64,000 bases of DNA, taken from the NCBI RefSeq assembly GCF_003634315.1, contig NZ_RBXL01000001.1, positions 2,030,501-2,094,500 on the forward strand, given 5' to 3'. The DNA is from Thiocapsa rosea (GTDB lineage: Bacteria; Pseudomonadota; Gammaproteobacteria; Chromatiales; Chromatiaceae). A program made the translations under genes and the position numbers. Numbering within the stretch: the first letter of the stretch is position 1; each line of letters begins with the position of its first letter. The notes under the pieces are model-generated. The model had not been told where the DNA came from and searched no databases. It worked only from the letters and a program-made list of their open reading frames with translations. Of the stretch, positions 1 through 64,000 are shown one piece after another.

Positions 1-2265
1 GGTCCAGGTGGGCACCGCGCCGATCGTCGTCCGCGTCCAACGCCCGCTCAGCGGCATCCAGCTCGAAGGTGCCGGACCAAAGCGGAAGGTCACGTCCGCT
101 GCGCCGCCGGATAGGCCGTTGCGCAGATGGAAGCTGCCGGTTGCCGGGTCATATAGGCCAATCGTGTGGCGTCCGTTGCCATTCCAGTCTCCGGCCAACG
201 GGACCCATGCGCGTCCAGCAGGGCCAAAGCGGAAGCTCGCGTCCGCGGCGCCGCCCCCGTGGCTGTTGCGCAAATAGAAGGCGCCGGTCGCGGGGTCATA
301 AAGTCCAACAGTGCTTATCCCGTCGCCGCTCCAATCTCCGGCCAAGGGCAGCCAGTTGCGCCCCGCCGGGCCGAACCGGAAGCTGTGATGCGCGGTGCCT
401 CCACTCAAGCTGTTGCGTAGGTAGAAGCCTCCGGTCGCGGGATCGTACAAACCCACCGTGTCGCTCCCGTTGCCGTCCCAGTCACCGCTCAGCGCACGCC
501 AATTGCGCCCGCCCGGGCCAAAACCGAAGCTGACGTCCGCCGCGCCGCCGCCGTGACTGTTGCGCAGGTAGAAGCGTCCTGCGCCCGGATCGTAGAGCCC
601 TACCGTACTCTGTCCGTTGCTGTTCCAATCCCCGCTCAAGGCTCGCCACCCTCGACCGGCCGGGCCGAAACCGAAGCTCACATCGGCACTGCCGGCGCTG
701 TTGCTGTTGCGCAGGAAGAAGGCACCTACAGCCGGGTTATAGAGCCCGGGGCCCGAGCCGTTGCTGGCTGTGCCCGCGAAGTTTGCTTGTAGGCTTGCGC
801 CCGAGTAAGCACTATAACCCTGCAACAGGATGTGGAAGCGACCGCCCACAGGGCTGGGGATTTGACAGGTCTCCGCGTTTCCGGTCGCCCATGAGCGACA
901 ATCAAACGTCGAGGTTGTCGGTGCAGTGCCTCGCCGAACATAGAGATCCATGTCGCCGGTACCGCCCCAGGTCCGCACGCTAAGGCTGTTTTGAGCGCTC
1001 GGTACATCGATGCAGTAGAGTCGTTCAGACCCGCTCGCCCCGCTCAATGCCGAGACCACTTGTCCGTTGCCGATGACCTGACAGCCGGATGTCCCGGCCC
1101 AAGTGTAATTTTGCCCGCTTTGGGTTGCCGTCACGTTCGTGTAACTGCGGCTCGCAGGACTGAAGGTACCGCCGCTTGTTGTGGCGGGCGTACAGGTACC
1201 GCTCCAGCCTTGAGTGACCGAGATACTGTAATCGCCCGAGGAATTTGTCGTGCCGGTTCCGCCGCTGTTGTTACAGCTCACCGTGACACCGGCCAAGCCC
1301 GCACCCGTATCCGAACGCGTCACACGACCGGACAAGGTTGGATTGGTGCCGCCGACCGGGACAAGGCTGAAATTTGCCATCCCGAAACCAAGATCATTCT
1401 GGTGTCCGCTATAGGCGATCCAAAAGGTGCCGTCGCCGTTGGGTCCGTTGGTGGCGCCCCAGCTGTTCTTACAAAGAAAAGCGCCTTTGGAGTCGTCCCA
1501 ACCGATCAGTAGGACGGCGTGCCCCCCTTCGAATGACCCCCCTGTATTCCGATAAACGGATCCCGCGCTCGCATTCGACCAATATGAGGTGAAATCGCTA
1601 TAAACCACATAGCGCCAGTAGCTCGGACCGTCATTGTAGAGCGACGCCTTGAAGGCCGTCGGCGTTTGCTGAACAGTATGGAAAGCTGTGACACGGTAAT
1701 TCATCTGAGACGCGCTTGGCTCATGGCAAGCCGTCGTATCCGAGGCTGTATATGGAAACACGCTTTCCGGGAGCGGGCCTTTATTTTCCCAATAACGTAA
1801 TGAGGTCGCGCTTCCGCCGCGGCATCCGGACATTGCCGTATTGCAGGAGACCTGTTGTTGCTCGGATAAGTCGCTGGTACCTCGGCCCATCTTGAGCAAC
1901 CGCGACTCAATCGAGCCGGCTGCCGCGAAGGCCCAGCATGAACCACAATTGCCTTGGTGCTTGGGCGTTGTCACGATTCCGGAGCTCCGGGCATCGTATG
2001 CGCTCGGAAGGGTCTCCTCGAGTCGCTCCAGAACGTCCTGCGGCAGGACTTTGAGGAGCTCCCGATATTCTTCCGGCTCAAGCGGGATGTCGCCTAACGG
2101 ATAAGGCGCTCCTTGGGCGAGCGGGCTTGTGATCAGCACCCCGGTCAGTGCGATGGTCAGTATGGCCCGGAAGAAAAATGACCAGGTCAGCTGCCGAGCG
2201 AAAGGCGATATCGAGCGTATTCGCGAATATCGCGAATGAGGGTTTGTCGAACTAAGAATGAACAT
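1..2265 (-). CDS. Secreted papain-family (C1) cysteine protease with five-repeat propeller module; C-terminus cut by window edge
   Basis: The frame is open from an ATG at 2265 to the window edge (755 codons, no stop). An ideal AAGGAGG lies 8 bases before the ATG. A long N-region and hydrophobic segment (about residues 28-51) end in a signal-peptide-like site. A short propeptide-like stretch (PLGDIPLEPEEYRELL) follows. The C1 catalytic set is intact: QGNCGSCW with Cys about 110, GGHAVLLIGWD for His, and CKNSWG for Asn. Downstream are a carboxypeptidase-regulatory-like beta-sandwich (SGRVTRSDTGAGLAGVTV), a PPC-like domain (GTGDMDLYVRRG) and five 49-residue repeats ending in SGRW. The protein is therefore an exported protease with accessory binding domains. 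Substrate is unknown. Neighbours on the same strand carry the same repeat module. Domains beyond the left edge cannot be excluded. Confidence 0.88.
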   Translation of the reverse strand, partial: MFILSSTNPHSRYSRIRSISPFARQLTWSFFFRAILTIALTGVLITSPLAQGAPYPLGDIPLEPEEYRELLKVLPQDVLERLEETLPSAYDARSSGIVTTPKHQGNCGSCWAFAAAGSIESRLLKMGRGTSDLSEQQQVSCNTAMSGCRGGSATSLRYWENKGPLPESVFPYTASDTTACHEPSASQMNYRVTAFHTVQQTPTAFKASLYNDGPSYWRYVVYSDFTSYWSNASAGSVYRNTGGSFEGGHAVLLIGWDDSKGAFLCKNSWGATNGPNGDGTFWIAYSGHQNDLGFGMANFSLVPVGGTNPTLSGRVTRSDTGAGLAGVTVSCNNSGGTGTTNSSGDYSISVTQGWSGTCTPATTSGGTFSPASRSYTNVTATQSGQNYTWAGTSGCQVIGNGQVVSALSGASGSERLYCIDVPSAQNSLSVRTWGGTGDMDLYVRRGTAPTTSTFDCRSWATGNAETCQIPSPVGGRFHILLQGYSAYSGASLQANFAGTASNGSGPGLYNPAVGAFFLRNSNSAGSADVSFGFGPAGRGWRALSGDWNSNGQSTVGLYDPGAGRFYLRNSHGGGAADVSFGFGPGGRNWRALSGDWDGNGSDTVGLYDPATGGFYLRNSLSGGTAHHSFRFGPAGRNWLPLAGDWSGDGISTVGLYDPATGAFYLRNSHGGGAADASFRFGPAGRAWVPLAGDWNGNGRHTIGLYDPATGSFHLRNGLSGGAADVTFRFGPAPSSWMPLSGRWTRTTIGAVPTWT
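37..747 (-). repeat. Five-repeat module, copy A (in the C1 protease)
   Basis: Four 49-residue repeats plus a 41-residue last repeat (237 residues, 711 bases). The repeat pattern is GLYDPATGxFYLRNS, then GGxADxxFxFGPAG, then WxPLxGDWxGxG. The last unit ends in PLSGRW instead of GDWxGxG. Confidence 0.9.
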
Positions 2266-2378
2266 CGTATTGGCCTCCTTGATATACCGCATCACTGAAA
2301 AAGCATCGCCACGCATGCGTTTCGGTCACATTTTGCTGTCGGCAGGGACCTCTATGACAGGAATGGATTCCTTCACGT

Positions 2379-2804
2379 TCAGCTCCGATCGGGTCTTGTC
2401 GCGCCGAGGGCCTCGATCATCCCTTCGCCCACATCGGCCACCAAATGCGTCGTCAGGCCATCCTGGCCTGACAGAATCAGGGCTGGAAGCCCTGACTTCG
2501 CAGGAACCGCAAGCAGTTGGACCAGACGATGATCAAGGCCGCGCCGAGCATCATCATCTTTCGGCAGATCCTGCTCGATCTGTTCCAGCGCGGCGGGCGG
2601 ATCGGCGCGAAGATAGCTCCGATACTCCTCTGGACTGAGTGGAATATCCCCAAGCACGTAAGGGAAGTCCGCCGAGCTCGCGGTAGATGCGCCGGCCAAG
2701 AAGGCCGACGTCAGCAGGACGCCGAGAGATCGCCTGAACTTCTCCGGAGCGGACTCCAACTGCGCCGGTATTGATTGACCGGCACGTACGCTGATGATCG
2801 ACAT
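2379..2804 (-). pseudogene. Truncated papain-protease paralog (signal peptide and propeptide-like part only)
   Basis: A 141-codon frame with a GGAGG 9-13 bases before its ATG. Residues 1-45 look like a signal peptide. The next part (PYVLGDIPLSPEEYRSYL ... LEQIEQDLP) closely matches the start of the mature region of the neighbouring C1 protease. Similarity stops where that protein reaches its SAYDARSSG / QGNCGSCW active-site segment. The rest of this frame runs through two hairpins and resembles no protease. It is most simply a decayed tandem duplicate. A stand-alone propeptide acting as an inhibitor of the neighbour is possible but unsupported. Confidence 0.6.
2452..2495. repeat. Two tandem hairpins, REP-like
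   Basis: The first hairpin is GTCAGGCCA-TCC-TGGCCTGAC (2452-2472). Four bases later comes the second, TCAGGGCT-GGA-AGCCCTGA (2477-2495). Both stems are perfect with 3-base loops. They sit just after the point where the truncated protease loses similarity to its paralog. Confidence 0.7.
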
Positions 2805-3494
2805 GATGTCTAGATGCCTCCATACGCATCAGTGGAGACGACGGCCCATCGTTATGCCGGCGCGGGAGGGCATCGATGCGTGTCGCGGTGCAGAAATGGG
2901 CTGGCCTCGTCCGCTTTCCACGACATGGGTCGCGAGTCTGGTCGCTGCGCTGACCGGCGCGGTGGGACGGCTATCCGATGGGCCGCTCGTGTGTGTGCGA
3001 GTGACCACGCAGACTGCCGCAATCGGCGGATTGCCGGGGCATTTGGTCTCGCGATGGAGCAACAGGGCGTGGAAGCAGACCGGGAGCTGCTCGTAAGATC
3101 CTTGAGGCAGAGTCCGCGCGGGACTGCGATCGCGTAGCCTGAGCATGTCACAACGCCACTGGAAATCCTTCTCATCGCGCTGTCGGATGGCCTTGGGAGA
3201 TCCGGCATCAGCTTAAGCTTAGTCGAACGAGTCGTTTTCGCCAGATCGGCTCGCGCGTGTTCCGTCACCAACGCGCGAAGTGGCTCTATCTTCAGCGGCT
3301 TAGGTGATTTCCGGGAAAGGATCTACCGGCGTGTAGGGGCGAATGAATTCGCCCCTACAGTCCCTACAGGTCTTCCTGGCATGCGCAAACGGGATGCCAA
3401 TTCCCGGAAATCGCATTAGCGGACTGACGGACGTCGGCACATCCTTGTGCCACGGAACCGCTGATTCAGTCAGCGTTTGCCCGGACCAGCGCAA
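2805..3494. other. Gene-free stretch with one palindromic element
   Basis: Open frames here are short, overlap on both strands and resemble nothing recognisable. The only clear structure is the palindrome at 3332-3359. Confidence 0.5.
3332..3359. repeat. REP/MITE-like palindrome (GTAGGGGCGA family), copy 1
   Basis: Arms TGTAGGGGCGAAT and ATTCGCCCCTACA pair over 13 bases around a GA centre. A near-identical element with a different core lies at 6541-6568. The two copies flank the gene at 3495-6062. Palindromes with TGTAGGGGCGA ends are widespread dispersed repeats in bacteria. Confidence 0.75.
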
Positions 3495-6062
3495 TCAGTC
3501 CAGCCGGATGCGCTCGGTTAGACCGGTGGCCATCTCGTGCCTGTAGACCCCGAACTCCTCCTCGAGGCCATCCGCCGCGAGGTTGCTCGCCTCGGAGACG
3601 AAGACAGCCCAATCCCCCTCGGCACTCAAGCGTGCGCTGCGACTCGCCGCATCTCCCGGTTCGCCGAAGCTGCTCACGCTGATCCTTGCGGTTTTTCCGC
3701 TCGCCATGTCGTGTACGAAGACGTCGGCCACACCGTTCGTGTCGTCCGCCACCAGGTTGCTTGCCTCGGAGATGAACACCACCCGCATGCCTGCTCCGTC
3801 GAGATGCGGACCTTTGCTTGATCCATCCGCGGGGTGTCCGCCCAGGCCGTGGCTAATCAAAGAGAGCGCATCGGTCAAGACGTCGTAGCCGTAGACGTCC
3901 ATCAGGCCGTTGGTGTCCTCCGCCACCAAGGCTGCGGCAGTTGCAAAGACGATACGCCCGCCGTCGGCACTCACTGACAGGTTGCGGGCCTCCGCCTCGC
4001 CCATCAGCTTGCGCAGCCCCGTCGGCAACTCCGACCAGTCCGTGGCACGCGAGGCCGGCACGGCCTCGGCTGTCGCGTCTGTCATCTCGCGCATCGCCTG
4101 CTCCGCGGTCATCAGGCCATTGGTCCCGGTCGAGAGGAGCCATTTGCCGGTCAAGGGCGCCCAACCTTCGGAGCTGGGGCCGAAGCGGAAGACATGGTCC
4201 GCAGCCCCGCCGGACAGGCTGTTGCGCAGATAGAAGGTGCCGGTGGCGGGGTCGTAGAGCCCGACGGTGGTGCGACCGTCGCTGTCCCAGTCGCCGCTCA
4301 AGGGCACCCAGCTGCGCCCGGCAGGACCGAAGCGGAAGGTGGCGTCGGCCGCGCCGCCACCGAGGCTGTTGCGCAGATAAAAGGTGCCGGTAGCCGGGTC
4401 GTAGAGCCCGATGGTGGTTTGTCCGTTGTTGTTCCAGTCACCGGTGAGAGGTACAAAGTTGCGGCCCCCCGGACCAAAGCGGAAGATCGCGTCCGCCGGA
4501 CCACCGGCGAGACTGTTGCGCAGATAGAAGCTGCCGCTGCCCGGGTCGTACAGACCGATGGTGCTGCGTCCGTTGGCGTTCCAATCACCGCTCAAGGCGG
4601 TCAAGTTCCGACCCGATGGACCGAAGATGAAAGTGTTGTCCGCGGTGCCCCTGCCGTGTCCGTAGCGGAGGAAGAAGGCACCACGCGCCTGGTTATAGAG
4701 CGCGACTGTGCTCTGCCCCGTGCCGTTCCAATTCCCTGTCAGCGCTTTCCAGCCCACGCCGGCTGGACCGAACGAGAAGCTGGCGTCTGCCGCGCCACCT
4801 TGATGGCGGTCACGCAGATAGAAACCACTGGCCGTGGGGTTGTAGAGACCGATGTGGGTCGCCCGCTCCAGTCCGGTGATGCGGATGTCGTCGATGTACC
4901 AGCCAGGACTGCCCGATAAATACCAGAACGAATCTACGGCGAGTAAGAGCCCGAGTCTTATCCGCTTACCACTATAGGCCGTGAGGTCGATCTGAATCGG
5001 CGACCATATCGCGCTAGATCCGGTGTAGTTTCCGCTTGCGTTTTGCCAGGCTGACCAGGTCGAGGTGCCGGTATCGAAGGCGGAGACTTGGATTCGACTG
5101 CTTCCGCCGCGACCCCAACTGAACCAATGCCAGGCACGAAGGGTCAACTCTTCGGTGCCGGCGATCCCGGGCAAGGCAATGGTCGGAGATACGAGGCGGC
5201 TACTGTTGTTCGGATAATCGCCGTGCAGGATGGTCGCAGCGCAGCGTGTCCCTTCGTAACAGTTCCCCGGTCCTGCGGTCGGACTTCCGATCTCCCAAAC
5301 GCCGTTGTCGCTAGACCAGTCGCCCCATCCGCCCTCGAAATCGCCGGAGAACACGGGCACCGTCCGAATGACACGGATGTCGTCGACATACCAGCCAGGA
5401 TTGCCGGATACGTACCAGAACGAATCTACGGCGAGTAACAGCCCGAGTCTTACGCGCTTGCCACTATAGGCGGTGAGGTCGATCTGAAGCGGCGACCAGA
5501 CTCCGCTGAGTCCGGTATAGTTCTCGCTCGCGTTCTGCCAGGGCGACCAGGTCGATGTACCGGTATCGAAGGCGGAGACTTGAATCCGACTGCTGCCGCC
5601 GCGACCCCAACTAAACCAATGTCGAGCCCGTAACTGTATCTCTTCGCTCCCCGAGACCTGCGGTAGATTGATGGTGGTCGAGATCAGCCGGCTGCTCGTA
5701 TTCGGATAGTCGCCGTTCAACACGGTTCCGACACATTTGGTGCCTTCATAACAGCCCCCGGGCCCAGCCGTGGGCGTACCCAACTCCCAGACACCGTTGT
5801 CGGCGGACCAACCACCCCATCCAAGCTCGAAGCCATCTTGGAATATAGTCGTGGCCGCGCCGACCGGGACCGCCGCTAACACAAGTCCAAGCATCAGCAG
5901 CAGATTGGACACAAGCCAAGCGCGCGCGCTGCGCCGTGCGGCGGTCTCGCGTGCGGCCGCGAGGGCGGGACACGTATTGGATACGGCGTAGCATTGCCCG
6001 GCAGGTGCCGATCGGAATAGCAGGCCAAGCGTTCTTCGGTGCAAGGGGGGGCGCGTCGACAT
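3495..6062 (-). CDS. Secreted protein: two jelly-roll domains, five-repeat propeller module, C-terminal PD40/TolB-like domain
   Basis: The frame extends to an ATG at 6149, but the ATG at 6062 is preferred because GAGAGGA lies 7-13 bases upstream and the signal-like segment follows (855 residues). A hydrophobic stretch at about 49-68 ends in VGAA. Two tandem copies of a roughly 165-residue domain follow (DGFELGWGGWSADNGVWELG / GDFEGGWGDWSSDNGVWEIG, ending PGWYVDDIRV); this resembles the jelly-roll domains of secreted peptidases and adhesins. Residues 405-641 are the five-repeat module. The tail (about 690-855) has PD40-type units (SEASNLVADDTNGVADVFVHD), each beginning LSADG/VSADG. No catalytic motif is visible, so a binding or structural role outside the cell is likely. 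The tail is homologous to that of the gene at 6693-9347. Confidence 0.82.
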   Translation of the reverse strand: MSTRPPLHRRTLGLLFRSAPAGQCYAVSNTCPALAAARETAARRSARAWLVSNLLLMLGLVLAAVPVGAATTIFQDGFELGWGGWSADNGVWELGTPTAGPGGCYEGTKCVGTVLNGDYPNTSSRLISTTINLPQVSGSEEIQLRARHWFSWGRGGSSRIQVSAFDTGTSTWSPWQNASENYTGLSGVWSPLQIDLTAYSGKRVRLGLLLAVDSFWYVSGNPGWYVDDIRVIRTVPVFSGDFEGGWGDWSSDNGVWEIGSPTAGPGNCYEGTRCAATILHGDYPNNSSRLVSPTIALPGIAGTEELTLRAWHWFSWGRGGSSRIQVSAFDTGTSTWSAWQNASGNYTGSSAIWSPIQIDLTAYSGKRIRLGLLLAVDSFWYLSGSPGWYIDDIRITGLERATHIGLYNPTASGFYLRDRHQGGAADASFSFGPAGVGWKALTGNWNGTGQSTVALYNQARGAFFLRYGHGRGTADNTFIFGPSGRNLTALSGDWNANGRSTIGLYDPGSGSFYLRNSLAGGPADAIFRFGPGGRNFVPLTGDWNNNGQTTIGLYDPATGTFYLRNSLGGGAADATFRFGPAGRSWVPLSGDWDSDGRTTVGLYDPATGTFYLRNSLSGGAADHVFRFGPSSEGWAPLTGKWLLSTGTNGLMTAEQAMREMTDATAEAVPASRATDWSELPTGLRKLMGEAEARNLSVSADGGRIVFATAAALVAEDTNGLMDVYGYDVLTDALSLISHGLGGHPADGSSKGPHLDGAGMRVVFISEASNLVADDTNGVADVFVHDMASGKTARISVSSFGEPGDAASRSARLSAEGDWAVFVSEASNLAADGLEEEFGVYRHEMATGLTERIRLD
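4140..4850 (-). repeat. Five-repeat module, copy B
   Basis: Five repeats in 237 residues, identical in length to copies A, C and D. It starts GLYNPTASGF and ends PLTGKW. The first two units are the most divergent (GNWNGTG; ALYNQARG). Confidence 0.9.
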
Positions 6063-6692
6063 CAAGCGATCCTCTCGTTCCCTAACCTGATTATTGTTGT
6101 GTCGGATGAGGATCGCGGGCCGATGTGCCGGTAGCGTTCTCGTCGTCACGCCGACACCTCGTCAGGGGACGGCCGACACGTCTTTGGCTTCGGCGTGTAT
6201 GACGCCGAGCAGAATTAGCCTAAGACGCGTACAGTTATTCTTCAACCCAAAGTGGACGGCTTCGGCCTGATTCGTAACAGCAAAGCGACGAACGGTTGTA
6301 CTGGCGCTCGCCTAACTTCGCGCCACTACGACGACCGATCGCTCGACATAGCTGTAGCCCGCGGCGAGTGCGCTGAACTCCGTCGAAGGATAGCTTCCTC
6401 AATGAATTACTCGGGAATCAATGCGTCGGCTCGGAACCGAGCCAAGTGTGCTGGAGTCAGGTTCGAGCGACCTGGTGGTTGACTGCGGGCCACCGGAGTG
6501 AGGTTCGTCTGAAGGTGATTTGCGTGAAAGCATCGACCAATGTAGGGGCGACTTAAGTCGCCCCTACAGCTCGTGCAAGCGTGTACAGCCCGATCGATGG
6601 TTTGGCCGCGCCCCGGTCGGCGCGTTCCGATCATGGCGGTAAACGGAGCGATCGACTCCGCACCGACCGGCGGCGGCCTTTGCTTGGGCGTG
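6063..6692. other. Gene-free stretch upstream of the jelly-roll protein
   Basis: No convincing gene on either strand. It should contain the promoter of the gene at 3495-6062 and the 3' region of the gene at 6693-9347. The one clear structure is the perfect palindrome at 6541-6568. Confidence 0.5.
6541..6568. repeat. REP/MITE-like palindrome (GTAGGGGCGA family), copy 2
   Basis: A perfect 28-base palindrome with arms TGTAGGGGCGACTT and AAGTCGCCCCTACA. The outer 11 bases match the element at 3332-3359 exactly; only the centre differs. Confidence 0.78.
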
Positions 6693-9347
6693 TCAGTCGA
6701 GCTCGATCCGTTGGGTCAAGCCGCTAGCCAGCTCGTGCGCGAACAGGGCCTCCCCTCCATCGAGGCTGTCCTCCGCCAGGTTGGTCGCCGCAGAGACGAA
6801 GGCGACATGGCGGCCGTCGGCACTCAATCGCGCAGCACGGCTGGCACCGTCGGCAGCCTCGCCGAAGCTGTTCCGGCTGATGCGATGGATGTGGTCGAAC
6901 GCCGCCTCGTAAAGGAACACATCGGCCGCACCGTTGATGTCGTCTGCTACCAGGTTGCTCGCCTCGGAGACGAATACCATCCGCATACCGGCACCGTCGA
7001 GGTGCGCCCCGAAGCTTGCTCCGTTGCCGGCGCGCCCGTCCGTGCCGCGGCTGACCAAGGCGAGGGTGTCGGCGAGCGGGTCATATCCGTACACATCCGT
7101 CGTGCCGTTCGTATCCTCCGCCACCAGAGCCGTGTCGGTCACGAAGACGATCCAACCGCCGTCGGCGCCGGAGTAGGCGTCCCGAGCTTCCGCTTGTGCC
7201 TCGGTCAATCGCGTCTGCAAGGAGGTCGGCAGCTCGGAAGGATCGAGCGCGCGGGAGAATGGCAGGGCCGCATCCTCGTTCAAGGCGTCGGCTGCCTCGA
7301 GCAAAGCCGAATCGATATCGTTGCCCGCCGTGCCCGGGAGCTGCCATGTCCCGCTCAGCGGTGTCCAGCTCGATGGTGCCGGGCCAAATCGGAAGCTCAG
7401 GTCGGCGGTCCCGCCGCTTAATCTGTTGCGCAGGTAGTAGCTGCCTGAAACCGGGTCGTACAGCCCGATGGTGGTTTGTCCGTCGCCGTTCCAATCTCCG
7501 CTCAAGGGGACCCAGTTGCGCCCGGCCGGACCAAACCGGAAGCTCACGGACGCAACCCCGCCGCTGAGGCTGTTGCGAAGATGGAAGGTTCCGTCAAGCG
7601 GATCGTACAGGCCGATGGTGGTTCGTCCGTCGCCGTCCCAGTCCCCGCTCAAGGGAATCCAGTTGCGCCCCGCCGGACCGAACCTGAAGCCGTAATCGGC
7701 TGCCCCGCCGCCAAGCGTGTTTCGGAGAAAAAAGCTCCCGGTTGCCGGGTCGTAGAGACCGACGCCGGCTCGCCCGTTGCCGTTCCAGTCACCGCTCAAG
7801 GGTCGCCAGGCGCGCCCCGACGGACCGAACCCAAAGCTGAGATCGGCTACGCCGCCCCCGATAGTATTCCGGAGATAAAACACCCCCCGCGCCGGATCGT
7901 AGAGCCCGACGGTATCCTGTCCGTTGCCGTTCCAATCCCCCGTCAGCGGGCGCCAATCCGATCCTGACGGGCCGAATCTGAAGCTTGCGTCCGCCGCGCC
8001 GCCACTGTGGCTGTAGCGTAGGAAGAAGGCCCCCGCGCCGGGATTGTGCAGACCGACATGGTCTGCTCGGGGGGGCACGCCGAGCTCGACCGAGCCGATA
8101 TCGACGTTACCCCCGGTCACTCGAGGCGCACCCCGCTGGTCTCTCCCGACTCCGGCTGGAATTAGGCTGTTGCTGCCGCCGTTGACGGCAGGGCCGCCGG
8201 AAACCGGGAGATGCGTTCTGGTCGGGCCGCCGTTGTTGCTCAGGGCGACTACTGCGGTCGCGATCGAGCCGGAGAGGATCAGATCGCCGGCGCTGGGCGT
8301 GACGTTCGTGAGCCCGGAGACGCCGTTCTGACCGAAAAGGTTGTACCCGCGGGAGGTGAAGGTACCACGCGTCGAGGGTCGGATGATCTCGATGCCCGTG
8401 TTGCCCATGGCCGTGGTGCGATTGCCGGCCACGATGGAGTTGGAGATGAACAAGACCCCGTCTACGTAAATTCCTCCTCCCTCGCGTGTTGCGAGGTTGC
8501 CGGTGATGGTCGAGTTGGCAACAGCCAGTCCGCCGGAGACGGACAAGGCGCCGCCTCGCTCCGCGGTATTTCCGGACAAGGTGTTGTTGTAGAAAGTGAC
8601 GTTGTTCGCCGAGCCCATCGTCACGCCACCTCCGGGACCATTGGGGGCCGAGTTCCCGTTAAGTGTGCTGTTGATGACGGTCAGCATGGTTGCAGAGTTG
8701 CTGCTGTAGATGCCGCCACCGCCGAAGCTGCTTGTCGTTATATTGTCGACCAGGGTGCTTTCGTTGACGATCAAGCTGCCGCCGACCTCGTTGTTGATGC
8801 CCCTGCCCCGGTTCTCGGACACTAGGCTGCGATTGAGGGTGAGCCTGGCGTTGTAGCCGCGATTGGATAGGCCGGAACTGAAATTCCCCGAAATCTCGCA
8901 GTTGTTGACCGTCAAGATGCCGTCATTATTGACGCCAATGCGTGCGTTCGTGATTCGCAGTCCCGATATCGTGACGGTCCGATCCGACCTGATCACTAAG
9001 CCATCGGACTGACGATTGGGAAATATCGTGAGCGTGTCGGCACCCGGGCCGACGATGTTCAGATCGCGCGAAATCGATGGGAGCTGCGTCAGGAGCACGA
9101 TGTCGCCCCTGAGGCCGGCCTGAAATCGGATCGTATCGGCCCCTGTCTGAACATTCGCGTTGGCATCGCGGATGGCTTGTCGGAGCGAGCCGAGACCGCT
9201 GTCGTTTAGGTTGGTGACCGTAAAGGTGGCCGCATGTGCCGTCGTCGGCAAGAGCGTAAGGCTGGCTGCCGAGATGGCGAGAACAGCGGCGATGTTGACG
9301 AGCCGAGATCCGAGCGTGTTGGGACGTCTGCTGCGAAGCGCGTTCAT
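6693..9347 (-). CDS. Secreted parallel beta-helix protein with five-repeat propeller module and PD40/TolB-like tail
   Basis: The ATG at 9347 is preferred over the upstream one at 9410; GGAG lies 12-15 bases before it and the signal peptide (AAVLAISAASLTLLPTTAHA) follows at once. The mature protein opens with TFTVTNLNDSGLGSLRQAI, a hallmark of secreted right-handed beta-helix proteins. About 390 residues of helix coils follow, with repeated NSTLxGN / NNTLSGNTAxxGGA units. Residues 432-668 are the five-repeat module. The last ~180 residues match the PD40-like tail of the gene at 3495-6062, including SEASNLVADD and the terminal LTQRIELD. It is a candidate adhesin or polysaccharide-binding protein; no lyase catalytic residues can be assigned. 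Confidence 0.85.
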   Translation of the reverse strand: MNALRSRRPNTLGSRLVNIAAVLAISAASLTLLPTTAHAATFTVTNLNDSGLGSLRQAIRDANANVQTGADTIRFQAGLRGDIVLLTQLPSISRDLNIVGPGADTLTIFPNRQSDGLVIRSDRTVTISGLRITNARIGVNNDGILTVNNCEISGNFSSGLSNRGYNARLTLNRSLVSENRGRGINNEVGGSLIVNESTLVDNITTSSFGGGGIYSSNSATMLTVINSTLNGNSAPNGPGGGVTMGSANNVTFYNNTLSGNTAERGGALSVSGGLAVANSTITGNLATREGGGIYVDGVLFISNSIVAGNRTTAMGNTGIEIIRPSTRGTFTSRGYNLFGQNGVSGLTNVTPSAGDLILSGSIATAVVALSNNGGPTRTHLPVSGGPAVNGGSNSLIPAGVGRDQRGAPRVTGGNVDIGSVELGVPPRADHVGLHNPGAGAFFLRYSHSGGAADASFRFGPSGSDWRPLTGDWNGNGQDTVGLYDPARGVFYLRNTIGGGVADLSFGFGPSGRAWRPLSGDWNGNGRAGVGLYDPATGSFFLRNTLGGGAADYGFRFGPAGRNWIPLSGDWDGDGRTTIGLYDPLDGTFHLRNSLSGGVASVSFRFGPAGRNWVPLSGDWNGDGQTTIGLYDPVSGSYYLRNRLSGGTADLSFRFGPAPSSWTPLSGTWQLPGTAGNDIDSALLEAADALNEDAALPFSRALDPSELPTSLQTRLTEAQAEARDAYSGADGGWIVFVTDTALVAEDTNGTTDVYGYDPLADTLALVSRGTDGRAGNGASFGAHLDGAGMRMVFVSEASNLVADDINGAADVFLYEAAFDHIHRISRNSFGEAADGASRAARLSADGRHVAFVSAATNLAEDSLDGGEALFAHELASGLTQRIELD
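7344..8054 (-). repeat. Five-repeat module, copy C
   Basis: 237 residues, starting GLHNPGAGAF and ending PLSGTW. The third to fifth repeats are the closest to the consensus, with GDWDGDG and GDWNGDG loops. Confidence 0.9.
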
Positions 9348-10024
9348 GTTGAGGGTGACTCCTGGTTCGAGGCTAAGACCGAAGCACGAGCGATTGCTGA
9401 AAAATGTCAACCATCAATTGATTTCAGAAGGCCGCCTAGATGGCGAAATTTCGGTTTGGCGTAACTTAGGCAGATGCCGGATAACTCTCTGTCTATTCAT
9501 CAGAATACAGCCAGGGAGGGTATCCCGTGTACGAAGCGCGAATTCTACACCACTGTCTCGTTCCGTTGCTGTAGTCAATTTGCGTGTTCCATGACCACTC
9601 GCCACGGATTCCGCCCTGATTGGGTCGGCCAGGGCAGGCGGCGATGCAGGATCGCCGTTCAGCACGAATTGACCCTTCTCGGAGCAAGGGGGGCGACATG
9701 CAACGCTTGTTCGTGCTTGTGATTCGTGGGTGTCGGGGGCGGCACCGGTTCGAGATCGGGCGATCGCAGCCGGTCTCGGGCGGCGCTTAGCAGTGTCGTG
9801 AGAGGTCCGAAGCGCCCGCCGGTGCGGCGTGCCGGGCGGGCAGGATGCCCTGCGCCATGGTCTTGCGCCGCCGCGTGCGAGCCGCCCGGATCCATAGTCG
9901 ATCCGGGCGATTCGTAACAAAAGCGTTCGAGCTTTGCGAGCCGGGCATGATGCCCGGCTCGTTGTGTCACGCACGTTCCTGAGGGTCGGCGGGATCTCGA
10001 TGCCTCAGGCTCGACCGCGCGATT
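9348..10024. other. Gene-free stretch with clustered palindromes
   Basis: No gene could be supported. Frames here are arginine/proline-rich on both strands and look like shadow translation of GC-rich DNA. The right part (about 9830-9961) carries several strong inverted repeats. Confidence 0.5.
9884..9961. repeat. Cluster of REP-like hairpins
   Basis: Two perfect hairpins: GCCCGGATC-CATAGTC-GATCCGGGC (9884-9908) and CGAGCCGGGCA-TGA-TGCCCGGCTCG (9937-9961). A weaker GGGCA-GGA-TGCCC lies just upstream. The second lies downstream of the subtilase gene and could act as an RNA 3'-end stabiliser, but it has no clear T-tract. Confidence 0.6.
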
Positions 10025-12841
10025 CTAAGGCGTCCATTTTCCCGAGATGGGTGTCCAACCCGCGCCTCCGGGGCCGAAGCCGAAGACCACATCGGCAGCA
10101 CCTCCACTGTTTGCATTGCGGAGATAGAAGGCACTGGTCGAAGGATTAAAAAGCCCGACTGTCGTCTGGCCGTTGCCGTTCCAGTCACCGGTCAACGGCA
10201 ACCAACCGCGTCCGGCAGGCCCGAAGCCGAAGCTGATATCCGCAGCTCCCCCGCTGTTGGCATTGCGGAGATAGAAGGTGCTCGTGCCCGGATTGTACAG
10301 ACCGATCGTCGTCAGACCGTTGCCATTCCAATCACCGGTCAACGGCAGCCAGCCGCGCCCGCCAGGTCCGAAGCTGAAGCTGACGTCCGCAGCTCCACCG
10401 CTGTTGGCATTGCGGAGATAGAAAGTGCTCGCCGCCGGATTGTAAAGACCGACCGTGGTCCGGCCATTGCCGTTCCAATCACCGGTCAAGGGCGTCCACC
10501 CGCGCCCCGCAGGCCCGAAGCCGAAGCTCACCTCCGCAGCTCCCCCGCTGTTGGCGTTGCGGAGGTAAAACGAGCTTGTCACCGGGTTGTACAGGCCGAC
10601 CGTCGTCTGGCCGTTCCCGTTCCAGTCCCCCGTCAGCGGCCTCCAGCCCCGCCCGGGAGGACCAAAGCCGAAGACGGTGTTGGCCGGTCCCGCACTATTG
10701 GCATTGCGCAGATAGAATGTACTTGTCGCGGGATTGAAGAGCCCGTTGCTCATTCCCGATCCGGCGATGGCGGTGAAGCTGAAGCTCACCGCGCAGTTTG
10801 CCGTCACGGCTCCTGTCGTATAGGTGCTACCGCTCCAGCCGCCTGCCGGGCAGGTGCCGCCGACTGCAGTGTTGCGCGTGAAGCCGGTATTGGCCGTGAC
10901 TGTGAAACTGGCAGTCGCGCCCAGCAGCACGAGCCGTGAGGTTGGTGTGACGCTACCGCCGGGTCCGGCGGTTGCGGTGACGGTGCGAGTGACGATGATG
11001 ATCGGCGTGAAACTAAAGCTGACGGCACAGTTGCTGGCGATCGCTCCGGTCGTATAGACGTTGCCGCTCCAGCCCCCTGGAGGGCAAGTTCCAACCACCG
11101 CGTTGTTTCGCGTGTACCCGGTATTGGCGGTAACTGTGAAGCTTGCCGTCGAGCCCTGGTTCACGATTCGCAAGGAAGGCGTTACGCTCCCGCCCGTCCC
11201 GGCCGTCGCGGTGACGGTGCGCAGCGTGGGCGGGGACGGCAAGGCGTCCACGGCTCGGGCCAGGTTGACGCGCGGTTTGGTGATGGCAACCTTGCCGTCG
11301 GTCACGGGATCGCCGTTGGTGGTCAGATACTGGCGGACCTGTGACGGGGTGAGAAAGGCGCCCGTTCTCGCCTTGGCGGCACTCTGCAGGACCGCTGCCG
11401 CTCCCGCGGCGTAAGGCGCAGCCGCCGAGGTACCGCCGAAGGTGGGTGTGTAGTCTCCGGAAGTGTATCCGCCCGCTCCCCTGATATCCGGGCTGTAGGC
11501 ATCGTTCGATGGGGCGAACATGGTCAAGAAAGAGGCCGAGTTGGAGTATGCCGTCACCCGATTGGACAAGGCGTTCTCGAAGGCTGCCCAGCCCGTGGGA
11601 CAGCCGGGATTCTGCTCTTTCGTGGCGCAAGAGGTCGACGCGACACACCAGCCTTTAGAGCCGACATTGGCGTCATAGACGGCACCGACCGAATTGACAT
11701 GGGAGATACATGCCGGCCAACCGGTACCATTGCAGAATCCATCGTTTCCGGAGGAAACGAAGATCGTGATTCCTGCAGCGACGGCGTTTGCGGCAGCGGT
11801 CGTCATGGCCGGAACGGCGCTGTTGCAGGCGGTCTGACCGGAGAAAAAGCCTCCCCCGAAGCTGGTATTGATCACCAGGATCGGGTTTGCGGGATCGCTG
11901 TTCTTGTTGGTGATGGCCCACTCCCAACCGGCAATCATCGCCGACGTCGTTGCGGAGCCGGTGTTCCCGGAAGAGATCTTGATCGCGTAAAGCTTGGCCC
12001 CGGGTGCGACCCCCCCGATGTAATCGCCGACGGTACCCAGGTTGCCGGCTGCAATACCGGCGGCGGCGGTTCCATGTGCGTTGCCGAGCGTAGGGTGCGG
12101 CCGTGGATCGTTGTCGTTGTCTCCGGTGTCTCGCCCGCCGATGACCTTGGCGTTGAAGATCGGTTGGCCGCCCCCGCCCAGCATGGGATGGCTGGTGTCG
12201 ATGCCGGTGTCGGTCACGGCGATGCTGATCCCGCTGCCGTTGTAGGTGCTGCGCGGCGTGACCGCATTCATCAGCGGCAAGCCCTGTCGGAGCTGCGGCT
12301 CCAACTGCCAGTCATGCTCGATCCGGACGACATCGGGGTGGCGTGCAATCGCGTCTAAAGCGTCCGGAGTAACCCGCGCAGCGAAGCCGAACTGGTACGA
12401 GAAGCGCTGGGTCACCTGAACGCCCGGACCCGCGATCTCGCCGAGCACCCGCTCGACCTCCTCGGTCACGGCATTCGAGAGATCAACCCGGATGGACTCG
12501 TTCTGAAGGTCGTAGAAGACGGCGTCGCTCTCCCCGTCTAGACCCTCGGGTACCTCGGCGGACAACAACGACTGAGCGGCCAAGACCTCGGCTGCCGCCG
12601 TCGGGCGAAGTGACACGATCACCTGGGTTTCGGGCAAGCCTGCCCGAAAGTCGGCCAACACGGCCGATGAGTCGAGCAGCTTGGCGTTACTCGCAAGGCG
12701 GTCGGTCAGGACCGATGGGGGCGTGTCGAGGTCCGACCTCGGGTCAGTGGGTTCCTGGCCGGCCTGGATGATTGCGGGTACAAGACAAAAGAGCGACAAA
12801 ACGATAAAACGGCTGACGAAACCTGCCATTGGCGATGCCAT
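10025..12841 (-). CDS. Secreted subtilisin-like (S8) serine protease with two beta-repeat domains and five-repeat propeller module
   Basis: Start fixed by AAGGAGG 5 bases before the ATG. A signal peptide covers residues 1-27, and an inhibitor_I9-like propeptide runs to about 195. The S8 triad is visible: Asp211 in AVTDTGIDTSHP, His256 in GNAHGTAAAGI and Ser472 in GGTSAAAPYAAG; the oxyanion Asn lies in SSGNDG near 365. Several cysteines in 368-415 could form disulfides, fitting an extracellular enzyme. Two ~75-residue repeats follow (TVTATAGTGGSVTPSLRIV and TVTATAGPGGSVTPTSRLV), of the bacterial surface beta-repeat type. The five-repeat module (700-936) ends two residues before the stop. The protein is an exported endopeptidase; substrate unknown. 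Confidence 0.93.
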   Translation of the reverse strand: MASPMAGFVSRFIVLSLFCLVPAIIQAGQEPTDPRSDLDTPPSVLTDRLASNAKLLDSSAVLADFRAGLPETQVIVSLRPTAAAEVLAAQSLLSAEVPEGLDGESDAVFYDLQNESIRVDLSNAVTEEVERVLGEIAGPGVQVTQRFSYQFGFAARVTPDALDAIARHPDVVRIEHDWQLEPQLRQGLPLMNAVTPRSTYNGSGISIAVTDTGIDTSHPMLGGGGQPIFNAKVIGGRDTGDNDNDPRPHPTLGNAHGTAAAGIAAGNLGTVGDYIGGVAPGAKLYAIKISSGNTGSATTSAMIAGWEWAITNKNSDPANPILVINTSFGGGFFSGQTACNSAVPAMTTAAANAVAAGITIFVSSGNDGFCNGTGWPACISHVNSVGAVYDANVGSKGWCVASTSCATKEQNPGCPTGWAAFENALSNRVTAYSNSASFLTMFAPSNDAYSPDIRGAGGYTSGDYTPTFGGTSAAAPYAAGAAAVLQSAAKARTGAFLTPSQVRQYLTTNGDPVTDGKVAITKPRVNLARAVDALPSPPTLRTVTATAGTGGSVTPSLRIVNQGSTASFTVTANTGYTRNNAVVGTCPPGGWSGNVYTTGAIASNCAVSFSFTPIIIVTRTVTATAGPGGSVTPTSRLVLLGATASFTVTANTGFTRNTAVGGTCPAGGWSGSTYTTGAVTANCAVSFSFTAIAGSGMSNGLFNPATSTFYLRNANSAGPANTVFGFGPPGRGWRPLTGDWNGNGQTTVGLYNPVTSSFYLRNANSGGAAEVSFGFGPAGRGWTPLTGDWNGNGRTTVGLYNPAASTFYLRNANSGGAADVSFSFGPGGRGWLPLTGDWNGNGLTTIGLYNPGTSTFYLRNANSGGAADISFGFGPAGRGWLPLTGDWNGNGQTTVGLFNPSTSAFYLRNANSGGAADVVFGFGPGGAGWTPISGKWTP
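10034..10744 (-). repeat. Five-repeat module, copy D
   Basis: 237 residues with very uniform units (FYLRNANSGGAAD in most repeats, GDWNGNG loops). The low divergence between its repeats suggests recent internal amplification or homogenisation. It ends PISGKW. Confidence 0.92.
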
Positions 12842-13245
12842 GCTGCCTCCTTATCGGAACGGATGAATCCGCGCGTGCGCGAAGCCCTGTTGTGGATCAA
12901 TGCTGAGCATAGGCGATTTCCGCACTTTTTGACATTGAGGCCGACGCTTCAATTGGGATATCCAGCCTCCGGATCGCCCGGGACAGCGGCAAGTGCGCCC
13001 GATCTTCTTGAACGCGGATGCTTTGGAGCGATAGGTCACGGCGGCGAGCGGGTTCGCCGATGTGACGGGAAAAGCGGCCTTGCGGTTGTGCGGTGACTCC
13101 GCCGGCTGAAGTAACATTCGTAAGACTGATGTTGGCGCTCGTCGAGCAGCGGAACCGAGACACTCCGATGAAGTCGCAATCGGGAGGAATGTGGTCGCTC
13201 CGGACGGCCTGGCGACGGACTTCAACAGTTTGATGGGATGTCACG
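12842..13245. other. Divergent intergenic region between the subtilase and the toroid protein
   Basis: Both flanking genes read outwards from here, so promoters for both must lie inside. I could not assign convincing -35/-10 pairs. No gene is supported. Confidence 0.5.
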
Positions 13246-15567
13246 ATGAAAGCGAAAATAGCCCTTGGCCTGGCGTTTGTGATGATTTCCATGCTCGCCG
13301 GTGGGCAAACGTCCCCGGGCGGGAGTGCTTCAGGTCTGGCGGGCGCGGAAGGCAACTCCGCGGAGATCTCGCTCGAGACCCGTAACGAGGTCGCTTTTGC
13401 CCGCACGGCCGATATTCGCGAGCGATCCGAGTCACTTCACGATCGCGCAGTGCGGCATGATTCCTGGATGCGACAGAGTTTGATGCCCGCGGGCGGAGTG
13501 ATGTCCGCCCAGTTCACGGATCAGACGTACAGTAGGGTTCAGAGCTATGGTGGCCGCCGCGACCCCGCAATTTGGACGGGCGCCTATCTGGCCGCTCAGG
13601 CGCTGCGGCTCATGGATACCGAATCCGAGGAAGCCGCGCGCCGGCTCGCGGAGTCAGTTCGTGTCCTCGATCGTTGGTGGCGGATCTCGGGTGATCCGGG
13701 TTATCTCGCGCGGTTTGCGGCGCCGACCGATAGTGCGGCCGCAATCTTGGCGACCTTGTCGGCCGATGATCCCGAGGTGATTCGCAACGTTTCCTTCGAG
13801 GGGCAGACATGGCATTGGCGCGGCCGCGTCAGTCGGGATCAATATCAGGGCGTGATGCTCGGAATGTCGCTCGCCTATGAGGCGACCCAGGATCCCGCGA
13901 TCCGTCGGATCATCCGTGAAAACGTGACTGGTTTTGCCGAACAGCTGATGCGCAGTGAACGCAAGCGGGTCAAGGTGATTATTAACGACTCCAGTAATTT
14001 CTCGACAACGCTGACGCTGCAGCATGTTGTCTACACGGACGACGAAACTCCGGATGGGGTGCCGATTCTCCGGGTTTCGACGAGCCCCTTTGCGGCGGAG
14101 GGGTCGGGGATGCTCGTTTTTTGGCCCAATCCGAGCGAATTCGTGCGGCAGATCCCGGGTCTTGGATCATTGCCGGATGTCTTTCTACCCAGTCAAGCCA
14201 TTCAACTCGCGGCGACTTTTCGTGTGGCGATGCAGGTCACGGAGGGGGTTCCCGGCTTTGAAGCACGCCATCAGGCGTTGCGTGCTCATTACGATGCGAA
14301 CTTCGGTAAATGGTTCGATATCGCCAAAGGCTGGGAGAATACCAATGAATGTGGTGATAGCTACCATGGTCTGAACATTGCGTTTATGCCCTTGTTCAAC
14401 TGGGTTAGCCTCGAAACGGATCCACTGCGAAAGGGGCGGCTCCAGCGCGAGGTTCTTCGGAATCGACTCTGGTCCGCTGTTGCGTCGCACAAAAATGTTT
14501 TCTTTGCGTATATCTATGCTTCGCTGGCGCCTCCGGGAGATTCTACCGAGGAGCTGATCGCCGCGAGCTTGGCGCAGCTCGCGCTGTTTCCCGATGCGCC
14601 GCAGCGTGCGCTTCCGCTCGACGTGCGCGGCAAGTATCCGGCTGATCCGAACTGTCCCGGGCTTTCGGCGGTCGCTACCGATGTGAATGATCGGGCCGGG
14701 GCGACCTTCATCTGGGAGCGGCACCCCTGGAAGCTTGTCGATGCGGGCGGCTTGAATATGGCCTATGCCGGGGTCGATTATCTGTTGGCCTTTTGGCTCG
14801 GCCGCTACGCCGGATTCATACCAGATGATTCGGTCGCTACTGTCGGCCTCTACAACCCCGTCGGCAGTACTTTTTTCCTGCGCGATACGAACAGCAGCGG
14901 GCCGGCCGATTTACGCTACGATTTCGGTCCCAGGGATTCCGGATGGCGCCCGTTGGCTGGCGATTGGAACGGCAATGGGCAGTCGACGGCAGGTCTATAC
15001 AACCGATCTACAGGGACCTTCTATTTGCGGGACAGTCATTCAGGAGGCCAGGCTGACCGGCGCTTTCGCTTTGGTCCGAGTGCTGCCCAGAACTGGCTCC
15101 CGCTAAGCGGTGACTGGGACGGGGATGGTCAGTCAACGGTTGGACTCTATAGCCCGTCGACCGGAATCTTTTTCCTGCGCAACAGCCATGCCGGAGGAAT
15201 GGCCGATCACAGTTTTCGCTTCGGCCCGAGTAAGTCGCGCTGGTTGCCGCTGAGCGGAGATTGGAGCGGTGACGGTCGGACCACGGTCGGGTTATTCGAT
15301 CCGTCGACCGGGACCTTTTTTCTGCGCGACGATCATGCGGGTGGAATGGCCGATCACAGCTTCCGCTTCGGACCGCAGTCATCAGGTTTGCTGCCGCTCA
15401 GCGGTGATTGGAATGGAGACGGGCGTAGCACGGTTGGGCTCTATGATCCGATGACGGGTCGATTCTGGTTGCGTAACAGCCTTTCGGGCGGGACGGCAGA
15501 CGTCAGTTTTCAGTTTGGCCCGGCGCCGTCGGCTTGGCTCCCGCTGGCCGGGCGGTGGATGCGTTAG
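13246..15567 (+). CDS. Secreted putative alpha/alpha-toroid (glycosidase-like) protein with five-repeat propeller module
   Basis: 773 residues. MKAKIALGLAFVMISMLAGG is a signal peptide, possibly of lipoprotein-like length but with no lipobox Cys. Residues 45-530 are helix-rich, with motifs of (alpha/alpha) toroid folds: DPAIWTGAYLAAQALRL, a paired helix at LAESVRVLDRWW, QYQGVMLGMSLAYEAT, and ECGDSYHGLNIAFMPLF. I cannot name the family. A polysaccharide-active enzyme is plausible; catalytic acids are not identifiable by eye. Residues 534-771 are the five-repeat module. It is the only member of the repeat cluster on the plus strand. Its last 65 bases overlap the end of the convergent membrane-protein gene. 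Confidence 0.8.
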   Translation: MKAKIALGLAFVMISMLAGGQTSPGGSASGLAGAEGNSAEISLETRNEVAFARTADIRERSESLHDRAVRHDSWMRQSLMPAGGVMSAQFTDQTYSRVQSYGGRRDPAIWTGAYLAAQALRLMDTESEEAARRLAESVRVLDRWWRISGDPGYLARFAAPTDSAAAILATLSADDPEVIRNVSFEGQTWHWRGRVSRDQYQGVMLGMSLAYEATQDPAIRRIIRENVTGFAEQLMRSERKRVKVIINDSSNFSTTLTLQHVVYTDDETPDGVPILRVSTSPFAAEGSGMLVFWPNPSEFVRQIPGLGSLPDVFLPSQAIQLAATFRVAMQVTEGVPGFEARHQALRAHYDANFGKWFDIAKGWENTNECGDSYHGLNIAFMPLFNWVSLETDPLRKGRLQREVLRNRLWSAVASHKNVFFAYIYASLAPPGDSTEELIAASLAQLALFPDAPQRALPLDVRGKYPADPNCPGLSAVATDVNDRAGATFIWERHPWKLVDAGGLNMAYAGVDYLLAFWLGRYAGFIPDDSVATVGLYNPVGSTFFLRDTNSSGPADLRYDFGPRDSGWRPLAGDWNGNGQSTAGLYNRSTGTFYLRDSHSGGQADRRFRFGPSAAQNWLPLSGDWDGDGQSTVGLYSPSTGIFFLRNSHAGGMADHSFRFGPSKSRWLPLSGDWSGDGRTTVGLFDPSTGTFFLRDDHAGGMADHSFRFGPQSSGLLPLSGDWNGDGRSTVGLYDPMTGRFWLRNSLSGGTADVSFQFGPAPSAWLPLAGRWMR
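14845..15558 (+). repeat. Five-repeat module, copy E
   Basis: 238 residues: the second repeat has one extra residue (PSAAQNWLPL), the other units are 49 and the last is 41. It starts GLYNPVGSTF and ends PLAGRW. Confidence 0.9.
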
Positions 15568-16987
15568 CTGCGGAAGTCTGTCGGGTCGCCACCCAGACCG
15601 TCATCATCCAAAAGACCAGCGCAGGCATGAAATGCATGAAAACGCGGTTGATGCTTGTGCCTTGAACAGCCCAGAGATAGGCATCGGTCCAGAAAAAGAG
15701 AATGTATAGACCGATAAGACTCGCAAGTGCCCATACGATCCCTGCGCGTTCCCACGGCTGTGTATCTTGCCGTGTAGCGCGTGGCAGTGTCCAAAGCACC
15801 GCGAGGACTGTAAGGTATCCGAGAAGATGCCAGTTGTCGTACAGGAAGAAGTGTTTGAGCACTGGTGCCCAGACTCCGTGGTACGCCAGATCGAACCGAC
15901 CTAGGTACGGCAGCTCGATCCGCTCGAGCCCTAACCAAATCTGTCCGAGCCCCGGCAGGTCGACGCTGACTCCGCCGGTGGTCCAAAGCAGCAGGCCGAA
16001 TCCCAGCAATAATCCAGGCAGGACGAGCAGCCAACCCCCGCGGAGTCGTGCGGCGGTCCATGCGGGGATGAACAGCAGCGCCCACATGACGCCCTCCTGT
16101 TTGATCAGCGCACTGCAGAGGATGAGTGCGAGTGCAAGGCCCAGCTGACGTCGATCCTCGGACCGCGTCCATTGCAAGAACGCCATGAAGGCGAACCCGA
16201 GCGCTGTTGCCATCCACAGATCGGCATACCCCGCCAAGGCGATGTGCGTGTTCAGCAAGGGCATGGACATGAGAAGCCACATAAAGACCAGGGCGGTCAG
16301 TGCCGATACGCCCCAAAGGCGTGCCTGCCCATAGAAGCCGAGCGCGAGCGCAAGCGCGCAGCCCAGCCAGGGAAGATTGGCGGCGGTTTCGTTCCAGCTA
16401 CCCAGGGCCAATGCCGGCCAGGCGGCGATGAGCGAGACCGTGGCCGGGTAGTTCCAAGCGTCGACGGTGTAGGCGTTGCCCGAGGTGTCGCTCAGCCAGT
16501 CCTGCGGCGAGACGAACGGGACCAGCGCGCGGAGCTCCGACCAGACCCGTGCGCGTGCGGCCCAGGTTGTCCAGGCATCCCAGGGAAAAAGTGGTTGCCA
16601 CCAGACCTCGAGCGCTAGCCCGATGAAACGCACGGCGAGCCAAAGGGCGAGCATACCGAAGGCGAGGCGGGTCCAGAACGATGCGGGGATGGCGTCTCGG
16701 TGCGATGGTGCGACGGGGCTTTGGTGACGGATCACGCGTATTGCGATCATGACCAACAGCGTCAGAACGAGGGCGGAAGGTGCAAAGGCAAGCGAACCGA
16801 GCAGGAATGCCTGAAGTTGCAGGAGCAGGGTGACCCCGATTAGCCCCAAAACATAACCGTAACCCAAAATGAGCGGCCAACGTCCGGGGGTCGGCTCGGG
16901 CCAGAATACGCGCAGCCACAGGATGGCAGCCAGCGAAGGGAGGAGGAGCGCGGCCCAGACCGACAACCAGCTTAATCCCTGAGTCAT
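15503..16987 (-). CDS. Polytopic membrane protein, possible GT-C-fold glycosyltransferase
   Basis: 494 residues with about 11-13 hydrophobic segments. The first begins at residue 8 and the last ends in FMHFMPALVFWMMTVWVA. After the third or fourth segment there is a periplasmic loop with WWQPLFPWDAWTTWAARA; an acidic residue at this place is typical of lipid-phosphosugar-dependent GT-C enzymes. No family-defining motif is certain. The ATG overlaps the stop of the upstream gene (ATGA, 16984-16987), so the two are almost surely co-translated. The 3' end overlaps the convergent toroid gene by 65 bases. Confidence 0.7.
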   Translation of the reverse strand: MTQGLSWLSVWAALLLPSLAAILWLRVFWPEPTPGRWPLILGYGYVLGLIGVTLLLQLQAFLLGSLAFAPSALVLTLLVMIAIRVIRHQSPVAPSHRDAIPASFWTRLAFGMLALWLAVRFIGLALEVWWQPLFPWDAWTTWAARARVWSELRALVPFVSPQDWLSDTSGNAYTVDAWNYPATVSLIAAWPALALGSWNETAANLPWLGCALALALGFYGQARLWGVSALTALVFMWLLMSMPLLNTHIALAGYADLWMATALGFAFMAFLQWTRSEDRRQLGLALALILCSALIKQEGVMWALLFIPAWTAARLRGGWLLVLPGLLLGFGLLLWTTGGVSVDLPGLGQIWLGLERIELPYLGRFDLAYHGVWAPVLKHFFLYDNWHLLGYLTVLAVLWTLPRATRQDTQPWERAGIVWALASLIGLYILFFWTDAYLWAVQGTSINRVFMHFMPALVFWMMTVWVATRQTSAANASTARPAGAKPTAPGQTEN

Positions 16988-18165
16988 GATGCGGTCTCTC
17001 CTTGCACGCGGAACAGACCTCCGACGCCCGGAGCGACGGCGATCAACTCCGCAGGGAGGGTATGGCTTGGGTCACTGAGCATTGCGCGCTCCCGGTCGTA
17101 GCGCATCTCTTGCGTCGGCCCCAGAAGCAGGATGAAGTCGCCTGGTCGCGCCTGGGCGGACGATGGCAGTTCTGTCATGCCTCTGTAGACTCGGTGCGGG
17201 ATCAAGTGATATCCGAGTCGAGCGGCGCGATAGCCTTGAGGGTCTGCGCTGATCAAGAAGATCCGCGCAGGCTCAGGGGGAAGTTGCGCGCGAAAGCCGT
17301 CTGCCGCGTCTCTGAGATCCTTGTCGGGAGCGACTCCGAGACGCTCGCTGGGCTCCAGAATCGCGAAACGTGCATAGGTCGCACCGAGTCGCGCGCCGAG
17401 CTCGAGTTGCCAACGTACGTCCAGAGCAAGCCAGCCGAGCAACACAAACGCAGCCAAGGCGCTCGCCGACGCAGGCATGGCAAAGCGGCGTGAGATGAGC
17501 AGGTAGAGTAGGCCGCTCAGCGTGACCCAGATTGCGGCGGTGGCTGCAGGGGACGGGGCGGCAAATTCCCTGCTGCTGCGATACAGATTGATCGAGCTGT
17601 CTTGCCAAGGCCCGAGCTGCCGCCACTGGGCAAACCTTGACTCCAGCGTCTCGCGCCAGGTCGGCGGCTCCGGTCGCAGCGTTAGGCGCTTTACCGCTAG
17701 CGTCTCGTGCGACGGACCGTCGATTGAAAGGCCGAGGGCCTGGATTCCTCCAACCCATGCCTGATCCTCGCGTAGATCAACCAGACCGGCCTTGCGCTCG
17801 GCGGCACTCAACGGTCGCGTCTGATCTTTTCCCGGCAGTGCGGTCGAACTCCAGATCAAGGTAACGGATTGCTCGGGATCGAGGAGGCCACTGATGTCCA
17901 ATCCGATGCGCCCGTAACGCTCCGCCGGCACGCCGCGTAGCGACGCCAATACGATGTGCTCCTGCCCCGGATCGCGAGGCTCCAGGCCGTCTTCGGACGT
18001 CTTCGCGTACCGATTCATTAGCCTGAACTCGTTGCCCGCCAAGTCGATTGGCGGCCATCTTGGAGACCCCGTGATCTGTTCGTAGAGCACAAGGCCGCCG
18101 AGCAGAACGAGCAGCCCGCCGAGTCCGGCGAGCACTGCTTGGACAGAGTGTTTTCCCGTGATCAC
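16984..18165 (-). CDS. Membrane-anchored protein of unknown function, partner of the polytopic membrane protein
   Basis: 393 residues. An N-terminal membrane segment (AVLAGLGGLLVLLGGLVLYEQI) is followed by a roughly 180-residue beta-rich domain. Two more membrane segments follow near 210-250 (AAIWVTLSGLLYLLI; ALAAFVLLGWLALDV), then a soluble C-terminal domain of about 140 residues with no recognised motif. It shares a 4-base start/stop overlap with the downstream membrane-protein gene. I do not recognise the family; a role beside the putative GT-C enzyme in glycan assembly is inferred only from the overlap. Confidence 0.7.
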   Translation of the reverse strand: MITGKHSVQAVLAGLGGLLVLLGGLVLYEQITGSPRWPPIDLAGNEFRLMNRYAKTSEDGLEPRDPGQEHIVLASLRGVPAERYGRIGLDISGLLDPEQSVTLIWSSTALPGKDQTRPLSAAERKAGLVDLREDQAWVGGIQALGLSIDGPSHETLAVKRLTLRPEPPTWRETLESRFAQWRQLGPWQDSSINLYRSSREFAAPSPAATAAIWVTLSGLLYLLISRRFAMPASASALAAFVLLGWLALDVRWQLELGARLGATYARFAILEPSERLGVAPDKDLRDAADGFRAQLPPEPARIFLISADPQGYRAARLGYHLIPHRVYRGMTELPSSAQARPGDFILLLGPTQEMRYDRERAMLSDPSHTLPAELIAVAPGVGGLFRVQGETAS

Positions 18166-18726
18166 GCCCGTCCTCGATCCCAGCCGATGTTTCCGATTTC
18201 CCCGTCGACCCCGTCATTTGCACCACGCAAGGTCGCGGTCGCTAGCTCGGCGCAAGCCAACCGAGCCATTGAATGCACAGCCTTAATTGCCGAGCACGAC
18301 GTCCGGTTTCGGCCGCATACGAGGCCCTTTCTGCTTCGCTTGACCATCTCAGTCAGGTCGATCCCCGTTCCTAAACGTGCCTATAGTGTACAATCCACTA
18401 TGGTTTTCGAGGTCCGGCGAGGGTTTGGTGATGGGCGATAGGGTAACCCAGGTGCGGGGCAAAGGTGAGCCGGATAGGGTTTGCTTGGACAAATCGGCCT
18501 CCCATGCCGATGCAATGCCTTCTCCGACAGCCTTGCGTATCTGCGGGTGCTCAAGGCTCGACGCCAGGTTTCCGCTGGACGAACCGCGTCTCGCTGAAGA
18601 CCTAGAGGCGTGCGTGCGAGGCGTACGATCTCGTTGTTGCGCCTCGCCCGCTGGCTTGCTAAGGGTTCCTTGCGGTCTGCTCGGCCAGCAGCGCAGCGCG
18701 AGTCGCCCGATCGCGGAGGGGGTATC
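18166..18726. other. Divergent intergenic region before the GT41 gene
   Basis: Contains a short inverted repeat ATAGTG-(7)-CACTAT at 18383-18401. No gene is supported. Promoters for the minus-strand membrane pair and the plus-strand GT41 gene should lie here. Confidence 0.45.
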
Positions 18727-21081
18727 GTGAGTCGTCATGGCGCGCGCAGATCAAAGCCCGCGACGCCGACCGTCGCTCCCTCCGCCGCGCTGCGCGGAGG
18801 CATTGCCGCTTTCCAGGCCGGGCGAAGGCATGAGGCGGAACGGCTGATGCGCAAGGTCCTCGAGAGTGATCCTGATGCACCGGATGCCTTGCTGATCCTC
18901 GGTCTTTTAGCTGCTGGCGAGCAACGATTCGACGAGGCAGAGGTGTTGCTCCGGCGATGTGTTGCCGCTGCGCCCGGTTACATGCATGCCTACAACAACC
19001 TGGGTAATGTCTTGATGGCACGCCGCCGGTACGCCGATGCCCAAGTCTGCTATGCCGACGCTGCGCGACTCGCGCCGAATAACCCAATGCCGCACTTCAA
19101 TTTGGGTAATTGCTTGCGTGAACAAGGCCGTTTCTCAGGCGCGGAGGATGCGTACCGGAAGGCGCTAGCCCTTGCTCCGGACTATGTCGATGCGCGTGTC
19201 AATTTGGGCAATGTCCTGCGTGAGCAGGGGTTTTATGCCGAGGCGGAGTCACTCTACTCGGATCTTCTTGCGCATCACCCGGAGCTGCACGAGGTTCGCC
19301 TGAATCTCGGCAACCTTTATCGCCTGACTGGACAGCTCGACCGGGCCCGCGAGCAGTACGAAGCCTTGCTGAGTGTCCAGCCCGGGCATTCGCGGGCAGA
19401 GTTGTCGCGTGCGCTTGTTCTTCTGGCGGAGCGGGATCTCGAGGGTGCCGAGCATCTGATCATGCAGGTTCAGCGCGCCGGCGATACCACGTCCCACGAG
19501 GTGCTGGCTGCCTTGTGTGCGCTGCGGATGCGTCAAGGCGATAATGCCGCCGCGCTGGAGGCGGCGATGGCGTCGATTGCCGCCGGGGGCGAGACGCCCG
19601 TCCATTACTTGCTCGTTGCCGAGATGCTCCATGAGATCGGGCGACGCCGCGAGGCGATGGATGTGCTGGAGCGCAGCCGGGCGCGCTTTGGCGAGCGTCC
19701 CCGCCAATGGTCTGGAGCCATGCTGAAGAATCAGCGCCAACTCTGCGATTGGCGCGGTTGGGAGGATCGGGTGCCGGCTTTGGTGCAGCGTTTACGAGGC
19801 TCCGACCCCGATGCGGTTGGTTCTTTCGAGTCGTTGTCGTTGCCGGGTCTCGCCCCAGCCGATCTGCTCGCCGTGGCCCGAGCCTATGGCGAGCGGTTCC
19901 GGTCATGGATGGAACGTGGACCGTTGTCTTCAGCAACGGCCGGTCGTGATCTCGGGGGCCGGCGTTTGCGCATTGGCTATCTCTCGGGCGACTTTCACGA
20001 GCATGCGACCGCATACCTGACGGCATCGGTGTTCGAGATGCACGATCGAGATCGTTTCGAAGTCTTCGCCTACTCCATCGGTCCGGCCGACCGAAGCGCA
20101 ATGCGTCTTCGCCTCATGGCCGCCTTCGAGCATTTCGAGGACATCCGCAATCTCGGTCATCTCGACGCTGCACGCCGGATTGCCGCGGACGGTATCGACA
20201 TCCTTGTCGACTTGAAGGGGTACACGCGAGACGCTCGGCCGGAGATACTGGCGTTGCGCCCGGCGCCGATTCAAGTCAACTGGCTCGGGTTTCCGGGCAG
20301 TATGGGTGTGCCCTTTGTCGATTACTTGATCGTCGACCCGGTGGTGGTTCCGCCCGAGGAGGCGTTATGCTACGAGGAGGCGTTGGCGTATCTGCCGGAC
20401 TCGTACCAGCCGACCGATCCGCGTCGCAAGGTCGCGCCTGCGGTGAGCCGATCTGAGGCATGCCTGCCGGACGATTGTTTCGTTTTCTGTTGCTTCAACA
20501 ATCCGTTCAAGCTTAACCCCGAGGTGTTCGGCGTTTGGTGCGGGCTTCTCCGTGATGTGCCGAACTCGGTCCTGTGGCTCTACGCCGACGACGATGACGT
20601 GCGCGCAAATCTGTCGCGGGAGGTCGCGGCACGAGGCTTGTCCGTCGAGCGTCTGATCTTTGCAGGGAAAATGCCGCAAGCGGAGCACATGGCCCGAGTT
20701 GCCCTTGCGGACCTCTTTTTGGACACCTGGCCCTACAACGCACACACTACGGCATCGGATGCTCTTTGGGCCGGGGTACCCGTTCTAACCTGCATGGGCG
20801 GTACCTTTCCCTCTCGTGTGGCGGCAAGCGTTCTCTCGGCTGCAGGCGTCAAGGAGTTGATTACTGCCGACCCGGGCGAATACCGGGCGCTCGCCCTTCG
20901 TCTGGCCCGGTCCCCGGAGATCCTCGCTGGGTTCCGGATGCGCCTAAGTGCTGCCCGAGCCGTCGCGGCTTTGTTCGATCCCGCGCGTTTTACCAACTCG
21001 CTGGAGGACCTTTACGGGCGCATGTGGGCGCGGCATGCGGAAGGCCTTCGCCCGGAGCTTCTGGCCTTCGAGACGGGCTGA
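18727..21081 (+). CDS. TPR / GT41 (SPINDLY- or OGT-like) protein glycosyltransferase
   Basis: A GTG at 18727 with GGAGGGGG just upstream is a better start than the ATG at 18610, giving 784 residues. Residues about 15-370 are TPR units (YMHAYNNLGNVLMARRRYADA; AHFNLG-like cores such as PMPHFNLGNCLREQGRF). Residues about 405-780 are the GT41 catalytic domain: RIGYLSGDFHEHATAY (with the His of the HEH loop), DILVDLKGYTRDARPEIL, APIQVNWLGFPGSMG, and WLYADDDDVRANL. Such enzymes usually transfer a sugar to Ser/Thr of proteins in the cytoplasm; bacterial members also glycosylate flagellins or adhesins. Donor and target cannot be read. It stands alone, not overlapping neighbours. Confidence 0.9.
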   Translation: MSRHGARRSKPATPTVAPSAALRGGIAAFQAGRRHEAERLMRKVLESDPDAPDALLILGLLAAGEQRFDEAEVLLRRCVAAAPGYMHAYNNLGNVLMARRRYADAQVCYADAARLAPNNPMPHFNLGNCLREQGRFSGAEDAYRKALALAPDYVDARVNLGNVLREQGFYAEAESLYSDLLAHHPELHEVRLNLGNLYRLTGQLDRAREQYEALLSVQPGHSRAELSRALVLLAERDLEGAEHLIMQVQRAGDTTSHEVLAALCALRMRQGDNAAALEAAMASIAAGGETPVHYLLVAEMLHEIGRRREAMDVLERSRARFGERPRQWSGAMLKNQRQLCDWRGWEDRVPALVQRLRGSDPDAVGSFESLSLPGLAPADLLAVARAYGERFRSWMERGPLSSATAGRDLGGRRLRIGYLSGDFHEHATAYLTASVFEMHDRDRFEVFAYSIGPADRSAMRLRLMAAFEHFEDIRNLGHLDAARRIAADGIDILVDLKGYTRDARPEILALRPAPIQVNWLGFPGSMGVPFVDYLIVDPVVVPPEEALCYEEALAYLPDSYQPTDPRRKVAPAVSRSEACLPDDCFVFCCFNNPFKLNPEVFGVWCGLLRDVPNSVLWLYADDDDVRANLSREVAARGLSVERLIFAGKMPQAEHMARVALADLFLDTWPYNAHTTASDALWAGVPVLTCMGGTFPSRVAASVLSAAGVKELITADPGEYRALALRLARSPEILAGFRMRLSAARAVAALFDPARFTNSLEDLYGRMWARHAEGLRPELLAFETG

Positions 21082-21534
21082 CCGGAGTGCGGTGGGCATA
21101 TGGGTGGGTTTGCTGCGGTGGATCGCGGATACAGGTCTGAGACAAGATGAGATATCCTTCGGGGATTGCGGCAGAGGGGTGTCAGCATCTCAGGTGGGTC
21201 AGGCGGAATTTGCGTTTTGGCCACCTGTTGCCGAATAGCAACAAGTGGGGTGCGCACTCGGTCGTGTCCTGTAGGCGCAAGGGTCTGAGAGGGTTTCTCG
21301 GTGCCGATTGTCGGTGGTCCGAATCGCAATCAAGTGCGGTCTGTAGGTTGACAACAACAATTCGCAGTGTAGACTCCGTGTTGAGCCGCTAGCATGCGGG
21401 TGATTGATGGCATCGTTAAGTTAAAGCAGCTAACGTGCCACGACCTCGATTTTCCGCGGGTGGTCAATTTCTTAAAGTTCGGGCAACTCACAGCAAAGCC
21501 GTTCCAACGTGTGAACAACAGGAGAACTCCATCA
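21082..21534. other. Intergenic region and 5' leader of the secreted protein
   Basis: No gene is supported. The region holds a good sigma-70-type promoter (21348-21375), followed by a leader of about 150 bases that ends in ACAGGAGAACTCC before the ATG at 21535. Confidence 0.55.
21348..21375 (+). promoter_or_regulatory. Putative sigma-70 promoter for the secreted protein at 21535
   Basis: A perfect -35 TTGACA (21348-21353), a 16-base spacer and a -10 TAGACT (21370-21375, 4 of 6 consensus). It points at the isolated gene at 21535, leaving an untranslated leader near 150 bases. Confidence 0.55.
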
Positions 21535-22539
21535 ATGTTTGCAAAGAAACAACTCTCGTCTGCGATCGCGATCGCTCTCGGTGCCTCGGTCGCGAGCATG
21601 GCCTCGATCCAGACCGCCAGTGCCGACAGCGTCTTCTTCCCCCATGTGGTGGTAAGTCCCACGGTCACGACGATCGTCAGTGTCATCAACACCTCTGACG
21701 TGAACTACAACCAGTTCGGCGGTGTCGTGACTGGGACGCCTGCTAGCCTGCACTATCGGCTCTTCTACAAAAACCCGTCTTCGCTGGCTGGTGCATGCGA
21801 CGAGGTCAACGTCTACCGCTCGACCTCCGTCAACGACATCCAGACCATCGACTTGGGCGGAGTCTTCGGCGGCGATACCCTCGGCGTCCTCTTCAACGAT
21901 CCCAGCTTTTACAATAACTGGATGGCGCCGAATCAGAGCTTCGCGCTCGGCGAGAACCGTAGCCCGATGCGTGGATACCTGCTTGTTGACAACGCGAATT
22001 CAGTCGGCGCGGCAAGCGTTACCGGCGAGGCATTCGTGTTCGAGTTCGCCAACGGCGCGGCTTGGGGGTACGAGGCCTATTCGCAGACAGGAGAGTCGGT
22101 TGGAGCACCTGAGTTCGACTACCTCTACTCGGCCTCCCGCAGTCCGGCTCAGGTCGCGATCATGCCCTTTGATCAGCTCGCGACTGCCTTCATGGTCACC
22201 CCGGTGGGCCCCGATATGACTCTGGGCAACTACTTCGCCACCGTACAGCTCGGCGACTCCTTCGGGGGCACCAGCTATGTGCTGTTTGATCGCGACGAGT
22301 CGATCGTCTCCGGTACCGTGCCACGTACCGTCACCTGTGTCGGCCGCGTCGACGCGGATACCCTCTTGACCGACGGCGCGCTCGAAGAAGTTCCGGATGG
22401 CGGCTGGGGCTACCTCCGCAACTATCGCCCCGGCACCGAGCCGGCCGCAGTGGTTATCAAGCTGGAATACGGCGTCGATGTCTTCGACGACGATCCTATG
22501 ATCGGTGTCTTCAACAATGCCATCATGATCCGTCCCTAA
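21535..22539 (+). CDS. Secreted protein of unknown function, monocistronic
   Basis: The open frame begins upstream at 21394, but the ATG at 21535 has AGGAG 11-15 bases before it and starts a classic signal peptide (FAKKQLSSAIAIALGASVASMASIQTASA). The mature part is about 305 residues, beta-rich and acidic (SVFFPHVVVSPTVTTIVSVINTS at the start; VVIKLEYGVDVFDDDPMIGVFNNAIMIRP at the end), with two or three Cys. I do not recognise a family. Its own promoter, a strong ribosome binding site and two hairpins right after the stop suggest an independently and strongly expressed exported protein, perhaps a surface-layer or matrix component; that role is inference. Confidence 0.8.
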   Translation: MFAKKQLSSAIAIALGASVASMASIQTASADSVFFPHVVVSPTVTTIVSVINTSDVNYNQFGGVVTGTPASLHYRLFYKNPSSLAGACDEVNVYRSTSVNDIQTIDLGGVFGGDTLGVLFNDPSFYNNWMAPNQSFALGENRSPMRGYLLVDNANSVGAASVTGEAFVFEFANGAAWGYEAYSQTGESVGAPEFDYLYSASRSPAQVAIMPFDQLATAFMVTPVGPDMTLGNYFATVQLGDSFGGTSYVLFDRDESIVSGTVPRTVTCVGRVDADTLLTDGALEEVPDGGWGYLRNYRPGTEPAAVVIKLEYGVDVFDDDPMIGVFNNAIMIRP

Positions 22540-22559
22540 TCGATTTGATTCATGATGCT

Positions 22560-22612
22560 CTGCACCCCTCTCGGGGTGCAGATGAAGCCGCCCTTGGGCG
22601 GCTTTTCTTTTT
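22560..22612 (+). terminator. Double hairpin terminator after the secreted protein
   Basis: Hairpin CTGCACCCC-TCTC-GGGGTGCAG (22560-22581) is followed by AGCCGCCC-TT-GGGCGGCT (22586-22603) and a TTTCTTTTTC tail. The second is a textbook Rho-independent terminator. Confidence 0.88.
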
Positions 22613-22677
22613 CGTTGAGATTCAGTCAGCACTGAATTTTCGAAGTTGCTTTTTCAACGCATTGCGAGGGCTTCCTG

Positions 22678-24492
22678 ATGACGATTGATGTCCGAGCAGG
22701 CCGGCGGACGCGGTCGAGTCGCGCCGGGCTTGCCGCAGCCCTGGCCGCAATGACCCTTACGGTCGGTGCGGCGACGGTGCCCGAACCTTTGACCAAGGTC
22801 CCGATGAAGGCGTCGGGCGATTGGGATTATCGGCTGGACGCCGAAGGCCGGCTTTGGCTCGCTTACTACGATGAATCGCGGATACTCAGGGTGCGCCAGC
22901 CGAACGGTGAAGAGCAGCCGGTTGTTCCGGAGGGGCGCGAGCAGGCGCCGTCCGGGTTAGCGATGGCGGTTATGGAGGATGGGGCCGCCTTGCTGTGGCG
23001 CGATAAGGTGCCGCAAAAGGGCCTTTACTTCGCCAATACCGCACGGCTCGATCAGGTGCCGCTTGAGCTGGCCGGAGAGAGTCAGCCCCTAGTGCGGTTT
23101 CACGCTGCAATGGCCGGGGACCGGCTAAACGTGCTTTGGTACGGCGAGCAGCCCATCGAAGGTAGCTCCGACCGTTATCACCTTTTTTATCGCCAGGTCG
23201 ATCCGAGCAATGGGACTTCTTCGCCGGTCGAGCGCGTACTGCCCGGTGTATACCCGGTGTGGGCGACAGATGAGCGCGGCGGCGTGATGGTCTTTAGCTG
23301 GTTGGCGGCCGACACCCCTCAGCGGATCGTGTCGCGTTTTCGGGCAGATGGTGCCGATGTCTTCGGGGATACCGTAACGATTGCAGAGGTTCCGGGCATC
23401 ACGCCAATCTTTCAGGCGTTTCGCAGTGGCAATCGATGGATTGTCGTCTGGCTCTCCCAGTACGGCGAGGATCGCACCGATTTCTTACTCGAAGGGGCCC
23501 GATCCGATGATGAAGGCAAGACATGGACTGCATTTGCATTCGAAGACTTGCGTGGTTTTGACCTGGGAAGCCTTGAGGCCGTTGCCGATGCTTCAGGGCA
23601 TATCCTCATTTCGGTGACGGCGCGCACCCGCGCGGATGAAGACGATAAGAAGCATAATGTGTATATCCTCCGATCTGCGGATCGGGGCACCACATGGAGC
23701 GCAGTCCAACCCCTCCGTCCACCGGGTGCGCTGGACGAGTATCGGGCGCGGAATCCTTCGGTCGCCTTCGGTGACAAACCGGGTCAAGTCTTTGTGGTTT
23801 GGGAGGATTGGCGGGAGATTCGCTCTCGGCTTTATGCCAGTTTGTCTACGGATTACGGCGAGACTTGGAAAGTCGACAATGTGCGTTTGCCATTCAGTCC
23901 TGGGACAAATTTGCGGCTGACGTCGAAGCGCAACACAGCCTATCATCAGGGTGATCGTTTCAATGTGATCGCGGAGCAGGCATTGGACGATGCGTTAGCT
24001 TCCAAGCACCTGGTGCAGCTAGGTTTCACCGCGGATGAGTTCGCTTCGTTGGCAACAGCAGATAAGAAAGGGGAGCCTGCCGAGCCGGATAGTGCCGGAG
24101 CTGCCCCTGAGGCCGATGTCCGCTCAGAGGCGGGATTGCGTGCACGTATTAACGGATTCTGGCAGGCTTTGGTGGACAAAAACTTCGAAGTCACCTACTC
24201 CATGCAGGATCCGTTCTTCCGTGCCCGCAACAGTTGGCTGAGCTACGAACGCAATATGGGAAAGATCCTCTACTCAAGCTTCAACGTCGCCGAGGTGAAG
24301 ATCGATGGCCCAAAAGCCGAGGTCAAGACCACTATTCGTGCATCTATTCCGCCATTCCGTGCTCAAACCGGCGAGATGATCTCGCGGCCTGAGGAGGAAA
24401 TCACCGTCGACGAGGTGTGGCTTTGGGTGGACGATGGCTGGTACCGTGAGTTTCGGAGCGAGGCCCAAGAGTTGAAGTTCACGGAGTATTGA
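22678..24492 (+). CDS. Exported sialidase-fold (BNR repeat) protein with C-terminal NTF2-like domain
   Basis: 604 residues. An Arg-rich N-region is followed by a hydrophobic signal (AGLAAALAAMTLTVGAA). BNR/Asp-box motifs recur: SDDEGKTW near 280, SADRGTTW near 335 and STDYGETW near 395, which define a sialidase-type six-bladed propeller. The Arg triad and Tyr/Glu pair of true sialidases are not evident, so it may bind rather than cleave glycans. The last ~120 residues (LRARINGFWQALVDKNFEVTYS ... VDEVWLWVDDGWYREF) look like an NTF2/SnoaL-type cone. It lies between the secreted protein and the glycosyltransferases. Confidence 0.75.
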   Translation: MTIDVRAGRRTRSSRAGLAAALAAMTLTVGAATVPEPLTKVPMKASGDWDYRLDAEGRLWLAYYDESRILRVRQPNGEEQPVVPEGREQAPSGLAMAVMEDGAALLWRDKVPQKGLYFANTARLDQVPLELAGESQPLVRFHAAMAGDRLNVLWYGEQPIEGSSDRYHLFYRQVDPSNGTSSPVERVLPGVYPVWATDERGGVMVFSWLAADTPQRIVSRFRADGADVFGDTVTIAEVPGITPIFQAFRSGNRWIVVWLSQYGEDRTDFLLEGARSDDEGKTWTAFAFEDLRGFDLGSLEAVADASGHILISVTARTRADEDDKKHNVYILRSADRGTTWSAVQPLRPPGALDEYRARNPSVAFGDKPGQVFVVWEDWREIRSRLYASLSTDYGETWKVDNVRLPFSPGTNLRLTSKRNTAYHQGDRFNVIAEQALDDALASKHLVQLGFTADEFASLATADKKGEPAEPDSAGAAPEADVRSEAGLRARINGFWQALVDKNFEVTYSMQDPFFRARNSWLSYERNMGKILYSSFNVAEVKIDGPKAEVKTTIRASIPPFRAQTGEMISRPEEEITVDEVWLWVDDGWYREFRSEAQELKFTEY

Positions 24493-24708
24493 GGGTCAAT
24501 CAACTCCGATCCGACGACTGTCGGCGCCCACTCTGGGCGTCCGCAGTCGCGGCATCGTTCTTAGGGCTTCGGCTAAGGCTTCAACAGATCGAAGGGCTCG
24601 CTGCTGGGGCGATGGCTCTCAGGGTGATCTCCCGCCTGCTCGTGCTTTTGTTTGTCTCTTCACAGCAACTCGCCCTCAAGTCTTCGAGTTCTTCAACGAG
24701 ACCAAGAC

Positions 24709-25884
24709 ATGCGTCTTTTGATCCTGCACCAAGCGACCGTCTTCGGCGGTGCCGAGCGCACGACGCTTAACCTTCTGAGCCATCTGAATCGCAGCATCGT
24801 GACCCATATCACGCTGGCGGCGCCGGCGGCCCTGCGCGCCTTCATGCCGGAAGTCTACGACGACTTTGTCGATACCGCACCTTTGATTCGGCACGGTTGG
24901 TTCGGGTCCCGGGAGAGCTTTAAGCCGGATATTGAGGCCGGCACGATGTTAATTGACGAGGTGCGCCCCGACATAGCGCTCGGCATGATGCACTACTCCG
25001 GTGCCGTCATCGCCTTGGGCGCAAGGCGCGCGCATCATCGGCCTCGGACGGCCGCGAGTTTCCGCGGTCCGATATCCGAGTACATCCGCCGCTACGAGCG
25101 CGGCTTTGGTCGGCTCCTGTTCTTACGCCTCGTGATCGGCCTAGCCGCGCGCGCGGCCGACCGCATTCTGGTTCCATCGCAGGGTACGGCCGATGATACC
25201 TGTCGGCACTTTTTAGGTCCGCGAGCTCGAACTCTTGTGATCCCCAACGGAATCGATGGTGTTGAGGTACAGGTTGCCTCGCGTGAGCCAGTGGTGGGAT
25301 TGGAGCATCTTCCGCCGGACCTGCCGATGCTCTGCGTCGCGGCAAGGCTCTCTAGGGAGAAAGACGTCGATCTCCTGATCGAGGCATTTCGCCGTTTGCA
25401 GCCCACCCACCCCTGTACACTTGCGGTCGTCGGAGACGGCCCTGAGCGCTCGATTCTCGAGCAGCGGATTCGGGACTGGGATCTCGGCGATCGAGTGGCG
25501 TTTGTCGGCCATCGCGAGAACGTTTTCCCCTATATGCGGAAGGCGGATATCTATGTCCACACCTGTCAGTTCGAGGGATTTGGATACACGATGCTCGAGG
25601 CGATGGCCTGCGGTACTCCAGTGCTGGCGACGGACTGCCCGTCCGGGCCGCGCGAGGTGCTCGGTGCCGGCCGTTTCGGCGTCTTGGTTGCACCGAGCGA
25701 TGCCGGTGCTTTATCAAGCGGGATAGCGGGTCTACTTGCCGACCCGGGGCGTCGCGAACGCCTGAGTACGCTGGGGATGGAGCGAGCCGAAGATCTTTCC
25801 CTTGCGCGAATGGCGGAAGGCTATCAAAACGCCTTCCTGGACATGCTGCGCCGTCGGCATCCTCGATCTGCAGGCAAAGCCTGA
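24709..25884 (+). CDS. GT4-family glycosyltransferase
   Basis: 391 residues from the ATG at 24709; an upstream in-frame ATG at 24652 would add a poorly conserved tail. GT-B fold: N-terminal Rossmann start LLILHQATVFGGAERTTLNLL, then the C-terminal domain from about 220 (LCVAARLSREKDVDLLIEAF, VGDGPERSILEQRI). The EX7E motif is in FEGFGYTMLEAMACGTPV. Such retaining enzymes add a sugar from a nucleotide donor to a lipid-linked or nascent glycan at the cytoplasmic face. Donor unknown. It heads the plus-strand glycosyltransferase series. Confidence 0.9.
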   Translation: MRLLILHQATVFGGAERTTLNLLSHLNRSIVTHITLAAPAALRAFMPEVYDDFVDTAPLIRHGWFGSRESFKPDIEAGTMLIDEVRPDIALGMMHYSGAVIALGARRAHHRPRTAASFRGPISEYIRRYERGFGRLLFLRLVIGLAARAADRILVPSQGTADDTCRHFLGPRARTLVIPNGIDGVEVQVASREPVVGLEHLPPDLPMLCVAARLSREKDVDLLIEAFRRLQPTHPCTLAVVGDGPERSILEQRIRDWDLGDRVAFVGHRENVFPYMRKADIYVHTCQFEGFGYTMLEAMACGTPVLATDCPSGPREVLGAGRFGVLVAPSDAGALSSGIAGLLADPGRRERLSTLGMERAEDLSLARMAEGYQNAFLDMLRRRHPRSAGKA

Positions 25885-25929
25885 GCGCAGTAGGTATTCG
25901 GCACGCCGCTAAGGGACCAATCACTCCTC

Positions 25930-27054
25930 TTGAGCCAATACGTGTGTGAACGAGCGATACCGGATAGCCGGGATGACCCGACTCGGGTCGTCAACGTACA
26001 GGGCCTGCGAGCCTTGGCGGTTCTATTGGTCATGTTCCTGCATCTGCGTGACCTGGAGCGCGTCTATCGTGCTGACGCCGTTCTGCCGGGCTGGGCCGAT
26101 ATCGGTCACTCGGGCGTCGATCTCTTCTTCGTGATCAGTGGCTTTATCATGGTGCTGATCGGCCATGCTTATCCCGCTACAAGGGGCGCCGCAGGACGCT
26201 TTCTTTACCATCGGTGGGCGCGGATCTATCCAACCTATTGGTTCTGGTTTCTGTTGACACTCGCCTTTTATCTATCGGCGCCGGCATGGCTGAGATTCGA
26301 GGCGGGACAGGTCACCCATCTTGTCGAATCCTTCTTTCTGATCCCGACGTGGACGCCGCAGTTGGTGCCGGTCTCCTGGACTCTAAAGTATGAACTCTAT
26401 TTTTATCTGATCTTCTCACTCGTCATTTTAGTGCCTGCCCGTCGGCGTATCCTGCTGCTTCTCGTCTGGGCCGGATATATGTTGATCGGACAGCAGTTTT
26501 GCTACGATGCTCCGGACGTACTCTGCCACAAGAGTCTGTTTCTCACTATGCATCCGCTTGCGTTCGAGTTTCTTTTCGGCGCGGTGGTAGCCGGGATTTA
26601 TCTGTATCGCCGCAGTCTTCACCCACGCTTTATCTTCATACTGGGATCATGCCTTCTTGTCGGCAGCTTCGTCATCTATATCCGCAGCGGTGTAAACTTG
26701 GACGACAATAGTTGGTATCGAGTCCTGCTCTTCGGTTTCCCTTCTGCTCTTTTGCTTTACGGATGCGTCGAATTGGAACGGCAGCAGGGGCTTCGGGTTC
26801 CGGCATGGGTGGTCGTCATCGGCAACGCCTCCTATTCCATCTATCTTTCGCATTTCCTACTGTTCGATCTGCTCTACGGACGCCTGGCTACGCTTAGCGT
26901 CTTGCCCGCGGCTTTGGTGGCAGGCATCGTCTTCACGCTGAGCCTCGGCGTCGGCCTAATGGCCTATCGATGGGTGGAGCGTCCTCTGCTACATCTGTCG
27001 CGGGGTTGCTTCGGCTCGGCTAGGTATGATCCTGCGGGGCAAAAAGCGGCTTAG
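25930..27054 (+). CDS. Acyltransferase-3 family membrane O-acyltransferase (OafA-like)
   Basis: 374 residues from a TTG at 25930; an in-frame GTG at 25942 is an alternative and neither has a strong ribosome binding site. The protein opens with VNVQGLRALAVLLVMFLHL, the family hallmark with the Arg and His thought to be catalytic, then GHSGVDLFFVISGFIM. About 10 membrane helices follow, and YRWVERPLLHLSRG closes the domain. These enzymes O-acetylate or acylate sugars of surface polysaccharides from the cytoplasmic side. Placed among glycosyltransferases, it probably decorates the glycan made by this locus. Confidence 0.9.
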   Translation: MSQYVCERAIPDSRDDPTRVVNVQGLRALAVLLVMFLHLRDLERVYRADAVLPGWADIGHSGVDLFFVISGFIMVLIGHAYPATRGAAGRFLYHRWARIYPTYWFWFLLTLAFYLSAPAWLRFEAGQVTHLVESFFLIPTWTPQLVPVSWTLKYELYFYLIFSLVILVPARRRILLLLVWAGYMLIGQQFCYDAPDVLCHKSLFLTMHPLAFEFLFGAVVAGIYLYRRSLHPRFIFILGSCLLVGSFVIYIRSGVNLDDNSWYRVLLFGFPSALLLYGCVELERQQGLRVPAWVVVIGNASYSIYLSHFLLFDLLYGRLATLSVLPAALVAGIVFTLSLGVGLMAYRWVERPLLHLSRGCFGSARYDPAGQKAA

Positions 27055-27100
27055 GCGTCGGAAAAGGCTTATCGAGAACGGAGAGGCACCAGACCGGAAC

Positions 27101-27126
27101 GCGCGAGGAAGTAGGCGCGAGGAAGT
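27101..27126. repeat. Short tandem direct repeat before the giant glycosyltransferase gene
   Basis: GCGCGAGGAAGT occurs at 27101-27112 and again at 27115-27126, a 14-base period. It could be a protein-binding site; no further support. Confidence 0.4.
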
Positions 27127-27226
27127 GGAGCAGCCTAGAGTCGTATATCATATCGGCTAGCGGCCCGAAGGAAGAGGGCCGCCGCTTTGGTCACCGCCCG
27201 CTCTTGGCTCAGGTATCGAGGATTTC

Positions 27227-30200
27227 GTGTCTCAAAACCAGGTTATTCACGACGGAAACAAGGATTGCCTCGATGCCTCTCGGATCTTGGTGTTGACGAA
27301 CGATCCGGCTGACGTGGCGTTTGCTTGCGGAGGAGCCATCCTCCGTCACGCTGCGTGCGGGACGCCGATCGGTATCATTGTTGCATTTTGCAGCAGCTCG
27401 GATCCAAGATCCTGCCGCGACGAATCCGCTGCCCGAAAGCGCGCGGGCGAACAGGCCGCCGCGGTCTTGGGCTGCGAGGTTCTCGAAACCTGGGATCTTT
27501 CGCGCGACGCTGTGCTCTACGGCGAAACCCTGGTCGGCCGAATCGTGGCGGCGCTGCATCGTTTCGGTGCCGATGTGCTCTATGCGCCATCGGTGGAGGA
27601 GTCGGATCCTGCTCGGCGGGAGTTCGGTATGGCTGCGGTCGAAGCCATCCGGCGCTCGGGTCGCGGGAGGCTCGTCATGTATGAGGTCGATGTTGTAATC
27701 GAACGTCCCGATCGGATGGTGGACATCACTGCGGTGAAGCAGAACAAGCAGCGTGCGATGGCATGTTTTTCGGAGCTTTCCCGAGTTTCGTACACTTCGG
27801 AGGACGTGGGTTCGGTGAATCGTGTGCACGCCGAAACGCCCCTACCGCATGCGATCCACGCCGAGGCACAACGGGTACTCGACGCGTCTTATATCGCGAA
27901 GGATTACCTTGACATCTATGCATCCGAGCACCGTAACCGTCATCGCATGAGCCTCGGGATCGCCCCGGATAACTCGCCGCTGGTGTCGGTGCTCATGCGC
28001 TCGATGGATCGAGATACTATCATGGAGGCGCTTGATTCAATTGCTCTGCAAACCTACCCGAATATTGAGGTCATCGTTGCGAATGCCCGTGGTGTTGGGC
28101 ACCGCCCACTCTCGGAGTTATGCGGGCGCTTTCCGCTCAAATTTTTGGATAGCGAGAAACCCCTGCAGCGATCCGTGGTCGCGAATCATCTGCTTCTGGC
28201 GGCTCGTGGAGAGTGGTTACAGTTTCTCGACGACGACGACTGGTTGGATCCGGATCACATTGCATCGGTGTGGGATGCGTTGACTCTCGATGATGTCGCT
28301 GCCTATGCGTCGGTTCGATGCGTCGACAACAACCGCGAGGTTCTGGTTCAACGATACGATCACGCATGGGATCCGATTCTACTTCGCGCCGGCAACTACT
28401 TGCCGATTCATTCCGTTCTGTTCTCTCGGCGCGCGGTGGAGCTGGGTTGCCGTTTCGACGAGACCCTCGATATTTTCGAGGACTGGGATTTCTGGCTGCA
28501 AGTCGCCCGTTTCGGCTCATTCCGGCATACTGATCGACTTTCTGCGGCTTATCGTATCCATCATGGGTCAGGGTGGGGGGTTCGGTTCGACAAGATCGAA
28601 GCGAGGCAAGTCACCGCTACTGTCTTGCGCAAATGGCAGACACGCTGGAGCGATGACGAGCTTGTGGACTTTGCGGATCGTCTGCGCCAGTTGGATAGCG
28701 ATCGCTTGCAGATGGCCGAAGACTTCAAAGATCTGCGTGCGAAGGTCGCGCATTGGGAGTCCGAAGCGTTCCGGCGCGGTGACTGGGCGACGACGCTGGA
28801 CGAAGAGCTTGCTGCTTCCTATCGCTCGGCGGAATCTACGACCCGAGAGTTAGTGCAGGCGCGCAATCATTGGGAGAGGGCGCAGGATGAGCTAAGGCGT
28901 ATAGCCGTAGAACTTGAGCGAAGCACGGCTGACTTGGTCGTCACTAGAGAAGAGCTCGTCGAAGCTAGACGGCAGTGGATGCTCTCCCAGCAGAATGTCG
29001 CGAGCTTGGTTAACGAACTGCAGCGTATCGAACAAGATCACGAAGATCTTGTAGCCGAAGTTGCGCTTCGGCGCGAGCAGGTTCTGGAGTTGGAGGGGGA
29101 GGTCCATCGAATGCGGGAGGAAAACGCAGGGTTGAATGGGGAAATCGGCCACGTTTCCGCTCAAGCGGCGACCACGGAGGCTCAGCTCGCCGAGACGGAG
29201 GCTCAGCTCGCCGAGGTCTATAAATCAACCTCCTGGGGGGTCACGGCCCCTATTCGGGCGTTGGTCTTGCGCGTCAGGGCTGCTCGGGTGGTTTTCGATC
29301 GCAACTTACAGGCCGGATGGCGCCGGCTGCCGATCACGATTCGACAGCGCATCTTGATCAAAAGCGTCTTCTTTCGGGCGTTCGCTCCGCTCTTGAGTAG
29401 TACGAATGTTTGGCGAGCCTGGTCCGAGGGGCAAGCCGAGCATCGTCGGCTTCGCGCCCTGGAGTTGGATTTCGCGAGCGACGAGCCGCAGCTCAGCGTG
29501 GTAGTGACCGATGCCGAACCCGACACCTTGGTCTCGACGCTGGTCGCGTTGCGTCAATCCGACTCCGATCTCCGCATCGATCTGATTGTGGCCGATCGAG
29601 GGCGACGATGGATCCGACCGTATCTGGAACTACAGGTTCAAGGAGCACGTCGTATGCCGCTTCCGCCGCGAGCCGGCCTTCGCCAAGTCTGGCAATCCGG
29701 GACCGAAATCGCTCGAGCGGACCGGATTCTCTTCTTACCGTCTTACTGGCGGCCCGCCCCTGGAAGCGTCGGCGAGCTTCTCCGCACGGCCATGGATCCG
29801 GCTCTGGCAGGTGTCGTTCCGATGCTGCTCAACGCAGACGATACTATTTACGAGGCCGGCTGTGTCAGCAACGAAAATGGAGTTCTGAGGCAACGCGGCG
29901 CCGGTGAACCATCTGGACACGTCGAATATGGGTTCCGCACTGAGGTTGTCGGGGGCTCTGTTCTGTTGCTTGACCGAGCCTTGCTAAAAGGTATTCGCTG
30001 GCCCGAGTTGTGTGGCGGACCCTGTGCTCTATTGGAGCTATCCACTATCGTAGCCCGAGACCAGGAGCGAGCCATCGTCTGCCAGCCGTTGGCTCGCATG
30101 ACCGCCGCCCTAGAGCCCCGCCCGCTCTCGGAGGCAGCCGATGCCGTCAGCTTAAGCGACATATGGGCGGCGGATCCGCCGCAGACTCGCAAACGGATCC

Positions 30201-32179
30201 CTTTTCTCGTCATTGATCTGGTCACGCCGACCCCCGACCAGGATTCAGGCTCGGTCGATGCTTATAGTCAGCTGAAGATCCTGCATGAGCTGGGATATCA
30301 ACCGAGCTTCTTGCCGTCGCTCACCTTGAAGCGCGAGGGGCACTACACTGGTGATCTCGAGCGAATCGGGGTCGAATGTTGGCATCGACCCTGGATCACC
30401 TCGCTCGAAGATCACCTGCGAACGCACGGCGGCCGATATCGCTACGTCATGATCTCCAGGGAGCCGACGGCGGCGAGCTACATTGACCTTGTCCTTCGGA
30501 CCTGTCCGCGCGCCAGAATCATCTTCAATACGGTCGATCTGCACTTCCTGCGCGAGCAGCGTCAGGCCGAGCACAGCGGCAACGGCACCGATCTAGAGAC
30601 TGCCATGGCGGTCCGCGAGCGGGAGCTCGGTGTCATGCGCAAGGCCGATATCACGATTCTGATCAGTGCGACCGAGCAGGATTTGATCGCGCGCGAGTTA
30701 CCCGACGTCCGCACGTACCAGGTTCCCCTGATCATGGAGATATCGGATCGCTCTCCGACGCCGTTCGAGGAGCGTCGCGATGTGCTGTTCATAGGGGGCT
30801 TTCGTCATCTACCCAACGTCGACGCAGTCTCTTGGTTCGTGACCAGCATTTGGCCGCAGGTAAAGGCGCGAATACCCGGCGCAAGACTGCACGTTGTCGG
30901 CTCGAATCCAACGCCGGCCGTGCTTGACCTTGCCGGGGATGATGTGCTGGTCCACGGCTTCGTACCGGACGTGTCGGGGTACTTCAATCACTGCCGCCTG
31001 TCGGTGGCGCCACTTCGTTTCGGTGCGGGGCTTAAAGGCAAGGTCGGGCGAAGCCTTGGCTACGGCCTGCCGGTGGTGGCGACGCCGATGGCTGCCGAGG
31101 GATCCGGACTCTCCCACGGCGAGGAAATCCTCGTTGCTGTAAACGATCGAGAGTTTGCCGACGGAGTGGTTCGTCTCTACGAAGACGAAGCGCTGTGGAC
31201 CAAATTGTCGGCGGCCAGCCTGGCCTTCTTCGAGGAGCGCTACAGCTATTCCGCGGGTCGCCGCATCTTCGCCGGACTGCTTGAGCAGGTGCCTCCGTCT
31301 CAAGGACTTGAATGCGCCGAGGTGACTTCGGGTCATGCCTACCGAGAGTACAGAGATCGGATTCAAGGCGAGATGCGAAGGAGGGAGGCGATCGAGTTGG
31401 CGCTTGGCTACACCGCCGAGGTATTCACGGTGCGCGGAAATTGCATCGTCTGTGATCAGGATGTGGATCTTGCTTGTGATTACAGCTATTGCCACTCCGA
31501 CGGTGCCGGCAATCGGTTTGTCAATTGGCGAGAGCGCTTGGTTTGCCCAAGCTGTCAACTGAATAACCGAATGAGAGCGGCAATCCACCTCTTTGGCGAC
31601 CTTTGCAGGCCGGCACATGACGATATTCTCTACCTGACGGAACAAACGACGCCCCTCTTCGCATGGTTCGACGGTCACTACCAAAACGTTATCGGAAGCG
31701 AGCATCTCGGAAACTCCCTCCCGCTCGGCGAAGCCGATTCGCGTGGTATTCGCAATGAAGATGTCACGCGCCTGACCCTTGGCAACGAGTCGGTTCACCA
31801 CATCCTGTCGTTCGATGTGCTGGAGCATGTACCGGACTATCAAGCGGCCCTGAGCGAGTTGTTTCGCGTGCTCAAGCCCGGCGGATGGTTATTTTTCAGT
31901 GTCCCCTTCGCGACACATCAGGATGGCCATGTCGTTCGCGCAAGAATCAAGGGCAGCGGAGAGATCGAGCACCTGATGGAGCCTGAGTATCATGGTGATC
32001 CACTCAGCGACGCCGGCTGTCTGTGTTTCTACCATTTCGGTTGGAATCTGCTCGACGATCTTCGTGCCATCGGATTCACCGACGCTTCTGCACGGCTCTT
32101 TTGGAGTCGTGAATTTGGTTATCTTGGCGGTGAGCAGATGCTCTTGCTCGCTCGAAAGCCACTTCTCGGATTATCATGA
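27227..32179 (+). CDS. 1650-residue multidomain glycan enzyme: PIG-L-like + GT2 + coiled coil + GT2-like + GT4 + methyltransferase
   Basis: GTG start with GAGG 6-9 bases upstream. Residues 15-215 have the PIG-L/LmbE fold, but the HPDDE motif reads NDPADV and the later His motif is missing. Residues 250-470 are a GT2 domain (SPLVSVLMRSMDRDTIMEALDS; acceptor motif LDDDDWLD; ED at IFEDWDFWL). Residues 480-680 are a charged coiled coil ending STSWGVTAPIRA. A weaker GT2-like region covers about 755-960. Residues 990-1370 are GT4 (TPTPDQDSGSVDAY; GFRHLPNVDAVSWF; PLRFGAGLKGKVGRSLGYGLPVV). Residues 1400-1650 are a Cys-containing SAM-methyltransferase type (VCPSCQLNNRMRA; FDVLEHVPDYQAAL; FRVLKPGG). 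One chain could add more than one sugar and cap or methylate. Its stop overlaps the next start (ATGA). Confidence 0.88.
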   Translation: MSQNQVIHDGNKDCLDASRILVLTNDPADVAFACGGAILRHAACGTPIGIIVAFCSSSDPRSCRDESAARKRAGEQAAAVLGCEVLETWDLSRDAVLYGETLVGRIVAALHRFGADVLYAPSVEESDPARREFGMAAVEAIRRSGRGRLVMYEVDVVIERPDRMVDITAVKQNKQRAMACFSELSRVSYTSEDVGSVNRVHAETPLPHAIHAEAQRVLDASYIAKDYLDIYASEHRNRHRMSLGIAPDNSPLVSVLMRSMDRDTIMEALDSIALQTYPNIEVIVANARGVGHRPLSELCGRFPLKFLDSEKPLQRSVVANHLLLAARGEWLQFLDDDDWLDPDHIASVWDALTLDDVAAYASVRCVDNNREVLVQRYDHAWDPILLRAGNYLPIHSVLFSRRAVELGCRFDETLDIFEDWDFWLQVARFGSFRHTDRLSAAYRIHHGSGWGVRFDKIEARQVTATVLRKWQTRWSDDELVDFADRLRQLDSDRLQMAEDFKDLRAKVAHWESEAFRRGDWATTLDEELAASYRSAESTTRELVQARNHWERAQDELRRIAVELERSTADLVVTREELVEARRQWMLSQQNVASLVNELQRIEQDHEDLVAEVALRREQVLELEGEVHRMREENAGLNGEIGHVSAQAATTEAQLAETEAQLAEVYKSTSWGVTAPIRALVLRVRAARVVFDRNLQAGWRRLPITIRQRILIKSVFFRAFAPLLSSTNVWRAWSEGQAEHRRLRALELDFASDEPQLSVVVTDAEPDTLVSTLVALRQSDSDLRIDLIVADRGRRWIRPYLELQVQGARRMPLPPRAGLRQVWQSGTEIARADRILFLPSYWRPAPGSVGELLRTAMDPALAGVVPMLLNADDTIYEAGCVSNENGVLRQRGAGEPSGHVEYGFRTEVVGGSVLLLDRALLKGIRWPELCGGPCALLELSTIVARDQERAIVCQPLARMTAALEPRPLSEAADAVSLSDIWAADPPQTRKRIPFLVIDLVTPTPDQDSGSVDAYSQLKILHELGYQPSFLPSLTLKREGHYTGDLERIGVECWHRPWITSLEDHLRTHGGRYRYVMISREPTAASYIDLVLRTCPRARIIFNTVDLHFLREQRQAEHSGNGTDLETAMAVRERELGVMRKADITILISATEQDLIARELPDVRTYQVPLIMEISDRSPTPFEERRDVLFIGGFRHLPNVDAVSWFVTSIWPQVKARIPGARLHVVGSNPTPAVLDLAGDDVLVHGFVPDVSGYFNHCRLSVAPLRFGAGLKGKVGRSLGYGLPVVATPMAAEGSGLSHGEEILVAVNDREFADGVVRLYEDEALWTKLSAASLAFFEERYSYSAGRRIFAGLLEQVPPSQGLECAEVTSGHAYREYRDRIQGEMRRREAIELALGYTAEVFTVRGNCIVCDQDVDLACDYSYCHSDGAGNRFVNWRERLVCPSCQLNNRMRAAIHLFGDLCRPAHDDILYLTEQTTPLFAWFDGHYQNVIGSEHLGNSLPLGEADSRGIRNEDVTRLTLGNESVHHILSFDVLEHVPDYQAALSELFRVLKPGGWLFFSVPFATHQDGHVVRARIKGSGEIEHLMEPEYHGDPLSDAGCLCFYHFGWNLLDDLRAIGFTDASARLFWSREFGYLGGEQMLLLARKPLLGLS

Positions 32180-33084
32180 ACTGTATCCCCGATGCTGTTT
32201 CCGTTGTTATCCCGCTCTACAATCACAGGCGTTATATTGAAGAGGCGCTGGAATCGGCCTTGGCTCAAACCAGACCAGCCCTTGAGATCATTGTTGTCGA
32301 CGACGGATCGACCGATGACTCCGCGAGTTTGGCGGAAGCGATGGCACGCAGGTATCCGGATTCCATCTTGGTATGGTCTCAGCCCAACCAAGGTGCGCAC
32401 TCGGCCCTCAACGCAGGAATCGCTCGCGCACGCGGCGAATACATCGCGATTCTGAATTCCGACGACGCTTGGCATCCTGATCGTTTGCGCCAGTGCAGCG
32501 ACGCGATCGGGGACGCTGCCGCAGTGGCAACCGCTATCGAGTTCTTCGATGGCACCGGTGCTTCCGTTACAGATGCCTGGTATCGAGAAGCGCGAGGTTT
32601 CTTCGATGTTTGCCATGATCTTCCGTTGGCCCTGATCAACGGTAATTTCATTATGACGACATCCAATCTGTTTGCGCGTCGGGCGGCGATAATGGATGTC
32701 GGCGGATTTTCGAACCTTCGCTACGCGCACGATCTCGACCTGTTTTTGAGTTTGTTGGTAAACGATGGTGAGTTGAAGCTTCACGACGCACCATTGCTGC
32801 GTTATCGAAGGCACGATGCCAATACGATTTCGGAGGATGTGCTGAGCATGAAAGCGGAATGGGCGATGGTGACTGCTGCCTATGTCTGGCGTCTAATGCA
32901 GCGTCGCAAGATTGATTGGAGTTGGTATGCAAAGCTCACCGAGATCTGCGATAAACACGGTCTGACCCGAATGCTGATCCCTGCCATGGCATTTCTCTCA
33001 TCGCTTCCGGGGGAGAAACAAACGTGCAACGCTTTGTACGGCCACGATGACTTTGCTCGCTTCTTCAGGGGCACCTCCAGATGA
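32176..33084 (+). CDS. GT2-family glycosyltransferase
   Basis: 302 residues, GT-A fold. VSVVIPLYNHRRYIEEALESAL, then EIIVVDDGSTDDS, the NSDDAWHPDRL metal/nucleotide motif (DxD equivalent), and FSNLRYAHDLDLFLSLL as the acceptor-side acidic motif. Inverting cytoplasmic transferase using a nucleotide sugar. It overlaps the giant gene upstream and the GT4 gene downstream by 4 bases each, so the four genes 27227-35233 form a translationally coupled operon. Confidence 0.92.
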   Translation: MNCIPDAVSVVIPLYNHRRYIEEALESALAQTRPALEIIVVDDGSTDDSASLAEAMARRYPDSILVWSQPNQGAHSALNAGIARARGEYIAILNSDDAWHPDRLRQCSDAIGDAAAVATAIEFFDGTGASVTDAWYREARGFFDVCHDLPLALINGNFIMTTSNLFARRAAIMDVGGFSNLRYAHDLDLFLSLLVNDGELKLHDAPLLRYRRHDANTISEDVLSMKAEWAMVTAAYVWRLMQRRKIDWSWYAKLTEICDKHGLTRMLIPAMAFLSSLPGEKQTCNALYGHDDFARFFRGTSR

Positions 33085-34319
33085 AGCTCCTTTTCGTCAG
33101 TAACCTCTATCCGCCGAACGTCGTGGGCGGTTACGAGCGCCTTTGCTACGAAATAGCGGAGGCGCTCGTGGCGCGTGGACATGAGGTTCGTATACTTACG
33201 AGCAATTACGGCGAAGAAACGGCCGAGTACCCGGGGCAGCAGATCGACCGCTCGCTCAAGTTGTTTGCGGACGATCGAAATATCTATCGGCCGTTTTCCT
33301 GCACCGCTGAACAACGTGCAGAGTGGTCGGCACAGAACGTCGCGGAGTTCCATCGGGTCGTCTCCGAATTTCGTCCGGAACGAATCTTCGTGTGGAACCT
33401 CTATTTTTTCGATCCGTCGTTGCTTGATGCCATTAAGGCCAGCGGGATCGTTCCAGTGTATCTTCTGACCGACAACTGGTTGATTGCGTTTCTCAATCCG
33501 AAATTCATCGAAGAGTACATGCGGGATCGCGTGTTCGGTAAAGATTCGCAGCACGGGTCTCCGGCGCTGCTTGAACGGCTCCGCATCGCGTTCGGTCGAA
33601 TCCCGTTCCGTTTGCCCGGGCATGCCATCTTTGCCAGCCGCTTTATGCAACGGCTCTATCGGGAAGCTGGGTTCGGGTTCGAGGGCAGCGACATCGTCTA
33701 TCATGGCGTTCACCTCCACCCGCATGGGGGAGTTGCTCGAGCACGTGATCGGCTGCGGCAGGCCGGTCAGTTGCGGCTATTGGTCGCGGGGCGAGTCGTC
33801 GAGATCAAGGGGGTGCATACGGCTGTCGAAGCCTTGCCGGCGATTCGAGCAGCCCTGCCGAATCTCGAGGTCCGCCTCAGTATTATCGGCGACAGCCAGG
33901 ATGATGCTTATCTCAAGCGGCTGTGCGAGTTGGCTGAAGACGGAGGTTGCCGTGATGCGATCGAGTTTCTCCCGCCCGTTCCGGCTGCGGATCTGTCGGC
34001 CCTTTTCGATGCGCACGATATCTACCTCTTTCCGTCACTGTACGAGCCTTTTTCGCTCACCCTGATCTCAGGCCTTCATGCCGGCATACCGACGGTCGCA
34101 TCCGATGCAGGCGGTAATATCGAAATTGTCGCCGACAGCCAAACCGGATTGCAGTTTCCGCGCGGCGACGCTGCGGCACTCGCCGAATGCGTTCGGCGCC
34201 TCGTCGCGGAACCTGAGACGCGGGCAAGGATTGCCGAAGGCGGTGCGGCACGCGCGGGGCAGCATGAGTTCTCGAACATGGTCGCTGCGATTGAACTGGC
34301 TCTAGAGCGCGCTCGGTGA
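33081..34319 (+). CDS. GT4-family glycosyltransferase
   Basis: 412 residues. The N-terminus KLLFVSNLYPPNVVGGYERLCYEIAEAL is typical of GT4 enzymes. C-terminal domain: LLVAGRVVEIKGVHTAVEAL, IGDSQDDAYLKRL, and EX7E-like YEPFSLTLISGLHAGIPTVASDAGG, where the second Glu is replaced by Gly-Leu context; the nucleotide-binding loop is otherwise intact. It overlaps both neighbours by 4 bases. Likely adds a sugar to the locus glycan; donor unknown. Confidence 0.9.
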   Translation: MKLLFVSNLYPPNVVGGYERLCYEIAEALVARGHEVRILTSNYGEETAEYPGQQIDRSLKLFADDRNIYRPFSCTAEQRAEWSAQNVAEFHRVVSEFRPERIFVWNLYFFDPSLLDAIKASGIVPVYLLTDNWLIAFLNPKFIEEYMRDRVFGKDSQHGSPALLERLRIAFGRIPFRLPGHAIFASRFMQRLYREAGFGFEGSDIVYHGVHLHPHGGVARARDRLRQAGQLRLLVAGRVVEIKGVHTAVEALPAIRAALPNLEVRLSIIGDSQDDAYLKRLCELAEDGGCRDAIEFLPPVPAADLSALFDAHDIYLFPSLYEPFSLTLISGLHAGIPTVASDAGGNIEIVADSQTGLQFPRGDAAALAECVRRLVAEPETRARIAEGGAARAGQHEFSNMVAAIELALERAR

Positions 34320-35233
34320 AGGTCCTTGTCACAGGAGCGCGCGGCTTGATCGGTCGCGGGCTCATCGAGGATCTCGAGCGGCGCCGCGAAATCGAGGTGA
34401 CGGCTACAAGTCGCGAGCCGGTTCACGGAGAGGATCAGGTCCGATGGGTCCAGGCCGACCTGACACGCCTGGAGGAATGCGTGCAACTTGTGGAGGGTCA
34501 GGATGCGATCGTGCATCTCGCCCAGCCAGCGGTACCTCTGACCTCCGACGGCGATCTTGCCAGCGAGGTTCATTCGAACCTGGTTCCCGCTCTGAATCTG
34601 ATCGCCGCGATCCGTATCGCCGGAACCTGTCCGAGGTTCGTTTTTCCGTCCAGCGGCGGAGCCGTCTACGGCAGAGGCCAGGAGCGCCCTTTCAGGGAGG
34701 ACGACCGCTGCGAGCCGGCCAACTCTTACGGTCTGCTCAAGCTGACAGTCGAGCACTATCTGAGGCTTGCGTCGGAGCATTCGCAATTATCCGTGGTGAA
34801 TCTGCGAATTGCCAACGCTTACGGGATTCCCTTGCCGCCCGCCCGATTGCAGGGCTTGATCGGCACTGCCGTCTCGCGCGTGCTGGAGGGACTGCCGGTG
34901 CGCATGATCGGGAACCCCGAGAACGTGAGGGATTACGTTCATATCGACGACATCAGCGATGCCGTTTACCGCGCGCTCTCGCTCGATACGGCTTGCAGCA
35001 CCTTCAATATTGGCGATGGTCTCGGCGTCAGTGTTCGGGAGGTCATCGACTTGATCGAAGCGGCGTGGGGTAAGCCCATCGAGCGTGTCGTGGAGGCGCA
35101 CCCGAATGCCGTCTGGTTGCCCAGCCGCAATGTGCTCGATATTACTCTTGCGCGCGAGCGGCTCGGGTGGAGTCCGCAGGTCGCGCTGACCGAGGGAATC
35201 CGCAGGATGTTGTTTGGATTGCCGCGAGCGTGA
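34316..35233 (+). CDS. NAD(P)-dependent sugar epimerase/dehydratase (extended SDR)
   Basis: 305 residues from a GTG overlapping the previous stop (GTGA). Rossmann motif VLVTGARGLIGRGLIEDL, SDR active site with Ser in FPSSGGAVYGRG and the YxxxK pair in SYGLLKLTVEHYL. RDYVHIDDISDAVYRAL and FNIGDGLGVSVREVIDLIE are typical of UDP-glucose 4-epimerase/UDP-GlcNAc epimerase relatives. It probably makes a nucleotide sugar for the adjacent transferases. It is the only clear precursor-synthesis gene in the locus. Confidence 0.9.
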   Translation: MKVLVTGARGLIGRGLIEDLERRREIEVTATSREPVHGEDQVRWVQADLTRLEECVQLVEGQDAIVHLAQPAVPLTSDGDLASEVHSNLVPALNLIAAIRIAGTCPRFVFPSSGGAVYGRGQERPFREDDRCEPANSYGLLKLTVEHYLRLASEHSQLSVVNLRIANAYGIPLPPARLQGLIGTAVSRVLEGLPVRMIGNPENVRDYVHIDDISDAVYRALSLDTACSTFNIGDGLGVSVREVIDLIEAAWGKPIERVVEAHPNAVWLPSRNVLDITLARERLGWSPQVALTEGIRRMLFGLPRA

Positions 35234-35264
35234 TCGGCACCGGCGCATCTCGCAGAGAATCAAG

Positions 35265-37430
35265 ATGAAGCCTCGTCTCTTCGGGATCGATCGGGTGCTG
35301 CAGACCCTCTGGCATCGGCTGCCGCTGAGCGGGAGGCTCAGGTTCGCCGCCAAATCCATTGCATTTCGCGCCCTCGGGCCATGGTTCAGCGGCACTTCCG
35401 CGTACCGCGATTGGGTCGAGCAGCGGCAGTGGATGGACGTCGGTGTGAAGAACACTATTGAGGGTATACCTACCTCTTTCGGTCGTACGTGTCCCGTACG
35501 TTTGCGAATTGCCTCCGAGGTATCGGATATCCCGGTGGTATCCGTGATCGTTCCGGTCTTTCAGCGACTCAGTAACCCCATTGCATGCCTCGATTCCATT
35601 GCAACGCATCCGCCCGCCGTTCCGATCGAGGTCATCGTGATCGACGTTCGTCCAGGCAACGACGTCGACTCGTCCTTAGCCGAGCGCAGTGACATTCGGT
35701 ATCTGCGGATGACCCACGATCTCGGCGTTGTGGCTGCCGCGAATCGGGGCGCCGCGCTGGCTCACGGTGATCTGATGTTTTTTCTAAGTCAAGACACCCG
35801 GGTTCTCGACGGGTGGTTGGACGCGTCGATGGCGAGCGCATCGCGAATCCCCGAGGCCGGGCTCGTCGGGAGTCAGCTCCTGTTTCCGAATGGCCGCGTA
35901 AAGGAAGCCGGCCGTATCATCGGTGACGACGGTTGGACTCGACGCTACGGTCATCAGCAGGATTCCAGATCCCCAGAGCTCGGTTTCATGCGCGATGCCG
36001 ATGCCTTCTCCTTTGCTGCAATCCTGGTTCGCCGCGTGCTCATGGAAGACGTCGGCGGTTTCGATCCGAGTTACACCTGCCTCGACTTTGCGGCAATGGA
36101 TCTGTGTTTCGCCGTGCGGGCGAGCGGCTATCGCGTCATTTATCAGCCGCGCTCGCAGGTCATTCAACACGCGGAGGGCCACGCAGATTCCGAAGTATCA
36201 GTTAGAGCAAATGCAGGTCAGGATCTGGATCATCATCACTTTGCTGCAAAGTGGCGTGAGATGATCATGGCGCACGTCCGGAGTGCCGCACGTAGCGAGC
36301 GTCTCGAGGCCGATCGCCGCCCCGCGGCGCGAATGCTGATCATCGATGCCTGCACTCCGACGCCTGACCGAGATTCGGGCTCGATCGATCTGCTTAATTA
36401 TCTGCGGGTCCTCGACTCGCTCGACTATCGTGTCACCTTCATACCGGCGGATCTCTTGTATGCCGGACCCTATACCCATGATCTACAGGATATGGGGGTC
36501 GAGTGTCTCTATTTGCCTTTTTCGCATTCCGTCGAGAAGTTACTCCGCGCTCGCGGCGAAGAATTCGATGTCGTCATGCTCATGCGCTTGGCGCAAGGTT
36601 CAAGGTACCTAAAGCGCGTTCGCGCGCTGTGTCCGCACGCCAAGGTCATTTTCAATACGGTCGATCTGCACTATCTGCGTGAAGAGCGTCGGACGTCGAC
36701 GCAAACCGGAGCTCCCAGCGAGTCCGTGGTCCGCCGCATGAAACACCAGGAGCTCGAGGTTGTTCGCGGGGCCGACACGACTATCGTCATCAGTCCGATC
36801 GAGCGCGAGTTGGTCGCCAAGGAGGTGCCGGCGGCCCGTCTGCGTGTCATCCCGCTGCTTCGCGAGATCCCCGGACGCGGCGCGGGCTACGACGGGCGAC
36901 GAGGCATTCTATTTATTGGCGGCTTTCGGCATCCGCCAAACGCGGATGGCATCCTGTGGTTCTGCGAGCGCGTCTGGCCCATCGTGCATCGTCGATTGCC
37001 CGATATCGAGCTTTCGATTGTGGGGAGCTATCCGACTCCGGAGGTTCTCGGACTCGAGGGGAACGGCGTGGAGGTTTTGGGTTATGTCGAGGACATCGAG
37101 CCGCTCTTCGCTCGGGTGCGGATAACGGTCGCGCCGCTGCTTTACGGGGCTGGCCTTAAAGGCAAAGTGGTGACGAGTCTTGGGTACGGAGTGCCCTGCG
37201 TCGTGACTCCGACGGCAGCCGAGGGGCTTGAGTTGGATGACGGCCAGGGCATTCTTGTGGCCGCAGAGCCTGAGGCGTTTGCTGCGGCGATTGTGCGGCT
37301 CTACGAGGTTGCGGATGAGTGGGAGCGTTCTTCGTTGGCTGGTTTGCGAGCGGTCACTGAGCGTTTTTCGGTCGCGGCGAATAGGCATCTGGTCAGAAAC
37401 CTGTTGACGGAGTTGGGATTGCCCGCTTGA
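35265..37430 (+). CDS. GT2-GT4 bifunctional glycosyltransferase
   Basis: The ATG at 35265 (721 residues) is preferred over a TTG at 35214 that lies inside the epimerase gene. After a short N-terminal helix region, residues about 85-330 are GT2 (VVSVIVPVFQRLSNPIACLDS; FFLSQDTRVLDGWLDA; the GFDPSYTCLDFAAMDLCFAVRASG acceptor motif). Residues about 354-721 are GT4 (CTPTPDRDSGSIDLLNYLRVL; IFNTVDLHYLREERR; GFRHPPNADGILWF; LLYGAGLKGKVVTSLGYGVP). The GT4 half is clearly homologous to residues 990-1370 of the 1650-residue protein, so both descend from the same GT2-GT4 fusion. It is 31 bases after the epimerase, likely the last gene of that operon. Confidence 0.9.
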   Translation: MKPRLFGIDRVLQTLWHRLPLSGRLRFAAKSIAFRALGPWFSGTSAYRDWVEQRQWMDVGVKNTIEGIPTSFGRTCPVRLRIASEVSDIPVVSVIVPVFQRLSNPIACLDSIATHPPAVPIEVIVIDVRPGNDVDSSLAERSDIRYLRMTHDLGVVAAANRGAALAHGDLMFFLSQDTRVLDGWLDASMASASRIPEAGLVGSQLLFPNGRVKEAGRIIGDDGWTRRYGHQQDSRSPELGFMRDADAFSFAAILVRRVLMEDVGGFDPSYTCLDFAAMDLCFAVRASGYRVIYQPRSQVIQHAEGHADSEVSVRANAGQDLDHHHFAAKWREMIMAHVRSAARSERLEADRRPAARMLIIDACTPTPDRDSGSIDLLNYLRVLDSLDYRVTFIPADLLYAGPYTHDLQDMGVECLYLPFSHSVEKLLRARGEEFDVVMLMRLAQGSRYLKRVRALCPHAKVIFNTVDLHYLREERRTSTQTGAPSESVVRRMKHQELEVVRGADTTIVISPIERELVAKEVPAARLRVIPLLREIPGRGAGYDGRRGILFIGGFRHPPNADGILWFCERVWPIVHRRLPDIELSIVGSYPTPEVLGLEGNGVEVLGYVEDIEPLFARVRITVAPLLYGAGLKGKVVTSLGYGVPCVVTPTAAEGLELDDGQGILVAAEPEAFAAAIVRLYEVADEWERSSLAGLRAVTERFSVAANRHLVRNLLTELGLPA

Positions 37431-38071
37431 GCTTTACTCCCCACGCATTGACCGGGATGCGGCGTTTTTCATAATCCCGTTGCGCCAGGCAAAGCCTGGA
37501 AGGAGAGGAAGATAGCGAACGGATAAGCCAATCGGAAACTCCTTTTTGCGACCCACCGGGTGCAAGTCCCGAGCCGGTAAGGAGTGGCCATCCACCGGAA
37601 CCGAGTGTTGCGTGGTGCAGGAGCGATCCCGCCTGCGAAGCGTACACAGGGGGCGTGCAGGCCGTGTGATGGAGCCCCGTCACTGAATCCAGCGGAGCCG
37701 ACGTATTCGGAAGACCGGAAGGCAACAGTTTCGGCATCGTAACGGCCTGATGTCGAGACTCCGCCGGGGTCTGAGAGCAGGGCATGTACGCACGGGTCGT
37801 CCAGGAACCTGGGAGCGCTCAATCGTTCCTTGCCCGAGACGCGGCGCGGGCACCGCGTAAGAAGCCGCCCCGGCCTGTCGGCGTTGGTCCGGCCGACGGG
37901 AGCGAACAGGACCGACGGCAAGGTAGCGCCAAGCGAAGGCAACGAAGTGCGGCGTGATGACGGCTGAGCAGTCAGAGTCGGCTGATAGTACCGAGGAGCG
38001 CGGGGAACTCGACCCGGAGGACCCGCGGGAGGGAAGCGGCCGACCGGTTGAGACAACGTCTGGAGGGACAG

Positions 38072-39400
38072 ATGGCGCAAACATCGAGTTGCGAGACCAT
38101 CACAACGAAACAAGAGACGATCGCGAATTTGGCGAGACAGGCGCCGGAGATGGTGCTGACCACGCTGGCGCACCACATCGACCTGATGTGGCTGGAAGAG
38201 GCGTACCGGCGCACGCGCAAGGATGGCGCGGTGGGTGTGGATGGTGTGACTGCCGAGGCGTACGAAGAGCGGCTGCAGGAGAACCTGAGCGATCTGCTCG
38301 ATCGGTTCAAGAGCGGTCGTTACCGGGCGCCGCCGGTGCGGCGCGTGCACATCCCCAAGGATGGAACGAAGAAGACCCGCCCGATCGGTATTCCGACGCT
38401 GGAGGACAAAATCCTTCAGCGCGCGGTGCTGATGGTACTGGAGCCGGTCTACGAGCAGGACTTCCTGGACTGCTCGTACGGCTTTCGCCCGGGCCGTGGC
38501 CCCCACCAGGCGCTGCAAGCGCTGTGGGACGGGATCATGGACCTGCGGGGTGCTTGGGTGATCGACCTCGACATCCAAGCCTTCTTCGACAGCATGGAAC
38601 GAACCCATCTTCATGCCTTTCTCGACCAACGGGTGCGTGACGGGGTGATCCGTCGCATGCTGGGCAAATGGATGCAAGCCGGGGTCATGGAGGAGGGGGT
38701 GATCCACCATCCCGAGCGGGGCAGCCCGCAAGGGGGTGTGATCAGCCCGCTGGTGTCGAATGTCTACCTGCACGAGGTGCTCGACCGGTGGTTCGAGCAG
38801 GAGGTCAAACCGCGTCTGCACGGACGGGCCCTCATGGTCCGATTTGCCGATGATGCGCTGCTGGCCTTCGAGCGGGAAGAGGACGCACGGCGGGTGCTCG
38901 AGGTGCTGGCCAAGCGCTTGGCGCGCTTCGGGCTGACACTTCACCCCGAGAAGACTCGCCTGGTGGACTTTCGCCGTCCGCCCTGGCGGCGGGGAACGCG
39001 GCGCTCGCAGCGCGGGCGCAGCTTCGACCTGCTCGGCTTCACGCATTATTGGGGACGCTCCCGGAACGGACACTGGGTGGTGCAACGCAAGACGGCTAAA
39101 ACCCGGTTCAGCCGCGCGGTGCGGCAGATCGGGCACTGGTGCCGCCGCCATCGCCATCTCTCGGTGGCGGAGCAATGGGAGGCACTCGGGCGCAAGCTTC
39201 GCGGTCATGACGCCTACTACGGAATCACCGGCAACGCGCGTGCGTTGGTGCGGTTTCGTCAGGCTGTCCGCCGTGTCTGGCTGAAGTGGCTCAATCGCCG
39301 CTCTTATCGGCCTTCGCTCAACTGGGATGCCTTCAACCGCTTGCTCCAACGCTATCCCCTGCCGCCCGCACGTGTCGTTCACAGCAACTACGTCGCGTAG
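38072..39400 (+). CDS. ltrA: Group II intron reverse transcriptase/maturase
   Basis: 442 residues from the ATG at 38072 with GGAGGG 5-10 bases upstream; a TTG at 38048 is less likely. RT blocks: RRTRKDGAVGVDGVTAEAYEE, RRVHIPKDGTKKTRPIGIPTLEDKILQ, YGFRPGRGPHQAL, DLDIQAFFDSM, GSPQGGVISPLVSNVYLHEVLD, and VRFADDALLAF as the active-site block (FADD in place of YADD). The X/maturase region (SFDLLGFTHYWGRSRNGHW ... LRGHDAYYGITGNARAL) follows. No HNH endonuclease domain is present. It promotes splicing and retrohoming of its own intron. Confidence 0.95.
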   Translation: MAQTSSCETITTKQETIANLARQAPEMVLTTLAHHIDLMWLEEAYRRTRKDGAVGVDGVTAEAYEERLQENLSDLLDRFKSGRYRAPPVRRVHIPKDGTKKTRPIGIPTLEDKILQRAVLMVLEPVYEQDFLDCSYGFRPGRGPHQALQALWDGIMDLRGAWVIDLDIQAFFDSMERTHLHAFLDQRVRDGVIRRMLGKWMQAGVMEEGVIHHPERGSPQGGVISPLVSNVYLHEVLDRWFEQEVKPRLHGRALMVRFADDALLAFEREEDARRVLEVLAKRLARFGLTLHPEKTRLVDFRRPPWRRGTRRSQRGRSFDLLGFTHYWGRSRNGHWVVQRKTAKTRFSRAVRQIGHWCRRHRHLSVAEQWEALGRKLRGHDAYYGITGNARALVRFRQAVRRVWLKWLNRRSYRPSLNWDAFNRLLQRYPLPPARVVHSNYVA

Positions 39401-39416
39401 CGTTTGCTCAATCGAG

Positions 39417-39490
39417 GAGCCGGATGCGGTAGTCCCGCACGTCCGGATCTGTAGGAGCCGCGGGTGGGAAACCACCCGCGGCCACCCGGT
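39417..39490 (+). ncRNA. Group II intron domains V and VI
   Basis: The catalytic domain V hairpin (39417-39450) begins GAGCC with the AGC triad, closes with a TAGT-type loop and returns through CCCGCACGTCCGGATCT. Domain VI pairs GCCGCGGGTGG with CCACCCGCGGC around GAAA. The A at 39484 lies 7 bases from the proposed 3' end. Confidence 0.75.
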
Positions 39491-39492
39491 GC

Positions 39493-39573
39493 CGTAGGGT
39501 GGACGAGCGAAAGTGAAGTCCCCCGAGTCTGGCGCCGGCGCTGGTGGACTGCGCTGCGTTTGTCCACCCTACG
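39493..39573. repeat. MITE-like element with 12-base terminal inverted repeats, next to the intron 3' end
   Basis: CGTAGGGTGGAC at 39493-39504 is exactly inverted as GTCCACCCTACG at 39562-39573. CGTAGGGTGG-ended small repeats are common dispersed elements in gammaproteobacteria. The group II intron 3' end falls 2-3 bases before this element. Confidence 0.7.
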
Positions 39574-39747
39574 CCTGCGATCAGCGACGTGGCCGAGTTT
39601 ATGAGCAAGCCCCTGGATGCAGTAAGCAAGGCAGGGGTCCTATGTTTATGCATGCCGTCTGATCGTGAACGCTGTGTTCCGAGGTTGGGGAGGGGTCTAC
39701 TATCCAAAACATATTTTAATATCGCGCCACCCCTCTGCAGAACTTGG
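39574..39747. other. Intergenic, 3' side of the minus-strand glycosyltransferase operon
   Basis: Nothing beyond the adjacent MITE-like element could be supported. Confidence 0.4.
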
Positions 39748-40776
39748 TCAGGGTTCAGCAGCCGCAAAATGTGCGGCAAGCGAGTTGGGTCCAGCGGTAA
39801 AGGGGTCCGGGTAGCGGTCGCGAAGATCCGGCCTAGCACGGTAGGCGAGTCGATGCTTGCGCTGGATTGGCGAGCCGTCCGAATAAGAACCGTAAGCCCA
39901 CCAACCCAACGGTAGTCCAGTAGGCGCGTTGGCGGCCAAGCGGGATCGATACCAATGCATCAACTCGAAGACCGCTACTCGACCGCCTGCGTAGCGTTCC
40001 AACATGGTTTCTCCAGCCCCGTTGATCTTCGTGAAATGAAAAAAACGCAACGGCTGGTCTGCTGCGTATATTTTTCCGTCCTCTCCGATCGATATCGGTC
40101 GTCGACTCAAGTTCCAGCTTGCGACATTGTAACCGGGGTCGCGGAGCACGTAGGTACCCGCAAAGAAGGCCGGTGCGAGATCACACCAGCGCTGGTCGGT
40201 AAATACACCATTCGGGATATCGTCGAAACAGAACTCAAGAAGTCGGTCACGCCACCACTCCGCGAAGCGACAGCCTTCGGCGGTGTTGACCACAGCAAGG
40301 AATCCCAGGTTGTAGATACCGTGTTTTAGCGACCCGATTTCATTGTCGACAATGGTTTGATGCTCGCTATCGGGCTCAAGCTGATGCGGCGTAAGAAGGA
40401 CATCGTGGCGGTCGAGAAGCGCTTCAACGTCGTGAAGATCTCCAAAGAGCGCGATGTCGGGGTCGAGATAGACGACCTTGTCCGCGCCCAATTCAAGTAG
40501 TCGACAGAGCATCGGTCCCTTCACGGCTGTGCACAATTCGACGACATCGTGATCGAAAATCCAACGCTTCATGTCGGCAATGCCGAGGTCCTCTAAACGC
40601 ACCACGTGATCGATCGGCTCGCGCGCTATGTCGAAAATGAAGCCCGCTGGCTCACGGTCGGACAGGCACAGCCAAAACGTCCATTCCGGGTGATGGCGGC
40701 GCAGCGTCTCGCCGAGCACGCGCACGCGGTCGAGGTACGCAAAAGATGCACTGGTGAAACAATGGGTCTCAGACAT
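39748..40776 (-). CDS. GT8-like glycosyltransferase
   Basis: 342 residues. N-terminus ETHCFTSASFAYLDRVRVLGETL, then KGPMLCRLLELGADKVVYLDPDIALFGDL containing the DPD (DxD) metal site. GIYNLGFLAVVNTAEGCRFAEWW and GYNVASWNLSRRPI follow, with a C-terminal HFTKINGAG. These fit GT-A retaining transferases of the GT8 type. It lies 6 bases after the upstream glycosyltransferase (40783) and is the last gene of a three-gene minus-strand operon starting with the FkbM gene. Confidence 0.85.
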   Translation of the reverse strand: MSETHCFTSASFAYLDRVRVLGETLRRHHPEWTFWLCLSDREPAGFIFDIAREPIDHVVRLEDLGIADMKRWIFDHDVVELCTAVKGPMLCRLLELGADKVVYLDPDIALFGDLHDVEALLDRHDVLLTPHQLEPDSEHQTIVDNEIGSLKHGIYNLGFLAVVNTAEGCRFAEWWRDRLLEFCFDDIPNGVFTDQRWCDLAPAFFAGTYVLRDPGYNVASWNLSRRPISIGEDGKIYAADQPLRFFHFTKINGAGETMLERYAGGRVAVFELMHWYRSRLAANAPTGLPLGWWAYGSYSDGSPIQRKHRLAYRARPDLRDRYPDPFTAGPNSLAAHFAAAEP

Positions 40777-40782
40777 AGATGC

Positions 40783-42465
40783 TCATGAGTCTGTCTGGTT
40801 GTCTTCTGCAATCGTGAGCGACGGCTGCGGACGCCTCGTTGACTGCGTCCGTAGCCAGTTGGCGGTGACCTCTACCGGGAGCAGCGCGCCTCGGAGTTTT
40901 GGAGAGGAATCGACGAGTACCCGCAGCCGATCGCCCTCGAACAGATCGAACAGCGCTGTTTCGTCAGGGACAGCGCAGCCTTGATCGGGAGCGTTCGCTT
41001 CGACTGCTGGCCAGACGTTGCCAGCACTGGTTCTGGCAACGACGAATGCACCGCCCGCTAACGCTTCATGGACAGAAAGCGAGAAGGTCTCCGGCCAAAG
41101 TTGCCAACTCACAACGATGTCGATGCGCGCCTCGGCGATCGCGTCGATCATCGCATTGCGTTGTTTGGTGTCGACAATGACCGGAATGTTGCGAATGAAG
41201 CTCGGTAGAGGAGAGCCGGAGTCCGGCGAGCCGAGTTGCAGGAATTCGTATCGACCGTCGTTGGCCAGGCGCAATGCGAGGTCCTCGAAAATCGACCATC
41301 CTTTGAGAAATGCCCTAGCACCAAGGTGGGCTACACGAAGCGGCTTGCCCGACGGGCTGGTCTCGGTGGGTCGCTGGGAAGGTGCGGTGACGATGCGAGC
41401 AATAGGACGCACGCAGCCCTGCGCATGAGGCAGACAACCGCTACTGCGCCAAAGGGTTAGAGCAATTTCGGACGGTGCCAGCACCGAGGGTTGCATTGCC
41501 TCGAAGAACTCTCTGACCCGCTTGAGATGAGGCTTACGCTCTTCCCCGTATGAGCAGATGCTGCAGGCAGCGGACATCGGTTGTGGAGCGCCGCAGTAGT
41601 CGACATCGTTTCGCATGAGCGCGTAACTAGGGCAGATCGTAAAAAAGTCGTGTATCCATACGATCGGGCGCGAATCAGGGCTCGCATAGAGAAGCTCAAA
41701 CACGAGCTCAGGAGCAAAGCCCATCAGGTGGTGAATAACGGAGCGCACGTCGATGCCCTGCCTACGCTGCTCTGCAATCACTGCAATCAAATCTACGAAG
41801 CTGGCTACCCCAATCCATTCGGAATCTAAGCGAAGGCTGACAACAAAATCATCGGTGGGCTGGGGGTTTGCAAGCATCGGAAGCGGTATCGCGGGCGAGA
41901 TATGGAGGTAACGCCAACCGGCTCGGCTGAACGCAGCCTGCTCGTCGCCGATAACCAACTGAACACCCCCGTAATTGCGGGCATAGTCGTCATGGCTAAG
42001 GGATAGGATCAAACCCCGGCCAGCTGTGATAGCAATGGCGTCCGAGAGGGCGCTTGTCGAGATCGTTGGCGCGTGCTCGGCGCCTTCTGCCCATCTCTTC
42101 GCCTTGACTCGCAGCGATACGCTGTCCTCAAGCTGCCGCCGGAACGCATCGAGTGGCCGGCGACGTTGTCGGCCTTCTTGAGAACCTGCCCAGATGAAAT
42201 GGAGGAGTGGATTGATGCCAGCTGCGGCGACGTCGGGATTTTTTGCAAGGTAGTAGCTTGTGTCGAAGAACCGGCTCGGGTTACGACCCTCGCGCCAGCC
42301 AAAGTCGAGGAAATGCGAAAGCGCATCGATGCCTGCGTCGCGCACGTCACTATTGGTCGCAAGGTAGTAGCCGCAGTCGAAATGTGCAGCGATCGCCCGG
42401 CGTTCGTCTTCGCTTTGGCGGTGAGACACGGCGGAAGATCTCGCATCTAAGTTAACCACAAGCAA
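40783..42465 (-). CDS. GT4-type glycosyltransferase with N-terminal YYLAxNPDV repeats
   Basis: 560 residues. The N-terminus has two copies of a ~45-residue motif (FDCGYYLATNSDVRDAG ... LDFGWREGRNPSRFFD and SYYLAKNPDVAAAGINPLLHF), found in many large glycosyltransferases of polysaccharide loci. The body (about 140-540) is a GT-B domain with GVQLVIGDEQAAFSRAGW, PIVWIHDFFTICPSYALM, LRVAHLGARAFLKGWSIFEDL and a C-terminal SLSVHEALAGGAFVVART, where the E of the donor-binding motif is present. A Cys cluster (CGAPQPMSAACSICSYG) may bind metal. It lies 23 bases after the FkbM gene. Confidence 0.85.
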   Translation of the reverse strand: MLVVNLDARSSAVSHRQSEDERRAIAAHFDCGYYLATNSDVRDAGIDALSHFLDFGWREGRNPSRFFDTSYYLAKNPDVAAAGINPLLHFIWAGSQEGRQRRRPLDAFRRQLEDSVSLRVKAKRWAEGAEHAPTISTSALSDAIAITAGRGLILSLSHDDYARNYGGVQLVIGDEQAAFSRAGWRYLHISPAIPLPMLANPQPTDDFVVSLRLDSEWIGVASFVDLIAVIAEQRRQGIDVRSVIHHLMGFAPELVFELLYASPDSRPIVWIHDFFTICPSYALMRNDVDYCGAPQPMSAACSICSYGEERKPHLKRVREFFEAMQPSVLAPSEIALTLWRSSGCLPHAQGCVRPIARIVTAPSQRPTETSPSGKPLRVAHLGARAFLKGWSIFEDLALRLANDGRYEFLQLGSPDSGSPLPSFIRNIPVIVDTKQRNAMIDAIAEARIDIVVSWQLWPETFSLSVHEALAGGAFVVARTSAGNVWPAVEANAPDQGCAVPDETALFDLFEGDRLRVLVDSSPKLRGALLPVEVTANWLRTQSTRRPQPSLTIAEDNQTDS

Positions 42466-42488
42466 TCGCCTTTTGGTTCATGACTCGG

Positions 42489-43826
42489 CTAACGCCAACG
42501 CCTGATCAGATTTGATGCCACACCACGAGTCCGGAGCAAAACGGCGCGTAGACGGGGACAATTGTCGAGAATCCGACGGATTGGAGAGGTTAATCGCCAT
42601 GTCGTGCTTGTTTCAATCTCGATGGCTCGACGTTCTGCGGCTAAGGCGCGTTTCTCGAAATCGTATGCACGGTCTCGCTCCACTCCAAGTTCTGAAAGGC
42701 GGTCAAGTGCTTCGACACACGCGCGAGCCATACGGGCTTCGGCGTTCCGCGCGCGCTCTTGTTCGGTTTCGAGCAAATCGAGGCGCTCGTAGGCCAGCGC
42801 CTCGGCTCGTCGGAGTCCAGCCTCGGTCTCTTCTAAGCGGGCCCAAACGCCTTTGTCCGGCAATGGCTTCGGCTTCCAGTCGGGGCCGAGATACGTTTCA
42901 TAGTTCTCTCCCCGCAGCTTATGCACGGCGAGTGCCACAACCTCGGCAGTGCCGGACCTTATCCATGCAGTTTCCCCCCAACGGGGCGTACGCCAAAGTG
43001 CGTCCTTGAGATCGTCCAAGTGGCTAACCCGCCGGAGAATACAGCCATGACGCAGCATCTCTTTATCCAGCTCAGGCGGCGCCTTGGGTGCAGCAAGTAA
43101 CCCAGCTTCGTAAGCCAGCGGCAAAATTGGGGTGGGGTCGCCTCGAAAGTTGTCCGGGTTGTAAGCGGGAAAGGCAAAGTAATAGAGATCCAATCCCCAG
43201 GATAAAAGTAGAGCTGCTATGTCAAGTGAGATCGGATCTTCTCTGCACTCGACCCAAATGCTGGTTTCGCCATGTGCGAGGTGCTCTGCGTCACTCTTGA
43301 GAACGCCGAGCTCCATTCCTTCCAAGTCGAGCTTTATGAGATCGAAGTTTCCGTGCTCCGCACGAAGCTCCGCGAGAGTGACAAGACGTTGCTGAAAGAC
43401 GGTTTGCGCCGCCGGAGAAGGCGGAGTTTCATCAGCGCTAGCAACGAAGGACGTCGCACCAAGGTTGTGCGGGTCACAATGCCCATTGTGGAAAGCGAAG
43501 GCGGGCCAACCTAGAATTCCCTCGGTGACACAGAAGGAGCCTCTATGGTTGCGTGCGACATTCTCCTCGAGAAGCGGGATCAGTGCGCTGTTTGCCTCGA
43601 TTAAGCAGAGAAAATCGACCGACCTTTGGAGCGCGATACCGAGACCAAAGGTACCAATGAATGCACCTGCGTCGAGAACGCGGACGGAATCTCCCGGTAA
43701 CGTATTGGCAACGAAACGGGCTTCTTCCCATGCCCATTCTCCGTACCGATCAAGGAAACGCACTATAAGATCCGTCGCCTTGTCCGGAACCGTGAGCTTG
43801 CCGTAACGTGTATCAACCTCAACCAT
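42489..43826 (-). CDS. FkbM-type SAM methyltransferase with C-terminal coiled coil
   Basis: 445 residues. SAM motif I VLDAGAFIGTFGLGIAL, acidic LIEANSALIPLLEENV, and the FkbM hallmark FDLIKLDLEGMELGVLK. FkbM enzymes methylate sugar or polyketide hydroxyls. After the catalytic part (to about 310) comes a helical, charged tail (330-410), then TSTTWRLTSPIRRIL, a segment type found in glycan-locus proteins and also in the 1650-residue protein. First gene of the minus-strand operon 43826-39748. It may add a terminal methyl cap to the glycan. Confidence 0.88.
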   Translation of the reverse strand: MVEVDTRYGKLTVPDKATDLIVRFLDRYGEWAWEEARFVANTLPGDSVRVLDAGAFIGTFGLGIALQRSVDFLCLIEANSALIPLLEENVARNHRGSFCVTEGILGWPAFAFHNGHCDPHNLGATSFVASADETPPSPAAQTVFQQRLVTLAELRAEHGNFDLIKLDLEGMELGVLKSDAEHLAHGETSIWVECREDPISLDIAALLLSWGLDLYYFAFPAYNPDNFRGDPTPILPLAYEAGLLAAPKAPPELDKEMLRHGCILRRVSHLDDLKDALWRTPRWGETAWIRSGTAEVVALAVHKLRGENYETYLGPDWKPKPLPDKGVWARLEETEAGLRRAEALAYERLDLLETEQERARNAEARMARACVEALDRLSELGVERDRAYDFEKRALAAERRAIEIETSTTWRLTSPIRRILDNCPRLRAVLLRTRGVASNLIRRWR

Positions 43827-44012
43827 TTGGAGCCTAATCAGTGAGACAAGTGTTTGCTATTTATAGATGACGCGGGAAGGGCTCGAAATCGCGAGCCTCT
43901 CCAGGTGAATAACTTCATGTTTAGGAGGAGCAAATATTCACGAGGCTTCCGAAGACGTGATGGTAGATCAAGTCCAGTAATCGTTTGCTGGCTTGAAACC
44001 TCAGGTATTCGT

Positions 44013-44035
44013 GCGCCAAGTCATCGACTTGGCGC
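44013..44035. repeat. Inverted repeat, terminator-like on the plus strand
   Basis: GCGCCAAGTC-ATC-GACTTGGCGC, a perfect 10-base stem followed by TTCTTAT on the plus strand. It lies 24 bases after the stop of the minus-strand gene at 44059, on which side no T-tract is present. Its role in ending that transcript is therefore uncertain. Confidence 0.5.
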
Positions 44036-44058
44036 TTCTTATACTCTCAATCTGCTGC

Positions 44059-45249
44059 TCAGTCAGGACCAAGCTGAATCACCCTCTCCAGGCCATCTAG
44101 GAGCGTTTCGTAAGACTCCTTTTCGATCAAAGGGTCAGACGACCAAAATGAGGTGTAGGGGTTATTGGTCAGAGCCATGCTGGACCAGGATTCGATCAAG
44201 CTGCTTTCCTCGATCATCGCCCACTCAGCATAGTACTGCATCTGTTCGTCTTTCCGCACAGGCTCGACCGTTTCGGAAACTACGAAGCCAGTGGATTGTG
44301 AAATCTGCTCTCCCGTCATCACATAACACCGACTCCACGTGCCAGTACTTTTCGAGATCTGGTAGTAGCATCCCTGTACATTCGTCGGGGAGGTGAGGTC
44401 AAACGTAAAAAATTGGTCGATAGAAATGCCGGGATCGAGAAGTGCATAAGTCTTCATGGTTGCATCCCAAGTGGCGGCTACGGGATCCCCCCACACGTCT
44501 TCACCTAGCAGAAAGTATTTTCCAGAGCCCTCAGGCGACTCGACAGCAGGACCCGACAGGGCATATCGATCTACCCAGACGCTGATGATCTGGTATTTGA
44601 AATCCCAGGTCCCGACGAGGCGTTCGACGAGCGCCCTAGCATCAGATTGGCAGTTGGCACCGCTGAAAGTATTGCGAAAAGGCTGGAAACCGTCAGCGAA
44701 AGCGAGCAGCGTAACATTGCCCTGGACATCAACAGGTACAGTGACATCATATAACCCAAGACTTCCGTCACATGAGAATGTGTGTTGTCCGTTAGCTAAG
44801 ACCATGCTACACAATCGACTACCCTGGACAGATGTCACTTGGCCGGTCATCCGAACCCAGCCCGAGTCTTGCTGCGAACAGCTTAATCCAACGTCGATCG
44901 TCGGACTATCAAGGCGCGCGCGATCTAGCTGCACACGTGAGGTAAGGTTGCTGGGGTGAGCAGTCATGCTGAACGGGGCGAATCCGTCAGCAAAAGCAAA
45001 CAAGGTTATGTGTCCGTTATCATCTAGCGGGACGGCCAATCGGAACGAACCATCACCGCCACATGAGAACACGTATTGACCATTTGCCAGGACCATAGCG
45101 CAGACAGGCGTTCCGTCGGCGAGGCGAACCTCCCCATGCACCGGAATCCATATTGCAGCGCTTGCTGTTCCCGTCAAGGTCGCAAGTGTCAAGCAGCATA
45201 TGGATAAAGCATTGTAAATAAAACGCGTTAGCGGGTAAGCGAAGTTCAT
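44059..45249 (-). CDS. Secreted protein with two carboxypeptidase-regulatory-like repeats and unknown C-terminal domain
   Basis: 396 residues. Signal peptide to about 32 (ALSICCLTLATLTGTASAA). Two homologous ~75-residue units: VHGEVRLADGTPVCAMVLANG ... ITLFAFADGFAPF and MTGQVTSVQGSRLCSMVLANG ... VTLLAFADGFQPF, each with a CxMVLANGQxxFSC pair of Cys likely forming a disulfide. The remaining ~180 residues begin LVERLVGTWDFKYQI, a lipocalin-like start for ligand-binding barrels, though no ligand can be named. It is between the glycosyltransferase operon and the ABC exporter, oriented away from the latter. Confidence 0.75.
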   Translation of the reverse strand: MNFAYPLTRFIYNALSICCLTLATLTGTASAAIWIPVHGEVRLADGTPVCAMVLANGQYVFSCGGDGSFRLAVPLDDNGHITLFAFADGFAPFSMTAHPSNLTSRVQLDRARLDSPTIDVGLSCSQQDSGWVRMTGQVTSVQGSRLCSMVLANGQHTFSCDGSLGLYDVTVPVDVQGNVTLLAFADGFQPFRNTFSGANCQSDARALVERLVGTWDFKYQIISVWVDRYALSGPAVESPEGSGKYFLLGEDVWGDPVAATWDATMKTYALLDPGISIDQFFTFDLTSPTNVQGCYYQISKSTGTWSRCYVMTGEQISQSTGFVVSETVEPVRKDEQMQYYAEWAMIEESSLIESWSSMALTNNPYTSFWSSDPLIEKESYETLLDGLERVIQLGPD

Positions 45250-45860
45250 CCTGAGCCTCCGATACAGCTAAACTTAAGGAGCCCGCGCTTTCTTGATCAC
45301 CAGTGACCCGAGGGGCGGTGACCGTTCGCCGCGCAACATTAGCGATCGCGGGTACAGTTGGGCTTGATCTCAGCAGAGCTTTGCGGGCGATTCGTGTTCG
45401 ACCACAAATAAGGCTAAAGAGAGCCCAGCGAAGATGCTACAGCAGTCAGCGGGGCAGCGAAAGATCTCTCTAGGCTTGGAGGTCACCGGCGGCAAAATGA
45501 CCGCTCTTGACCTCTCAGGCTCTCGCTTCCGGCGTCATCATGATCCGCGGACAGCAGAGCTTACCTTTGTTTCTGCGACGTTCGAAATCCGTGCGTACCT
45601 AAGCGAATGCCCGCGAGCTTGAGTGCGCCGGCTCGCTAAGTGGACCGAAGCGTCGTTCGAGGACGGCGTCGGTTGAGATTCGTGCGCCAACGCGCGCATG
45701 GCACGCATTGTCTGGCATCTTGGTCACGGCTACACTTGTCGTTACGGTCGCTTGGGGTTTGTGGGCTTGATGCGCACAGCTTAACTTTTCTGGATCCTTA
45801 TGAATTCGATTTTGCGATGTAAAATATTGTTTGGAATCGCTGCTGCGGAAATCTGTTGTG
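45250..45860. other. Divergent intergenic region between the secreted protein and the ABC exporter
   Basis: Short open frames exist (for example 45434-45622) but lack coding character and family signal. The AT content rises just before 45830. Promoters for both flanking units should lie here; I could not place -35/-10 pairs with confidence. Confidence 0.45.
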
Positions 45861-46712
45861 ATGTCTGCTAACGCCGAACAAGTCCGGTCACCTTTGATTG
45901 AGCAGTTTCGCTTCGGTTTGAAGCCAGAGCAATTACGCCGTGCCTTGAACGACATCCTGGACGGTTGGCGGCGTCGGGAGCTCTGGGCGACGCTGGGTCT
46001 GCATGATATACGCCAACGCTATCGGCGGTCGACGCTCGGACCCTTTTGGATCACCATCTCCATGGGTGTCATGGTCTTCGCGCTGGGCCTTCTCTATGGG
46101 CAGATCTTCGGCCAAGACCTACACGAATACCTCCCATTTCTCGCCGCAGGTTTTGTGATCTGGGGACTTGTATCCAGCATGATTTTGGGCGGGTGCCAGG
46201 CTTTTATAGCCGCAGAGGGAATGATAAAACAACTCAATGCGCCTGTATCGATTTATGGTTACCGAGAGGTTTGGTCTGCACTGATTGCTTTCGCCCACAA
46301 TATTTGGATTTTCCTGGCGGTGGCTTGGTGGTACGACGTGGGTCTGAGTTGGCAGGTGCTCTGGGTGCTCCCCGCTGTCCTGATTCTTGTGATCAACGGT
46401 TTCTGGATGGCGCTTTTTTTCGGGCTCCTTAGTGCGCGGTTTCGAGATGTGCCTCTGATCGTCGGTAGCGTGGTTCAAGTTCTATTCTTCCTCACGCCTG
46501 TGATCTGGCGACCCGAGATGTTGCCCGATCGGGCCTTGTTCCTGCAGCTCAATCCTTTCTATCACATGGTCGAGATCCTCCGTGCGCCCATGCTTGGACA
46601 AGCCCCTCTGTTGGAAAACTGGCTTGCCGTAATCGCTATAGCAGTGTTCGGGTGGGCGATAACGCTCTTCTTTTATTCCGCCTATCGTTGGCGGATCGCC
46701 TATTGGGTATGA
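45861..46712 (+). CDS. wzm: ABC-2 type polysaccharide exporter permease (Wzm-like)
   Basis: 283 residues from the ATG at 45861 (an in-frame TTG at 45831 would add 10). RRRELWATLGLHDIRQRYRRSTLGPFWITISMGVMV is the typical N-terminal amphipathic segment plus first helix of O-antigen/teichoic-acid permeases. Six membrane helices in total; PVIWRPEMLPDRALFLQLNPFYHMVEILRAP is the conserved C-terminal loop. It forms the inner-membrane channel for an undecaprenyl-linked glycan and pairs with the ATPase whose start overlaps its stop region. Confidence 0.93.
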   Translation: MSANAEQVRSPLIEQFRFGLKPEQLRRALNDILDGWRRRELWATLGLHDIRQRYRRSTLGPFWITISMGVMVFALGLLYGQIFGQDLHEYLPFLAAGFVIWGLVSSMILGGCQAFIAAEGMIKQLNAPVSIYGYREVWSALIAFAHNIWIFLAVAWWYDVGLSWQVLWVLPAVLILVINGFWMALFFGLLSARFRDVPLIVGSVVQVLFFLTPVIWRPEMLPDRALFLQLNPFYHMVEILRAPMLGQAPLLENWLAVIAIAVFGWAITLFFYSAYRWRIAYWV

Positions 46713-46723
46713 GGGCAGGGACG

Positions 46724-48049
46724 ATGGCATCTGTTATTCTCAAGAATGTGTCCGTGTCCTTTCCGGTTTACAGCTCGGCGACAAGATCCATCAAGAATCG
46801 CTTGATGCAGAGTGCGACCGGTGGACAGATTCGTTCCGAGTCAGGCTCCGACCGAATCTCGGTTGTACAGGCCCTGCAAGACATCAATCTCAAGCTTGAG
46901 AGTGGAGATCGAATCGGACTTGTGGGGCACAATGGTGCAGGCAAAACGACGTTGTTGCGCGTGCTCGCCGGGATTTACGAGCCAAATGAGGGCTGCGTGG
47001 ACGTTAAGGGGTCGACAGTGCCCTTGTTCGATATCAGTCTTGGAATGGATCCGGAAAGTACCGGCTATGAGAATATTCTACTCCGCGGTCTTTACTTGGG
47101 GCTGAAGCGTTCTCAGATTCGTTCCCGTATGGACGAGATCGCTGATTTCACGGAGCTTGGTGATTTCCTCAATCTGCCAATTCGTACCTATTCGGCGGGA
47201 ATGCAGATGCGCCTTGCCTTTGCGGTTTCGACATCCGTGGCCCCGGATATTTTGTTGATCGACGAGGGAATCGGTGCTGGTGATGCTGCATTTCTGGAGA
47301 AGGCTAGCGAGCGTCTGAAGTTGTTTACGGAGCAGGTTTCCATCATCGTACTGTCTTCCCATTCCGAAGACCTGATCAGGCGGATGTGCAACAAGGCGTT
47401 ACTGATGGAGCACGGCAGGGTAATCGGCGCGGGCACCACAGAAAATGTCTTGATGCAGTATCGAGAATTGCGTGGCGAGGCGGCTGCTCAATCCACGTTA
47501 GCGCATACGATAATGACCCTTGCTGAAAAACATGAGGAGAAGGACGTCGCTGAAGCGCAGTCATCACTGGGAACCGACGCTGAGGTTCCAAGTGACCTGC
47601 GCGAGTGGGCGCATCAAACGGCTTGTCTGCTCCGGGCGGGCCGCTGGGAGGCTGTCGATCTGGATCGACTCGTGCGTGAGGTGGAATCTATCGCCGATCA
47701 GAGTCATGAGGTGATCGAGAGTCAACTGTCGTACCTATCACTCCAGGTTTTAACTTGGCATCTCCGAGAGTCCGAAAGGTCGGAGCTTCGCCGCGATCTC
47801 ATCGGTCAGGTCAGGCGCCAAATTGCGCTCATGATTGAGGCAGACCCGACACTCGTCGAGGCGTCAGAGAGCTATCTCGGGCCTGCCTACCGAAGGGCAC
47901 GCGCCGGCGCTGCGCGCCATCTAAAGATCGAGCCAAGCCAAATTCCGGAAGAATGCAGCATTTCTCTGGAAACATTGTTGGACGATTCTTGGTTTCCAGG
48001 GGTTACATCCAAGGTTTCGGCGGTTCAACAAATCTCAAAAACAACCTAA
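46724..48049 (+). CDS. wzt: Polysaccharide ABC exporter ATPase (Wzt-like) with C-terminal DUF29 domain
   Basis: 441 residues from the ATG at 46724 (GGGCAGGGACG before it); an ATG at 46709 overlapping the permease stop is an alternative. ATPase: Walker A GHNGAGKT (68-75), signature TYSAGMQ (155-161), Walker B ILLIDEG (176-182), H-loop SSHSED. In place of a Wzt glycan-binding beta-sandwich, residues about 290-427 match the DUF29 pattern: [59 protein letters not shown]. It energises export of the glycan made by the locus. Its stop overlaps the convergent ubiB stop by 3-4 bases. Confidence 0.9.
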
Positions 48050-49707
48050 ACCTGCCGACCCGCAGAGAAAAACAACAACGCACCGACCATGTAACAGCCT
48101 GCGACGAGCGCAACCCCGGTCGTCGCCGGCAACCAAGGACCGGGTCCGAGCAGCAGGATGAGGGTGCCGCAGACGATGACGGTGGCGCCGCCGAGTGCGC
48201 GGACCGACTGGGATGTCGATGCGGCCTTGTCGTGCCCTGAGTTGCGGCCGTGGTCGCCGAACGCCCCGGCCTCGGCTGCGCGTAGACGCTTGTCGTACGT
48301 GCTGAGGATCCGGTAGGCCATCAAGGGGATCTCGGGTGTCTGATCGGCGACGGAGATGAAGTTGCGTTTGGTCCGTTCAAGCAGCCCAACGACCCCGATC
48401 TGCTCCTGCATCCAACGTTCCATGTAAGGCTTTGCCGTGGTCCAGAGGTCGAGTTCCGGGTAGAGCTGACGGCCGAGGCCTTCGATGTTGAGCAGCGTCT
48501 TCTCCAGTAGCACCAACTGCGGCTGGATCTCCATGTCGAAGCGCCGCGCGGTCTGAAACAGCCGCACCAGGAAGTGTCCGAAGGAGATCTCGGCCAGCGG
48601 CTTCTCGAAGATGGGCTCGCTGACGGTGCGGATGGCGGATTCGAACTCGTCGACGCGCGTCCCGGACGGGACCCAGCCCGATTCCACGTGCAGCTCGGCG
48701 ACGCGCCGATAGTCACGCTCGAAGAAGGCGAGCAGGTTCTCGGCGAGATAGCGCTGGTCCTCGGTCGTGAGTGTGCCGACGATGCCGAAGTCGATGGAGA
48801 TATAACGCCCTGACGGCTCGACGAAGATGTTGCCCGGGTGCATGTCCGCGTGAAAAAAGTTGTCGCGGAAGACCTGGGTGAAGAAGATCTCGACCCCGCG
48901 CTCGCCGAGCTGTTTCATGCTCACGCCTTGGGCTTTCAGGCGCGCGACATCGCTCACCGGGGTGCCGTAGATGCGCTCCATCACCATGACGCCCGGGCGG
49001 GTCCAGTCCCAGTAGACCTCCGGGATGTAGAGCATCTCGCTGTGGATCCAGTTGCGACGCAGCAGGGATGCGTTGGCGGCCTCGCGTTGCAGATCCAGCT
49101 CGTCGTAGATGGTCTTCTCGTACTCGCGGACCACGTCGACCGGGCGCAGCCGACGCCCGTCCTTCCAGTAGCGCTCGGCGAGATGGGCGACGGTGTACAT
49201 CAGCCCGAGATCGCCGCGGATGGTCCGCTCGATGCCGGGTCGCAGCACCTTGACCACGATCTCGGTCCCGTTCTTCAGCCGTCCGGTGTGGACTTGCGCG
49301 ATGGAGGCGGAGGCGAGCGGGATGGGGTTGAACTCGTCGAGCACGTCGTCGACCGAGCAGTCCCAGGCTTTTTCGATGATGGCGCGTGCCTCCGCGCCGT
49401 CGAAGGGCGGCACCCGATCCTGAAGCTTGGCCAGCTCGACGGCCAGTTCGTCGGGCAGCAGATCGCGCCGGGTCGAGAGGATCTGCCCGAATTTGACGAA
49501 GATCGGCCCCAGGTCTTCCAGCGCGAGGCGCACGCGGACCGGGTAGGAACTGGGCAGGTTGCGCCGAAACCAGTGCCAGGGCGAGATGTAGGTGATCCAA
49601 CGCAGCGGCCGAAACAGGTGGGTCGCGAGGATGACCTCGTCGAGTCCGTGGCGCAGTAGGATTCGATTGATGCGGAAGAGCCGCAGGGCCTCGCGGGGTC
49701 CGATCAT
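48046..49707 (-). CDS. ubiB: UbiB, atypical kinase/ATPase for ubiquinone synthesis
   Basis: 553 residues. KxGQ motif in [19 protein letters not shown], Ala-rich nucleotide loop [11 protein letters not shown], catalytic [12 protein letters not shown], metal motif SIDFGIVG, and two C-terminal membrane helices ([32 protein letters not shown]). UbiB is a COQ8/ABC1 family ATPase supporting lipid-quinone precursor handling in the membrane. Its ATG overlaps the ubiJ stop (ATGA). The longer frame extending upstream to 49980 reads through ubiJ and is not used. Confidence 0.97.
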
Positions 49708-50345
49708 GACGGAGTGCCGGACCCCGCATGTGTGCGAGCGAGGCGCTCGATACGCGCCTCTGCGCGCTCGACGTCGTCGCGCAGGATGTCGACCTGCGCC
49801 AGGTACGCCTCGACCTCGTAGCGTGTCGGCGTCAGGCGGGCCTCTTCCTGAAGGTATTCCTGAAGATTCGCGGTCAGGGAATCGGAGCTCTTGCGTGCCC
49901 ATTGCGCCGCCGCGCGCGCCTGATTGCCGACCTGGTGGGCGAAGGGATCGCCGATGATGCGAGCGAGCTGCTCCTCCCAATCCACGTCGAGGCCGGCGAT
50001 CGCACGGTTGAAGGCTTGTGCCAGTAACGTATCGCCGAGGATCTCGACCTCGCCTTGGATGATCTGTGTTTCCTTGCGCTCGGCCATGCCCATGCGGGCG
50101 AGGGCGAGCGGCGTGCCGCGGATCAGGCAGTCCGGCTCGGCGTCGTAACCGCCGAAGAGCTGGAGACGCCGCTCACTCGGGATGATGGTCACGCGCGTGC
50201 CGAACCCCTTGAGCTCGATGCCGATGATCCGCCCCTCGAGTGCGGCGAATGCGGCCGCACCCTCCGGGTCCAGTGCGATGTAGCGGTTCAGTGCCTGCTC
50301 GACGACGGCCAGCGCCGCGTCCGGGATCTGGATGCCTTCGGTCAC
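49704..50345 (-). CDS. ubiJ: UbiJ, ubiquinone biosynthesis accessory factor (SCP2-like)
   Basis: 213 residues from a GTG that overlaps the ubiE stop (GTGA). An SCP2-type lipid-binding start ([56 protein letters not shown]) is followed by an acidic helical linker ([14 protein letters not shown]) and a C-terminal coiled coil ([20 protein letters not shown]). UbiJ holds ubiquinone intermediates in the soluble Ubi complex with UbiK. The ubiE-ubiJ-ubiB order is standard for gammaproteobacteria. Confidence 0.95.
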
Positions 50346-51091
50346 AGCTTGTACCCTCGGTGGATGGCGACGATGCCGCCGCTGTGGTTGAAGTAGTCGC
50401 AACGCTCGAACCCGGCCGCCTCCATCATGGCGCGCAGCGTCTCTTGGTCCGGGTGCATGCGGATGGATTCGGCCAGATAGCGATAGCTCTCGGGGTCGTT
50501 CACGACCAAGCGGCCGAGTGTGGGAAGGACCGAGAAGGAGTAGAGGTCGTACGCCTTGCTCAAGGGGCGGCTGACCGGGTGCGAGAACTCCAAGATCAGT
50601 GCCCGTCCGCCGGGCCGCAGCACACGCTGCATCTCCACGAGTGCGGCCTGCTTGTCGGTGACGTTGCGCAGACCGAAACCGATGGTGACGCAGTCGAAGT
50701 AATCCGACGGGAACGGCAGTTTCTCTGCATTGATCAGGGCGTAATGCAGGTTGCCGACGCGTCCGCGGTCGAGCATGCGCTCGCGCCCCTCGGTGAGCAT
50801 GGAGGCGTTGATGTCGGACATGACCACCAGTCCCTGTGCGCCGACGATGCCGGAGAAGCGCTCGGCGAGATCGCCCGTCCCTGAAGCGAGATCCAGCACA
50901 CGTTGTCCGCGCCGCACGCCCGAAAGCTCGATGGTGTGACGCTTCCAGAGCCGATGGATGCCCAAGGACATGAGGTCGTTCATGAGGTCGTATCGCGAGG
51001 CGACCGAGTCGAACACCGCGCGCACGCGCGACGCCTTCTCCTCGACCGGAACCTGCTGATAACCGAAATGTGTCGTCTTGTCTTCGGACAT
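50342..51091 (-). CDS. ubiE: UbiE, demethylmenaquinone/2-methoxy-6-polyprenylbenzoquinol C-methyltransferase
   Basis: 249 residues from the ATG at 51091 ([20 protein letters not shown]), the conserved N-terminus; an upstream ATG at 51130 would add 13 residues. Signature motifs: [28 protein letters not shown] motif [15 protein letters not shown], and [21 protein letters not shown]-methylation step of ubiquinone (and menaquinone where made) synthesis in the cytoplasm. Confidence 0.98.
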
Positions 51092-51327
51092 GCTGTGTCT
51101 CTGCTGAACCGCGCTTGATTGGATCTGCACCGCTTCGGGGTTTGCTCGGCCTTGACGCGAACAAGGGCCGTCGGCGGCGCGGTTCAGATCGATGATGGTT
51201 TCGAAGGTCGAGGCCGTTGTGCGGCGACGACCATGTGATCCGGGTCGGTCGACGCGAACATAAGGCGTGCGTCGTGCCGTGCGGGCGTCAGTTTACAACA
51301 TCGGCTCTACAAGATCGGCGTCGCGGA

Positions 51328-51690
51328 TCAGGAGGCAAGGACCTTTCGTTTCTGTCCGGCTTTTTCCAACTCGTCGAGATACGCCTTCCAACGGTGCTCC
51401 TGCTCGACCCCGAGGGTGTAGAGGTACTCCCAGGAGTAGATGCCGGTGTTGTGCTCGTCGTCGAAGTGCAGACAGATGGCGTAGTTGCCGACGGGCTCGA
51501 TCTTGTCGACCCCGACATCTTCCTTGCCGAGCTGCAGGACGCGCTGCCCCGGACCGTGACCCTGGACCTCGGCCGATGGGGAGTAGACGCGCAGGTACTC
51601 GCACGGCAGGTTGAAGTGCGAGCCGTCGTCGAAGGTGATCTCGAGGATCCGTGATTGTTGGTGCAGGTTCAGCTCGGTGGGTGTCGGCAT
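51328..51690 (-). CDS. DUF971 protein (gamma-butyrobetaine hydroxylase N-terminal-like domain)
   Basis: 120 residues, a single DUF971 domain: ILEITFDDGSHFNLPCEYLRVYSPSAEVQGHG, then VGNYAICLHFDDEHNTGIYSWEYLY. The same fold forms the N-terminal part of gamma-butyrobetaine hydroxylases and occurs alone next to hslU and ubiE in gammaproteobacteria. Function unknown, possibly linked to iron-sulfur or metal handling. It lies between hslU and ubiE. Confidence 0.93.
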   Translation of the reverse strand: MPTPTELNLHQQSRILEITFDDGSHFNLPCEYLRVYSPSAEVQGHGPGQRVLQLGKEDVGVDKIEPVGNYAICLHFDDEHNTGIYSWEYLYTLGVEQEHRWKAYLDELEKAGQKRKVLAS

Positions 51691-51762
51691 GGGGTTCTCC
51701 GGCGTCCGCGATGCTGCCGCGGAGGTTTTTGAATAGGATTGATTGGATCAAGAACGATGTTG

Positions 51763-51806
51763 CTTTAAACCGCGCCGACTCCGACAGTCGTCGGAGCCGG
51801 CGCGGG
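51763..51806 (-). terminator. Probable Rho-independent terminator of hslU
   Basis: A 16-position stem CCGCGCCG-A-CTCCGAC paired with GTCGGAG-C-CGGCGCGG (one A/C mismatch, AGTC loop). Read on the minus strand it is followed by GGTTTAAAG. It begins 44 bases after the hslU stop and precedes the DUF971 gene. Confidence 0.6.
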
Positions 51807-51849
51807 CCAAGCCAGTCCAACAAACGGCGCATACGGCACCGGGTGCGGT

Positions 51850-53181
51850 TTACAGGATATAACGCGAGAGATCCTCGTCAGCCGCGAGCCCCGCGAGGTT
51901 TTGATCGACATAGGCCGCGTTGATGGTCACCGTCACGCGATCCAGATCAGACGCGTTGTAGGACACGTCCTCCAGCAGCCGCTCCAGAACAGTATGCAGA
52001 CGACGCGCCCCGATGTTCTCGGTGCGCTCGTTGACCTGCCAGGCGATCTCGGCGAGTCGACGGATGCCGTCCTCGGTGAACTCCAGGCCGACGCCCTCCG
52101 TGGCGAGCAGTGCACGGTACTGATCTGTCAAAGATGCGTCCGGCTCGGTGAGAATTCGCACGAAATCCTCCGTGGTCAGGGCCTTGAGCTCGACGCGAAT
52201 CGGCAGGCGGCCCTGCAGCTCCGGGATCAGATCCGAGGGTTTGGAGAGGTGGAAGGCACCGGAGGCGATGAAGAGGATGTGATCCGTGCGTACCGAGCCG
52301 TGCTTGGTCGACACCGTGCTGCCCTCCACCAGCGGCAGTAGGTCGCGCTGCACGCCCTCGCGCGAGACATCGGCCCCCGCCATGCCTTCGCCGCGCTTGG
52401 TGACCTTGTCGAGCTCGTCGAGGAACACGATGCCGTTCTGCTCGACGTTTTCGATCGCACGCAGCTTCAGCTCCTCGTCGTTGACCCGCTTGGCCGCCTC
52501 TTCGTCTTTGAGCAGCTGCCGGGCGTCGCGGATGCGCAGCTTGCGACGCTTCATGCGACCCTGGCCGAGGTTCTGGAAAAGCCCTTGAAGCTGATTGGTC
52601 ATCTCCTCCATGCCGGGCGGGGCCATGATCTCGACCCCCATCGGCGAGGCGGAGACCTGGATCTCGATCTCGCGCTCGTCGAGCTCGCCGGCGCGCAGAC
52701 GATCGCGAAATTTTTCGCGGGTCGCCGAGCTGGTGGTCGAGCGGCTCTCTTCCTCGAAATTCGACGGCGGCGGGAGGAGCGCGTCGAGGATGCGCTCCTC
52801 GGCGGCGGCCTCGGCCTGTCCCGCGAGCTTCGCCATCTCCTGCTCGCGCGCGAGCTTGATCCCGATGTCGGCCAGATCGCGAATGATCGACTCGACGTCG
52901 CGCCCGACATAGCCGACCTCGGTGAACTTGGTCGCCTCCACCTTTAGAAACGGCGCATTGGCCAGGCGGGCCAGTCGCCGCGCGATCTCGGTCTTGCCCA
53001 CGCCGGTCGGACCGATCATTAAGATGTTCTTCGGTGTGATCTCCGAGCGCATCGGCTCCGGGATCTGGGAGCGACGCCACCGGTTGCGCAAGGCGATGGC
53101 GACGGCGCGCTTCGCCTCGTCCTGACCGACGATGTGCTTGTCGAGCTCCGAAACGATGCGTTGTGGGGTGATTTCCGACAT
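51850..53181 (-). CDS. hslU: HslU, ATPase subunit of the HslVU protease
   Basis: 443 residues, the usual length. Begins [35 protein letters not shown]. Walker [16 protein letters not shown], Walker [13 protein letters not shown], the intermediate domain between them, sensor 2 [18 protein letters not shown], and the C-terminal LSRYIL tail that docks into HslV. AAA+ unfoldase feeding the HslV peptidase. hslV normally lies directly upstream on the same strand; here phage-like genes begin 167 bases upstream. A GGACAG remains 7-12 bases before the ATG and may still serve translation. Confidence 0.98.
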
Positions 53182-53198
53182 CTGGTTCTGTCCTGTAG

Positions 53199-53236
53199 CG
53201 ACGCGAGAAAACTTTTGCCCTCGACGCGAGAAAACT
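53199..53236. repeat. 15-base direct repeats near the element end
   Basis: CGACGCGAGAAAACT occurs at 53199-53213 and 53222-53236 (23-base period). GCGAGAAAA resembles the GCGAAAA core of MuA-type end sites. They lie 18-55 bases upstream of the hslU start codon and could be transposase-binding sites. Confidence 0.5.
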
Positions 53237-53347
53237 GATTTTCCAGTTTCTCACTCCGCGATACCAGCCTTTCACTCTCCGACACTCTCCGCGCGAAACG
53301 CCCCACCTCCGAACCGCTAGGCGGCGCGTCACGAACACGCAATGACG

Positions 53348-53725
53348 TTATTCGGGGCGGGGTGTACCGGCGGCGCGGAGGTCTTCGCGGGCGGTCTCGA
53401 AGGCGACGGCGAGGGTTTCCATCTCCACTGCGAGCCTCCCGGATTGATCCTGGATCGACTGCACCACCCAAGGCTCTCCGATCGGGATGCCGGCCGCGCT
53501 ACAGGTCTTGGCGGCGGAGAGCAAAGTGGCCAACGCCGCACCGGCGCCGATGACTTGGGCCCATGAAGGGCGGCTCGGATCCGGGTTGCTCCGGCACAGG
53601 GCGACCGCACCGGCGGTGTCGCGGGCCAGCTTGAGCAGCGCGCTACCGACAGCGGCGCAGCTCTCGGCGGTCGGTGGCCCGTCGAGCTCTAGGTTTCGGC
53701 AGACTTCGCGCTTGAACTTTGTCAT
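53348..53725 (-). CDS. Small protein of unknown function, last gene of the Mu-like element
   Basis: 125 residues; its ATG overlaps the tape-measure stop by one base (TGATG). Helical, with SWAQVIGAGAALATLLSAAKTCSAAGIPIG forming a possible hydrophobic helix, and two or three Cys. I do not recognise it. Position after the tape measure suggests a tail-related or end-of-operon gene. Confidence 0.6.
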   Translation of the reverse strand: MTKFKREVCRNLELDGPPTAESCAAVGSALLKLARDTAGAVALCRSNPDPSRPSWAQVIGAGAALATLLSAAKTCSAAGIPIGEPWVVQSIQDQSGRLAVEMETLAVAFETAREDLRAAGTPRPE

Positions 53726-56700
53726 CAGTCAAACATCCGCCCGCGCCGCGCCAGCTCGTCACGCTCGCGATGCTGACGCAGGGCCAACTCCACCTCTCGG
53801 CGAATCCGCTGCGCAACCTCCGCGCCGTCCGCGTCGCCGTTGACCGTGATCGGGCCGATATTGACCGTGATACCCCCACCCCCTCCAGAAGCAGCGGCGG
53901 CTCCGGCTCGGCCGCGATCGGCCGCCCCACCATCTGAGGCTGGCCGCCGATCCGTAGCCGCCCCAGCCGAGGAGCGCGACAGCGGGCCGAATTGCGGTAG
54001 CTGCGGCATCTGCGGAGCCGCCAAAGGGCCAAGCTGCGGCATCTGCGGCAGCAACAGCGACAGCGGCCCGAATTGCGGTAGCTGCGGCATCTGCGGAGCC
54101 GCCAAAGGGCCAAGCTGCGGCATCTGCGGCAGCAACAGCGACAGCGGGCCGAATTGCGGTAGCTGCGGCATCTGCGGAGCCGCCAAAGGGCCAAGCTGCG
54201 GCATCTGCGGCGCCAACAGCGACAGCGGCCCGAATTGCGGTAGCTGCGGCATCTGCGGAGCCGCCAAAGGGCCAAGCTGCGGCATCTGCGGCGCCAACAG
54301 CGGACCGAACTGTGGTAGCTGCGGCAGCGACAGCGGGCCGAATTGCGGTAGCTGCGGCATCTGCGGAGCCGCCAAAGGGCCAAGCTGCGGCATCTGCGGA
54401 GCCGCCAAAGGGCCAAGCTGCGGCATCTGCGGCGCCAACAGCGGACCGAACTGTGGTAGCTGCGGTAGCGACAGCGGGCCGAATTGCGGTAGCTGCGGCA
54501 TCTGCGGAGCCGCCAAAGGGCCAAGCTGCGGCATCTGCGGCGCCAACAGCGGACCGAACTGTGGTAGCTGCGGCATCTGCGGAGCCGCCAAAGGGCCAAG
54601 CTGCGGCATCTGCGGCGCCAACAGCGGACCGAACTGTGGTAGCTGCGGCATCTGCGGAGCCGCCAAAGGGCCAAGCTGCGGCATCTGCGGCGCCAACAGC
54701 GACAGCGGGCCGAATTGCGGCACCTGCGGAGCCGTCCGCGCCCGCGCATCGCCGAGCCACGCAGCGCGGCGCGCATCGCGGGCGGCGGATGCCGGATCGT
54801 CGATGCGCAGCGCGGGGTTGGCGCCGGAAACAGCAGGCAGCGCCGCGGACGCCATCGGGGGCTGCGCCGGCATCGCCGCCGCACCCAGAGCGCCCGCCAG
54901 CAGCGGCACCGCAGCAAAGCGCGCGGCTGTCTCACGCATTCGGCCCAGCAGCGCCGGCTCGCGCTCGCCCAGGCCGACCTCGATGCCCTGCACGGCATAG
55001 CGCCCGATCTCGGCAAACACTCGTGACGGTGAGTGCATCTTCAGCACGCCCTGCACCGCCCCCACCATCCCGCCCGCCAGCTCGCTGACCTTCGCCTTCA
55101 AGGCGCCCCATCGCGCGACGAACCCGTTAATCAACCCCTGCACAATCTCCGCGCCGATCTGGGCGAACCGTCCGGCCAGCCCAGCAAACGCGCCGACGAG
55201 CTCGGCGGCTTTGCCGATCATCCCTGCAATCGCCATCCCCCAGCGGTGCCCCATCGACTCGGCGGCTCCACCAACACCCTGGACCGGCGCGAGGATGTTG
55301 GTCACCCACGTCCACAGATTCTGCAGCGCCGTAATCGGCGCCGCCAACGCCCCGGCTACGGGCGCGAAGGCGCCGGTAAACCAGGCGCCGACCGGCGCCA
55401 ACAGGCCCGACAGCGGCGCGAGCCAGCGCTGGGTCATCTCCGCGAGCGGGGCGAGCGCGGAGCCGATCGCCGCACCCACGGGCGCCAACCCGTCACTCAG
55501 GCCGGACCACAACCCGCTGAAGAAGCCGGACAGCGGCTCCCAGTACTTACGGATTACCAGCGCCGCCCCGGCGATACCCAACACGGCGAGGCCGATCGGG
55601 TTGGCGAACAGAGCCAACGACAACGCCCGAACCGCTCCGACCGCGCCCATCAGGCCCGCCTGCAGGCCTCGCCCCGCGGCCATCGCGGCCGGCCCCAGCA
55701 TCGTGAGCCCGCGCAGCGCCGCGGCCCCGCCGATCGCGAGCGCTCCCACGCCCATCAGCACCGGACTCAGCGCCGCGGCAAACACTCCCAGTCCGGCCGC
55801 GCCCATGACGAGCCCTCCGGTAAACCGCGGGTGCGCCTGGAGCCAGTCCCCGACCCGAGTGACAACCAGCCCGATCCGGTCCGCCGCCTCGCTAAGCGGC
55901 GGCAGCATAACCGCCCCCAGCGTGCGCCCGACCGATGCCATCCGGTTGCTCAACAGAATCATGCCGTTCTCGGTCGTCGCCGCGCGGGCCGCGAACTCCG
56001 CTTGCATCGACCCGGCATAGGCGCTCTCGTCGCCGACCAGGCTAAGGGCCTTATGGTACTGATCGAGGCCGCCGACCAATGCGGACATGTCGTCGCTGTA
56101 TTCCAAACCGAATAGATCGACCATGATGCCGGCACGCGCCTCGCTCTTTACGGCCGCGAGCCGCGACAAAAAGTCGCTCAACGTGCCCTGAGCGTCGCGC
56201 GCGATCGCGCTCTCGACCCCCTCCTGCGTCAAGCCGAGCGCCACAATGCCGTCTTTGAACTCCTTATTCTGCCGCGTTGCGGTCTGCAGCTTAAGCAGCA
56301 ACGCATTGATGCCCGTCGCGGCCACCTCCGGAGTTTTCCCGAGCGCGATGAATGCGCTCCCGAGCGCGGACGCCTGCACGGCCGTCAACCCGAAACCCTT
56401 TGCCACGCCACCGACCCGGGCGAGCACATTGACGATCTCCGACGCCTTGGCCGCGCTGTTGTTCGAGAGGTGATTGATCGCATCGCCCAGGCTTCCGATC
56501 CGCGCAATCGGCAGATCGTAGACGTTGGCGAGTTTGGCCATCGACTCGCCGGCCCGCTGCGGCAGCATGTCGAACGCCGTCGCCATCTTCGCAACAACCT
56601 CGACATACCCCGTCAGATCGGGGGCCGCGATCCCGAGCTGCCCACCCTCGGCGGCGATCGAGGCCAGCCCCGTCGCCGCCAGCGGGATCGTATGCGTCAT

Positions 56701-56997
56701 GCGGTCGAGCTGTGCGGACATCGTCGCCAGCCCGTCGGGGGCGTCGAAATCCACGACCTTGTTGACGTCGGCCATCGCCGACTCGAACGCCATCGCAGCC
56801 CCCGCCACCTTCTTCAGCGGGTCCAGCACGCGATCGCCGACGGCACCGAGCGCCATCCCGGCGCCGGTCGCAACCGTGCCGATCTTCGCCAGCCCGGTCG
56901 ACATCGACGAGAGGCGCGACTCGACCTGATGCATACCCGGCGAAAATCGGTCGATCAGGCTCAGAACAACGCCGACACTCAGTTGCCCGACGCTCAT
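53725..56997 (-). CDS. Phage tail tape-measure protein with proline-rich repeat array
   Basis: 1090 residues. N-terminal tape-measure core: GVVLSLIDRFSPGMHQVESRLSS, AMAFESAMADVNKVVDF, GYVEVVAKMATAFDMLP, NNSAAKASEIVNVLARVGGVAKGFGL. A hydrophobic middle (about 380-620) contains GLVMGAAGLGVFAAALSPVLMG. The KMHSPSRVFAEIGRYAVQGIEVGL block near 690 is typical of the C-terminal part of tape measures. Then comes an unusual array of PQMPQLGPLAA / PQLPQFGPLL units (about 755-1000), and a short tail GITVNIGPITVNGDADGAEVAQRIRREVELAL, also typical. It overlaps the portal gene by 4 bases. Confidence 0.9.
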   Translation of the reverse strand: MSVGQLSVGVVLSLIDRFSPGMHQVESRLSSMSTGLAKIGTVATGAGMALGAVGDRVLDPLKKVAGAAMAFESAMADVNKVVDFDAPDGLATMSAQLDRMTHTIPLAATGLASIAAEGGQLGIAAPDLTGYVEVVAKMATAFDMLPQRAGESMAKLANVYDLPIARIGSLGDAINHLSNNSAAKASEIVNVLARVGGVAKGFGLTAVQASALGSAFIALGKTPEVAATGINALLLKLQTATRQNKEFKDGIVALGLTQEGVESAIARDAQGTLSDFLSRLAAVKSEARAGIMVDLFGLEYSDDMSALVGGLDQYHKALSLVGDESAYAGSMQAEFAARAATTENGMILLSNRMASVGRTLGAVMLPPLSEAADRIGLVVTRVGDWLQAHPRFTGGLVMGAAGLGVFAAALSPVLMGVGALAIGGAAALRGLTMLGPAAMAAGRGLQAGLMGAVGAVRALSLALFANPIGLAVLGIAGAALVIRKYWEPLSGFFSGLWSGLSDGLAPVGAAIGSALAPLAEMTQRWLAPLSGLLAPVGAWFTGAFAPVAGALAAPITALQNLWTWVTNILAPVQGVGGAAESMGHRWGMAIAGMIGKAAELVGAFAGLAGRFAQIGAEIVQGLINGFVARWGALKAKVSELAGGMVGAVQGVLKMHSPSRVFAEIGRYAVQGIEVGLGEREPALLGRMRETAARFAAVPLLAGALGAAAMPAQPPMASAALPAVSGANPALRIDDPASAARDARRAAWLGDARARTAPQVPQFGPLSLLAPQMPQLGPLAAPQMPQLPQFGPLLAPQMPQLGPLAAPQMPQLPQFGPLLAPQMPQLGPLAAPQMPQLPQFGPLSLPQLPQFGPLLAPQMPQLGPLAAPQMPQLGPLAAPQMPQLPQFGPLSLPQLPQFGPLLAPQMPQLGPLAAPQMPQLPQFGPLSLLAPQMPQLGPLAAPQMPQLPQFGPLSLLLPQMPQLGPLAAPQMPQLPQFGPLSLLLPQMPQLGPLAAPQMPQLPQFGPLSRSSAGAATDRRPASDGGAADRGRAGAAAASGGGGGITVNIGPITVNGDADGAEVAQRIRREVELALRQHRERDELARRGRMFD
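53981..54729 (-). repeat. Proline-rich tandem repeat array in the tape-measure gene
   Basis: About 750 bases of near-identical short units encoding PQMPQLGPLAA and PQLPQFGPLL(A/S). Units recur in two alternating lengths and the DNA copies are almost identical, so the array is prone to slippage. In several other frames it stays open and gives Gly/Cys- or Ala-rich shadow translations. Confidence 0.92.
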
Positions 56998-58466
56998 GAT
57001 GGTTTTCCTTTGTATGGCTGCGGCGCGCCGTCATCGGCGGGCACCGCGATTGGGTAGGGCAGCAGACTCAACCCGAAGGCGTGCGCAGACATCGGGTCGG
57101 CGACACGCTCCACGACGGGAGCAGGCGACCGCGAAGCCGCCGCCCGTGCCGGCGCGGGCGCCTGGCGCACCGCTTGCGGTGCACGCGACCGCACCGGTTG
57201 GCAGATCGGTTCACCCGGCGCCGCGCGCGGGATCCCGGATTTCTCGTAAAACCACCACATCGGGATCTTCATCCCCGTCTCGACAAAGGTCGGCAGGGTC
57301 TCGGCGAGCGCCTTGAAATCTCCGACCTGGTCGAGATCCAGGTACCACCTCGGCGCCCGGCGCGGATCCGTGATGCCGAAGTTCAGGGCCACCATCGGCC
57401 ACAGCACATCCCGGCGGATCGTCTCGGCGTACTGACGCGCATCGCTCGCGATCAGGCTATCCAGGCTTTCCTGATGGATCCGGCCGAGCGCATAGGTGCC
57501 GCTGCCGTCCGTCCCGATTGTCAGCGTGCCACCGAGGATCGCCTTGGTCGTGGAGCGATCGCACCAGTCGATCATCACCATGTGTGCATCCCCGTCCGCT
57601 TTGGCGGCCTCGAGGTACTCGATCGCCATCGACTCGGGAATGATGCCCGCGGCCGAATGCCCAATCGACGTGACCGCCCGCAGCAGCGTGGCCTTTTCCT
57701 TCTCGGTCGCCCCGCGCGGGTACTTGCCCAGCCGGGCCGGGATCCCGAGAATTTCGAGCAGCTCCGCCAGATCCCCGAGCGCGTAGTTCCGAAAGAGGTA
57801 CGGCCACACCAATGCACGGTGCAGCCCGACGCGCGCCGGGTAGCCCGAGCGCGCCCGGTGCCGGTGACTCACCCAACCAAGCGGCCACAGCGCTTCGCCC
57901 TCGGCCGTGCCGTCGCGCAGACGAATCTCGCGGGGCCGCTCCGGCGCGGTCATAAACCAGCCGTGCTCTCGCCATGTCGGCTGTTCGGGCACGCGATGCG
58001 CGCCGTCCCGAGTCCACGGCAGCTCAAGCTGGACCCAGCCATGCCCGATCGCATCGCCGAGGTCCATGACCAGACTCTGGACATCCAGCCCGGAAAACAC
58101 CTCCGCCGCATGGTCTGCCGCTTTGCGCTCATGGAGGGTGGCGTTGTCCGGCGGCACGATCTGCCACTCCAGACCGGCCGTCGCGTTCTTCCGGCGCATG
58201 AGCGCCGCCGCTAGGACGATGTCCTTTTCCTCCATATCCGCGAACAGGGCGTGCTGTTGGCGCAGGTCGCCGGCTTCCGCGGCCTCGAGGACCTGATACA
58301 GCCGTGCCGGGGTCAGTCCGCGGCTCGGGTGCTCGGCGAGCTCGCGCTTGAGGTTGCCGACCATCGCGCGATCGCCCTCGTCGGCCTCGGTCTGGGTCTC
58401 GACGAGCGCCGCGGCCCGAGCCGGGCGCCGCAACAACTCGGCGATGGCCTCCTTGGGCGTCTTCAT
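56994..58466 (-). CDS. Mu gp29-like portal protein (DUF935)
   Basis: 490 residues from the ATG at 58466. DUF935 features: ALFADMEEKDIVLAAALMRRKNATAGLEW, the HGWVQLELPW strand, VWPYLFRNYALGDLAELLEILGIPARLGKYP, IIPESMAIEYLEAAKADGDAHMVMIDWCDR and LDQVGDFKALAETLPTFVETGMKIPMWWFYEKSGIP. Mu gp29-family portals form the ring at the capsid vertex. No terminase or capsid gene is near. It starts with a 4-base overlap on the Mor-like gene and ends with one on the tape-measure gene. Confidence 0.9.
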   Translation of the reverse strand: MKTPKEAIAELLRRPARAAALVETQTEADEGDRAMVGNLKRELAEHPSRGLTPARLYQVLEAAEAGDLRQQHALFADMEEKDIVLAAALMRRKNATAGLEWQIVPPDNATLHERKAADHAAEVFSGLDVQSLVMDLGDAIGHGWVQLELPWTRDGAHRVPEQPTWREHGWFMTAPERPREIRLRDGTAEGEALWPLGWVSHRHRARSGYPARVGLHRALVWPYLFRNYALGDLAELLEILGIPARLGKYPRGATEKEKATLLRAVTSIGHSAAGIIPESMAIEYLEAAKADGDAHMVMIDWCDRSTTKAILGGTLTIGTDGSGTYALGRIHQESLDSLIASDARQYAETIRRDVLWPMVALNFGITDPRRAPRWYLDLDQVGDFKALAETLPTFVETGMKIPMWWFYEKSGIPRAAPGEPICQPVRSRAPQAVRQAPAPARAAASRSPAPVVERVADPMSAHAFGLSLLPYPIAVPADDGAPQPYKGKPS

Positions 58467-58888
58467 GCGTTCGCCTCCCCGGCGCCTGCGACGGCAGGCC
58501 CGCCCCGGCGCGCCAGCTTGCGTTGCGCGGCAATGATTCGGTAGGTGTGGATCGGGGTCAGCCCCTCGCGAAGAGCAATGGCCTTTACAGTGTCGGCCGA
58601 CGGCGCCACCTGGTAATCCGCGTGGACCCGAGCGTCGCGGATCAACCGGTCGAGTGCGTCCCCCTTCGGGATATACAGGTGGTCGCCTCTGTACTCGCAG
58701 GCCAGGCGCGCAGCCAGCCGACAGGCCCAGCTCCGCGCCGCCTCCGGCGCGCACGCGGCGGGTGGCCGACTCAACTCGTCGGCGAGATAGCCCACGAGGC
58801 CGTGAAACTGACGAGGCCAGCCCCACTCATCCATCGCTGCTCCGTACTCGGCGGGGGTCGGTGCGTGGCGCGCATGCGGGTCGGTCAT
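58463..58888 (-). CDS. Mor-family transcription activator
   Basis: 141 residues from the ATG at 58888, with AGAGAGGCG 4-12 bases upstream. Matches the Mor/C family of Mu middle/late activators: HLYIPKGDALDRLIRDARVHADYQ, then the helix-turn-helix ADTVKAIALREGLTPIHTYRIIAAQRKLARR. Such proteins bind as dimers near -40 to switch on phage genes. In Mu, mor lies far from the portal; here the two overlap by 4 bases. Confidence 0.85.
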   Translation of the reverse strand: MTDPHARHAPTPAEYGAAMDEWGWPRQFHGLVGYLADELSRPPAACAPEAARSWACRLAARLACEYRGDHLYIPKGDALDRLIRDARVHADYQVAPSADTVKAIALREGLTPIHTYRIIAAQRKLARRGGPAVAGAGEANA

Positions 58889-58907
58889 CGTCGCCTCTCT
58901 GGAATTC

Positions 58908-59063
58908 GTGTGCCGGCGGGGGGCTGCCCCCACTTCAAAGGGCCGGGGACCGTCGGCGGATCCCTGCGCCACCTTCCGGAGACGAAGGAGGCGCTTTCAT
59001 TGGTGTGCCGGCGGGGGGCGACCCTCGACAAGGCCGGGGACCGTCGGCGGGATCCCTGCCGCC
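58908..59063. repeat. Two ~60-base imperfect direct repeats upstream of the Mor-like gene
   Basis: Copies begin GTGTGCCGGCGGGGGGC at 58908 and 59003. Both continue through GGCCGGGGACCGTCGGCGG and ATCCCTGC. They fill most of the gap between the coiled-coil gene and the Mor-like gene. Confidence 0.7.
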
Positions 59064-59096
59064 GAACCCCCCGACGGGTCCGACGGCTTTCAATCG

Positions 59097-60125
59097 TTAG
59101 AGCGTCAGCCCGACCTCGGCCAGCTCGCGGCGGACCTCCTCGCGCGCCTGCTCGAGCAGCACGTCAAGCCCAGCGCGATCCAGTGCATGAGGATCGGCCT
59201 CAAGGCCCGTATACACCCGCGACGGATCCCGCAGACCCGGCACCAGGAGCCGCCCGAGCAACTGCGGCGTAGCCACCGGCGCGGGTCGTTGACCCTGAGC
59301 AAACAACAGCCCGTCATAGATCATCAGGCGCGCCAGCGCCGAGCCGAGCGCAGCGACCGAGGCGGCGTACTCTTCACGCGCTGCAGCCACCCGACGCCAC
59401 CACACCTGGTCGAGCAGGAGCCGCAGCCGTGTTTCACTGGCTGAAACCACGCTCTCAACCTCCGCCAGTCGGCGGCGAAGTCCCCGCAGGGTCTGCGAGC
59501 GCTCGTCCAGGTCGGTCTCGGCGGCGGCGAGCGCGTCGGCAATCACCCCCTCGCGCTCCGCGATCCGCCGGTTCAATTCCTCTAGAACAGTCGCCTCTCC
59601 GGACCCGGCCGCGATTGCGGCCATGGCGTCCTCACGCTCACGACGCAAGCCGGCGAGCTCCGCATCGGGCGCATCATCCGCACCGAGCGCGTCCTGCGAT
59701 TCCGCGATCATCCCCGACAAGCGGGCGACCTCCGTCCGAGCGGCCTCGAGCGTGCGCTGCTCGGCTGCGGCCGCCGCTTCGGCGTCCCCGCAGTCGGCAT
59801 CGACCTCGCGGATGGTTTCCTCCGCCGACGCAATCGCCGCGTCACAGCGCGCAACGGCTTCCCGCAGGGCGGTATCGTCGTGCGCCAATGTCTCCTGCTC
59901 GCGGCGCAACCGGGTCAGGTCGTTGGCGTAGTCCGGACGGGCCTCCTTGCCGCGGATCTCGTTGCGCACGTCGGCCAGTCGCCGCTGGTGCGTGGTCAGC
60001 CGCATCGACGCCTCGGCGCGCTCGCTTCGGGCCGCCGTCAAAGCGGCGAGCGCGCTGGCGCGCCGCTCGACCTGCTCGACCACGGGCTGGTGTGCAGATT
60101 GGCTTGGTGTGGATCGCTTGCTCAT
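59097..60125 (-). CDS. Coiled-coil protein of unknown function in the Mu-like element
   Basis: 342 residues. AGGGGA 8-13 bases before the ATG. Residues about 15-250 are nearly uninterrupted charged heptads (ERRASALAALTAARSERAEA; TRLRREQETLAHDDTALREAV; RLAEVESVVSASETRLRLLLD). A more globular C-terminal ~90 residues contain LARLMIYDGLLFAQGQRPAPV and VYTGLEADPHALDRAGLDVLLEQAREEVRRELAE. No Walker motifs, so not an SMC-type ATPase. I do not recognise it. Confidence 0.7.
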   Translation of the reverse strand: MSKRSTPSQSAHQPVVEQVERRASALAALTAARSERAEASMRLTTHQRRLADVRNEIRGKEARPDYANDLTRLRREQETLAHDDTALREAVARCDAAIASAEETIREVDADCGDAEAAAAAEQRTLEAARTEVARLSGMIAESQDALGADDAPDAELAGLRREREDAMAAIAAGSGEATVLEELNRRIAEREGVIADALAAAETDLDERSQTLRGLRRRLAEVESVVSASETRLRLLLDQVWWRRVAAAREEYAASVAALGSALARLMIYDGLLFAQGQRPAPVATPQLLGRLLVPGLRDPSRVYTGLEADPHALDRAGLDVLLEQAREEVRRELAEVGLTL

Positions 60126-60155
60126 CGGGGTCCCCTGAAGGTGTCGATTGGTGTC

Positions 60156-60176
60156 ACGGCGGATTAAAACCGCCGT
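60156..60176. promoter_or_regulatory. Possible operator upstream of the coiled-coil gene
   Basis: ACGGCGG-ATTAAAA-CCGCCGT, a perfect 7-base inverted repeat with AT-rich centre, 31 bases before the ATG at 60125. Suggests a dimeric repressor site. Confidence 0.4.
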
Positions 60177-60489
60177 TAAACGACATCCTAGGGGGAGGCG
60201 GAGGGCGCCTCGAATAAGCGAGGTTAGTCATTGATGGTCCGGGCTGGACCGGGTGTGGGGAGGGCGCGCCCGGTCGAGCCGGGCGGCTGGTGTTGTCGCT
60301 CGCTTTATTTCACCGGCCGATTCCCGAATTGTTTCGCGCGGAATGCTCGCGGTTTTCCCGCACTGATCACCCCGGTGGCGCAGTGTCGGCAGGTGGAGGA
60401 GTGCGAGGAGCCCGAGGAGCGCGAAGGCGGTGTGTGGAGTGCGTCGCGGCGGTGTTCGACGCGCCCGGGTCGGGCGCCTGTAGGGAGGG

Positions 60490-60517
60490 TGCCCGGCGGG
60501 TGGCGACCCGCCGGGCA
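60490..60517 (-). terminator. Strong hairpin after the transposition operon
   Basis: TGCCCGGCGGGT-GGCG-ACCCGCCGGGCA, a perfect 12-base stem starting 9 bases after the stop at 60526. It lacks a T-tract, so it may be an RNA end-stabilising or transcription-slowing structure rather than an intrinsic terminator. Confidence 0.5.
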
Positions 60518-60525
60518 AGGGTCGC

Positions 60526-60765
60526 TCAGAAGGGCAGCGGATCGTCGAAGTCGTTCTCGAAGAGGTCCAGTTGGGTGACGGCGTCGGGCGGCGGGTCCGG
60601 ATCCGGATCGGTGTCCTCGCCGTAGAGCCACTGCTGCACGGCCGCTCCGTAGCGCGCCTGGATCTGCACGAGCAGTTCATCCAAGCAATCCTGGACGGCC
60701 CAAGCCTGCTCGGGCGTCCAGTCCTCGGGCAGGAGGATGGTGAAGGGTTCGGGGAGCCGGCTCAT
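60526..60765 (-). CDS. Small acidic protein of the transposition operon
   Basis: 79 residues. Its ATG overlaps the AAA+ ATPase stop (ATGA). LPEDWTPEQAWAVQDCLDELLVQIQARYG suggests helices; the C-terminus is strongly acidic with a DPDPDPPPD stretch and FENDFDDPLPF. I do not recognise it. Coupling to the ATPase suggests an accessory role in transposition. Confidence 0.75.
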   Translation of the reverse strand: MSRLPEPFTILLPEDWTPEQAWAVQDCLDELLVQIQARYGAAVQQWLYGEDTDPDPDPPPDAVTQLDLFENDFDDPLPF

Positions 60766-61562
60766 GGGGCGACCTCCTCGCGGGCAGTCTGCACGTGCTC
60801 GGCGGTGACCTGGCGGGCCTGTTCCAGGGCCGCACCGGTGAGCGCGTAGTGGGCCAGACGATTGACCTTGCGGGGCATGCCGCGGGTGGCCTGGAACAGC
60901 GCCTCCACGGCGGGTGGTTCGAACAGCGGCAGCTCGCAGCCGGCCAGGCGCAGACGGTGGACGAGGTAGTCGGGCAGCTCCTCGCGGGTCAGCCCGGTCA
61001 CGTGATGGCGTACCACGATGCGCTGGGCGAGCGACTCGTGCACCGCCATGCTCAAGCGCCGGCGCAGCTCCGTGAGTCCCACCAACAGCAGACACAGGCG
61101 ATTCTCCGAATCCATCTGATAGTTGGTGAGCAGACGCAGATCCTCGAGCACCTCGTTGCGCAGATGATGGGCCTCGTCGATGATCAGGACGGGGCGTTGC
61201 TTGGCCTCCAGACTCAAGCGGGTGATCTCGGTGCGGATGGTGCGGAAGGCCGCCGCGCGGTTGCGCTCCACCGGCAGGCCGAGCTCCCAGCCGATGGTCT
61301 TGTACATGTCCATCACGTTGCCGGTGGACAGCGGAATGTAGAACACCCGATAGAGTCCCGGATGCAGATCGGCGGCGACCTTGCGGCAGACCGTGGTCTT
61401 GCCCGAGCCGGCCTCGCCGGTGATCAGGCCGATGGCACGCAGCTCCAGCAGATGCTTCAGACGTGCGGCGGCCTCGGTGAGGCTGGCGGCGGCGAACAGC
61501 GCATCCGGCGGCGGGGTCAGATCGAAGGGAAAGGCCGTGAGGGCGAAGTGTTTGCGGTACAT
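60762..61562 (-). CDS. AAA+ ATPase, transposition protein B (TniB/MuB/ExeA-like)
   Basis: 266 residues. Starts one base into the transposase stop (TGATG). The YRKHFALTAFPFDLTPPPDALF opening is typical of ExeA/TniB-type ATPases. Walker A GEAGSGKTT near 52, Walker B VLIIDEAHHLR, sensor 1 LLLVGLTEL, sensor 2 RGMPRKVNRLAHYAL. These ATPases choose the target DNA and activate the partner DDE transposase. Confidence 0.92.
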   Translation of the reverse strand: MYRKHFALTAFPFDLTPPPDALFAAASLTEAAARLKHLLELRAIGLITGEAGSGKTTVCRKVAADLHPGLYRVFYIPLSTGNVMDMYKTIGWELGLPVERNRAAAFRTIRTEITRLSLEAKQRPVLIIDEAHHLRNEVLEDLRLLTNYQMDSENRLCLLLVGLTELRRRLSMAVHESLAQRIVVRHHVTGLTREELPDYLVHRLRLAGCELPLFEPPAVEALFQATRGMPRKVNRLAHYALTGAALEQARQVTAEHVQTAREEVAP

Positions 61563-62920
61563 CAGCGGCCCTCCAGGGTGTCGGCATCCGCCTCGGGCAG
61601 TTCGCGCAGGCGCAGCGCCGAGGGTGCGGGCTCGGGGACCGGTCCGTCCACGGCCAAGGTGCGCGAGGGACGATCGCGTTTGACGAAACAGTTCGCATAC
61701 GTCTGGACCGGACGGGCCGGGTCGTGCGCGCGGCCCTCGAAGCAGACCTGAATCGGCCGCTCGGGCGGTGCGTCCGGATCGTAGCGCAGGGTGATGTTCT
61801 CCCCGACCAAGGCGGCGTCGACCTCGTAGACCACCCCGTGGAGGCTGACCGTGCGGTCCTTCTGCACCTTGCGCACCGCCTCGTGCAGGAACAGATCCGC
61901 CAGGTCCAGGCCGGGCTCGGGAAAGCGCACCGCGGCCCCGGTGCGCGCCCACTGCTCGAGCGGCGTGGCGCCGTCCAGGCCGCGATGCGGGGTGTGGTGA
62001 TACTCGCCCTCGATCCAGCCGGCGAGGCGGCGGTTGAGCGCCGCGAGGCTGGCGGTATCGGCATCGGTCAGCCGGGTCAACAGCTGCGCACGGACCGTTT
62101 TGAACCAGCGCTCGATCTTGCCCTTGCCTTGCGGTTGATAGGGCCGGGCATGGATCAGCGCGATGCCGAGCTTGGCGCAAACCAGGGCCAGCTGCTTGGA
62201 GCGATAATTGGCGCCGTTGTCGACATAGAGCTTCTGCGGCAAGCCACGGCGCAGGATCGCCTGCGCGAGCACCGGCAGAAAGGTCCGGGTGTTCTCCGAG
62301 AGGGCGAAACTCGCGTAGGGAATCACCCGGGTCGCATCGTCGATGAAGGCGATCAGGTAGGTCTTGCGTTTGACCCGCTCCCCGACCACCACGGCCGGAC
62401 CGTGCATGACGTCGCTCATCCACAGCTCCCCGGCCTGCTCGAAGGCAAAGCGGCGCCGGTCCTGCGTCTGACTCGCCGTCTTGGCCGTGTCCATCAGGCC
62501 ATGACGGGCGAGCAGGCGATGCACGGTGGAGGGCGGCAACGGCAGATCGGGCGGGACCTCGGGGCGCCGGCGCACCGCGCGGATCACCAACTGCACCGAC
62601 AGCTGCGGGTTGGCCTCCTTGGCGGCGAGCAGCGCCTCGACCACGTTCGCGGGCAGGCGGCGCACCTGACCGCGATCGGCACGCGGCTTGGGCAGAAGGG
62701 CCTCGAAGCCGCCGCGCCGATAGGCCTTGAGCCAATCGCGGATGGTCTCGGCGGCGACCCGGGTGCGGGTGCTGCCCGGAATGGCGTAGTCGCGCTCGGC
62801 CTTGGTCTGGATCGCCTCGTAGAGGCCTTTCTCTTCCTTGGGCCACTGCACGAGTTCGGCAATCACCCCGTAGCGAAACAGGGCGATGTCGTGCTGAAGA
62901 TCGGTCTGCGGATCGGTCAT
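61562..62920 (-). CDS. DDE (rve-type) transposase
   Basis: 452 residues. An N-terminal winged-helix/homeodomain-like part (ETIRDWLKAYRRGGFEALLPKPRADRG; STVHRLLARHGL) precedes the RNase H-fold core. Catalytic triad: Asp in ELWMSDVMHG, Asp in KLYVDNGANYRS, and Glu in GKGKIERWF with 35 residues between the last two (DD35E). A Mu-type C-terminal beta domain (VSLHGVVYEVDAALVGENITLRYDP) follows. It cuts and joins the element ends; paired with the adjacent AAA+ ATPase as in Tn7/Tn5053/Mu-like systems. Confidence 0.93.
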   Translation of the reverse strand: MTDPQTDLQHDIALFRYGVIAELVQWPKEEKGLYEAIQTKAERDYAIPGSTRTRVAAETIRDWLKAYRRGGFEALLPKPRADRGQVRRLPANVVEALLAAKEANPQLSVQLVIRAVRRRPEVPPDLPLPPSTVHRLLARHGLMDTAKTASQTQDRRRFAFEQAGELWMSDVMHGPAVVVGERVKRKTYLIAFIDDATRVIPYASFALSENTRTFLPVLAQAILRRGLPQKLYVDNGANYRSKQLALVCAKLGIALIHARPYQPQGKGKIERWFKTVRAQLLTRLTDADTASLAALNRRLAGWIEGEYHHTPHRGLDGATPLEQWARTGAAVRFPEPGLDLADLFLHEAVRKVQKDRTVSLHGVVYEVDAALVGENITLRYDPDAPPERPIQVCFEGRAHDPARPVQTYANCFVKRDRPSRTLAVDGPVPEPAPSALRLRELPEADADTLEGR

Positions 62921-62967
62921 GGACGGGCGCTCCGGATCACGCAGGCGGTTTGCCTGCGCCGCCGACC

Positions 62968-63588
62968 CTACGCCGGGCAGCCCGGCGGGTCAGGCCCCGC
63001 ACGGTGTTGGAGGCGGGGGAGCGCACTGCGGCCCCGGCGGCGCCGGGGCGCGAATCCGAGCGGCTTGGGCAGCACGTCAAGCCAGGCCGCGGCGATCCCG
63101 CGCAACGCCACCAGAACCGGCTCCACCTCCAGGTGGTCGGCGAACGCCGTCAGCGTCGGCGCCACGTTCGCGAACGTGTCCCCGAGAACACCCTTGATAC
63201 GATGCAACGCGCCGTGCACGTCCTGCACACGCCGACGGACCCAGCGCAACGCCCCGGGCAGTTCGATGTCCAGACGTTGGTGCTTGCACAGCGCTTCCAG
63301 ACTCGGCGCCTGCTCGGCCGCACGCACCACCGCCTCGACCTCGCTCAAGGTGCCCGAGAGGCGCGCCGCCAGACAGTCGGGGAGCAGACTGAAGGTGCGA
63401 TGCCCCTCGGGACAGTACCAGCGCGCCACCCGCGTGCCGGGCGGGGAGACGCGCTCATAGGTGCCGTGACGCGCAAAGCCGCAATCGCCATGCGGATGCA
63501 GCGGACAGCACGGAAGCGTTGCGCTCAACCAGCCTTGTTGCGTAACGTAGTCCGCGCCGGTGAGATGACACTCGAAGCGTAGTTGCAC
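62968..63588 (-). CDS. DUF6431-like zinc-finger protein associated with the transposase
   Basis: 206 residues from a GTG. The N-terminus has four closely spaced Cys/His pairs (LPCCPLHPHGDCGFARHGTYERV, then VARWYCPEGHRTFSLLPDCLAARL), a likely zinc-binding DNA recognition unit. A helical body and an Arg-rich C-terminus (GFAPRRRRGRSALPRL) follow. Small proteins of this type are found next to this kind of transposase/ATPase pair; the name DUF6431 is from memory and should be checked. The stop is 47 bases from the transposase start. Confidence 0.65.
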   Translation of the reverse strand: MQLRFECHLTGADYVTQQGWLSATLPCCPLHPHGDCGFARHGTYERVSPPGTRVARWYCPEGHRTFSLLPDCLAARLSGTLSEVEAVVRAAEQAPSLEALCKHQRLDIELPGALRWVRRRVQDVHGALHRIKGVLGDTFANVAPTLTAFADHLEVEPVLVALRGIAAAWLDVLPKPLGFAPRRRRGRSALPRLQHRAGPDPPGCPA

Positions 63589-63812
63589 CGGCCATCGGCC
63601 CGCACGGTTGCACCCGTGGCGGGCCTTCTCATGTGGAGGAGGGTGAGGCGATTGTGCCGGGACGACCGCGAGGATGCACGCCGGTGAAGCGTGCGGGACA
63701 TCCGCGCTCCGCGCCTACCGCATTGCCTCACCGGAAAATGACATCACCGGTGGAATACTTCCTGCAAAAACTGCCGGTGGTTTGCGGATCAGGATGGGAA
63801 ACAACAGCTGGG

Positions 63813-63992
63813 CTAGTCAGTCAAGTATTCTTCGTACGCTGCGAGGGCCGACTCCAAATCCTCGACGGCCCAATACTTGTCGCCTTGCTCATCTTCGTCC
63901 TCATGCATGCAACCGCTCAAGTAGCGGAGCATGCCGTTCTCGCGGGCTACGTCATCGAGGACGATGCCGAGTCCCGCGTCGCTGTTCTTCAT
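63813..63992 (-). CDS. Small acidic protein at the right edge, possibly partial
   Basis: 59 residues if the ATG at 63992 is the start: KNSDAGLGIVLDDVARENGM, then HEDEDEQGDKYWAVEDLE and a helical end AAYEEYLTD. The frame remains open to the window edge and no ribosome binding site can be seen, so it may be the end of a longer gene. I do not recognise it. Confidence 0.5.
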   Translation of the reverse strand: MKNSDAGLGIVLDDVARENGMLRYLSGCMHEDEDEQGDKYWAVEDLESALAAYEEYLTD

Positions 63993-64000
63993 GTCAAGGA

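Follow-up and report, generated by a model that had tools for sequence, protein, structure and literature searches.

A five-repeat module, predicted to be a closed beta-propeller, is shared by eleven secreted proteins in a variable polysaccharide locus of Thiocapsa rosea

Introduction

The placing of one common tag on many unrelated exported enzymes is familiar from choline-binding modules, SLH domains and the C-terminal domains of type IX secretion. Shared surface tags are a known kind of protein module, as are propeller lectins, among which tachylectin-2 is five-bladed with repeats of 47 residues. Two systems lie closest to the locus described here. In the Streptomyces umbrella toxins, UmbA (PDB 9oee; PMC13274773) is a secreted protein whose C-terminal beta-propeller carries Ca-type loops and is fused to a trypsin-like domain; the propeller of UmbA4, with two sugar sites and a conserved Ca-loop framework, binds the cell-wall glycan of target cells (PMC13274773). 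In Vibrio cholerae, the propeller of Bap1 and RbmC anchors secreted proteins to the polysaccharide of the producer itself (PMC10102183).

The module that we describe in Thiocapsa rosea shares features with both. As in UmbA, a propeller with Ca-type loops is found in secreted proteins, one of which (m2) has a trypsin-like domain; UmbA4, however, has more than five blades and is aimed at competitors within an UmbA/B/C toxin particle. As in Bap1/RbmC, one propeller recurs in different secreted proteins, and binding to the producer's own polysaccharide is our working model for the module; in contrast, Bap1 and RbmC are only two adhesins, their propeller is a different one and it sits on adhesion domains, not on shuffled proteases. 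With the FG-GAP/VCBS family (PF13517) the module has in common a weak profile match, DxNxDG-type loops and divergent homologues that match strongly, but it scores below the Pfam cut-off itself and its 49-residue repeats come in strict fives. The choline-binding, SLH and type IX anchors differ in having other folds, none of which was matched; moreover, the tag on a given front end here changes from one sister species to another. The initial annotation of this DNA took the cluster to be undescribed, and neither an eleven-protein set within a polysaccharide locus nor tag exchange between sister species was found in the open-licence literature; a text search of these papers with the repeat motif was likewise without a match.

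Eleven secreted proteins carry the module

The window, that is the whole stretch of 64,000 bp analysed here, spans C1:2,030,501-2,094,500 of the genome (6.1 Mb, two contigs). It holds five copies of the module, at 37-747, 4140-4850, 7344-8054 and 10034-10744 (minus strand, 711 bp each) and at 14845-15558 (plus strand, 714 bp), at the coordinates and in the frames first proposed for them. Chance is excluded by their pairwise identity of 58-71% and by the matches of the module in the genome, with E values of 1e-107 to 1e-131. The number of proteins had to be raised from five to eleven, as the window starts inside the cluster and its edge cuts off the rest: genome-wide there are eleven copies, all in the 54 kb of C1:1,992,029-2,046,058. 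Ten of them have a length of 237 residues (711 bp), and the 238 residues of gene 5 arise from a one-residue insertion in repeat 2. Each module comprises five repeats, the first four of 49 residues and the last of 42.

Genes 1 to 5 of the window correspond to m7-m11 of the set, with front ends assigned by Pfam. Gene 1 (m7; 1-2316, minus strand; C1:2029436-2032816) encodes a signal region, a papain protease (PF00112, 2.1e-36) with intact Cys, His and Asn motifs, a CarboxypepD_reg domain, a PPC domain (PF04151, 1.7e-12) and the propeller of five repeats. The gene extends beyond the edge of the window, and about 366 more residues follow the module, including a shared C-terminal domain outside the window. 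When the translations are compared by eye, the short reading frame at 2379-2804 (minus strand) is similar to the pro-region at the N-terminus of gene 1 (DIPL.PEEYR...), and it is probably a remnant or decayed duplicate of the adjoining papain gene. In gene 2 (m8; 3495-6149, minus strand) two InhA-like MAM domains of jelly-roll type (PF20773, 6.3e-8) precede the propeller and the shared C-terminal domain. Gene 3 (m9; 6693-9410, minus strand) has a right-handed beta-helix (PF13229, 2.4e-12) and, directly before the propeller, a choice-of-anchor Q domain (NF041518, 3.5e-13); the shared C-terminal domain follows. The subtilase of gene 4 (m10; 10025-12841, minus strand; I9 and S8, PF00082, 1.1e-33), with intact Asp, His and Ser motifs, is joined by linker domains to a C-terminal propeller. 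Gene 5 (m11; 13246-15567, plus strand) likewise ends in the propeller. Its front end, first proposed to be a putative alpha/alpha-toroid enzyme, is helical and enzyme-like; a Pfam search returned no match and assigned no family, and a single-sequence structure prediction was helical but at a pLDDT of 35. The papain, subtilase, beta-helix and jelly-roll front ends recognised earlier are thus all borne out by Pfam or NCBIfam profiles.

Among the proteins outside the window, m1 and m5 are further subtilases, m2 is a trypsin-like protease, m3 and m4 are SBBP proteins, the former with DUF7948 and the latter, a lipase-like protein, with an alpha/beta-hydrolase domain, and m6 has an NHL/SGL propeller in front. 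Catalytic motifs are intact in the proteases of the cluster. The module lies at the C-terminus or within 8 residues of it in seven of the eleven proteins, while 214-366 residues follow it in the other four. These four (m6-m9, three of them being window genes 1-3) have in common an extra domain of about 200 residues after the module, with a mutual identity of 48-66%. By eye this post-propeller domain (window 1-2316 and 3495-9410; L006:15022-17514) is TolB/PD40-like, and it was seen in the four cluster proteins only.

Predicted structure of the module

An AlphaFold prediction from an alignment of five sequences gave a five-bladed beta-propeller (pLDDT 90, pTM 0.88) with 19 strands of at least three residues at a period of 49 residues, i.e. 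five four-strand repeats that are predicted to close into a ring. The first strand of the module is GLYDP and the last PLSGxW. Judging by the sequence and the positions of the strands, these two ends would pair to complete the last blade, which would account for the constant length of four full repeats and one without its loop. The initial annotation had proposed a closed fold that is duplicated as a whole, to be doubted if structure prediction gave no closed domain. A closed domain is what the prediction gives, and the five repeats retained across phyla and the copying of linker and module between unrelated front ends at the DNA level (both below) also uphold that proposal.

In a Foldseek search the sole match below E 0.001 was 9oee, the UmbA4 lectin with bound teichuronic acid (E 1.4e-5). 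The same structure came first in a second structure aligner (Z 13.2, rmsd 3.9 Å, 226 residues), followed by YjiK and glutaminyl cyclases and, close behind, the Psathyrella lectin PVL. Integrin alpha propellers were also among the structure matches. The glutaminyl cyclases are five-bladed, and their match spans module residues 16-237 at 3.1 Å. The best solved match has only 16-20% identity and more blades than the module, and a sequence search against solved structures gave no significant match; nor did the module match Pfam Tachylectin up to an E value of 1.

The best score of a module against PF13517 (FG-GAP_3/VCBS) was 21.8 bits, below the gathering cut-off of 26.9 (gene 4, E 3e-4). Since L085, a distant homologue, scores 82 bits (4.7e-23), kinship of the module with this wider family is likely. 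The inter-strand DxN/DxDG loop is present in the repeats of this genome, with D41 in 84%, N/D43 in 91%, D/N45 in 94% and G46 in 100%. The position of the third Asp of the Ca-loop is Asn in half of the copies' repeats, which makes metal binding by the module uncertain.

Membership of m2 among the umbrella-toxin UmbA proteins was considered and rejected. The UmbA trypsin-like domain is without the catalytic triad, whereas m2, the only trypsin-like protein of the cluster, has kept its His, Asp and Ser motifs. No UmbB- or UmbC-like genes were noticed among the annotated neighbours of the cluster.

Local copying of the module within the cluster

Each of the eleven modules is nearest to another of the eleven (65-97% identity), and matches elsewhere reach at most 58%, which points to local amplification. 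This reading rests on identity and not on the module tree, which is poorly resolved (six of 28 branches well supported). The closest pair is that of m2 and m10, with propeller proteins 97% identical. At the DNA level, the two genes share a stretch of 938 bp with 93.3% identity that comprises a linker domain and the propeller (window 10055-10992, minus strand, and C1:1996501-1997438), and their front ends, trypsin-like in m2 and subtilase in m10, match in the linker only. Linker and propeller have therefore been copied by recombination as a unit between unrelated genes.

Homologues in other organisms

That the repeat type occurs outside this organism was anticipated, and a scan of genome contigs returned 79 loci with the module in Blastocatellia, Planctomycetes, Chloroflexi, Actinobacteria, Desulfobacterales, archaea and others. 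Viral contigs contained no relative at the sensitivity used, and plasmids only distant ones (29-31% identity). Exactly five repeats were found in 84 of 112 reading frames. Most apparent sixes are either five repeats flanked on both sides by a circularly permuted half-repeat or the result of a spurious weak match, and two proteins carry double sets of five. Freely varying repeat numbers, named in the initial annotation as evidence against a closed domain, were not seen; the sole clear exception to five is a protein of Chloroflexales with eight tandem repeats (L024, 1217-2218).

The partners are diverse. Matches to 54 Pfam families were obtained for 67 N-terminal partner regions, with subtilase and peptidase M23 as the commonest (8 each). 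Partners of the module also include VanY, GH16, sulfatase, glucose dehydrogenase and 5'-nucleotidase. In different homologues the module stands at the C-terminus, in the interior or at the N-terminus, or alone behind a signal peptide. A nearly constant number of five repeats (or two fives) on unrelated partners indicates a closed portable domain, and the variable position argues that this domain is not a C-terminal sorting signal. In the other genomes with many copies (Blastocatellia, Planctomycetes) the modules are dispersed.

The cluster lies in a hypervariable polysaccharide locus

Among the genes of the cluster lie others for an ABC-2 permease and ATPase pair, for sulfotransferases and for multi-domain glycosyltransferases. 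Downstream of gene 5 the cluster runs on into a block of surface-polysaccharide genes (window 18610-37430, plus strand) for GT41, GT1 and GT2 glycosyltransferases, an acyltransferase and an NAD-dependent epimerase, inside which two secreted proteins without the module are encoded at 21394-24492. The two genes at 15503-18165 (minus strand) match no Pfam family; the sister genome G009 has relatives of them, 27-34% identical, in its polysaccharide locus. The first of the two has the appearance of a polytopic membrane protein and is possibly a GT-C enzyme. Six of the 37 Glycos_transf_1 matches of the genome fall within these approximately 88 kb (1.4% of the genome), where about 0.5 would be expected. 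The right border of the variable locus is formed by a Wzm/Wzt-like ABC exporter pair (45831-48049, plus strand; PF00005 in the second gene), which is kept in every sister genome compared, with identities of 86% and 76-77%.

The cluster interrupts this ABC-transporter polysaccharide locus, which extends from pyrB to hslUV and is hypervariable. With like flanks, the pyrB-hslUV interval measures 116 kb here versus 61-80 kb in sister genomes. The 66-kb stretch with all eleven modules is missing from G001 and G002 save for a few weak matches to generic families, and in G009 only scattered matches to it were found, whereas both flanks and the ABC exporter pair are conserved. The variable part has a GC content of 54-64%, compared with 68% for the core downstream of it. 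Genes are imported into polysaccharide loci with particular frequency, so that linkage alone is no proof of a shared function.

Only two of the 11 genomes of the genus have the module. In the sister genome G005, a divergent propeller protein adjoins genes that do not resemble polysaccharide genes. This SBBP protein (L101/L118) has five repeats in which the framework is kept and the C-D strand region is replaced (GWWFLDVNGDGFW), as would be expected of a changed putative binding site.

Exchange of C-terminal tags in the genus

The front ends of the cluster recur in the genus with other ends. The m1-type subtilase (S8, an InlB-like repeat, a MAM-like domain) has the propeller at its end in this genome. 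A relative encoded in the same locus of G009 (57% identity) has three F5/8 type C (F5_F8_type_C) domains there instead, and one in G008 (58.8% identity over 634 residues) a different tag of about 247 residues, termed tag B. Likewise, a paralogue of the gene 5 front end (C1:380,676-383,234; 75.2% identity over 464 residues) lies elsewhere in this genome and ends in tag B; so do the orthologues in G001, G003, G004, G005 and G008. The combination of a beta-helix with choice-of-anchor Q precedes the propeller in gene 3 and tag B in G001; as BLAST gave no alignment of these two beta-helix front ends, they share the architecture alone. Lcl_C and sulfatase partners were found with either tag, in different organisms. 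At least three C-terminal tags, namely the propeller, tag B and the triple F5/8 type C domains, have thus been swapped on shared front ends in the genus.

Tag B (C1:374875-383234 of this genome, G000, with L125/L126; L147-L163) is common to many different secreted proteins of the genus. It is present in seven of the 11 genomes with up to eleven matches each, five of them within 17 kb in G001, and in five genomes the set has a gene for a methyltransferase and an RgpF-type rhamnan gene as neighbours. Neither Pfam nor NCBIfam has a model for tag B. Homology of the propeller and tag B was not detectable (hhalign probability 0.5%). The end of tag B at L126:2488-3231 (FDPATNRLFLRF) resembles the repeat motif of the propeller (YDPATGTFYLRN), with a non-significant profile alignment (17 columns, E 0.12).

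Putative function of the propeller

On balance, we find it somewhat probable that the propeller is an interchangeable glycan-binding tag whose purpose is to keep secreted effectors on the surface polysaccharide of their own producer. The tagged proteins would be exported through Sec and would then cross the outer membrane, perhaps through a type II secretion system, which is possible given two secretin genes in the genome (strong matches within 12 kb on opposite strands, C1:1552238-1564366). The propeller, predicted to fold autonomously, would then bind repeating units of the cell-surface or capsular glycan that the surrounding genes may make, and a common ligand would hold all effectors in one layer. 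The greater similarity of the eleven modules to one another than to outsiders fits one shared ligand. Module-only proteins with a signal peptide and fusions to cell-wall enzymes (M23, VanY), both found elsewhere, also count for a surface tag. The distance of the closest solved fold in sequence and blade number, the uncertain metal binding, the scattered modules of other multi-copy genomes and the neighbourhood of the G005 protein weigh against this reading.

The propeller could instead be a lectin that recognises foreign glycans, on competitor bacteria, algae or plant and fungal polymers, and delivers proteases and lipases to them in the manner of UmbA lectins or ordinary carbohydrate-binding modules. 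The closest solved fold indeed recognises target cells, modules elsewhere are fused to GH16, sulfatase and cell-wall hydrolases, and several front ends here are degradative. We nevertheless regard this as rather unlikely, since all eleven copies lie in the producer's polysaccharide locus and are missing along with it from the sisters, since the copies within the genome do not show the divergence expected of a set for varied targets, and since the beta-helix, NHL, SBBP and MAM fronts are non-degradative. Propellers also commonly bind proteins, and integrin alpha propellers are among the matches, so that the module might gather the effectors on a common scaffold protein at the surface. Conservation of the module across copies would fit such a single partner; none of the genes in the cluster, however, could be recognised as a candidate for the scaffold, and F5/8 type C domains, whose usual ligands are glycans or lipids, point by their substitution for the propeller to sugar. 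Protein docking therefore appears improbable.

Lowest of all we rank a secretion, sorting or folding signal for an export or surface-attachment machine comparable to that of type IX C-terminal domains. In its favour, sorting signals typically take the form of one C-terminal tag shared by many cargos, seven of the eleven modules here are C-terminal or nearly so, and choice-of-anchor Q stands ahead of the propeller in gene 3. The long extensions after the module in four proteins, its N-terminal or internal position elsewhere and its occurrence in Gram-positive Actinobacteria all speak against this, and a whole closed propeller of 237 residues is not a short signal. A type IX C-terminal domain in particular was rejected, as no NCBIfam or Pfam model of it matched and the module is not always C-terminal. 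Among the roles first suggested for the module, surface docking or polysaccharide binding is therefore best supported by context, closest fold match and tag swapping, though as a putative role, while a secretion-related one finds little favour.

If the tags do bind glycans made by their neighbours, the same enzymes could dress any surface polysaccharide by exchange of the C-terminal tag. More tentatively, each surface-glycan locus of the genus might bring a matched tag of its own (propeller, tag B or F5/8 type C), front ends being re-tagged by recombination as the glycan changes, and polymer and protein coat would then be exchanged together. Binding to the producer's own glycan would explain how Gram-negative producers retain enzymes without sortases or type IX secretion, would provide a natural set of genetically linked glycan-binder pairs and would make a definite prediction about dozens of secreted proteins, as yet unnamed, from several phyla.

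Additional reading frames in the window

Two further reading frames are of note. The Wzt-type ATPase frame of the exporter pair (46652-48049, plus strand) also matches DUF29 in its C-terminal part (1e-24), an unusual combination. Near hslUV, a frame of 1090 residues (53725-56997, minus strand) matches PhageMin_Tail (2.3e-33) and is possibly a prophage remnant.
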